Virus record (IMG/VR): IMGVR_UViG_3300031857_018627
Span: 1-32,592 of that record
DNA from: a virus
DNA: 32,592 nucleotides
Direction: 5' to 3' (one strand)
In this document: positions 1-32,592 of the stretch, in pieces
How the letters are laid out: each line of letters begins with the position of its first letter
Numbering within the stretch: the first letter of the stretch is position 1
Notes under the pieces: model-generated
The model's input: only the letters and a program-made list of their open reading frames with translations
Databases searched by the model: none
Told to the model about the DNA's origin: nothing
Made by a program: the position numbers and the translations under genes

Positions 1-610
1 TTGCCGCTGCTTCAACTTTATCTAAATCTGCATCATATTTTCCTTCTGCAATTGTTCCTTCGTTTGGATATGCTTTATCAACTGCATTAAAGAATTCTTT
101 CTTTTTTTCATCTGAATCTAATTCAGCGGGTGAATTAATTCCGAATTTATCCATTACACCTTTGAAAACTTTTTGGTATTGAGTCATTTCTTCCTCTGTC
201 ATTTCCATCTTAGTTCTCAATTTATTTAAAGATGCCGCCAAATTCATTTTATCTAAACCTATTGCATCGATAACTCTAGCTATAATTTGTAATTTTTGTT
301 GATTATTTATCTTAGCATCTTTCATTCTATCAGTTGCCTGATCAAGTTTAGTTGATATTCCTGCTGGTATATTTGCAGTATTCACATCAGATGCTGCTTC
401 TTTATGGATTTCTTTTAATCTCTCAGATACACCATTCCAAGCCTTTTCAACTTTATTAAAAAAGTCTTTCTTTTCATCATCAGATTGGAAATCAGCGGGT
501 GAATCTACTCCATGCTTTTTAAGCATAGCCTGAAAAAAAGATTGATAATCCTTTTCTTCTTGTACAACCTCACCAACCAATGCTTTTAATTGTTCTCTAG
601 TTATTTTCAT
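1..610 (-). CDS. Partial scaffold/core-like protein with an internal repeat (cut by left edge)
   Basis: An open frame of 203 codons starts at the ATG at 610 and runs off the left edge with no stop. It begins MKITREQLKALVGEVVQEE. Residues 25-58 (FFQAMLKKHGVDSPADF then DEKKDFFNKVEKAW) and 148-181 (VFKGVMDKFGINSPAEL then DEKKKEFFNAVDKAY) are a clear internal repeat, about 123 residues apart. The rest is helical and charged. Its position after portal and two core-like genes suggests a prohead core or scaffold protein. I cannot tell its full length. It begins 5 nt after the previous stop. Confidence 0.7.
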   Translation of the reverse strand, partial: MKITREQLKALVGEVVQEEKDYQSFFQAMLKKHGVDSPADFQSDDEKKDFFNKVEKAWNGVSERLKEIHKEAASDVNTANIPAGISTKLDQATDRMKDAKINNQQKLQIIARVIDAIGLDKMNLAASLNKLRTKMEMTEEEMTQYQKVFKGVMDKFGINSPAELDSDEKKKEFFNAVDKAYPNEGTIAEGKYDADLDKVEAAA

Positions 611-615
611 ACAAA

Positions 616-1068
616 TTACTTTTTAAGATAGGTCACATTTTTACTAATATTCGATAACCTCTCTCTTATTCTATAAATATGGTGATTAGTTCTTTTCCAA
701 AAATTTTCACCTTTCATAGCATTTTCTTTTTTAATTCTACCATACCACTCTAAGAATTTTTCAATTTCATCTAATTTTCTACGAGTTTCTCTAATACCCA
801 ATCCTATTTTTTGGTTTGGAGTTAAAGTATTATCTAATCTTAATTTGTGGAATCGGTTTTCAGTAAGAGAGGTATATCCAGTCAAAGATGCCATTCTCTT
901 AACGTAATCTGATGTATGTTTTCCATCCTTAGAAAAAGCTCTAGGAGTATCATAACCAGCAACATCACCTGTTGTAGTTACTTCTTTTTTTAGGTCTTCA
1001 TCCTCTTCTTTAAGTTCGGAGAGTATTTCTTTTATTTTATTTTTTAATGCTTCTAGCTGATTTGACAT
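616..1068 (-). CDS. Hypothetical protein (150 aa) at the prohead-core position
   Basis: This 150-residue protein has an acidic helical N-terminus (LKNKIKEILSELKEEDEDLKK), then VTTTGDVAGYDTPRAFSKDG, a motif I recall from other T4-like phage prohead or capsid-associated proteins, and a basic helical C-terminal half. It overlaps the preceding gene by 32 nt; no later Met gives a better start. The next gene begins 5 nt after the stop. A function in capsid assembly is suggested only by position. The protease that might process it would lie beyond the left edge. Confidence 0.6.
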   Translation of the reverse strand: MSNQLEALKNKIKEILSELKEEDEDLKKEVTTTGDVAGYDTPRAFSKDGKHTSDYVKRMASLTGYTSLTENRFHKLRLDNTLTPNQKIGLGIRETRRKLDEIEKFLEWYGRIKKENAMKGENFWKRTNHHIYRIRERLSNISKNVTYLKK

Positions 1069-1915
1069 TTTTAATTTCCTTTAATAATTCGTATGTAAGC
1101 ATTAAAACTGAAACCTGCTTTTCGTTATTTTCTTTTAAGAATTTATCGGATTTGAATAACTTTATCATTTCCGAAATTTTTATCTTAGTTACTTTATCAG
1201 TAATATCTTTTGATTCTGTGATTAAAGAAGATAATGCTTTCTTTGCTTCTTCGCTAATAAATTTTGGAAATGTTGATGTATTAGAAACATTATTGATAAA
1301 CTCTCTTAATAAACCTTTTTGAGAGTCATCTAAATTAGAATATTTGCTATTGAAATTTTCGATTAATAATTTGTATGTTAATAATCTTAAATCTTCAGAT
1401 TGTTTTTTGAATTCCTCATATAATTTATCCTGAGGTTTCTTTGTTGCTCTTTCGTTTGTAATGTGTTCTAAAATGGTATTATTAGAATCAATATAGTCTC
1501 TGATTTCTACTTTTCTACCATGTGCTTTACTTTCAAACACCTTATAGATGGAAGCCAATAATTTATAGTTTTGTAAATTAGATGAAAGGAACTTATCCAA
1601 TTCATAGGATTCCTTAATAGTTTTAATAAGGTTATATTTTTCCTTAGCCAACTTAGATTCATCTAATTTCTTTCTTTCCTCAATAACTTCGGATAAAAAT
1701 AATTTAGCATCATCATTTGATGAGAATCTTTCCTTTACAATCCAATTGTATAATTTAAGTTCTTTAGCCAATTCTTTTCTAGAATTGAAAAATTCCTTAA
1801 TAATTTTTTCGGATAGGTTTTTAGTTGAATTAGATAATACCTCCTGGGTAATTTGTTTTACCAATAATTCAAATAAAATAGCCGTATTTTTAAACTTTGA
1901 GTGTTTAACTTTCAT
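1037..1915 (-). CDS. Hypothetical protein at the prohead-core position
   Basis: This 292-residue Lys/Leu/Glu-rich protein is probably all-helical. It begins MKVKHSKFKNTAILFELLVKQ, a start that I have seen in other marine T4-like phages next to the portal. It lies directly after the portal, where T4 has gp67 and gp68 (prohead core proteins) before the protease and scaffold. No catalytic motif is seen. The position and helical, charged composition suit a core or scaffold protein. Its start is preceded by a 79-nt spacer with a 16-bp palindrome and the AT-rich element; the next gene overlaps its end by 32 nt. Confidence 0.6.
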   Translation of the reverse strand: MKVKHSKFKNTAILFELLVKQITQEVLSNSTKNLSEKIIKEFFNSRKELAKELKLYNWIVKERFSSNDDAKLFLSEVIEERKKLDESKLAKEKYNLIKTIKESYELDKFLSSNLQNYKLLASIYKVFESKAHGRKVEIRDYIDSNNTILEHITNERATKKPQDKLYEEFKKQSEDLRLLTYKLLIENFNSKYSNLDDSQKGLLREFINNVSNTSTFPKFISEEAKKALSSLITESKDITDKVTKIKISEMIKLFKSDKFLKENNEKQVSVLMLTYELLKEIKNVKSARSIKK

Positions 1916-1942
1916 TACAAACGTCTGTTTTTACTATTATAT

Positions 1943-1958
1943 ATGTAAATATTTACAT
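1943..1958. promoter_or_regulatory. Perfect 16-bp palindrome, possible operator or hairpin
   Basis: ATGTAAATATTTACAT is a perfect inverted repeat in the 79-nt spacer between the portal and the next gene, between the two TATAAT hexamers. It could be a protein-binding site or a weak hairpin. There is no T-run typical of an intrinsic terminator. In AT-rich DNA such palindromes can also occur by chance. Confidence 0.4.
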
Positions 1959-1959
1959 T

Positions 1960-1971
1960 ATATAAATATTA
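1960..1971 (-). promoter_or_regulatory. AT-rich 12-nt element after the portal gene
   Basis: The coding-strand sequence TAATATTTATAT is 44 nt before the ATG at 1915, followed by a 16-bp palindrome. Two TATAAT hexamers (minus strand at 1957-1962 and 1936-1941) lie in this spacer and could serve as -10 boxes. This is the most promoter-like spacer in the window. Confidence 0.42.
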
Positions 1972-1994
1972 AATAACTTAGGATTACCTATATT

Positions 1995-3941
1995 TTAGAT
2001 ATCCGTTAGAATATTTTTATCATCTAATAAAGAACCACTATCTTCTGATTGAGTATCGATATCCTCATTTAATACCTTTTTTCCATTTTTTTTCTCATAT
2101 CTCGACTGAATTCTTTTTCTAATTGCATCTTTCAAAAATTTTTCTTTCTCAGATACATTTTTTAATTTTGATACCAATCTTTCCTTTCTAGTCTCTCTTC
2201 CAAAGTTACGAGTGATATCATCTTTACCTAATGGATCTCTTCCAAATGCGTTTTCATCAGTTCCACTATCACCTGCTTCTGCTGGCCTTCCCCCTTCTTT
2301 TCCATTTTCCGCACTTGTCTGTGATTTATCTCTTACAACAGCCTCTCCTTCATTTTGAGGTGCTTCTGATTGAGGTGCTTCAGGTTGAGGTGCTTCAGGT
2401 TGAGGTTGCATAGGTGGAGCTTGTTCCGATTGAGGTTCTTCAGCAGGTTGTTCCTCTTGTGGCTGCTCTTCGTATGGATCAACTCCCTCATTTTCAATCT
2501 TTGTCAATCGATTTAAATCAAATGTATCAGTTACAACATCTTCTTTATTTTCAGCAATCTCATCATCAGAAAGTTTGAATATATTTTTATATATCCAATC
2601 GTTTGAAATCATTTTCAATGCTTTCATATCGGTTGCCAATCTTACTTTTTCCGTCCATAAGTTTATTTTCTCCTGCTCATAGATAGTAGATGGGTTAGTT
2701 AATTCTAGTGAAAAATCAACTGCCTCCATTCCTTCAAATCCATTAGCAATTAAGTGAGCAATGGCCACCTGTGTTAGTTCTGAAACTACAACTCTCTGAA
2801 TTCTCTCAATCGTTCTAGCGAAACGAATATCTTCCGCTGCTAATGTAGCTTTACCATTAATATCTTCTTCATACCCTAAGAATGCTTTTGGAACTTTAAG
2901 TGCCGCAAACAATTTAGCTTTTAAGTAATCAATATCTTCAACAGCAGAATAATTTAATCCACTAAGTGTATCAATTTGCGTTCCACTATCTCCACCTCTC
3001 ACCGGCATAAAGAAATCCTCGGTGATGTTCATCATATTGTACTTTAGGTTATAATCCCCAGTTCTTTGATCTTGGAATGGAGTTTTCTTAATCTTATTGA
3101 TAATTTTTTGCATATAGTTATCAACCTCTTGAGGAGGAATGTTACCTATATCAATTTTAAATATTCTTTTTTCAGGTGCTCTCATAATACGATGTATCAT
3201 CATCGCATCTTCCATTAGGGTAATCTGCTTCCATAATCTTCTTGCGTTCTCAATCATCGATTTACCATAAGGTAAATAGTTTGTATCAGAATACAAACGG
3301 AAGTGAGCCATCTCATAGTTATCGTATTCCTTTTTACCTAAGTAATCAGGATCAACAGTAAACTTAATACCAGTTTCATGTCGGTTGATTCTAGATGGGT
3401 CATGTGGATTCTCAGTTCTTTGCGTATGATATACTGATTGTGGAAACACATTTACGACTCCCTCACCCTCAACGATTTCTAATACCAAAAATTGGTCTCC
3501 ATATTTTGTTAAGTTTCTAATCCACGGCCATAGATTGAACTCAATGTTCATTATATCGTAGAAAAGATTATGTAAAACTTCTTTAACATTTTGATTAGAA
3601 GTTTTAATTGTTAATACATCACCAAACTCATTTTTCGTTGTACACTCATCAGCGTAAATATCTAATGCAGATGCAATAATCGGGTCTTGATCCATTGCAT
3701 CATAATCCAAGAATAACTCTCTTCTAATTGTTTGATAAGAGAGTTGAGTTTGTAAAGCATTATACTGATACCCAGTTTGTAATTTATAAAACTTATCTTT
3801 AATAGTTTTTAAATTTGATAATGCCTGGCTACCTTCGGTATCTACAACCTTCGTTTTTCCATCTTCTCTCCTAATAATAACATTAGTAGAGAATAACTTT
3901 CTCATTCTTTCGAAAAACGAATTATTATTTTGTTCTGCCAT
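1995..3941 (-). CDS. 20: Portal protein (gp20-like)
   Basis: This 648-residue protein forms the dodecameric ring at the capsid vertex through which DNA passes. It has the gp20-like region MDQDPIIASALDIYADECTT (about 83-102), LWPWIRNLTKYGDQFLVLE, RIMRAPEKRIFKIDIGNIPP and NGKATLAAEDIRFARTIERIQ, all in order (each quoted in part). T4 gp20 is about 524 aa; this one has a C-terminal extension of about 150 residues starting near residue 490, rich in Pro, Gln and Glu with PQPEA-type repeats, then a charged tail. The start follows an A-rich leader (AAATAAAATG). It is followed by the largest spacer in the window. Confidence 0.93.
   Translation of the reverse strand: MAEQNNNSFFERMRKLFSTNVIIRREDGKTKVVDTEGSQALSNLKTIKDKFYKLQTGYQYNALQTQLSYQTIRRELFLDYDAMDQDPIIASALDIYADECTTKNEFGDVLTIKTSNQNVKEVLHNLFYDIMNIEFNLWPWIRNLTKYGDQFLVLEIVEGEGVVNVFPQSVYHTQRTENPHDPSRINRHETGIKFTVDPDYLGKKEYDNYEMAHFRLYSDTNYLPYGKSMIENARRLWKQITLMEDAMMIHRIMRAPEKRIFKIDIGNIPPQEVDNYMQKIINKIKKTPFQDQRTGDYNLKYNMMNITEDFFMPVRGGDSGTQIDTLSGLNYSAVEDIDYLKAKLFAALKVPKAFLGYEEDINGKATLAAEDIRFARTIERIQRVVVSELTQVAIAHLIANGFEGMEAVDFSLELTNPSTIYEQEKINLWTEKVRLATDMKALKMISNDWIYKNIFKLSDDEIAENKEDVVTDTFDLNRLTKIENEGVDPYEEQPQEEQPAEEPQSEQAPPMQPQPEAPQPEAPQSEAPQNEGEAVVRDKSQTSAENGKEGGRPAEAGDSGTDENAFGRDPLGKDDITRNFGRETRKERLVSKLKNVSEKEKFLKDAIRKRIQSRYEKKNGKKVLNEDIDTQSEDSGSLLDDKNILTDI
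2356..2405 (-). repeat. 15-bp tandem repeat in the portal C-terminal extension
   Basis: About three units of a 15-base repeat (plus-strand unit TGAGGTGCTTCAGGT, first unit with two differences, last unit partial) encode a PQPEA-like five-residue repeat at about portal residues 512-528. The unit length keeps the frame. The repeat probably expands or shrinks by slippage. I see no mobile-element features. Confidence 0.85.
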
Positions 3942-3942
3942 T

Positions 3943-4215
3943 TTATTTATTTTCTATAATTCTGATAATCAAATTACCTTTTCCTTTAATAACTCTATGA
4001 AACTTATGATTTTTTATTTGGATTCGATTCCCTTCTATTAAATCAATTGGTAACTCATCATCTAATTGAATTTTCCAATCCTTTCCACCTAAAACCAAAA
4101 TCTCTCTATCCCACTCATCCTGATGCCACAATAATTCCCTCTCATCAACATCCCCTTTAAATAACCTATATCTTTTAGTATCACTTATAAAAACATCTAT
4201 ATACTTTTCATCCAT
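3943..4215 (-). CDS. Small cupin-like protein (90 aa)
   Basis: This 90-residue protein has RLFKGDVDERELLWHQDEWDREI, a His/Glu/Asp-rich strand, then GKDWKIQLDDELPIDL and NHKFHRVIKGKGNLIIRI (each read in pieces). This is the pattern of a compact cupin or beta-barrel (H...D/E and a late H). Similar small proteins are frequent in marine T4-like phages, as I recall. Function is unknown; an iron or metal site is possible from H31 and H73 but is not shown. It is 1 nt before the portal gene, so they are almost certainly co-translated. A perfect 14-bp palindrome lies in the spacer before it. Confidence 0.6.
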   Translation of the reverse strand: MDEKYIDVFISDTKRYRLFKGDVDERELLWHQDEWDREILVLGGKDWKIQLDDELPIDLIEGNRIQIKNHKFHRVIKGKGNLIIRIIENK

Positions 4216-4225
4216 ACCGAATTTA

Positions 4226-4239
4226 TGAATAATTATTCA
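4226..4239. promoter_or_regulatory. Perfect 14-bp palindrome before the cupin-like gene
   Basis: TGAATAATTATTCA is a perfect inverted repeat in the 39-nt spacer before the ATG at 4215. Its function is unknown, and chance is a serious alternative given the base composition. Confidence 0.25.
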
Positions 4240-4254
4240 ATTTTCCAATTATTT

Positions 4255-4803
4255 CTACCAATATCTATAAGCAGGTTCGGATAATCCCAATTGCTTTGCG
4301 TACTTAGGTAGATTACACGCCCACCATCTGGCAGATGTCTTATCCTTTTCAGTATCACAATTATGTCTAGATGCAAATGCTTTACTAGCCTCTAAATCAT
4401 TTATCTTAACTTTAAGACCAGTAGTATCTCCCCAAGTTATCTTTTTAACACTATCTCCATCTTTTACATAAGCATAGAATTTTTTTGGCCCACCTTTTTT
4501 AGGTTGGTTTAATTCTACATCTTTACCCTGATGCTCAGCTTCTAAAATAGGAAAATCTAACCAAACTTCCTTACCTTCGTAAATACCTCTTTCCCCCAAA
4601 TCAGTTTCTTTAATAAACCAACGGTCTTGAGCATTTTCTAAAACTAATTTATTTTGAATATAAAGTTCTCTAGCACTTTTAAACATTTCAAAGTATTTGG
4701 ATGAACCATATCTATAAATAGATTCATGAAGAGGTGTACCCACCTTTTGGTGATACCTTAATCCCTCATTTATTGTTTCAATATTTTCAACTAAGATTTT
4801 CAT
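4255..4803 (-). CDS. Conserved phage hypothetical protein (182 aa)
   Basis: I chose the ATG at 4803 (start MKILVENIETINEG), because many small T4-like phage proteins begin this way and the upstream ATG at 4827 would overlap the terminase and add a hydrophobic extension. The protein has a middle KKFYAYVKDGDSVKKITWGD segment (in pieces) and a C-terminal block with ASRHNCDTEKDKTSARWWAC and a final YRYW. The RHNC...ARWWAC pattern occurs in many marine T4-like phage proteins in my memory, with no known function. It lies between terminase and portal, so a capsid or packaging role is possible. The spacer before it carries the AT-rich element. Confidence 0.7.
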   Translation of the reverse strand: MKILVENIETINEGLRYHQKVGTPLHESIYRYGSSKYFEMFKSARELYIQNKLVLENAQDRWFIKETDLGERGIYEGKEVWLDFPILEAEHQGKDVELNQPKKGGPKKFYAYVKDGDSVKKITWGDTTGLKVKINDLEASKAFASRHNCDTEKDKTSARWWACNLPKYAKQLGLSEPAYRYW

Positions 4804-4805
4804 AC

Positions 4806-4817
4806 ATATAAATATTA
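4806..4817 (-). promoter_or_regulatory. AT-rich 12-nt element before the 182-aa hypothetical gene
   Basis: The coding-strand sequence TAATATTTATAT lies 2 nt before the ATG at 4803 and overlaps the TAA stop of the terminase. If it were a conventional promoter, the message would be nearly leaderless, which is a reason for caution. Confidence 0.38.
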
Positions 4818-6398
4818 GAATAGCCACCTTATATCTTCATTTCCCTCGCCAATATTCATTTCATACGGATTTGCTCTCATTCTTTCGTTTGCAGAACCCA
4901 TTGAGAAACCTGTTGTGGAAATTGAGTTAATGGCAACTTTTGCCAAATCCATTCTCTCTTGTCTCAATCTTAATGCGGTATCTCTTACCCATAATCCAAT
5001 TGAGAATGCCATTACCAAGTCATCATTATAACCTCTCATAGCCTCAGCCCTATTTGTGTACCAAATAAAAGTAAATAACTCATCAATTAATCTCAACGAT
5101 TGAACTATTACTTCTTTATTTCGAAAATACTCATCTAACTTAGATATAATCAGAGGACGAGTTTTTGCAGATGTTGTAAATCCTGCTACCTGTCTTCTTT
5201 CTTCTGCATTAAATTTGTTTGTGTATTGTTTTTCAATATCAATGTATTTGTAATCTTGAGTTTGATAATAAAGGTTCTGATAGTTTCTATCAATTACTTG
5301 TTGGATTACTGCCCAACCAATATTCGCATTTTCTATTACTAATAATGCATTATTCCACTCAGTTCCAACTGCCACCAAAAAATTACCATAATCTTTGGTT
5401 TCCATTTTACCCCTATATTCGGCTACTTGCACATTATTTACTACATCAAAAACGTGAAATGCAGAATAATCTGAACCATCACCTCTCGCCACGTCGGCTA
5501 CAACCATATATGATTTTTGATAATCAGGATATTCCCATTTCCAATAATTTCCATCAAATCCACTTTTTTCTATTGGCTCTTTAACAAATGTTTCTTTATA
5601 CCACATTAACAGTTCCGGTGGAATAACGGTGTCACCAGATGAAATAAAATCGCAATCGCATTCTTGCGCTGCCAACTTTTCTCCCAATACTTTTGTTTGC
5701 TCATCTCTCCATCTTTGGTCTCTTTCAGGATGAACAGTCCAATGTAGATAGATTGGATTGAATTCGTTTGTCCCTTCTTCCGCGCCAACCCACTGTTGAT
5801 GAAACCAGTTACCCACACCATTAGGAGTAGAAAGTGCTATACAACTACCACCGGTTGATAGGGCAGGAGTTGCAGATGCCCAAATCTCATTGATATCTGG
5901 TACGAATGCCGCTTCATCGACAACTAATAGTGATAAGGCTTCAGAACGACCAGCATCAGGTGAAGATGGAATTGCTTTTACTTGTGAACCATTTACTAAT
6001 CTTAATGATAGTTTATTATCTTCCTGTGTTGCAACTTTTAACCAACTCGGTAAGTTATCATACATAACCCTTACCTTAGTTACTAAGTTTTTAGCAACCT
6101 CTTGCTTAATCGCAATTACAAGTACGTTATAATCCTGATTAAATATCATCTTCCACAATGAGTAACCTGCGGTCAATGTGGAGATACCCGTCTGACGTGA
6201 TTTTAATACAATGTTGTATCGGTGATCTTTAAATTGATTTAAAGTTTTTTCTTGATAAGGAAATAATTCAAAACGTAGCTTTCCTTTTGTAGGATGCTGA
6301 ATCTTACAATACTTTTTCATAAAATATACCGGATCAGCGGCACATTTTTTGTATTCTTCTCTGATTACATCCTTTAATGATAATCCTTTATCTTGCAT
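4815..6398 (-). CDS. 17: Terminase large subunit (gp17-like)
   Basis: This 527-residue packaging motor protein has an N-terminal ATPase and a C-terminal nuclease. Walker A is KSRQTGIST (66-74), a deviant form with its Lys at the start, as in lambda gpA, instead of the GK(T/S) of T4 gp17. Walker B is LLVVDEAAF (157-165, D161 E162), and the coupling motif is ALSTPNG (188-194). The RNase H-like nuclease shows VVADVARGDGSD (D302), LVIENANIG (E356) and GYNDDLVMAF (D459/D460), the usual acidic triad. It pumps DNA through the portal. The stop codon lies in the AT-rich element in front of the next gene. Confidence 0.95.
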   Translation of the reverse strand: MQDKGLSLKDVIREEYKKCAADPVYFMKKYCKIQHPTKGKLRFELFPYQEKTLNQFKDHRYNIVLKSRQTGISTLTAGYSLWKMIFNQDYNVLVIAIKQEVAKNLVTKVRVMYDNLPSWLKVATQEDNKLSLRLVNGSQVKAIPSSPDAGRSEALSLLVVDEAAFVPDINEIWASATPALSTGGSCIALSTPNGVGNWFHQQWVGAEEGTNEFNPIYLHWTVHPERDQRWRDEQTKVLGEKLAAQECDCDFISSGDTVIPPELLMWYKETFVKEPIEKSGFDGNYWKWEYPDYQKSYMVVADVARGDGSDYSAFHVFDVVNNVQVAEYRGKMETKDYGNFLVAVGTEWNNALLVIENANIGWAVIQQVIDRNYQNLYYQTQDYKYIDIEKQYTNKFNAEERRQVAGFTTSAKTRPLIISKLDEYFRNKEVIVQSLRLIDELFTFIWYTNRAEAMRGYNDDLVMAFSIGLWVRDTALRLRQERMDLAKVAINSISTTGFSMGSANERMRANPYEMNIGEGNEDIRWLF

Positions 6399-7068
6399 TA
6401 AATAATCTATTTAGAATTGGATTGTCTAAATCTTTTAGTTTAGCCTCATACATAACTATATCCTCTTCCAATTCTACTAATCCTTTTTCTATATTTTGAA
6501 TCTCCAATTCCATATCAGCTTTCATTTCCTCCATAGGCTTTGGTAAATGCCAAATTTCAATTCTACCATCTTCTAATATCTGCTCATAAAATGGTTTTAA
6601 TTCTTTAATGCCATCTTCTATTTGTTTTTTTGCTTCTTTTGCCTGAGAAATAGCTCTTCCAAAAATTCTAAAATTCTTATATTCATCAAAAACATTTAGC
6701 TTTTTTGCTTCGAAATCCATCTCCAAATTACAATCAATGCAAAATCCAGACTGTTTTATAAGAAGTTTATCATTTGGGCCATATTTTTGTTTTTGACAAG
6801 ATTCATTAGCACAATTTTCTTTATCTCTCAAAAACTCTCTAATAGATTGAAATACTTCGTGATTTTTACCGGTTTTTAAAACATACCCCTCTTTTTGTTC
6901 ATATTGGTATGTATCATCTTCCCACTTTTCTCCTACTTTTCTTTTAATGTGAGGATTGGATTTTTCATATCCAAAAGATTTTGATGGGTCTTCCCCTCTG
7001 AATACATAATCCACCAATTCTCGGCGGGTTTTATGCATTAAATCCTTTTTAAATTCTTTTTTTGCCAT
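6388..7068 (-). CDS. Zinc-finger protein upstream of terminase, candidate small terminase subunit
   Basis: This 226-residue protein has a likely zinc site made of C86 and C91 (CANESC) and C110 and C113 (CIDC), and a long charged helical region in the last 90 residues likely to form a coiled coil (many Glu/Leu heptads). It overlaps the large terminase start by 11 nt, the position of gp16 in T4-like phages. T4 gp16 is a smaller DNA-binding oligomer without an evident zinc finger, so the assignment is by position and by its DNA-binding-like composition. It may alternatively be an unrelated DNA-associated factor. AAAGG just before its ATG is one of the few Shine-Dalgarno-like sequences here. Confidence 0.5.
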   Translation of the reverse strand: MAKKEFKKDLMHKTRRELVDYVFRGEDPSKSFGYEKSNPHIKRKVGEKWEDDTYQYEQKEGYVLKTGKNHEVFQSIREFLRDKENCANESCQKQKYGPNDKLLIKQSGFCIDCNLEMDFEAKKLNVFDEYKNFRIFGRAISQAKEAKKQIEDGIKELKPFYEQILEDGRIEIWHLPKPMEEMKADMELEIQNIEKGLVELEEDIVMYEAKLKDLDNPILNRLFNAR

Positions 7069-7105
7069 AACCTTTATATATGTATATATATTGAAAAAAT
7101 TGTGA

Positions 7106-7933
7106 TTAAGATATCTTTTTAACTTCTATCTTAATTTTTGGAGTATATCCATCTGGTAAATTTACTTTTATACCTTCAAATGATTCAACTTTGTTTTCAA
7201 AATAAGATAGTTGAAAAATTTTATCTGTAAGGTTTAGTACTAATTGAGATGATGTACTCATCTTCTTAGTATCTCTTTTCATATTCAATGGAGAATCATC
7301 TTTGTAAAAATTCTTTCTCATTAATGGAGCAATCAAATTCCAATCATCTGCTTTATCCATTTGCTTTTCGGCACTTAATTTTCTTACAATTGAACTTTTG
7401 TAATCAGGCCCATCGGTGTATCCCGCATCAGTATAATAGTGTCCATGATTAGTTCTTACAGATGGATGCTCTCTATTTACTAAATCAATCTTTGGATTGT
7501 GCTTTGATGTTGTTTCTATTGAAACAGTTGTTTTTGGTGAACTTACAAATGTATGCCCCTTAATTCCACCTTCATATTGAACTGCATATCTAATTGCTTC
7601 TTTTAAATTTGAAGAACCTAATGCTTTTCTTATCTTTGCCCCATCTTTTGATGGTTTTCCTTTTTTCTTTACTATCTTTTTTTCCTCTTCATCATATCCA
7701 ACCATTAGGGCGGTATTTACAATACCAATACCATGCTCATTCATTCCCTCACTCCAATCCGTTACTATATCATGTAGATAAACTACTTCTACACCATCTA
7801 TAATAGTGTGAATAACTTCTAATTGAGGGTTATATGCTCTATCTCTATTTTTAGCAAGGATATACTTATCTCCAATTTCTTTGGATACTATGATACATTC
7901 TCCTAAAATAATTCTGTCAAAAAGTTGTGGCAT
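7106..7933 (-). CDS. Ntn-hydrolase-like protein (C45/choloylglycine-hydrolase type)
   Basis: This 275-residue protein has a likely nucleophile C13 in GECIIVS, KNRDR (28-32, the Asn-Arg-Asp typical of this superfamily), GMNEHGIGIVNT (63-74) and RTNHGHYY (160-167), which match acyltransferase/amidase Ntn-hydrolases such as penicillin acyltransferase or bile-salt hydrolase relatives. Activation would require cleavage to expose Cys at the new N-terminus; twelve residues precede it here. These enzymes cleave or transfer amide-linked acyl groups. It sits just before the packaging genes. A 39-nt spacer with the AT-rich element precedes its start. The substrate could be an acyl-homoserine lactone or a peptide; this cannot be told. 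Confidence 0.65.
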   Translation of the reverse strand: MPQLFDRIILGECIIVSKEIGDKYILAKNRDRAYNPQLEVIHTIIDGVEVVYLHDIVTDWSEGMNEHGIGIVNTALMVGYDEEEKKIVKKKGKPSKDGAKIRKALGSSNLKEAIRYAVQYEGGIKGHTFVSSPKTTVSIETTSKHNPKIDLVNREHPSVRTNHGHYYTDAGYTDGPDYKSSIVRKLSAEKQMDKADDWNLIAPLMRKNFYKDDSPLNMKRDTKKMSTSSQLVLNLTDKIFQLSYFENKVESFEGIKVNLPDGYTPKIKIEVKKIS

Positions 7934-7947
7934 CTTAATAATTTCTT

Positions 7948-7959
7948 ATATAAATATTT
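7948..7959 (-). promoter_or_regulatory. AT-rich 12-nt element before the Ntn-hydrolase-like gene
   Basis: The coding-strand sequence AAATATTTATAT is the same as the other elements except for the first base. It is 14 nt upstream of the ATG at 7933 within a 39-nt spacer. It is a candidate regulatory site by recurrence only. Confidence 0.38.
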
Positions 7960-7972
7960 TGTTTAAAAACAA

Positions 7973-8485
7973 TTAATCGAAAACTATATGTTTATCGAAA
8001 CTATTTTTTAAAATATTTTGAAATTTACTTTCATCGTAAACCACATCAAACAAAAATGCCACTCTAGTTGTTTCTCCGGTATTTACCACATTGTGTTCAA
8101 TAGCCTGTGAATCAAACCAATGAACTACTCCATCGGTGAACCTCATTTGATATTCTTTATCATTTAATTTGAAATGATTTATACATTTTTCATTCGAAAC
8201 CACTGGCATTATAAATCTTCGATAATGATTTCCTCCATCTTTGTGCCAAAATAATCCACCGGTTGGCTGAGCAAAGAAAAGAAAGATATTATCAAATTCA
8301 ATTCCATCAAATAGTGGCAAAACCTCTTCGTTAAAATAATTTAATTTACTAAATTTACTTAAATCAGTATTATAACTCTCCATTTTAACATTATCGTTTG
8401 AAACCGATGATGTATCATAATAAAGATTTATTTCATCTAATAACTTAACACTATCAAAACTCAACTTTGATTTATATAATTCCAT
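7973..8485 (-). CDS. 2OG/Fe(II) Asp/Asn hydroxylase-like dioxygenase
   Basis: This 170-residue compact double-stranded beta-helix protein has a full set of expected ligands: H81 and D83 in FWHKDGG, H131 in IEHNVVNTGETTR and R141 for the 2-oxoglutarate carboxylate. The spacing fits aspartyl/asparaginyl beta-hydroxylase-like enzymes, which hydroxylate amino-acid side chains, although phage members may use other substrates. Start and stop of the two genes share a base (TAATG). It is clearer than the other HxD protein (21823-22356), which has Lys instead of Arg. Position between the ligase-like and Ntn-hydrolase-like genes gives no pathway clue. Confidence 0.72.
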   Translation of the reverse strand: MELYKSKLSFDSVKLLDEINLYYDTSSVSNDNVKMESYNTDLSKFSKLNYFNEEVLPLFDGIEFDNIFLFFAQPTGGLFWHKDGGNHYRRFIMPVVSNEKCINHFKLNDKEYQMRFTDGVVHWFDSQAIEHNVVNTGETTRVAFLFDVVYDESKFQNILKNSFDKHIVFD

Positions 8486-10824
8486 TATCTACTGAATGTG
8501 AATATTCCTAAAATTTGATTTAAAGGTGCAAATGCTCCAGTCAATTTAAATGTGTTCCCTTTGTAGTTAAACACGATTCCTTCATTTGGAACTATCTTTT
8601 CGAATCCACCCAATGCTTCAATTCTTGCTAACTCTACTTCTAATTTATCTAAATTTTTAGCATCACCGGTAGCTCTAATTGAGTTTATTGCGGTTTCCAA
8701 TCTCCCCACCATTTGTTGCTTAGCTGCATCTGGATTTACCGTCAACACCGAAGTCATAAATGATAAAACTTCTGCTCCAACTCCTAAGAATATAGTTTCA
8801 AATTTAAGAAGATTTTCTTTTGTTATTTTTTGTTGATCCTGTTTTTCTATTTTTTCAGCCCACTCTCTATTCTTCTCATCTTTGATATCCTTTATCCTAA
8901 ACCCTTTATCCCCAAAAGCCCACCTTTTAACTAAACCAATTTTTTGTTGTTCATCTAAACCTTTTGTATTTTTATTCACAAAATTTAACCACCAAGCCTG
9001 ATGATAATCTGCTACTCCATTTTTTTCAGTTAATCCAAATTCATTTTGAAGTGATTGTATTTTTGAAAGGAATAGGGATTGTTTAGATTTTAAATCCTTA
9101 TTAACTGGTAACTTTTGTATAGGAGGCCCTTGCAATTTAAATTTAGACTGAACATCTGCATTTACCTTTTTTACCATAGCTGCTAATTGTGCCCCTGCTT
9201 CCGGATTTTCTCCTATTGCAGTTCCTTCATCATTATATTCCATAGTTCCATGAAATACTAAAAGAGATTGTCCGTATGGAATTACATTTGTATTTTCTGG
9301 ATAAATGATTTCACAATTCATAAAACATTTACCATCTTTGAAAATTTTCTTTTTATTAGTGTCAGATAGACCTTTAATTGCGGATTCTAAATCTTTAATT
9401 GCAAAACTAAACGCATCTGATACTGAACCTCTTCCGGCAAATTTACTAATTACATCTTGAACACTCATTGCATCTTTACCTTTATTCTTAAGATGCGATT
9501 TATTACGAGCGGCAACTAATCTACCATTTACCCAGCTAACCGCTAATGCTTGCCCATCGGTTTTTTCTCTTGCCAATTCCAATTTACCACTAAGTGCTTG
9601 TTTTACAATTCTTTTTAAATCACCAAAGGTAAGATTCATTTCAATATCAAAAGGATGATTCATGTGGCCGTATGCACCACCTTCTAAAATCAATCCTTCA
9701 TTCAATGGATTTTCAATCTTAGATAATTTAGTATAGTATTTTGGGTCTTCAAATAAATGGTCTAATGCTATTTCTTTTGCAACATTAGTATCATTTGTAT
9801 GCTCTCTTTCTACTTTATATCCTTTTCTAAATTCATCAGCTAATTCTTTTTCTGATACATTATGTTTTTTTGCAATATCTTTTAGGCTCATCCCCGCCGC
9901 TAATCCACCTTTGATTACATCTTCTTTTTTAAGTTGTTTCCATCCATCAACTCCCTTTGGCTTTTCAACTGGCTTTAAATCACTTGTGACCATATTAGAA
10001 ACCTTATAATATACCTTTCTAAATGCAGATTCTTTATCCTTTCTTTTTCCCTTACCTCTCATATTATCCGCTTTTGGTCTATCCATTTGAGTGAATCCCA
10101 ATTGTTTAAACCACGGCTCAGGTTTTCCTCTATCTAAAATTCTCTTCGTTCCATCCGGAATATACATTGTAGCAGGCTCACCCTCATCGGCTCCATACCC
10201 ACCTAATGTGGTTTCTACTAATCCTTCTTTTGTTATTTTATTAAGAGTAAGGGTGATTAATTTAAAAATCTTCTCATCAAATTTAGGATATGCTTTCATA
10301 AATCCTTTATTTCTTTCCTCCTCACTTCCTTTACCCAACCAATTTCTTACATCAGTTCCGCTTATTGCATTGGGTTGCGATGGAGATATATAAACATACC
10401 CCTTATCCATATACCCTTTTAAGTCGGTATTATCTTTGTATTTTTCGAAATATCTTCCACTCAACCTCATTTCATCTTTTTCACCAACTGCGGTAATAAA
10501 AGCGGTAGTTTTAGAATCAAATTTATCTAAAATTTCGACAGGTGCATAAGGGTTTTTTATTTGAACTATCTTATTTGAGGGTATCCCAAACATTTTAGTT
10601 ATAATATATTTTTTTTCCTTAAACCCAAATGGAGATTTAATGTTATCAGTTTTATTAGATGTTCCTATGTAAACATTTTCTTTTCCAAATTTTTTCACTA
10701 ACATTTGATATGTTGCAAAATGACCTTTGTGAAAAGGTTGAAATCTTCCAGAGTAAACAACTACCTTATTGGTTATCTGTTCACCAATCAAACTTTCAAC
10801 TAAAAATTTTATTAAATCTCTCAT
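8485..10824 (-). CDS. Fused nucleotidyltransferase (HxGH) and ligase-like protein
   Basis: This 779-residue multidomain protein has three parts. Residues about 20-200 are an adenylyltransferase of the NMN/phosphopantetheine type, with GRFQPFHKGH (26-35) and ISGTDVR (154-160). Residues about 300-365 hold a helix-turn-helix-like stretch (LKDIAKKHNVSEKELADEF) followed by EHTNDTNVAKEIALDHL, resembling a small phage domain I recall as DUF5661. Residues about 380-779 look like a covalent nucleotidyltransferase (RNA/DNA ligase superfamily): motif I KTDG with K421, RNKSHLKN, EGIVF (748-752, motif IV) and FKLTG with K760 (motif V). The ligase assignment is by motif only. The start is supported by an upstream stop 14 nt away. 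Confidence 0.72.
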   Translation of the reverse strand: MRDLIKFLVESLIGEQITNKVVVYSGRFQPFHKGHFATYQMLVKKFGKENVYIGTSNKTDNIKSPFGFKEKKYIITKMFGIPSNKIVQIKNPYAPVEILDKFDSKTTAFITAVGEKDEMRLSGRYFEKYKDNTDLKGYMDKGYVYISPSQPNAISGTDVRNWLGKGSEEERNKGFMKAYPKFDEKIFKLITLTLNKITKEGLVETTLGGYGADEGEPATMYIPDGTKRILDRGKPEPWFKQLGFTQMDRPKADNMRGKGKRKDKESAFRKVYYKVSNMVTSDLKPVEKPKGVDGWKQLKKEDVIKGGLAAGMSLKDIAKKHNVSEKELADEFRKGYKVEREHTNDTNVAKEIALDHLFEDPKYYTKLSKIENPLNEGLILEGGAYGHMNHPFDIEMNLTFGDLKRIVKQALSGKLELAREKTDGQALAVSWVNGRLVAARNKSHLKNKGKDAMSVQDVISKFAGRGSVSDAFSFAIKDLESAIKGLSDTNKKKIFKDGKCFMNCEIIYPENTNVIPYGQSLLVFHGTMEYNDEGTAIGENPEAGAQLAAMVKKVNADVQSKFKLQGPPIQKLPVNKDLKSKQSLFLSKIQSLQNEFGLTEKNGVADYHQAWWLNFVNKNTKGLDEQQKIGLVKRWAFGDKGFRIKDIKDEKNREWAEKIEKQDQQKITKENLLKFETIFLGVGAEVLSFMTSVLTVNPDAAKQQMVGRLETAINSIRATGDAKNLDKLEVELARIEALGGFEKIVPNEGIVFNYKGNTFKLTGAFAPLNQILGIFTFSR

Positions 10825-10829
10825 ATACC

Positions 10830-10841
10830 ATATAAATATTA
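10830..10841 (-). promoter_or_regulatory. AT-rich 12-nt element before the adenylyltransferase/ligase gene
   Basis: On the coding (minus) strand this reads TAATATTTATAT; on the plus strand, ATATAAATATTA. It lies 5 nt before the ATG at 10824 and its first three bases are the TAA stop of the upstream gene. The same 12-mer is present at 4806-4817 and 1960-1971 and, with one change, at 7948-7959. The plus strand contains TATAAATA, identical to the T4 late promoter core but facing away from the genes. It may be a promoter, a translation signal or an RNA-processing site. Confidence 0.4.
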
Positions 10842-11660
10842 GAAAATCTTATATTTTTCAATTATATAATTACCTAATAGATTTCCAAATTTCTGATGTG
10901 AAAAATAACCAGGATGTAAATCAGCTGTAAGGAAATCACACTCCTCTGCAATAGTAGATTTTGTCTCAATTGCAAATTCATGTAAATCTTCTATAATCGT
11001 ATTACCTAATTTTAATTTTAGAAGGTTATTTTCTTTAAAGTGTGATTCTATAAGAGTGGAAAATTCGCCTGTAAAAAATATAAATTTTATTTTATGATAT
11101 GATAAGTAACCCAAAAATGTATTAATCTGCCTACCAACTTTTATAAATTCAGCTTTTCTAGATAAAAAATTTTCATAATAAGATTTTAGTGGTTTTATTA
11201 AATAAGAATTATCTTTATCATATTCTTTAATATAATACCCCCTTGTCCCATATATATTATTTATCGAATCATCACTATAATCATTGTTTACAAAATTTAT
11301 ATTTCCAATTATATAATCATTTAATTGCTTTGAATATAAATCAATTCTACCTAATGATGGAAACTCTAAAACTAAAAATAATTCATCTTTTATTTTATAG
11401 TTTTTTTTAACAAAATCATAGGCCATTCTTATTACTCTTTCACTCCCCCCTCCACTAGCTGCTTCATTAACATATTCACACTTAATTACATCTGAAGCAT
11501 ATTTTATATAAGTTGTTTCTAATTGCGAATCCCACCAAACATTGTATTTTTGTTTGTAATAATCTCTTACCAATACAACATCATCTAATAATCTATCAAT
11601 TTCTAACCCACCACCTGCGGAATGTGAGCACCCGTTACAATAAATTTTTTTTATCTTCAC
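10839..11660 (-). CDS. SGNH/GDSL-like hydrolase or acyltransferase-like protein
   Basis: This 273-residue protein has the block pattern of SGNH enzymes: GCSHS (10-14, nucleophile Ser), NEAASGGGSER (65-75, the Gly/Asn oxyanion region) and DLHPG (247-251, catalytic Asp-x-His). These residues are more complete than in the two GCSFT proteins upstream. Such enzymes usually remove or add acyl groups on sugars or lipids. It is the last gene of the tightly packed block; its TAA stop lies within the 12-nt AT-rich element in front of the next gene. No signal peptide is seen, so it probably acts inside the cell. Confidence 0.7.
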   Translation of the reverse strand: MKIKKIYCNGCSHSAGGGLEIDRLLDDVVLVRDYYKQKYNVWWDSQLETTYIKYASDVIKCEYVNEAASGGGSERVIRMAYDFVKKNYKIKDELFLVLEFPSLGRIDLYSKQLNDYIIGNINFVNNDYSDDSINNIYGTRGYYIKEYDKDNSYLIKPLKSYYENFLSRKAEFIKVGRQINTFLGYLSYHKIKFIFFTGEFSTLIESHFKENNLLKLKLGNTIIEDLHEFAIETKSTIAEECDFLTADLHPGYFSHQKFGNLLGNYIIEKYKIF

Positions 11661-12975
11661 TACAATACGATTTTGTTATTAATTGCTTTACGGTATCTAC
11701 TTCAGTATTTAGATGATTAAAAGATAATAATTTCATTTGATTATATAATAATACATCTTCAAATTCTCTAAGTTGTTCTAACAGTAATTCAATTGGTATA
11801 TTAGAAATTCTTATGATTTCTTTTACTATTTTTTCCAAACGAATTCTATCATCCAATTCTTCATCATATCTTTCATCTATGAATCCGTCAAAAGTTTTAA
11901 ATCCCATATTTCTTATTTCTCTTAAATAATAAGGAGGCCCAACAACTAAAAAGGGTTGGAGATACATTATAGGTTTAAATATTTTTTCAGATATAAAACC
12001 TTGTCTTTTAAAAAATATAGTATCACTTATTAAACTAACTACACTTTTTTGATATGGTCTTATATCCTCATATCCATATCCACTTATTCTAAAATTTGTT
12101 TCAAAATCTACATTTTTTTCTGGCAATGATGTGAATAGTAAATAATCATCCCAGAATCCCAAATCTTTTAATTGATTTTCATAATCATATTTAACACTCC
12201 CCAATAAATCATAAAATTTTGGATTATATGAAATTAAAAATTTATCAGCAATGTTATTTTTATATAATTCTGAAATTACCTTTACTCTATGATGATGAGG
12301 ATATTGATTAAAACTTAAAAAATGAAATTCTTTTTCAATAGGGTTGAATATATCACTAATATGATTTTGCTTTAAATTAAGTTGAAAATATCTACTACTT
12401 CGATTTAGATAATAATTAAATCTAATAAAAGATACATTTTTTGATTCATATTTTGAAAAATTATTTAAATAATCATTATATAAAAATATAATTTTTTTGT
12501 AAACTATATTTTTTAATATTTCTTCGATAAAATGGTCTTCTAAATGACCTTCATGTGAATAATTTATTACGATAGTTGCATTTATTTTTTTTAATACTTC
12601 AAATACGCTTTTATCTAATTTAATTAATTCATGCTTAAAATAATCTATATGACCAAATGGTTCTATTACAAATAATAACTTTCTATGTTTAAATTTATGT
12701 TCATTATTTAATATCTCTTCTAATGATATTCTATTAATTGTTATTTTAGTTTGCTGGTCATAACCGCTATTTACAATTGATTGAAATCCTAAACTATTAC
12801 CTAATACACTAATATTATTACCAAACTTTGAAAAAAGTTCTTTTGTTAATAATCCATTATCATTTGAATTATTTTCAATTAACCATTTTTTTGAAAATTC
12901 AAAGACACTATTTGGTTGGCAATTTGGTAGGATAAGGCCATTTATTTTATTTTGATAAATAAGATTAAGTTCCAT
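11635..12975 (-). CDS. Glycosyltransferase-like protein, family of three in this window (copy C)
   Basis: This 446-residue protein is related to copies A and B by FHFLSFNQYPHHHRVKVISELYKN-type sequence (FLxxN....HR), SLISDTIF, FISEKIFKPIMYLQPFLVVG and GFKTFDGFIDERYDEELDDRIR near the C-terminus. The N-terminal 180 residues are unlike the others, and the last third is best conserved, as expected of a nucleotide-sugar-binding domain. The codon use is extremely AT-rich, like the rest of the block. It overlaps the E1-beta-like gene by 11 nt and the SGNH-like gene downstream by 26 nt. Function as a glycosyltransferase is inferred, not demonstrated. Confidence 0.55.
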   Translation of the reverse strand: MELNLIYQNKINGLILPNCQPNSVFEFSKKWLIENNSNDNGLLTKELFSKFGNNISVLGNSLGFQSIVNSGYDQQTKITINRISLEEILNNEHKFKHRKLLFVIEPFGHIDYFKHELIKLDKSVFEVLKKINATIVINYSHEGHLEDHFIEEILKNIVYKKIIFLYNDYLNNFSKYESKNVSFIRFNYYLNRSSRYFQLNLKQNHISDIFNPIEKEFHFLSFNQYPHHHRVKVISELYKNNIADKFLISYNPKFYDLLGSVKYDYENQLKDLGFWDDYLLFTSLPEKNVDFETNFRISGYGYEDIRPYQKSVVSLISDTIFFKRQGFISEKIFKPIMYLQPFLVVGPPYYLREIRNMGFKTFDGFIDERYDEELDDRIRLEKIVKEIIRISNIPIELLLEQLREFEDVLLYNQMKLLSFNHLNTEVDTVKQLITKSYCSEDKKNLL

Positions 12976-13513
12976 AATACAATTCAGGATACTCGACTAA
13001 ACAATAAATACCCTTATTACTCATTGCATATTTATAACTTAACTCAATATCAGATGGAGTTTTTAAATCGTGAAATTCTATATTTTTACATAATGATTTA
13101 AATTCCTCAATGTAGTTTCCTTTATGTTGATGGCCTGGATCTAATGGCTTATCAGATCCCTTTCCTAATCTTATGATTAAATGTGGTTCGAATTTACTAT
13201 TATCCATTAATTTTATTTTATCAACGTGATTTATTAATTGATTAGCTGCTGATAAAATAAAATCCCATCGTGGATAAAATGTAACCACTAATTTTCCTGC
13301 TAAAGCCAATCCTAAACTCATTCCCATTTGAGTTTCTTCCATAACTGGTAACTCAATCATTAGATTTTTATCCACCTCATCTAATGTAGTACTCATAGGA
13401 TTACCTCTATACACTATTTGTTGTCCAATAAAAACTATATTATCTTTCTTAGATAATTCATTCATAGCATTTGTTAATGCATCTTTATATGGAGTATATT
13501 CTGGTTGACTCAT
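12965..13513 (-). CDS. TPP enzyme beta-like subunit (pyrimidine-binding half only)
   Basis: This 182-residue protein matches the pyrimidine-binding domain of E1-beta subunits: RGNPMSTT (36-43), ELPVMEETQMGMSLGLALAG (54-73, with E59/E60 as candidates for the Glu that activates thiamine) and SAANQLINHVDKI (88-100). I chose the ATG at 13513 because it forms an ATGA overlap with the upstream stop and the family starts here; a longer frame starting at 13582 would add an unlikely basic extension. Typical E1-beta is about 325 aa; the C-terminal transketolase domain is missing. It is the expected partner of the alpha-like protein at 20401-21030. Confidence 0.75.
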   Translation of the reverse strand: MSQPEYTPYKDALTNAMNELSKKDNIVFIGQQIVYRGNPMSTTLDEVDKNLMIELPVMEETQMGMSLGLALAGKLVVTFYPRWDFILSAANQLINHVDKIKLMDNSKFEPHLIIRLGKGSDKPLDPGHQHKGNYIEEFKSLCKNIEFHDLKTPSDIELSYKYAMSNKGIYCLVEYPELYYGT

Positions 13514-14412
13514 AAAATATATTTTATTAATTCTTCGTTTACAAATTTTTTGTTTAATATCGATGATGGATGTCCGAACCAATCGTATTCACCACTCAAA
13601 TTTTCACTAAAAAGAACTTTTTTTAATCCGCTATAATTATCTAAATCTTTTTGTTTTTTGATTGAATATTCATATAATCCACCTTTTTTTAAACCCTCAT
13701 CTTCATAAAACCAAAATTTATGAAATGGAACTTTATCCAAATAAATTGAAAAGAATTTACTTTGATTATAGTGATAATCTAATCCTTCGTTCAACCAAAT
13801 TTCACCGTCATATACATTGACAGTAAAAAATTCAGGTTCATAAAAAATATCTTTTATTGTAAAATAATTATAATCAATATTTTCTTTATCCAAATAATTT
13901 GATAAATCGATTACCGTTTCAATAAATGAGTATGAATGTTGCTTACTTAATTTAAGGTGATGAGTTTTAAGTATATTATCAATTCCAATATACTTTGAAT
14001 TATTTACTTCATAATATCCACCCGTCAAAAACCAAAATTCATCTTTATATTCAATAGGATTTGGTAAATAATTATTTGTATGTGAGCCTGTTTCTAATTC
14101 ACCTTTGTAATCAGTAATCAAAAAAGAACTCCTATAAGGTTGAGTCCATTGAGCAAAAACTTTATGGATAGTACCACCATTTTTTTTAATGTACTCAACC
14201 CAATAAGTTATAGTTCTTTTAATTGTATTATTATCATTAGTTGGATTTCCTAAATTTAGAACAATAAAATCATCTCCCAGTTTATATTGTAACCACTCAG
14301 GCCATTGCCAACTCTCTCTATCATTTCCTTTTTGTAAATGATTTAATGGTTTTAAATTTGTAAATGAACACCCACTACAAATGATATATTTCTTATCCTT
14401 TAAGATATTCAT
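13510..14412 (-). CDS. SGNH-like phage protein (copy 2 of SDR-SGNH pair)
   Basis: This 300-residue protein is homologous to that at 15346-16248. It has YIICSGCSFTN (GCSFT 14-18), WPEWL, NLGNPTND (53-60) and a C-terminal FGHPSSILNKKFV block. The Ser of GCS and the His of GHP are the likely SGNH-type residues. Both copies are exactly 300 residues but have diverged strongly in the middle (aromatic and acidic residues dominate). It ends in an ATGA junction with the TPP beta-like gene, which fixes the true start of that gene at 13513. The biochemical role is not known. Confidence 0.6.
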   Translation of the reverse strand: MNILKDKKYIICSGCSFTNLKPLNHLQKGNDRESWQWPEWLQYKLGDDFIVLNLGNPTNDNNTIKRTITYWVEYIKKNGGTIHKVFAQWTQPYRSSFLITDYKGELETGSHTNNYLPNPIEYKDEFWFLTGGYYEVNNSKYIGIDNILKTHHLKLSKQHSYSFIETVIDLSNYLDKENIDYNYFTIKDIFYEPEFFTVNVYDGEIWLNEGLDYHYNQSKFFSIYLDKVPFHKFWFYEDEGLKKGGLYEYSIKKQKDLDNYSGLKKVLFSENLSGEYDWFGHPSSILNKKFVNEELIKYIL

Positions 14413-15349
14413 TTTTATACCAATTTATCGTCTTTTCCAATCCTTCATAAATTGTTGTTTTTGCACTCCAACCTAATTTATCAAATATTTTAAATGAATC
14501 GATTAAACGAACTGGAATCATAGGAGCTTTATTATTAACATATTCAACCGGTGAATCTAAACCTTCTATTTCTTTTAATACATTAATAACATGATTTACT
14601 GAATATCCTGAGTTAGAACCAACATTATATATTTCATGCTTCTCTTCTTTTTCCATTATAATTTGAAGTGCCTCAACAAAATCTTCCACATATAAAAGGT
14701 CTCTAATTTCAGTACCATCACCCCACACAGGTATAGGATTTAATCGAGTTGCAACTTTTATAACTGATGCAGGTGTTACGTGACACTTATCCAAATCATA
14801 TTTATCATGCGGCCCATATAAATTTGCAGGTCTAACTATTACAGTTTGCATTGGATTAATAAGAATTTCAGAATACATCTTACAAAGAACTTCTGCATAT
14901 CTTTTCATCCAACCTACTGGATAATAAGTTTTGTAAATTGATTCGTAAAGGAAATCCGTTTCACATACTGCTCTATCTCCACTTTCTGGATAGATTGTAG
15001 ATGATGATAAGAAAATAAATTTTTTGATTTTATTCTTATATGCTTTTTCTAATGTTAAAGCATTTATAATAACATTTGGAGTAACATGAAGAAGAGGAGC
15101 GTAAATTGTATCAACTGCATTAGATGTGGATGCTGCACAATGAAATACAACATCAACGCCCTCCATAATTTGATTAACGAATTCTTCATCTCTTAAATCA
15201 CCCTTAACCGATTCACCGAACCCTTCTAATGTTCTTGTAAATCCATGATTACGAAGGTTTTTATACCCTTCATTATATAATCTTTCTGCCAAATTTCTTC
15301 CTACGAAACCGGTAGCACCTAATATTAGGATTTTGCTTTCTTTGTTCAT
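14393..15349 (-). CDS. Extended SDR nucleotide-sugar enzyme, atypical active site (copy 2 of SDR-SGNH pair)
   Basis: This 318-residue extended SDR has GATGFVG (11-17), DLRDE (51-55), FLSSSTIYPESG (113-124), a PANLYGPHDKYD segment and WGDGTEIRDLLYVEDF, all typical of NAD(P)-dependent epimerases or reductases of nucleotide sugars. The active-site helix reads VGWMKRYAE: K149 is present but the Tyr of YxxxK is V145, though tyrosines sit two and three residues earlier (Y142, Y143). It shares the unit structure with the SDR upstream and is followed by its own SGNH-like gene with a 20-nt overlap. Its product is likely a modified NDP-sugar; the identity is unknown. Confidence 0.82.
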   Translation of the reverse strand: MNKESKILILGATGFVGRNLAERLYNEGYKNLRNHGFTRTLEGFGESVKGDLRDEEFVNQIMEGVDVVFHCAASTSNAVDTIYAPLLHVTPNVIINALTLEKAYKNKIKKFIFLSSSTIYPESGDRAVCETDFLYESIYKTYYPVGWMKRYAEVLCKMYSEILINPMQTVIVRPANLYGPHDKYDLDKCHVTPASVIKVATRLNPIPVWGDGTEIRDLLYVEDFVEALQIIMEKEEKHEIYNVGSNSGYSVNHVINVLKEIEGLDSPVEYVNNKAPMIPVRLIDSFKIFDKLGWSAKTTIYEGLEKTINWYKNEYLKG

Positions 15350-16248
15350 ATAACTTCTTTTAATAAAATATCATCAATAAATTTTTTCCAAGTTTTAGTA
15401 GATGGATGCCCCGCTACAACCATATTTCCTTCCAACCATCTATCATCTTCTATGTTATCATATATCCATTCATATACACCACCATACTCACCATATTCAT
15501 TTTTGTAAAACCAACAATATCTATCCCAATCTATTAATTCATAAAAGTTTTTAATAATTGGTATGTTTTCAAATCTCTTTATTCTCCCTCTTTTACTAAA
15601 TCTTTTTTCATATAGTAGTTTGTTTAGCACCGGCTCAACTTCATCAAAATTTAATGGGTCTTTTACAACTTCATTATTTTCAATTTGTCCATCAAAAATA
15701 CTATCTTCAACGGATAACATATCTTTAATAAAAAATGTTTTTAGTTTAATATTTTTACTTTCGGCAAAACAAATAAGATAATGAAACCATTCTAAAAAAG
15801 AAAGAGTATCTTCTTCATCAGATTTTACCCATTTTACTTTTGATTTAAAATACTCTTTTTCATTTTCAAAATCTTCCGATTCTTTCATCCAATTAAAAAA
15901 GAAATTTCCGCTCAATGCATAAAACCCATTTTCAAAATTATCCTGAGTGTAATCGGTTTTATGTATAACTGAATTAGCTTTACGTGGAATAAAAATTGAA
16001 TCTCTATTTAAAAATGTCCAACATGACATTAAAGTTATATCAGTTATTCCTCTTTCTAATAGTTCATTAGCTTTATAAATTAAACTTCTTACGGTTGTTT
16101 TTATATCATTTGTAGGAGAACCAACATTATAAACATTTTGGTAATTTAGTTTTAAATGTTCTGGCCAAAATTCACTTAATTTATCAGGTGTTGCGTGAAA
16201 ATTAGTGAAAGAACAACCACTACAAATTATGTGAGATGTAGTATTCAT
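15346..16248 (-). CDS. SGNH-like phage protein (copy 1 of SDR-SGNH pair)
   Basis: This 300-residue protein begins with HIICSGCSFTN (GCSFT at 11-15), a GxS-type block I as in SGNH/GDSL proteins, then WPEHL, NVGSPTND (41-48, with N and P/T positions like block II/III) and a C-terminal GHPSTKTWKKF block with a His in the place of the DxxH block. Such proteins are esterase- or acyltransferase-like by fold, but many phage members are uncharacterised. It is clearly related to the protein at 13510-14412. It overlaps the next SDR by 4 nt (ATGA). Deacylation or acylation of a sugar is a reasonable guess. Confidence 0.6.
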   Translation of the reverse strand: MNTTSHIICSGCSFTNFHATPDKLSEFWPEHLKLNYQNVYNVGSPTNDIKTTVRSLIYKANELLERGITDITLMSCWTFLNRDSIFIPRKANSVIHKTDYTQDNFENGFYALSGNFFFNWMKESEDFENEKEYFKSKVKWVKSDEEDTLSFLEWFHYLICFAESKNIKLKTFFIKDMLSVEDSIFDGQIENNEVVKDPLNFDEVEPVLNKLLYEKRFSKRGRIKRFENIPIIKNFYELIDWDRYCWFYKNEYGEYGGVYEWIYDNIEDDRWLEGNMVVAGHPSTKTWKKFIDDILLKEVI

Positions 16249-17155
16249 AAGTTTTTTCTAATGCTTTTTCAAATCCCAACTTAGGTAATAGGCCAATACT
16301 TTCCTGCTTAGTTGTATCCATTTGTCTCCTATTATCACCGTTTGGTTTAGATGTATTCCAATCTATTCTCAAATTCTTTCCACTAATTCTTATAAGGGAT
16401 TCTATCATTTGTTTTATAGTAATTTCTTCACCTGCTCCAAAGTTAATTGTGGTATGTAGTTTTCTTTTATATAAATCTAACACCGCATCTGCAACATCAC
16501 CCCCATACACAAAATCTCTAATAGGTGATCCGTCTCCCCATGCCTCAATTGAATCTCCATCCGCTTCAACAATCTTTTTAATAGTAGATGCAATTACAGT
16601 TCCCTTTCCACTAAAATCATCGTATTCACCAAAAATATTTGCAGGTCTTATTATAGCCCAATTGTGATAGTTATACTGAATTCGATACGCTTCCAACAAA
16701 ACTTCTCCCATTCTCTTACTCCAAGATGGAAACCAATCTGCTTCCGATGGGAGTGTTTTCCATACTGAATCCTCAACAAATCTTTCAGCCGGTGCATATA
16801 CTCCAACTGAACTCATAAACACTAACCAAATATTATTCTTAGCACATTGATTTATAATCTCAGTATTAATTTTAAAAGAAGGGTATAAGAAATCTACTGG
16901 CTTTTCCTTTGCTCTTATAGGAGAACCTTTTATACCAAAACAATTGAATACAGCTTCAAACTTATGATTATTAAAAAGAGATTCAACTGCAAAGGGTTTA
17001 GTTAAATCTTCTTGAACGAATTCCCATCCAACTGATGGGAGATGTTTTCCTTTCTGTAAATCTACTCCTATAACTTTATATCCTTCATTTACACATTTTT
17101 TTAATAAGTGTGTACCCACTAATCCATTAACTCCGGTAATTAAAACTTTTTTCAT
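16220..17155 (-). CDS. Extended SDR nucleotide-sugar enzyme, atypical active site (copy 1 of SDR-SGNH pair)
   Basis: This 311-residue extended SDR has a Rossmann motif GVNGLVG (8-14), NCFGIKGSP (71-79), MSSVGVY (114-120) and WGDGSPIRDFVYGGD, the usual substrate-binding region of nucleotide-sugar epimerases. The active-site helix reads PSWSKRMGE: K147 is present, but the position of the catalytic Tyr in YxxxK is P143. A reaction needing that Tyr may be altered or rescued by a nearby residue. Together with the SGNH-like gene downstream (29-nt overlap) it forms a two-gene unit that recurs immediately after. Confidence 0.8.
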   Translation of the reverse strand: MKKVLITGVNGLVGTHLLKKCVNEGYKVIGVDLQKGKHLPSVGWEFVQEDLTKPFAVESLFNNHKFEAVFNCFGIKGSPIRAKEKPVDFLYPSFKINTEIINQCAKNNIWLVFMSSVGVYAPAERFVEDSVWKTLPSEADWFPSWSKRMGEVLLEAYRIQYNYHNWAIIRPANIFGEYDDFSGKGTVIASTIKKIVEADGDSIEAWGDGSPIRDFVYGGDVADAVLDLYKRKLHTTINFGAGEEITIKQMIESLIRISGKNLRIDWNTSKPNGDNRRQMDTTKQESIGLLPKLGFEKALEKTYEYYISHNL

Positions 17156-17156
17156 T

Positions 17157-18380
17157 TTAGTATTCTTTTAATTCTTCAATCGTCTCATCAATCATTTTTG
17201 AAAAAGAAAATTCAAAAAATCTTTCCTTATTTTTTTTAATTTTTTCAATATTATTTCTATACCAATTTTTAATACCATTTGCACCTAATGTATAAACTCT
17301 CTTAACCTGCTCTAGTGCCGCGTTTAGTCTATTATCATTATCCATTATTGAGTCAAATCCGTAATCAAATAAATCACTATATTGCTCAAACCCTAAAGAT
17401 TGTAAATATTCGTTTGAACCTTTATCTCCTATGATTAAAAATGGATGGCAATTTGCTAATGCCTTAAAACTTTTTTCGGTAAGATTTAAACTATTGTTTT
17501 CAAATGATGTTTCGGTAATGATGTTAAAATATGTATCCGAATAATGTGATTTTGTAGTGTATTTTAAATTTGAGAATACATCATTTTGATAGTTTGGGTA
17601 ATCCCAATCTAAAACATTAAATCCCATTTCATCAAATTTATCATAATACTGGTCTAAATCAAACAACTCTATCTCCTTTGATGCCAAATTTCTTTTGTTA
17701 AAATTAGAATCTTTTATTAAAATTGAAACGTGGCTGTCATCTATAAAACCATTTTTAATTAACCATAGTATAACTTGTATCCTAAATGTTTTTGTAGCAT
17801 TTTTATTATAACTTAAAAAGAACTTTTTCTTTGGAATAGTAAGATATTCAGAATGAGATAATAATCCAATTTCGTTACCATTATGTTGAATTGATTCATC
17901 TTTTAAATCTCTATAATGGTCAACTAAAAACCCAAATAAATAAGGTTTGTGAATTATCCTTATACCATGATTATTAAATAATTCAGAATGTTTATTATTA
18001 GTAATTACAATTATCTGCCTATGCGGTATATTGTATTTATCTTTTAATAATAGTAGTCTAGCAATAAATGGTGTTTGATTAGTACCTTCATGAAAATTAG
18101 AAAAAACCAACCTTACATTAGGTTTATCTTTTATCTTATCAAACACACTTTCAAAATAATCTTTATTAGAATCTATGATATTTGAATTCATTTCACCGAT
18201 TATTGAAAAATTCCAAATAATATTATCGGTATCATTTAATTCAAAAATCGGGTTATTATGTCCATAATTCCAATCCAAATTTGAAATGTGACAGAATTGC
18301 TTACCATTTGACCTGACCTTATAATCTAAATTTTCATAATAAAATTTCATATTCGCTTTGGATTTTATTGTAATATTCAA
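17157..18380 (-). CDS. Glycosyltransferase-like protein, family of three in this window (copy B)
   Basis: This 407-residue protein is related to copies A and C. It has FFLSYNKNATKTFRI (FLxxN....R), NIITETSFENN, NLTEKSFKALANCHPFLIIG and LQSLGFEQYSDLFDYGFD. Copies A and B share the ETSFENN block, and in each the EK-containing segment follows within a few residues. The first ATG overlaps the sulfotransferase gene by 47 nt; a second ATG (M11, at 18350) would cut this to 17 nt, close to the usual overlap here, and is a reasonable alternative start. It is separated from the next SDR by 1 nt. A GT-B-like transferase is the best guess. Confidence 0.55.
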   Translation of the reverse strand: MNITIKSKANMKFYYENLDYKVRSNGKQFCHISNLDWNYGHNNPIFELNDTDNIIWNFSIIGEMNSNIIDSNKDYFESVFDKIKDKPNVRLVFSNFHEGTNQTPFIARLLLLKDKYNIPHRQIIVITNNKHSELFNNHGIRIIHKPYLFGFLVDHYRDLKDESIQHNGNEIGLLSHSEYLTIPKKKFFLSYNKNATKTFRIQVILWLIKNGFIDDSHVSILIKDSNFNKRNLASKEIELFDLDQYYDKFDEMGFNVLDWDYPNYQNDVFSNLKYTTKSHYSDTYFNIITETSFENNSLNLTEKSFKALANCHPFLIIGDKGSNEYLQSLGFEQYSDLFDYGFDSIMDNDNRLNAALEQVKRVYTLGANGIKNWYRNNIEKIKKNKERFFEFSFSKMIDETIEELKEY

Positions 18381-19158
18381 TTTCAGTATCCAAATATAAA
18401 GATAGTTCTTTTATTTCAGATTTCCAAGTTTGAATTTTTTCCGAGAGATATTTGTAAAATATGTTGTTTTTTTCAGTTTGCTTATAAGAATTCATTTTTT
18501 CATCATACCCCCATTCCGTCATCTCTTTTGATTTAAAGTACGAATCTAAATCTGTTATATTAAGATATTTTAAATTTACTCCAAGTTTTTTCAAATCGTT
18601 CATATAATTGTATGCCATAAAATGATGAAACTCAACATGTGCATCTTTATATATCGATTGCGGTAGCACATATTTGATTATAAATTCTTTTAAATAATCG
18701 GTATCTTTTGTATTTAGAAAACTTTTAACTAAATGCTTTATATGATTTACACCAATTTGTAAATTTTCATTTGTAATAATGGTATCAAAATAATGTCTTA
18801 AAAATTGACTACTATCTTCATTCTGAACAATTGCCCTATTTTCAATTATAGATAAATTTGTTGTGAGTCCAGATACCATTCTTTTTATAGGATTTCTTAT
18901 TAAAAAAACGGTTTCTTTACCTTTAAAAAAATTATCGTAAACATGATAAGTAAAAAGTTCTCTCTTAGGAAAAATTAAATGATTAAATTCCGATTCTTCT
19001 AGTTTTTTCGAAAGAGGTTCGTAGTAATTTACAAACTGCAATTCATCTGAAACTGATTTCATAAATCTACTTCCAACTTTTGCAGATGTTACAAACGCAA
19101 TCTTATCGTTGCTGAAATATTTGTAACTTGTAGTATATCTTTTATCTCTACATTCCAT
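18334..19158 (-). CDS. Sulfotransferase-like protein
   Basis: This 274-residue protein has two PAPS-binding signatures in the right order: AKVGSRF (26-32), corresponding to the 5'-phosphosulfate loop KxGSxx, and LIRNPIKRMVSGL (86-98), corresponding to the 3'-phosphate motif RxPxxRxxS. This is the pattern of carbohydrate sulfotransferases, which move sulfate from PAPS to a hydroxyl or amino group. Length fits the family. No signal or membrane segment is seen. It lies between two related glycosyltransferase-like genes (overlaps 11 and 47 nt), which suggests that a sulfated sugar is made by the trio. No PAPS synthesis gene is in the window, so host PAPS would be used. Confidence 0.72.
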   Translation of the reverse strand: MECRDKRYTTSYKYFSNDKIAFVTSAKVGSRFMKSVSDELQFVNYYEPLSKKLEESEFNHLIFPKRELFTYHVYDNFFKGKETVFLIRNPIKRMVSGLTTNLSIIENRAIVQNEDSSQFLRHYFDTIITNENLQIGVNHIKHLVKSFLNTKDTDYLKEFIIKYVLPQSIYKDAHVEFHHFMAYNYMNDLKKLGVNLKYLNITDLDSYFKSKEMTEWGYDEKMNSYKQTEKNNIFYKYLSEKIQTWKSEIKELSLYLDTEIEYYNKIQSEYEILL

Positions 19159-20416
19159 TTGCTATTTTTTTAAAGTATTTTTTACAACTCTCCCTTTTCC
19201 ACAAATTTAAAAAGTGGCATTGATTATGTTTTAATATATCTTCTGCTTTTTTATATTGCTCATTTAAATTTATTCCATCTAATTCCTTAATGAGAGAAGT
19301 TACCAACGCCATTCTTTCCATTGGCTCATAAATATCATCATAACTCTCATCCCACAACGAATCAAAAGTTTCAAATCCAAAACTTTTAATTCTTTCTAAG
19401 TGTTTATATGGAGCCAAAAATACACCTAAATGTAAATTAACAAATGGTTTCAAACTTTTTTCACTTATATGCTCTTCATTATTTTCAAAAGAAGTTTCGG
19501 TTATTAAACTAATAAATGAATTTTTATATGTTTCTATGTAATGAGTTGATTTAGTATCGCCAAAAAAGTTAAATAAATTTTTTGAATAGGGTTCATAATT
19601 ACTTTTCTTTTTAGTATAAAAAAAGTATTTTAATTCATTATGATGATTTTCAAGTTCATTTCTATTAAAATAAGCTGAAAAATGCTCTATACTAAAAATG
19701 TTTTTACCATTTTCATCTGATTCTTCTCCAAATAAAGTAGTGAATTCATAAGGAGAAAATAATAAAGACCAATCGGTATTGTAAATAGATTTATTTTTAT
19801 ATAATCTAGCTAAAAATGCAATTCTATGTGCTTTTGGAACTCTGTTTAAACACAGAAACTTAAATTTTCTTTCAATCTCAGGTTCAAAATTCGGCAACTC
19901 AAATCTATATCCTAAATCATTTATTTTATTTGATTCCAATGCTTTATGAACAACTAATGACGTATGCTCTAACAACCAGTCAGAAATATTAATATTCATA
20001 CCTACATCTCCGATTGAATCTTTGTAGTATGAAAATAAATTTTTATTAGCAAAATTTAAGTAAAATAAAGTTGGATCTAAATTGTGTGTTTTTATTAAAT
20101 CATAAAGTTTTTGGAAAAAATCAAAATGATTGCCACCACCCTCATGCTCCCTTAGTAGTAAAATTTTTATTTTTTTACCAAATAATAAATTTAAAATTTG
20201 TTCCGAAAAAAAACCTTCTCTGAAAATTGAATAAAAATCGGTGTTCAAATCTATTGGAAAATAGATATTTTGATACAATTCAATCTCTTCTATTCTTATA
20301 TTATTTGTATCTATGTATTCACTACAATAAGGAAACCTACAACCAAATCTGTTACCATTTGGTGTAGGCCCCAAGTTATTCCACTCTTCAAATAATAAAT
20401 TTAAAATGCTATCCAT
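19148..20416 (-). CDS. Glycosyltransferase-like protein, family of three in this window (copy A)
   Basis: This 422-residue protein is related to those at 17157-18380 and 11635-12975. Shared features are a central KFKFLCLNRVPKAHRI stretch (FLxxNxxxxxHR), SLITETSFENN, the HISEKSLKPF segment and GFETFDSLWDESYD near the C-terminus. An EN...(S/T)EK pattern followed by a Pro/Phe strand resembles the nucleotide-sugar site of GT-B enzymes such as GT10 fucosyltransferases, but the match is weak and made by eye. It overlaps the TPP gene by 16 nt and precedes the sulfotransferase-like gene with 11-nt overlap. Cytoplasmic glycan transfer is an inference. Confidence 0.55.
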   Translation of the reverse strand: MDSILNLLFEEWNNLGPTPNGNRFGCRFPYCSEYIDTNNIRIEEIELYQNIYFPIDLNTDFYSIFREGFFSEQILNLLFGKKIKILLLREHEGGGNHFDFFQKLYDLIKTHNLDPTLFYLNFANKNLFSYYKDSIGDVGMNINISDWLLEHTSLVVHKALESNKINDLGYRFELPNFEPEIERKFKFLCLNRVPKAHRIAFLARLYKNKSIYNTDWSLLFSPYEFTTLFGEESDENGKNIFSIEHFSAYFNRNELENHHNELKYFFYTKKKSNYEPYSKNLFNFFGDTKSTHYIETYKNSFISLITETSFENNEEHISEKSLKPFVNLHLGVFLAPYKHLERIKSFGFETFDSLWDESYDDIYEPMERMALVTSLIKELDGINLNEQYKKAEDILKHNQCHFLNLWKRESCKKYFKKIANGM

Positions 20417-21030
20417 TTTCCGCTTCCGTAATGTGGATATTTTGATTTGTATGTATAATGAATTACGTCTTCAGGTATTTCTCTTTTTTTATTCCACGTT
20501 GATTCAGTTGGAGTATAAGTTGAAACCCCATTATCTTCTACTACAAATACTATCGGTAAATCAAAGTTTCTTGCATATTTATGCGTTTCGTAAAACAATC
20601 CACTTTCAAAACTCATATCACCAACAAATACCCAAACTTTTTCCCCACTACCATTTTGTTTTAATCCCATAGCTACTCCCAATGCAATAGATAATGTACC
20701 ACCAACTATTGCAGATGCATAAAATTTTTGAGATATATCAACCATAGTAATTGATTTACCATCTTTTATTAATTCAGTAGCATACTCAATCGATATCCCT
20801 TTTAGAGCCCAATGATAATGAGAACGCCATGTACTAAATACCCAATCTTCTTTTCCAATTCTTTTGAAAATTTCTATAAGTTGAGATTCGTTTCCATTTG
20901 ATAAATGAACCGGCCCTCTGATTTTACCACCTTCCCAAATATCAACTATACCCTGTTCAAAAGCAATTAATTTTTCTTCTGTCCAATCAATATCTCTAAC
21001 GATTGGATATTTTTCTAAATTTTTTATCAT
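20401..21030 (-). CDS. TPP enzyme alpha-like subunit (E1-alpha/transketolase N-terminal type)
   Basis: This 209-residue protein resembles the pyrophosphate-binding half of 2-oxoacid dehydrogenase E1-alpha subunits. It has HLSNGNE (42-48), FSTWRSHYHWALKG (65-78, like the usual STYRDHGHAL region), GGTLSIALGVAMG (110-122) and the thiamine-diphosphate motif running from GDMS (137) to DNG (166-168). E1-alpha subunits are usually about 320 aa or more, so this is a minimal form that ends soon after the cofactor motif. Its partner is probably the beta-like protein at 12965-13513, about 7 kb downstream in the same operon. A two-carbon transfer or 2-keto-acid decarboxylation is expected; the substrate is unknown. 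Confidence 0.75.
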   Translation of the reverse strand: MIKNLEKYPIVRDIDWTEEKLIAFEQGIVDIWEGGKIRGPVHLSNGNESQLIEIFKRIGKEDWVFSTWRSHYHWALKGISIEYATELIKDGKSITMVDISQKFYASAIVGGTLSIALGVAMGLKQNGSGEKVWVFVGDMSFESGLFYETHKYARNFDLPIVFVVEDNGVSTYTPTESTWNKKREIPEDVIHYTYKSKYPHYGSGKWIAF

Positions 21031-21884
21031 ATTAAAAGGTCACTTATACAAACTCTATTTTTTTCTGAACCCCTATTAAGTTCAGCGTATTCATCTCCTC
21101 CTATTCCAAACATAACACAATCAGTTTCTTCTAAATTCATTTCTTTACAAACTTGTGAATATTTTTCACCGAATGTATCCCAATTATAGTCAACAGAATA
21201 TTTACTCATTAATTTATATCCAACTGCAGCTCCTACTCTATTTACCATTTCTTGCTCATTAAACGCTCCAATACCATCATCTAAACTCCTAAATTCATTC
21301 ACTAATCTAATACCAACTCTTAAATGCTCCATTCCATAAAATGCTTTTGATAATGAAAAAGTTGCAGCCTGAATACATTTATGTCTTAGATTTACATTTA
21401 CATTCTTTGCCATAGGGAAATACGCAAAATCTAATAATACTGGAATAGAATTATCATCACAATAATTCAAAAATTCCTCTGTTAAAAGTGGATGCTGTTT
21501 ACCATAATCTGAAAATGGTACACTTAAAATTACAGCATCTCCGTTTTTAATTTCATCGTTTTCGATATATTCCCAATTCCAATCATGTTGAAAAGAACAT
21601 TTGTGATAAAAAAATTCTCCTTTAAAAAAACGAAATCTTTTTTTCTTTTGAAGTTGATAAAAATGATCAAATGTTTGGATTGTACCATGAACATAGTCAA
21701 TTTTTTTATAAAAATCTAACCCTTCTAATTTATTATATTTTGATTCTGAAATCCACTCTACAAATTTATTCTTAAATTTAGTAAGAATCTTATCATCGTA
21801 AACACAGGATAAATTATCAAAACTAATAATATCTTGTTTGATTTTTGGGTTCGGTATAGGTTTTGCTCCTCTTAAATTGTTCAT
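21027..21884 (-). CDS. PLP-dependent aminotransferase-like protein (short)
   Basis: This 285-residue protein has fold-type I PLP features: PVLLDFAYFPM (148-158, with D152 as the likely partner of the pyridine nitrogen) and ATFSLSKAFYGMEHLRVGIRL-type sequence, with K180 in SLSKAFYG as the likely Schiff-base lysine. HGTIQTFDHF (66-75) fits the phosphate-binding region. It is shorter than typical class I/II aminotransferases (about 350-400 aa) and lacks much of the usual C-terminal domain. It may transfer an amino group to a sugar or keto acid. The start is uncertain because of the 62-nt overlap with the upstream gene; no later ATG gives a complete fold. Confidence 0.65.
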   Translation of the reverse strand: MNNLRGAKPIPNPKIKQDIISFDNLSCVYDDKILTKFKNKFVEWISESKYNKLEGLDFYKKIDYVHGTIQTFDHFYQLQKKKRFRFFKGEFFYHKCSFQHDWNWEYIENDEIKNGDAVILSVPFSDYGKQHPLLTEEFLNYCDDNSIPVLLDFAYFPMAKNVNVNLRHKCIQAATFSLSKAFYGMEHLRVGIRLVNEFRSLDDGIGAFNEQEMVNRVGAAVGYKLMSKYSVDYNWDTFGEKYSQVCKEMNLEETDCVMFGIGGDEYAELNRGSEKNRVCISDLLI

Positions 21885-22356
21885 ATAAACCTGTTATTTG
21901 CATTGTATATTTTGGCTCCATCCCCATATTTCCACTAAGGTGAGGTTGTCCATATCTAATTACTTTAAAATTAAGTTTTGACCATTTTGTATATGGTACA
22001 TTATCTATTTCAAAATAATGACCAGATTTCCAATCTTCTAAAAAGAAATTTAATCTACATACATCAAACTTATCACAATTTACTCTTTTACAAAATTGAT
22101 AAAATGTATCAAAGTGTTCCGGTATTGTTTGTCCTGGCATTTGTTTTATTACACTAAGAGAATAATCGGTAAAAATTGTCTTAGCAAAGTTATGAAATTC
22201 CTCAGGTAAATCAAATGATTGGTAATATTGTGTATTTTTATCAGTAAATCCAGCCTTTATATATTGTTGATTTTGCTCATCGTATTCAGCTGCATTTCCT
22301 TCTAAAGATACATTATTAGAAAGTTTATCAAAATTTATATTATGTATTGTTAGCAT
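21823..22356 (-). CDS. 2OG/Fe(II)-dioxygenase-like protein
   Basis: This 177-residue protein has an HxD pair (H81, D83 in PEHFDTF), a hydrophobic strand with FFLEDWKSGH (104-113), a candidate distal His at PHLSGN (H139) and KYTMQITG (149-156), where K149 could replace the usual Arg that binds 2-oxoglutarate. This order matches compact double-stranded beta-helix hydroxylases of the Asp/Asn hydroxylase type seen in phages. The substrate is unknown. It overlaps the next gene by 62 nt, the longest overlap in the window, so its C-terminus or the next start should be treated with care. Confidence 0.55.
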   Translation of the reverse strand: MLTIHNINFDKLSNNVSLEGNAAEYDEQNQQYIKAGFTDKNTQYYQSFDLPEEFHNFAKTIFTDYSLSVIKQMPGQTIPEHFDTFYQFCKRVNCDKFDVCRLNFFLEDWKSGHYFEIDNVPYTKWSKLNFKVIRYGQPHLSGNMGMEPKYTMQITGLYEQFKRSKTYTEPKNQTRYY

Positions 22357-23305
22357 ATCCTAAAGGAAATCCGTTTCTAAATTCAGAACCCATTTTCGGA
22401 ACTATCATTTGATAACCCTGAATTAATTGTTTTATACCTCTATCTAAATCCCACTCTGGTTTCCATCCAGTTTCCTCAATTTTTGCGTTTGATACAATAT
22501 AATCCCTTTTATCAGGATCTTCATAATAATCGTTATATGATACCGCAAAATCGTTCACGTGGGATTGTATCTTTTCTAACAATTCTTGCTTTGATAAGTT
22601 AGCTGAACTCAACCCTACATTAAATACTTCACCCTTATAAAAGTCATAACCGTATAACATAAAAAGAAAAGCCGATGCAACATCTTCAACGTGAATAAAG
22701 TTTCTTTTGAAATTTCTCTCAAAAACAACAATATACTTATCGGTAATTGCTTTATAAGTAAAATCGTTTACCAATAAATCGGTTCTCATACGAGGTGATA
22801 CACCAAATACTGTGGCTAATCTAAATGTTATAGCATCAGTTGAAGTTCTTAAAAAGTTCTCAGCATCACATTTTGTTTGCCCATATACTGAAATTGGAGT
22901 AAGAGGGGATTCCTCTGTACATTCAGTTTGTCCCTCCGCTATACCATACCCACTATTTGTGTTTGGGTATAAAATCTTCTTACCTTTACTAAACCTGACT
23001 ATGTTTACTATTTGTTTGAAATTAATTTCTTTTGCTAATTGTGGATCCGCTGCACAAGCTGGAAACCCAACTATTGCAGCTAATGGTATAATTGCATCCG
23101 CCTCCTTACACAATTTTTCTAAAAGTGATTCGTTTCTAACATCACCATAAATGAACTTAAAATTAGGATTAGATGTATATTGTAATAACGATGTTTGATT
23201 AAATAATAATTTATCCAATACAACTACTTCATCACCTGCATTCAATAATTTACCAACAATAACCGATCCTAAGTATCCTGCTCCTCCCGTAATTAATACT
23301 TTCAT
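22340..23305 (-). CDS. NAD-dependent sugar epimerase/dehydratase (extended SDR)
   Basis: This 321-residue extended short-chain dehydrogenase/reductase is of a size usual for nucleotide-sugar epimerases. It has the Rossmann motif GGAGYLG (7-13), a DVRN cofactor segment (55-58), a Ser/Thr-rich active-site strand (NTNSGYG, 115-121) and the complete YxxxK pair (Y141, K145 in SVYGQTKCDAE). The expected reaction is epimerisation or dehydration of an NDP-sugar in the cytoplasm. Unlike the two SDRs further down the operon, its catalytic Tyr is intact. It overlaps the next gene by 17 nt. UDP-glucose 4-epimerase-like activity is plausible, but the exact substrate is not readable. Confidence 0.88.
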   Translation of the reverse strand: MKVLITGGAGYLGSVIVGKLLNAGDEVVVLDKLLFNQTSLLQYTSNPNFKFIYGDVRNESLLEKLCKEADAIIPLAAIVGFPACAADPQLAKEINFKQIVNIVRFSKGKKILYPNTNSGYGIAEGQTECTEESPLTPISVYGQTKCDAENFLRTSTDAITFRLATVFGVSPRMRTDLLVNDFTYKAITDKYIVVFERNFKRNFIHVEDVASAFLFMLYGYDFYKGEVFNVGLSSANLSKQELLEKIQSHVNDFAVSYNDYYEDPDKRDYIVSNAKIEETGWKPEWDLDRGIKQLIQGYQMIVPKMGSEFRNGFPLGYANNT

Positions 23306-24036
23306 TCTCCTTCTAATTTATTAATAATGTTGCTTTGAATATCATTTACATTAAAATCCTGATATAGAAGAGCGTGATTTCCGTTTCCACTCCCATCCCA
23401 AACTTTGAATCGATTTATATTTTCTAATGTAAATTTATATTTTGCTAATGTAAATCTTCTTACTATATCAGAATTAAACAAATCAATTTCTTCTTTGTTT
23501 AAAACTTTTTCCATAATAATAACATCATCTATCCACCCTTTATACCACCAACTAAATTCTTGCAAATGCGGTTCTATATAATTTGGAGCAGCGGCTCCGA
23601 TAAACAATGGGGTATTTTCATAACTCACAACTGGATAAGTAATAGGTGCTTCCTTTGATTCACCATTATAAGTTACTCGTAGTATTTTGTTTGTATAATC
23701 TACTGAAAAGAATATTTCTTGCCATTCTCTTTCAAAATCATAAATAAAAGTAATATTAATGTTTTCTGCATCTAATGGTTTACTCATCCACAGTTGTGCA
23801 CTCACAACATAGAAATCATTTTCCTTATTTACAAATACACCGGAGTGTAAACCACATTTGGAAAATATACCATATATAGCATCACCCCTATCTTCAGTTC
23901 TTTCTATTTTAAATTTGCTATAAATTGTAAAATCTTTATGAAAGAAAGTTTTTAAATTTGGTTTTTTTGAAGTATTAAAGGTTGATTGATCCCAAACTTT
24001 ATAACTAATATCTTTATTAAAATACAAATGACTCAT
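23302..24036 (-). CDS. LamG-like (concanavalin-fold) protein paired with radical SAM, copy 2
   Basis: This 244-residue beta-sandwich-like protein has FTIYSKFKI (36-44), SVDYTNKILRVTYNG (111-125), TPLFIGAA (142-149), WIDDVIIMEKVL (168-179) and WDGSGNGNHALLY (213-225). These follow the LamG pattern of a folded jelly-roll with a conserved late strand reading (I/V)DDVxIxxxxL. It is the partner of the radical-SAM gene upstream (1-nt overlap) and overlaps the following epimerase by 4 nt. It is longer than the first LamG partner and only loosely similar to it. Carbohydrate binding is the usual LamG role but is inferred here. Confidence 0.7.
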   Translation of the reverse strand: MSHLYFNKDISYKVWDQSTFNTSKKPNLKTFFHKDFTIYSKFKIERTEDRGDAIYGIFSKCGLHSGVFVNKENDFYVVSAQLWMSKPLDAENINITFIYDFEREWQEIFFSVDYTNKILRVTYNGESKEAPITYPVVSYENTPLFIGAAAPNYIEPHLQEFSWWYKGWIDDVIIMEKVLNKEEIDLFNSDIVRRFTLAKYKFTLENINRFKVWDGSGNGNHALLYQDFNVNDIQSNIINKLEGE

Positions 24037-25421
24037 TATCTTATACTTTTACATAAGTTCCAAAAATCTTCCAACTCTGGAAATGTTTTTACAAAATCAG
24101 TTCCTCTTCTTCTATCATGCTCACTAAAAAATCTATAAAAATCTTTTCTATCTCTTTTTAATGAATGTTCTTCTTTTGGAGCCACAACTACGTCATAGAT
24201 TCTTCTTAATTTATGAATTTCAACATCAGTATAACCGATTGGATTTTGTGTGCCCAAACTTTCATAGAAATCCATTAATTGAGCCTGCTCAAATACTTCT
24301 TTGTGCCAATCATCAGTAATAATGTTAGCGGCCTGATGGTATGGATGTCTAAGATATGAGCTATCTAACCCGATTGGATAAAACCAATATCTATCCGGAT
24401 TAGTAAATTCTTTCTTCAATTGATATACATCTTTAATTAATCCTTTATATGATGGGATACTTAATACATTATATGTTCCCATAATAGAGATTGTTAGTTT
24501 TGGTATTTCCTCTAGTAATTCAGCACATCTATCATACCATTGATTGTAATCAAATCCGTTACGAATATAATTTGCTTGTTCACCCCAACCATCACACGAA
24601 GTGAAAATGATAAACTCTCTCACTAATCCATCACTACTTATTCTTTTAATTTTTTCTTTTGCCTGTTGGTATAATTTTTCAGGTGCTCCCAAATTTGAAT
24701 TAATAGCCAACTTTAATTTTTGGTTAGGGTTATCAATTACATAATCAAATACCTTAAATGTATCTTTATGAAGTAAAGGTTCTCCACCAGTAATTCTAAA
24801 GTTAAGAAGGTCTTTATATAGGTTTGGCCACCATTTCCAAAATGCCTCTACATAGGGATTATGTTCGGTTTGTTTAAAGGGTTGTTTGCCTTCTTTAATA
24901 ATATGGTCTAATCCATTATGACGAGTTGAAGTTGGGTAAGCTCCAAATTGCTCAATTTCTTCCCACCATTGTGTGGAAAATTGAGGATAGCAGTAAGAAC
25001 ATTTAAAATTACATGCATTACTGAATGATACCTCCACATAAGAAGGGTTCACATCATCCATATAAGATGAATTTTTAATTTCTTCAAAATGAGGCCATGC
25101 CCATTCTTCCGCAGATTTAAATGTTCTATCGGAGAACTCATTAGAATTATCTTCTACCTTCCAGCAATAATCACATTCAGTTGGTCTTAACCCCTGCAAC
25201 ATCTCTCTCCTTAATTCCTTTTTATATTTGGTATTATGAAGTGCAGATGGATTGTTTTCTAATTCTTCTGGAACAATTTTGTGAATACCTGGATGGTGAC
25301 AACTGTGATTTTGCCCAATATGAAGATGAAGAGTGACTTGTTTCCATTTTGCTAAACAAAATCCTCTTCCAACTGAATTGAGTTTTCTTCTTATTTCACC
25401 ATATCTTTCTGTATTATCCAT
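24036..25421 (-). CDS. Radical SAM protein with twitch-like C-terminus, copy 2
   Basis: This 461-residue paralog of the gene at 26082-27476 has the same architecture: NHSCHHP (38-44), GLRPTECDYCW (77-87), the radical-SAM motif CNFKCSYC (C137, C141, C144) and GGEPLL in FRITGGEPLLHKDTF. The two copies share most motifs but differ widely between them, so both are probably maintained by selection. It begins inside the end of the preceding LamG gene (8-nt overlap) and ends on the first base of the next LamG gene. A peptide, sugar or other modification reaction is possible; the sequence does not show the substrate. Confidence 0.82.
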   Translation of the reverse strand: MDNTERYGEIRRKLNSVGRGFCLAKWKQVTLHLHIGQNHSCHHPGIHKIVPEELENNPSALHNTKYKKELRREMLQGLRPTECDYCWKVEDNSNEFSDRTFKSAEEWAWPHFEEIKNSSYMDDVNPSYVEVSFSNACNFKCSYCYPQFSTQWWEEIEQFGAYPTSTRHNGLDHIIKEGKQPFKQTEHNPYVEAFWKWWPNLYKDLLNFRITGGEPLLHKDTFKVFDYVIDNPNQKLKLAINSNLGAPEKLYQQAKEKIKRISSDGLVREFIIFTSCDGWGEQANYIRNGFDYNQWYDRCAELLEEIPKLTISIMGTYNVLSIPSYKGLIKDVYQLKKEFTNPDRYWFYPIGLDSSYLRHPYHQAANIITDDWHKEVFEQAQLMDFYESLGTQNPIGYTDVEIHKLRRIYDVVVAPKEEHSLKRDRKDFYRFFSEHDRRRGTDFVKTFPELEDFWNLCKSIR

Positions 25422-26082
25422 ATTTGTTTGGTCTGGACTTTGCTACAAAATCCATTATTTTATCGTGTTTAAATTTAACTGGCTCTGATATAAATGCGTG
25501 ATTACCATTACCACTATTATCAAATATCTTAAAGTTTGTTTTTTCAGAAGTATCTAAACTACTAAACAAACTATCTTCCTGTAATACTTCTGTTGTTCTT
25601 AGATTAAATTTTATTTCATGATCTTCCAACAATCTATCATACAATACAACTAAGCCCAACTCTCCATTTAAAATGTTCTTTTCAGTTGTTTTCTCATGTA
25701 CATTATCTGATAAGAAAGTAAAATAATTATCTTCTTTTACAACATTTTCAAAATTACATTTGAATTCATATTCAATTTCAGTATTTAAATCCGTATAGGT
25801 AAACTTTTGTTTTCTATTGTTTATCCTTACAAAAAAATCAAATGTATTACCTACTTCACATACTATATTTGAAAAGTATTCATCTCCAACTTTATATTGA
25901 AAGTGAATCTTACCTCCTTCGATTATAAGTGTTTCAGAAGAAAGATTTCTTCTAAACAAATAACCAAACGGTTTTTGAATATCATAACTACCTTTTAACC
26001 TAAGAGAATATCCATCATTAAGAGATGAAAAATTCTTAATATTTGTGCTATTAGTAGATTTATTTGGTATATAAAATATCAT
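25414..26082 (-). CDS. LamG-like (concanavalin-fold) protein paired with radical SAM, copy 1
   Basis: This 222-residue beta-rich protein shows LamG-like signatures: NGELGLVVLYDR (139-150), the common closing strand of such domains, and DNSGNGNHA (188-196), a motif also present in the next LamG gene and, in altered form, in the GT7 insertions. LamG domains commonly bind carbohydrate or stabilise multidomain enzymes. No enzymatic motif and no signal peptide are seen. It is sandwiched between two radical-SAM genes with overlaps of 1 and 8 nt, which suggests co-production with the enzyme upstream. A role as substrate, chaperone or targeting subunit is possible; none is demonstrated. Confidence 0.65.
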   Translation of the reverse strand: MIFYIPNKSTNSTNIKNFSSLNDGYSLRLKGSYDIQKPFGYLFRRNLSSETLIIEGGKIHFQYKVGDEYFSNIVCEVGNTFDFFVRINNRKQKFTYTDLNTEIEYEFKCNFENVVKEDNYFTFLSDNVHEKTTEKNILNGELGLVVLYDRLLEDHEIKFNLRTTEVLQEDSLFSSLDTSEKTNFKIFDNSGNGNHAFISEPVKFKHDKIMDFVAKSRPNKYG

Positions 26083-27476
26083 TACGCTTTACCTTTTCTA
26101 CATTTTTTATAAAATTCTTCATATTCAGGAAACACCTCTAAGAAATTAGTTCCTCTTCTCATATCATGATGTCTTACAAATATAAAGAAATCTTTTCGAT
26201 TTTTCAAGAAAGTGGAATCATCATCATGATTTTTCATCCATTCTGCAATTCTTTTTACTTTTGTGATTTCAATATCAGTAAATCCATACCCATCATCTCC
26301 CACTCTAACTTGCTCATAAAAATCCATTAATTGAGCTTGAGAATAAACCTCATCTATCCATTCATTATCTAATACCTTTACACTTTGATGTGGAGGCCAA
26401 CGAAGATATGAACTATCTAATATAATCGAACTACCATAATATCTTTCCGCACTATGGTATTCTTTTTTAATTTGGTACACATCTTTGATTAAACCTTTAT
26501 ATGAAGAAACTGATAGAGCATTGTAAGTACTCATTATTATAATCGTAAGTTTTGGATTCTCCGATAATAATAAATTAACTCTATCCATAAACAAATTATA
26601 ATCAAAACCATGTCGAATATAATTTGCTCTCTCGCCATGTGCATCGCAGGATGTGAATAAGATAAATTCGTTCACTCTATCCTCATCCATTAACTTTTTA
26701 ATCTTCTCTCTAAACTCATTGAATATCTTTTCAGGAGCATTTAAGTTAGTGTTAATAGAAAGGTTCAATGCCTTATTAGGATTCTTTGATTCATTAATAA
26801 AATCCAAAATATCAAAAGTATCTTTGGCTAATAAAGGTTCACCACCTGTAATTCTAAATGTATGTAAATCCTTATATAAATCAGGCCACCATTTCCAAAA
26901 TGCTTCCACATAAGGATTTCTTTTGTTATGTGGTATAGGCATTTGATCAGTTGTCTTCAAATAATCTAAGTTATTGAAATTAGTTGAAGTAGGATACGCA
27001 CCGTGCTGTTGGATTTCATCCATCCATTGGGAACTAAATGCAGGCCCACAATATGAACACTTAAAATTACAAATGTTAGAGAATGATACCTCAACATATT
27101 TTGGGTTTATATCTTTAATACCCTTAGTTTTTAATACTTCATCGAAATGTGGTAAAGACCACGGCTCCGCTGATTTATAAATTCTATCTGAAAAATCGGT
27201 TGAATTATCTTCAATGTTCCAGCAATAATCACATTCTTTAGGCCTTAAACCTTCTAACATTTCTCTTCTTCTATTTTTCTTAAAAGAAGTGTTATGTAGA
27301 GCAGATGGATTTTGTGCAATCTCCATCTCCGAAATTTTATGTGTTACCGGGTGATGACAACTATGATTATGCCCAGTTTGTAATTGTAATGTAACTTGAG
27401 TCCATTTCGCCAAGCACATACCCTTACCAACTGCATTTAATTTTTCTTTTGTTGCCTGAAAGTGTTCGTTTAACAT
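26082..27476 (-). CDS. Radical SAM protein with twitch-like C-terminus, copy 1
   Basis: This 464-residue protein has the radical-SAM cluster motif CNFKCSYC (C136, C140, C143), which binds a 4Fe-4S cluster and S-adenosylmethionine. It also has the GGEPLL motif (in FRITGGEPLLAKDTF). The N-terminal region has an unusual NHSCHHP segment (37-43) followed by GLRPKECDYCW (77-87), whose Cys pair may bind another metal or cluster. The C-terminal half fits the twitch or SPASM-lacking type. Its substrate is unknown; relatives are common in marine phages in my recollection. It is followed directly by a LamG-like gene (overlap 1 nt), and the pair is repeated downstream. Confidence 0.82.
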   Translation of the reverse strand: MLNEHFQATKEKLNAVGKGMCLAKWTQVTLQLQTGHNHSCHHPVTHKISEMEIAQNPSALHNTSFKKNRRREMLEGLRPKECDYCWNIEDNSTDFSDRIYKSAEPWSLPHFDEVLKTKGIKDINPKYVEVSFSNICNFKCSYCGPAFSSQWMDEIQQHGAYPTSTNFNNLDYLKTTDQMPIPHNKRNPYVEAFWKWWPDLYKDLHTFRITGGEPLLAKDTFDILDFINESKNPNKALNLSINTNLNAPEKIFNEFREKIKKLMDEDRVNEFILFTSCDAHGERANYIRHGFDYNLFMDRVNLLLSENPKLTIIIMSTYNALSVSSYKGLIKDVYQIKKEYHSAERYYGSSIILDSSYLRWPPHQSVKVLDNEWIDEVYSQAQLMDFYEQVRVGDDGYGFTDIEITKVKRIAEWMKNHDDDSTFLKNRKDFFIFVRHHDMRRGTNFLEVFPEYEEFYKKCRKGKA

Positions 27477-28912
27477 TTACAATTAATTAAAACTGAATTA
27501 TTCCCTATTTCTTCTATATTAAGTAATTCATAGGTTAAATTACTCATACCATCGTTTTTCCAATCATATTTACCCTGCTGCATTTCTAAAATATATCTTC
27601 TTTCATTTCGCGCAGTAGTTTCTCCCTTTGCCCATTTACCATTAACTAACCCTTCGGTTTGATGTGGTAAACATTCAAATCTACCATTTCTTCTATGAGG
27701 AATTACGGTAGATGGTATTTCTATTTTTTCTTTTGTAAAATTAACATTTGTAATTTTACCATTATTTTCATTACCACTTAAATCTTCTAATAGTCCATCA
27801 TTAAAAGAATTAAAATCATAATGAAGTTGTAATCCACTTTGTTCACATTCAAATGGAATATTTTTTATTTCATTATCAGTTAAACATCTGTCATATAATC
27901 GCACTTCCGCAATTTGCCCTTTAAAAAATTTATTTGGAAATGTTTTGTTTATTGAAGGAGATGTTCCTAAATAATAACTCTCACTACCATATCTTTTTAA
28001 ATCACCCGAATATTCCATAGGAGATTGAACTCCTGTTCCGAATCTTGCATCGGTTTCTCTACCATTTAAATAAAAATGAATTTGCTTATTATACGAATCA
28101 ACTTTAAGAGTAACCCATGTCCATAGATTCTCATATCTCTTCATCCACATATATTGCATTTCACCTTCGTTGTTCCATAACATTGAAGTAAAAGCTCTAC
28201 TATTATTATATGAAATACCATAATCATATCCAGGTCTTCTAAATACGGGATATTCCCAAAATCTTCTTTCATTATCACCAATTAGATAGATAGGTATCTT
28301 TTCTTCTTGTTGATGTGCTTTTACTAAAAGTGATAAGGTGTGTGAACGATTACTTAAAAATCTTATTGAACGACTCTGAGGGATTTCAATGAAAGAATTC
28401 TCTCCATTGAAATTTGCTATATCAAATTCATTTTTAGGTCTGATATATGTTTGGTCTGCCATTCCATTAATAGCACATCTCCAAAATAGGTCATCATCTT
28501 CCATACCCCAATCCCAATAATCATTTGAGTAACCATTGGTTTTATAAACCTGTTCTTTTGTAAATAAAACTGCTCCGCCAAAGTATTCTTCATACTTTAA
28601 ATTATAATCAGTTTGTGAAATATGAACCGCCAAATGCTGTGGTAATTCAGGATTATAACTATAATCACAACTATCATCTTCCGGTATCATATCGATATCA
28701 TGCCATACAATATAATCACATCCATCTTTAAATGCAACATCCGCTGCAATGTTTTTCATCTTACCTCTATTAAAAAGTAAGTTATCACATTGGTGTGCAA
28801 AATAAATTTTATGCTCAATTCCTCTATCTTCTAAGAATTTATGAACTCTCGGAGAGAATTGTGCTAAATGTTCTTCTCTATTTCTATATGGAACGCAAAC
28901 TCCTAATTTCAT
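27470..28912 (-). CDS. GT7 galactosyltransferase-like protein with inserted LamG-like domain, copy 3
   Basis: This 480-residue protein has VPYRNR (7-12), FNRGKMKNIA, a DID metal motif (72-74), EYFGG (109-113) and NGYSNDYWDWGMEDDD (126-141), where the first Gly of the usual GWG is Asp. Residues about 165-395 are a LamG-like domain (NLWTWVTLKVDSYNKQIHFYLNG split by my reading, FFKGQIAEVRLYDRCL, LLEDLSGNENNGKI). The C-terminal part resumes the GT7 pattern with GRFECLPH (H417) and GMSNLTYELL (455-464), very close to the end of animal beta-4-galactosyltransferases as I recall them. It overlaps the following radical-SAM gene by 7 nt. The donor and acceptor sugars cannot be read from the sequence. 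Confidence 0.8.
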   Translation of the reverse strand: MKLGVCVPYRNREEHLAQFSPRVHKFLEDRGIEHKIYFAHQCDNLLFNRGKMKNIAADVAFKDGCDYIVWHDIDMIPEDDSCDYSYNPELPQHLAVHISQTDYNLKYEEYFGGAVLFTKEQVYKTNGYSNDYWDWGMEDDDLFWRCAINGMADQTYIRPKNEFDIANFNGENSFIEIPQSRSIRFLSNRSHTLSLLVKAHQQEEKIPIYLIGDNERRFWEYPVFRRPGYDYGISYNNSRAFTSMLWNNEGEMQYMWMKRYENLWTWVTLKVDSYNKQIHFYLNGRETDARFGTGVQSPMEYSGDLKRYGSESYYLGTSPSINKTFPNKFFKGQIAEVRLYDRCLTDNEIKNIPFECEQSGLQLHYDFNSFNDGLLEDLSGNENNGKITNVNFTKEKIEIPSTVIPHRRNGRFECLPHQTEGLVNGKWAKGETTARNERRYILEMQQGKYDWKNDGMSNLTYELLNIEEIGNNSVLINCKC

Positions 28913-30351
28913 AGTTCTACTGAAATGAATTTAGTATTATCACTTAATTGTTTCTCTTCTACTTTTTTATATCTCAATGTGTTCAATCCTTCTATCGAAT
29001 AGAACAACATTTCATTTTTCAATGAATTATATCTTAATTGATTTTGTCTAGTTTCTTCATGTACCCAACGATTACCTTCAACACTATTACTACTATGTTT
29101 TAATGATTTGAAAGAACCATCTTTTTTATATGGAACAACCGCTTCAATTAAAAACTTTTTATTCATCAAAGTATTATTCTGACAATTTACAATCTCTGCA
29201 TCAAAACTATTTCCACTTAAATCAATTAATTTATCTCTTCTAAAATGTTTAAAATCATAATAAAGTTTTAACCACTTTGAAGATTTATATTTACCAAAAT
29301 TATTAAGTAAAGATTTCTTAGCAGATTCTTTATATATTTGTTCTATTTCAGTCTTTGCCAATGTTTTATCAAATACAGCAAACTCATTCATAAAACCTTT
29401 GAAATAATAGTTTTCATAATTTTTAGCGGGATTTGCAACCCCTAAATAGAAATCTTCTACTTTGTAATCATAAAGTTCATCAACATATTCGGCTCCAATG
29501 TAAGTGTTATTGATATATAACTCAATCATTTTATTACGAGGGTTACGATTGATTACTGCGTGAACCCACATATCCGGACTAATATCTGAAACTATACTTT
29601 TAGATTTTTCATCTTTATCCCAAATATCTAATTTAAATCTATTAAAACTATTAAATGATAAAGAGAAATTAAAACCAGGAATAGAGAATATAGTGTATTC
29701 ATCATAATCTCTATTTAAATCATTCACCAAATCATCTGGTTTGAACTTTATTGAAATAGAAAATTCATCTTCAAATATAGGTTTAAAATTTTCAAAAGGA
29801 ATACTGATGAATGAATCTATACCATTGAAATAAAAATAATTTAAATTATATTCCTCATTCTGAATCCCAAATGGTCTGGTATCTAAACTTAGATTACATT
29901 GAATACATCTTTGAAGTAAATCATCATCTTCAAATCCCCATCCCCAATATTCATTAGAGTATCCATTTATTATTTTGAAATCCAATTTATTAACAATAGT
30001 TACACCACCGAAGTAATTGTAAAAACTCTCTTCACCATCAACTTTATTGGCCAAGTGTGTAGGTCTATCACAATATGAATAATCAACCTTAATGGGTAAC
30101 ATATCTACATCGTGAAAACAAAAATAATCAAACTCATTCCCACTTTCTTTATATCCAATGTTTAATAATTTACCTCTATTAAAAGGTTTGTTATCTTTTT
30201 GCTCAATTACAAAAATTTCAAATGGAATTTTCTTAGAGTTTAAATAATCTTCTAAATAAGGAATAAAGACATTAAGATGTGATTCCCTATTTCTGTAAGG
30301 AACTATAACAGCTAATTTCTTTTGTTCTTTCTTATTGTTGTCTTTCATCAT
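28909..30351 (-). CDS. GT7 galactosyltransferase-like protein with inserted LamG-like domain, copy 2
   Basis: This 480-residue protein is the most canonical of the three GT7 copies. Visible motifs are VPYRNR (17-22), FNRGKLLNIGY (57-67), FHDVDMLP (79-86, metal site D81/D83), NYFGG (112-116) and NGYSNEYWGWGFEDDD (129-144), which matches the acceptor and catalytic loop of beta-1,4-galactosyltransferases. Residues about 175-390 are a LamG-like domain (FSISIKF, MWVHAVINRNPRNKMIELYINN, FKGFMNEFAVFDKTL, LIDLSGNSFDAEI). GT7-type sequence resumes at GSFKSLKH (H419 as likely metal ligand) and GLNTLRYKKV (455-464). It overlaps the next GT7 gene by 4 nt (ATGA). A cytoplasmic enzyme is expected, since no export signal is seen. 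Confidence 0.82.
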   Translation of the reverse strand: MMKDNNKKEQKKLAVIVPYRNRESHLNVFIPYLEDYLNSKKIPFEIFVIEQKDNKPFNRGKLLNIGYKESGNEFDYFCFHDVDMLPIKVDYSYCDRPTHLANKVDGEESFYNYFGGVTIVNKLDFKIINGYSNEYWGWGFEDDDLLQRCIQCNLSLDTRPFGIQNEEYNLNYFYFNGIDSFISIPFENFKPIFEDEFSISIKFKPDDLVNDLNRDYDEYTIFSIPGFNFSLSFNSFNRFKLDIWDKDEKSKSIVSDISPDMWVHAVINRNPRNKMIELYINNTYIGAEYVDELYDYKVEDFYLGVANPAKNYENYYFKGFMNEFAVFDKTLAKTEIEQIYKESAKKSLLNNFGKYKSSKWLKLYYDFKHFRRDKLIDLSGNSFDAEIVNCQNNTLMNKKFLIEAVVPYKKDGSFKSLKHSSNSVEGNRWVHEETRQNQLRYNSLKNEMLFYSIEGLNTLRYKKVEEKQLSDNTKFISVEL

Positions 30352-30562
30352 TAGGTCTTTCAGAATCTCTCATAGGTCGAGATACACTTCCTAAGTTTTT
30401 AGCTTTTAAAATTGTGTGGAATTCATGTAAGTACCATTCTACTCTTGTACCCCAAGCTGATTTATCGATTTCAAACATCCAATCGTTCAAATCTCTAAGT
30501 GAAGAGGCTATATCTTCCAGTGCCCTTACTTGTCTTTCTTCCAATGTTTTTTGATCTGCCAT
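30332..30562 (-). CDS. Small hypothetical protein, tandem paralog B (76 aa)
   Basis: This is a paralog of the gene just upstream (30569-30805). It has LEERQVRALEDI, DWMFEIDKSAWG, RVEWYLHEFH and KAKNLGSVSRP in the same order and spacing, then a charged tail (SERPNDERQQ). The pair differs at many positions, so the duplication is not recent. It begins 6 nt after the previous stop and overlaps the following GT7 gene by 20 nt. The function is unknown. Confidence 0.7.
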   Translation of the reverse strand: MADQKTLEERQVRALEDIASSLRDLNDWMFEIDKSAWGTRVEWYLHEFHTILKAKNLGSVSRPMRDSERPNDERQQ

Positions 30563-30568
30563 AATCTA

Positions 30569-30805
30569 TTATTGAGGTCTTTCATTTGATTTATCAGGTC
30601 TTCCAGTATTACCAATGGTTTTAGCTTTGGCAATCATATAGAATTCGTTTAGATACCATTCTAATCTTTCAGACCAGCCTTTAGTATCTAACTCATACAT
30701 CCAATCCTGAATGTTTTCTAACGATGTACCTATTTTTTCAAATGCTCTAACTGCTCTTTCTTCAATATCAATATTTGAAGTTTCGGGTTTTTTTGATGTA
30801 GCCAT
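30569..30805 (-). CDS. Small hypothetical protein, tandem paralog A (78 aa)
   Basis: This 78-residue protein is clearly related to the next gene. Shared features are EERAVRA near residues 16-22, a DWMYELD stretch, a GWSERLEWYLNEF stretch rich in aromatics, a KAKTIGNTGRP segment and a polar tail ending in ERPQ. It is probably mostly helical and soluble. The start has an A-rich leader with no Shine-Dalgarno sequence. I do not recognise a characterised family. Being duplicated between GT7 genes, it may be an accessory or adaptor protein, but that is a guess. Confidence 0.7.
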   Translation of the reverse strand: MATSKKPETSNIDIEERAVRAFEKIGTSLENIQDWMYELDTKGWSERLEWYLNEFYMIAKAKTIGNTGRPDKSNERPQ

Positions 30806-30806
30806 T

Positions 30807-31052
30807 TTATTTGTTTTTTAATTTATTTTCTGTTCTTTTTTTGAAAAATCCTGTTGGGAAAGGTGATTGAGTACCCCCATAATATCCTCTCATTAATTCC
30901 AAAGAAGAATATATAATAGGCATCATATATGAGAAATTATCAATCGTCTTGTTATCTTCAAACGATTCTAATATGTCTGCAATTTTTTCAGCCCTTTCAA
31001 CAATTTCTTCATTGTTGATAATTTGTTTTATTATAGAACTACCTTTATCCAT
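30807..31052 (-). CDS. Small hypothetical protein (81 aa)
   Basis: This 81-residue protein is not recognised. The first half is helical and acidic (INNEEIVERAEKIADILESF). The second half holds YGGTQSPFPTGFF and a very basic tail (KKRTENKLKNK). Its start overlaps the end of the first GT7 gene by 22 nt, and its stop is one base before the next gene, which supports real translation within the operon. It is not obviously related to the next two small proteins, although the three sit together between GT7 copies. Confidence 0.65.
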   Translation of the reverse strand: MDKGSSIIKQIINNEEIVERAEKIADILESFEDNKTIDNFSYMMPIIYSSLELMRGYYGGTQSPFPTGFFKKRTENKLKNK

Positions 31053-32521
31053 TTTGTATTTTCATTTATTTCGTCTTCTGATAAAATTTTGTAATTTAAA
31101 TAATTCAATCCTATCTTTTTAGTATCCACCTTTCCTGTCAAAACCTCTTCAAAGTATATTTGAGAATTTTGAACAATATCTGGATCCCAGCTATAAAACT
31201 TTTCAGTTATTTTATCATCATCATCGTGGATAAGTGATTGATATTTACCCATAATTCTAGATGGTACTGAAAGTTTTGATGTTTTTTCAATAACCGCTTC
31301 TTTTATGAATTTAGAGTATTCGGTAAAATCTAAAGAGTGCACCTTAACATGATTCATTGTCAAAGATGAATCTAATATAAAATCATGATAGATTTTATTG
31401 AAGTTTATATTAAGAACCGGCTCTAAATCGGTATTTTGTTTCTTATTATTATAGCCCTCTAAATAAAGATTATCAATTTCTCTTTGTTCTAAAACATAAT
31501 CAAACATTAAAAGATTAGATAATTTACCCTTATATGGAGATGAATTTAAACTAGCACATCCTATGTAAATTGGTTGATAACTATAATCAATTAACGGTGT
31601 AACAATATATGGCTGTTGGTCGCCTGTGTATGGAACTTTTACACTATTGAGATATAATTCAACTACCTCTTTATTGTAATCAACTACCATTGCAACATGA
31701 TTCCAAACTCCTAATTCATATCGTTTGTATGCAAAACAGTATTGTCTATCATTATCATAAACATTAACTCTAATTGTTCCATCATTTTGCAATGATATAC
31801 CAGTGTTAAATCCAGGCCAACTAACTAAGTATTCTTCTTCTTTAGCAATCTCATCTTTACTAAACCAAAGAGATACACTAAAACTATCTTTTGTTAAATC
31901 CTTTATCTGATTATTCGGAAATATTTTTAAGTATAAATCATTATCTTTGAAATCTATGTATTTTACTCTTTCCGAATACTTTTTATCGGTTATTTTTATT
32001 TTCTCAAATTCATAATACGAGTCTATGCGAGGAAAAACAATTTCTTCATCTAACTCTATATCATTAATTCTACATCTATGAAGTAAATCTAAATCAGCAA
32101 AACCCCATCCATAATACTCATTAGAATACCCATTAACGGCTTCAAAATCTTCTTTAGAGAACATTACTACTCCACCAAAATATTCCAAATATGGGAGTTT
32201 AAATGTGTGCGCAGATACCTTAGTAGCCATGTGTACAGGATAACCTCCAATGTGAATATAATTGTAATCACAATCATCACTTACCGGCAACATATCAATA
32301 TCATGAAAGCAGAAATAATCGAATCCTTCTTTGAATAAAGAGAATCCAATATTACATAACTTACCATAATTAAATGGTTTATCATCAGCCTGTTCAACTA
32401 TAAAAATTTTGTAATCCACATCTTTATTCTTAAAGAATTCTGTCATGTGTGGAACGAAGGTATCCAACTGCTCCCTTCTATCTCTATACGGAACTATTAT
32501 TGCTATTTTAGCACCTGTCAT
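31031..32521 (-). CDS. GT7 galactosyltransferase-like protein with inserted LamG-like domain, copy 1
   Basis: This 496-residue protein looks like a beta-1,4-galactosyltransferase-type (GT7) enzyme, which transfers a sugar from a nucleotide sugar using a metal ion. The N-terminal half has VPYRDR (about 10-15), a DID metal-site motif (74-76), EYFGG (113-117) and NGYSNEYYGWG (130-140). Residues about 180-400 form a LamG/concanavalin-like beta domain (FSVSLWF, GVWNHVAMVVDY, KGKLSNLLMFDYVL). The GT7 fold then seems to resume: GKYQSLIH with H432 at the metal-ligand position, then GLNYLNYKIL and a final WIKVVL strand. The segment after GWG reads FADLD instead of the usual (G/F)EDDD, so two acidic acceptor-site positions are changed. 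No signal peptide or membrane segment is seen. It is the first of three paralogs in the block. Confidence 0.75.
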   Translation of the reverse strand: MTGAKIAIIVPYRDRREQLDTFVPHMTEFFKNKDVDYKIFIVEQADDKPFNYGKLCNIGFSLFKEGFDYFCFHDIDMLPVSDDCDYNYIHIGGYPVHMATKVSAHTFKLPYLEYFGGVVMFSKEDFEAVNGYSNEYYGWGFADLDLLHRCRINDIELDEEIVFPRIDSYYEFEKIKITDKKYSERVKYIDFKDNDLYLKIFPNNQIKDLTKDSFSVSLWFSKDEIAKEEEYLVSWPGFNTGISLQNDGTIRVNVYDNDRQYCFAYKRYELGVWNHVAMVVDYNKEVVELYLNSVKVPYTGDQQPYIVTPLIDYSYQPIYIGCASLNSSPYKGKLSNLLMFDYVLEQREIDNLYLEGYNNKKQNTDLEPVLNINFNKIYHDFILDSSLTMNHVKVHSLDFTEYSKFIKEAVIEKTSKLSVPSRIMGKYQSLIHDDDDKITEKFYSWDPDIVQNSQIYFEEVLTGKVDTKKIGLNYLNYKILSEDEINENTKWIKVVL

Positions 32522-32592
32522 TATATTAAAACTATTTGTTTGGTTAGTTTATTCCAATTACCGAAAGATACAAAGGATTTTTCAGATTTCCA
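32521..32592 (-). CDS. C-terminal end of an unidentified protein (cut by window edge)
   Basis: A reading frame is open from the right edge for 23 codons and ends at a TAA whose last base is the A of the next gene's ATG (TAATG arrangement). The visible tail ends in NKLTKQIVLI. It is too short to assign. The tight stop/start junction is like the other junctions in this block, which supports a real gene end. It could be another member of the glycosyltransferase group downstream, but nothing here proves that. Confidence 0.5.
   Translation of the reverse strand, partial: WKSEKSFVSFGNWNKLTKQIVLI

Follow-up and report, generated by a model that had tools for sequence, protein, structure and literature searches.

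Three phage relatives of beta-4-galactosyltransferases with a LamG-like domain predicted to lie inside the catalytic fold

The GT7-LamG-GT7 triplet and its neighbours

The stretch of DNA analysed here (the window) has a length of 32,592 nucleotides and represents positions 1 to 32,592 of the IMG/VR virus record IMGVR_UViG_3300031857_018627. By its gp20-type portal (Portal_T4, 242.8 bits at 1995-3941) and its T4-type terminase, the record is a T4-like myovirus; Portal_T4 was also found in 24 of 31 related contigs. The terminase is closest to that of Flavobacterium phage immuto (57.3%), with Microcystis phage Mel-JY01 only slightly behind (54.9%), which makes both Bacteroidota and cyanobacteria candidate hosts. 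The initial annotation had described three ORFs with GT7 and LamG parts towards the end of the window, and all of them were recovered on the minus strand:

27470..28912, minus strand: GT7-LamG-GT7 protein of class A, 480 aa (ORF, Pfam, class composition; active-site residues kept)
28909..30351, minus strand: GT7-LamG-GT7 protein of class C, 480 aa from the first ATG, 479 from the second (ORF, Pfam, model, structure alignments; active-site residues kept)
31031..32521, minus strand: GT7-LamG-GT7 protein of class B, 496 aa, a divergent paralogue (ORF, Pfam, sequence, model, structure alignment, class composition)

Classes were assigned from the tree and, for rows outside the tree, by highest identity; residues of the class C protein are numbered from the second ATG. 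In all three proteins Glyco_transf_7N and Glyco_transf_7C were matched within residues 2-172, followed by Laminin_G_3 over the embedded domain, each above the curated Pfam cut-off. None of the three proteins matched a glycosyltransferase family in PHROGs or NCBIfam. The phage proteins start at the GT7 motif and have no membrane stem. Altogether, the data support placing the three genes, as paralogues from a phage, in the beta-4-galactosyltransferase (GT7) superfamily. At least 209 distinct viral ORFs, none of them from the window record, show the order N-terminal GT7 part, LamG, C-terminal GT7 part, a count to which one scan contributed the best 80 of 225 relatives; the order is therefore not due to chance. 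For two of the three proteins, tblastn against 50,697 phage records found no match among named phages.

Directly downstream of the triplet, two pairs of radical SAM and stand-alone LamG genes follow:

26082..27476, minus strand: radical SAM protein with a twitch domain, immediately downstream of the triplet (NF033640, 326.9 bits, cut-off 170; co-occurrence)
25414..26082, minus strand: stand-alone LamG-like protein, encoded next after the radical SAM protein (family HMM E 5e-7, aa 113-211 only; no Pfam match at E <= 1)
24036..25421, minus strand: second twitch-domain radical SAM protein (NF033640, 326.2 bits, cut-off 170)
23302..24036, minus strand: second stand-alone LamG protein (Laminin_G_3 26.2 bits, just below the cut-off of 27.6; family HMM E 1e-21)

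Position of the LamG domain relative to the GT-A fold

AlphaFold models were obtained for the class C protein (pLDDT 94.5, pTM 0.90) and the class B protein (pLDDT 93.8, pTM 0.89). Residues 5..479 of the class C model were superposed on residues 175..398 of bovine B4GALT1 (1tvy; 214 aligned, Z 27.9, rmsd 2.4), and residues 1..496 of the class B model on 177..398 of the same structure (214 aligned, Z 27.9, rmsd 1.9). Both ends of each protein were contained in one alignment, the GT-A fold matched B4GALT1/7 also beyond the acidic loop, and in neither model did the last 80 residues form an independent domain. The alignments are described by end points and counts; since 214 of the approximately 224 chain residues were aligned and the middle part matched LamG-type structures separately, it follows that the skipped residues are those of the LamG domain. 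The insert boundaries were taken from the class C model and then mapped onto the other sequences:

28439..28912, minus strand: class A, N-terminal GT7 part (aa 1-158; D72, D74, Y110, D139)
27704..28432, minus strand: class A, inserted LamG/pentraxin-like domain (approximately aa 161-403)
27473..27703, minus strand: class A, C-terminal GT7 part (aa 404-480; H417, G455)
29869..30348, minus strand: class C, N-terminal GT7 part (aa 1-160; D80, D82, Y112, W137, E140, D141)
29137..29862, minus strand: class C, inserted LamG/pentraxin-like domain (approximately aa 163-404)
28912..29136, minus strand: class C, C-terminal GT7 part (aa 405-479; H418, G454)
32036..32521, minus strand: class B, N-terminal GT7 part (aa 1-162; D74, D76, Y114, D143)
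31271..31984, minus strand: class B, inserted LamG/pentraxin-like domain (approximately aa 180-417)
31034..31267, minus strand: class B, C-terminal GT7 part (aa 419-496; H432, G471)

The interruption thus comprises 238 to 243 residues and is longer than the LamG stretch of about 210 residues given in the initial annotation. The conserved His behind it was located as previously quoted, at H417 in class A and H432 in class B; H419 of class C is right when counted from the first ATG and equals H418 from the second. The motif G(L/M)(N/S)xLxY, likewise reported before, was present in all three sequences.

In relatives of the triplet that lack an insert, the same C-terminal segment stands immediately behind the acidic loop. 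Such uninterrupted GT7 proteins are encoded at phage and bacterial loci (L027, L028, L115-L118, L120-L129 and, in addition, bacterial loci with the order N-C) and share both GT7 segments with the window proteins. In the phage members the C-terminal match starts 1, 5 or 8 positions past the N-terminal one, where the window proteins have LamG; for L120, whose match is partial, the gap was 25 positions. When a profile of the post-LamG segments was compared with the uninterrupted relatives, 74 columns were matched with a probability of 98.3 and an E value of 1.3e-14. This comparison is the stronger of two sequence tests; in the other, a profile of the C-terminal segment gave 12 weak matches in the PDB (E 0.73-0.95), all of them to B4GALT1.

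Some observations would also fit a LamG domain that is merely appended, with the last 80 residues as a separate domain. The 75-residue C-terminal segment, used as a single sequence, found no match in the PDB, and in the Foldseek search with the class C model the B4GALTs were aligned over approximately 150 columns of the N-terminal part only. Likewise, the Pfam GT7N and GT7C models precede Laminin_G_3, and no Pfam GT7 model covers the C-terminal segment. Against this arrangement, both models align with B4GALT1 through the last residue, the post-LamG profile matches uninterrupted GT7 proteins, and the uninterrupted L027 protein matches 1tvy in one piece (chain positions 64-281). We therefore regard an appended domain as hardly conceivable. 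Models, uninterrupted relatives and profile comparison agree that LamG is inserted, as first proposed, and support the prediction of one GT-A catalytic domain per protein that is interrupted by approximately 240 residues of a LamG/pentraxin-like domain. The results place the insertion in the short turn that links the acidic-loop part (W314-E317-D318, B4GALT1 numbering, which is used for all active-site residues below) to the strand with the metal ligand His347.

The embedded domains of the class C and class B models matched 4dqa (Z 22.1 and 21.0), PAPP-A (Z 20.0-22.1) and serum amyloid P (1sac; Z 17.7 and 18.2), and are close in fold to PAPP-A, pentraxins and a putative carbohydrate-binding protein. 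Many LamG domains have a D-x-S-G-N segment at their front, and in the window proteins this segment stands behind the jelly-roll core. A circular permutation was considered and rejected, because the model aligns with pentraxins and PAPP-A up to that end of the domain; the order is treated here as pentraxin-type.

Conservation of the active site and age of the insertion

DxD, W314, E317-D318 and H347 belong to the active site of B4GALT1. In an alignment of 122 homologues, 2 of them uninterrupted, these columns were kept in most rows (D252 in 119, D254 in 120, W314 in 99, E317 in 108, D318 in 116 and H347 in 110). Y289, linked to the preference for Gal, was kept in 112 rows. Met344, the B4GALT1 metal ligand beside His347, was not kept and is replaced mainly by S (41), C (37) and L (20 of 122 rows); this residue also differs in B4GALT7 and thus does not define the superfamily.

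The three orthologous classes behaved differently. R228, D252, D254, Y289, W314, E317, D318 and H347 were all present in each of the 34 class A and 57 class C rows. Among the 29 class B rows, D252 was found in 26, D254 in 27, D318 in 23, H347 in 17, E317 in 15, W314 in 6, R228 in 2 and D319 in only one. In the class B protein of the window R228 is changed to Tyr, E317 to Ala and D319 to Leu, and the DxD, Trp, D318 and His positions are kept. As several active-site residues are lost in many class B rows, not every copy need be a transferase; class B appears to have drifted from the B4GALT active site and may act as a partner or with a changed specificity. The losses in R228, W314, D319 and H347 would also suit GT7 parts that are catalytically dead scaffolds for a working LamG domain. 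This is very improbable, given the complete conservation of eight residues in classes A and C and the lower conservation of LamG columns than of the N-terminal GT part in the 122-homologue alignment, in which the C-terminal GT part was no better conserved than LamG. Judged from their residues, the class A and class C proteins are probably working metal-dependent glycosyltransferases and, plausibly, galactosyltransferases on GlcNAc-type acceptors.

For the history of the insertion, FastTree trees were calculated from rows clustered at 75%, which reduced 318 GT rows to 97 and 54 stand-alone LamGs to 37; 2 of these 37 are pieces of GT7-LamG genes, and L132 was not among the tree rows. In the GT tree the presence of LamG requires three label changes, compared with 20.7 in shuffles. 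The LamG rows do not form one clade there: well-supported branches force at least two changes, and the LamG-less bacterial row L135, on a long branch, falls inside the LamG rows; the deep forks of the tree are weak. Distances in the LamG and GT trees were correlated (0.72, n 74; largest value of 200 label permutations 0.18), although the permutation control ignores relatedness and part of the 0.72 reflects plain class structure. In the LamG tree, class C requires three label changes and class B two. Because the two trees mirror each other, the insertion is regarded as old; most likely it occurred once, before the three classes diverged.

Proposed role and known systems

An S74-type tail-fibre gene was located within 10 kb upstream on the same strand in 25 of the 31 contigs, near-copies included, compared with 3.57 expected under uniform placement; in the other 6 no such gene lay within that distance. 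This neighbourhood points to the fibre as target but is no proof of it. One contig continues the window and is identical to it over 10,120 nt. Its fibre gene is followed by genes for a protein with Pro-Thr/Ser-Pro repeats, a prolyl-hydroxylase-type oxygenase, a hydroxyproline arabinosyltransferase-like protein and a GlcNAc-transferase of the PF11397 kind (GT60-type), and then by the GT7-LamG triplet. As a general partner the PF11397 protein was dismissed, being present in only 2 of the 31 contigs. PF13640 oxygenases occurred in 24 of the 31 (22 above the cut-off), counted anywhere in these large phage contigs.

The triplet probably adds sugars to fibre proteins of the virion or, failing that, to host glycans. 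The explanation that we favour, by a little over even chances, joins the split GT7 domain, active classes A and C, a LamG domain acting in cis, a drifted class B and a glycan target on the fibre. In this view, classes A and C would transfer sugar in a metal-dependent manner, and class B would serve as partner or have another specificity. LamG would act on the acceptor: it would hold a glycan or a glycan-carrying protein, or else gate the loop next to it. The most likely target would be a glycan carried by the tail fibre of the phage itself or by a protein associated with that fibre. A fuller version, a phage O-glycosylation line for tail fibres in which sugars on hydroxyproline or Ser/Thr are extended with galactose by GT7 proteins with an inbuilt acceptor-binding lectin, is speculative and rather doubtful at present.

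Alternatively, the cluster could modify surface glycans of the host instead of virion proteins, and so mask receptors or exclude superinfecting phages. Phages are known to encode surface-modifying functions, the window also encodes sugar epimerases and other carbohydrate genes, and the bacterial copies L131 and L132 adjoin genes with GT2 matches, L131 being also near an ABC transporter. The fibre gene upstream of most clusters, and the repeat protein and protein-directed glycosyltransferase families right behind it in the continuing contig, speak against this alternative, which we hold to be possible to a considerable degree but not the better bet. Somewhat unlikely is a LamG domain that binds protein instead of sugar, as a docking or oligomerisation module gathering GT7 and radical SAM pathway enzymes on one substrate or scaffold. 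Radical SAM proteins are often followed by a LamG protein. Docking would agree with the position of all 54 distinct stand-alone LamG ORFs of viral loci within 300 nt behind a radical SAM gene, and with the close fold matches of the embedded domains to PAPP-A and pentraxins in addition to a putative carbohydrate-binding protein. One shared docking surface is not favoured by the LamG tree, where embedded and stand-alone domains stand on two sides (support 98), except for the two GT7-LamG gene pieces.

In three paralogues a complete lectin-type domain breaks the catalytic domain a few residues ahead of a metal ligand, and this nested arrangement is kept across a large group of uncultured related phages. 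With the insert-less relatives as controls, it lends itself to a natural experiment on the way in which acceptor choice is affected by a binding module embedded in the fold. Titles and abstract openings in the literature searched, with subscription journals and preprints mostly outside its coverage, revealed no LamG nested in a GT7 domain.

Phages carry proteins like the animal-type beta-4-galactosyltransferases. With animal B4GALT1 and B4GALT7 (CAZy GT7) they share the GT-A domain (193-216 residues aligned at 29-35% identity, Z 23.5-27.9) and, in classes A and C, the DxD, the Trp, the E-D acidic loop and the His metal ligand. Unlike the phage proteins, the animal enzymes have nothing inserted between acidic loop and His; further differences are the stem, Met344 and the diverged class B. 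Giant viruses, which unlike the window phage infect eukaryotes, also encode GT7 proteins; those of Mimivirus LCMiAC01, a Megaviridae sample and Aureococcus anophagefferens virus were matched in BFVD with 40, 35 and 29% identity over 158-170 columns. None of the 50 BFVD matches listed had a TMq above 0.40, the range expected of a match to the whole two-domain protein. Polypeptide GalNAc-transferases (GT27) likewise combine a transferase and a lectin-type domain in one chain, but their ricin-type lectin has another fold and is appended at the C-terminus. The LacdiNAc synthases B4GALNT3/4 are kin to GT7. These animal Golgi enzymes have a PA14 domain instead of LamG, a non-catalytic carbohydrate-type beta-sandwich that is needed for activity and has a predicted glycan site near the donor site (PMC11254600). 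Lectin domains attached to glycosyltransferases are already known, but in the phage proteins a complete lectin-type domain interrupts the catalytic domain.

The LamG domain within the GT7 fold

The three ORFs of the initial annotation were present on the minus strand:

27470-28912, minus strand, class A GT7-LamG-GT7 protein
28909-30351, minus strand, class C GT7-LamG-GT7 protein
31031-32521, minus strand, class B GT7-LamG-GT7 protein

All three proteins showed, above curated cut-offs, matches to Glyco_transf_7N and Glyco_transf_7C within residues 2-172, followed by Laminin_G_3. The class B protein was 31% identical to the class A and 33% to the class C protein. Between the class B and class C genes, 679 nt (30352-31030) were free of ORFs of at least 100 aa, and a comparable gap was found in the related loci L004, L009 and L011.

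It had been proposed that LamG is inserted into the GT7 domain rather than appended to it, and three tests (structure models, insert-less relatives and a profile of the segment following LamG, the C segment) agreed with this proposal. The structural test covered two of the three proteins, modelled with AlphaFold2: class C (122-row alignment, pLDDT 94.5, pTM 0.90) and class B (60-row alignment, pLDDT 93.8, pTM 0.89). Foldseek aligned about 150 columns of the class C model with B4GALTs. VIA-align, the output of which consists of end points and counts only, placed 214 residues of each model on bovine B4GALT1 in one alignment with Z 27.9, spanning 5..479 on chain residues 175..398 for class C (rmsd 2.4) and 1..496 on 177..398 for class B (rmsd 1.9). 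Since 214 of about 224 chain residues were aligned and the last model residue was reached, the part after LamG corresponds to the C-terminal segment of the B4GALT1 chain. The alternative, that the C-terminal ~80 residues form a domain of their own, is thus contradicted by a single alignment extending to the last residue in both models. The middle part (167..401 in class C, 183..414 in class B) produced its own match to LamG-type domains, with 4dqa at Z 22.1 and 21.0, respectively, and PAPP-A and pentraxins next.

The C segment was present in 260 of 265 GT7-type ORFs, which come from overlapping loci and are not all distinct. In 258 of these 260 the two GT7 matches were 212 to 336 positions apart, and in two uninterrupted proteins (L027 and L028) the spacing was 1 and 5 positions. 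A second scan added further uninterrupted phage proteins, with a spacing of 8 in 13 of them and of 25 in L120 (partial match); no C match was found in L114. The LamG-less L027 protein matched B4GALT1 in one piece (chain positions 64-281), and GT7 ORFs without LamG extended 62 to 102 residues past the acidic-loop match in 44 of 45 cases (0 residues in one). A profile of 22 post-LamG segments, uninterrupted proteins excluded, was compared by hhalign with an alignment of ten uninterrupted GT7s and matched its columns 159-232 of 234 (probability 98.3, E 1.3e-14). Searched against the PDB, the same profile gave 12 matches with E up to 10, all of them B4GALT1 and weak (E 0.73-0.95), and a single-sequence PDB search with a lone window segment gave no match.

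As read from the alignments, LamG occupies the site of a short turn, a few residues around P335-G340 of bovine B4GALT1, ahead of the strand bearing the metal ligand H347. The residue numbers were obtained by counting and agree with the mutants R228K, W314A, C342T and M344H in PDB entry titles. As anticipated in the initial annotation, a conserved His after LamG (H417 in class A, H418 in class C when counted from the second ATG, H432 in class B) occupies the H347 position in the alignment.

Active-site residues in the three classes

In an alignment of 122 homologues, which included two uninterrupted proteins, most active-site positions were kept: D252 in 119, D254 in 120, Y289 in 112, W314 in 99, E317 in 108, D318 in 116 and H347 in 110 rows. 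The Met344 position was altered (S in 41, C in 37, L in 20). R228, D252, D254, Y289, W314, E317, D318 and H347 were intact in all class A (34/34) and class C (57/57) rows, and D319 in 34/34 and 52/57, respectively. In class B, Tyr replaced R228 in 23 of 29 rows, and retention was 6/29 for W314, 15/29 for E317, 23/29 for D318, 1/29 for D319 and 17/29 for H347. The window's class B protein keeps the DxD, W314, D318 and H347 positions and carries R228->Tyr, E317->Ala and D319->Leu. The roles of these residues are presumably those known from B4GALT1 work. The intact columns make enzymatic activity of classes A and C probable, and from the degraded columns we conclude that class B appears to be drifting or doing another job, possibly as an inactive partner of classes A and C. 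Many class B rows have lost B4GALT1 active-site residues and retained LamG; the modelled window copy retains the fold.

Origin, spread and gene neighbourhood

On a tree of the GT part (97 representatives) the LamG state needed a minimum of three changes versus 20.7 in shuffles; at least two were forced by well-supported branches, deep forks being weak. The LamG-less L135, a Planctomycetota MAG protein on a long branch, was placed within a LamG clade; if this placement is right, LamG was lost or gained one further time. For 74 proteins with embedded LamG, the distances between pairs in the LamG tree correlated at 0.72 with those in the GT tree; 200 label permutations, which take no account of relatedness, gave 0.18 at most. 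Class A formed one side of a branch of the LamG tree (support 99), and class B and class C required two and three label changes. Apart from two rows representing fragments of GT7-LamG genes, embedded and stand-alone LamGs were split (support 98). These data are best explained by one old insertion with later duplication, but this is not proven.

The architecture was found in at least 209 distinct viral ORFs, and in bacterial or archaeal genomes in at least four ORFs at three loci (L130, L131, L132). In L130, a Pelagibacterales MAG contig, a radical SAM gene adjoins it. The matches listed for bacterial and archaeal genomes further included at least 15 distinct ORFs with both GT7 segments and no LamG, and at least 11 with the N segment alone. 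L131 and L132 point to transfer between phage and bacteria. In these bacterial MAG contigs (L131 4872-9930, L132 400-3038) a gene with a GT2 match directly follows the GT7-LamG-GT7 gene, and in L131 an ABC transporter comes next.

The window, an IMG/VR virus record, is a T4-like phage and encodes a T4-type portal. Its terminase is closest to Flavobacterium phage immuto (57.3%), with Microcystis phage Mel-JY01 close behind (54.9%), making Bacteroidota and cyanobacteria candidate hosts. Proteins of transketolase pyrimidine-binding and E1 dehydrogenase type, pieces of thiamine enzymes, are encoded at 12965-13582 and 20401-21030 in a phage carbohydrate cluster.

The 126 viral loci, which overlap and end at 5 kb flanks, held two (53), three (52), one (3) or no (18) GT7-LamG genes, often followed by radical SAM genes resembling the window's two. 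All 54 distinct stand-alone LamG ORFs (one cut ORF excluded) lay within 300 nt after a radical SAM gene; in the window, the two gene types alternate (23302-27476).

The tail-fibre tip chaperone S74 was searched in 31 loci, mostly long contigs and including near-copies (L004, L009, L012), and was found in 28. In 25 it shared the strand of the first GT7-LamG gene and lay at most 10 kb upstream of it, versus 3.57 expected under uniform placement; it lay 20 kb upstream in L020, only downstream in L049 and L081, and was not found in L023, L042 and L090. A contig that shares 10,120 identical nt with the window extends upstream of position 32592.

Genes upstream of the GT7 triplet, in order, read from L167 912-9705 and L004 1-4998
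1. S74 tail fibre, 1,878 aa
2. 441-aa protein with long PTPSPTPAP repeats
3. prolyl-hydroxylase-type 2OG-Fe(II) oxygenase, PF13640-like
4. GDSL protein
5. HPAT-like protein
6. GlcNAc-transferase, PF11397
7. protein without Pfam match
8. methyltransferase
9. epimerase
10. second protein without Pfam match, followed by the GT7 triplet

The fibre, repeat, oxygenase, GDSL, HPAT-like and PF11397 genes resemble an extensin-type hydroxyproline glycosylation line. PF11397 occurred in only 2 of the 31 contigs and PF13640, counted anywhere in the contig, in 24 (22 above cut-off).

Proposed function and comparison with known systems

Architecture, conservation, age and neighbourhood are supported. Classes A and C would move a hexose, for which galactose is plausible, onto a sugar acceptor. 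LamG, built into the fold ahead of the metal-ligand strand, may grip the glycan or protein bearing the acceptor, or alternatively restrict how the loop after it can move. The proposed natural target is a fibre or fibre-associated protein.

GT7 and LamG are each already known. No description of LamG nested in GT7 was found in the titles and abstract openings searched, nor was the arrangement seen among the 50 BFVD matches listed or when two of the three window proteins were compared with 50,697 phage records. In B4GALNT3, activity needs a PA14 domain, which is predicted to lie near the donor site (PMC11254600). The PA14 fold differs from the phage LamG and is not described as nested in the passages concerned, yet B4GALNT3 provides a precedent in spirit for the phage GT7-LamG proteins.
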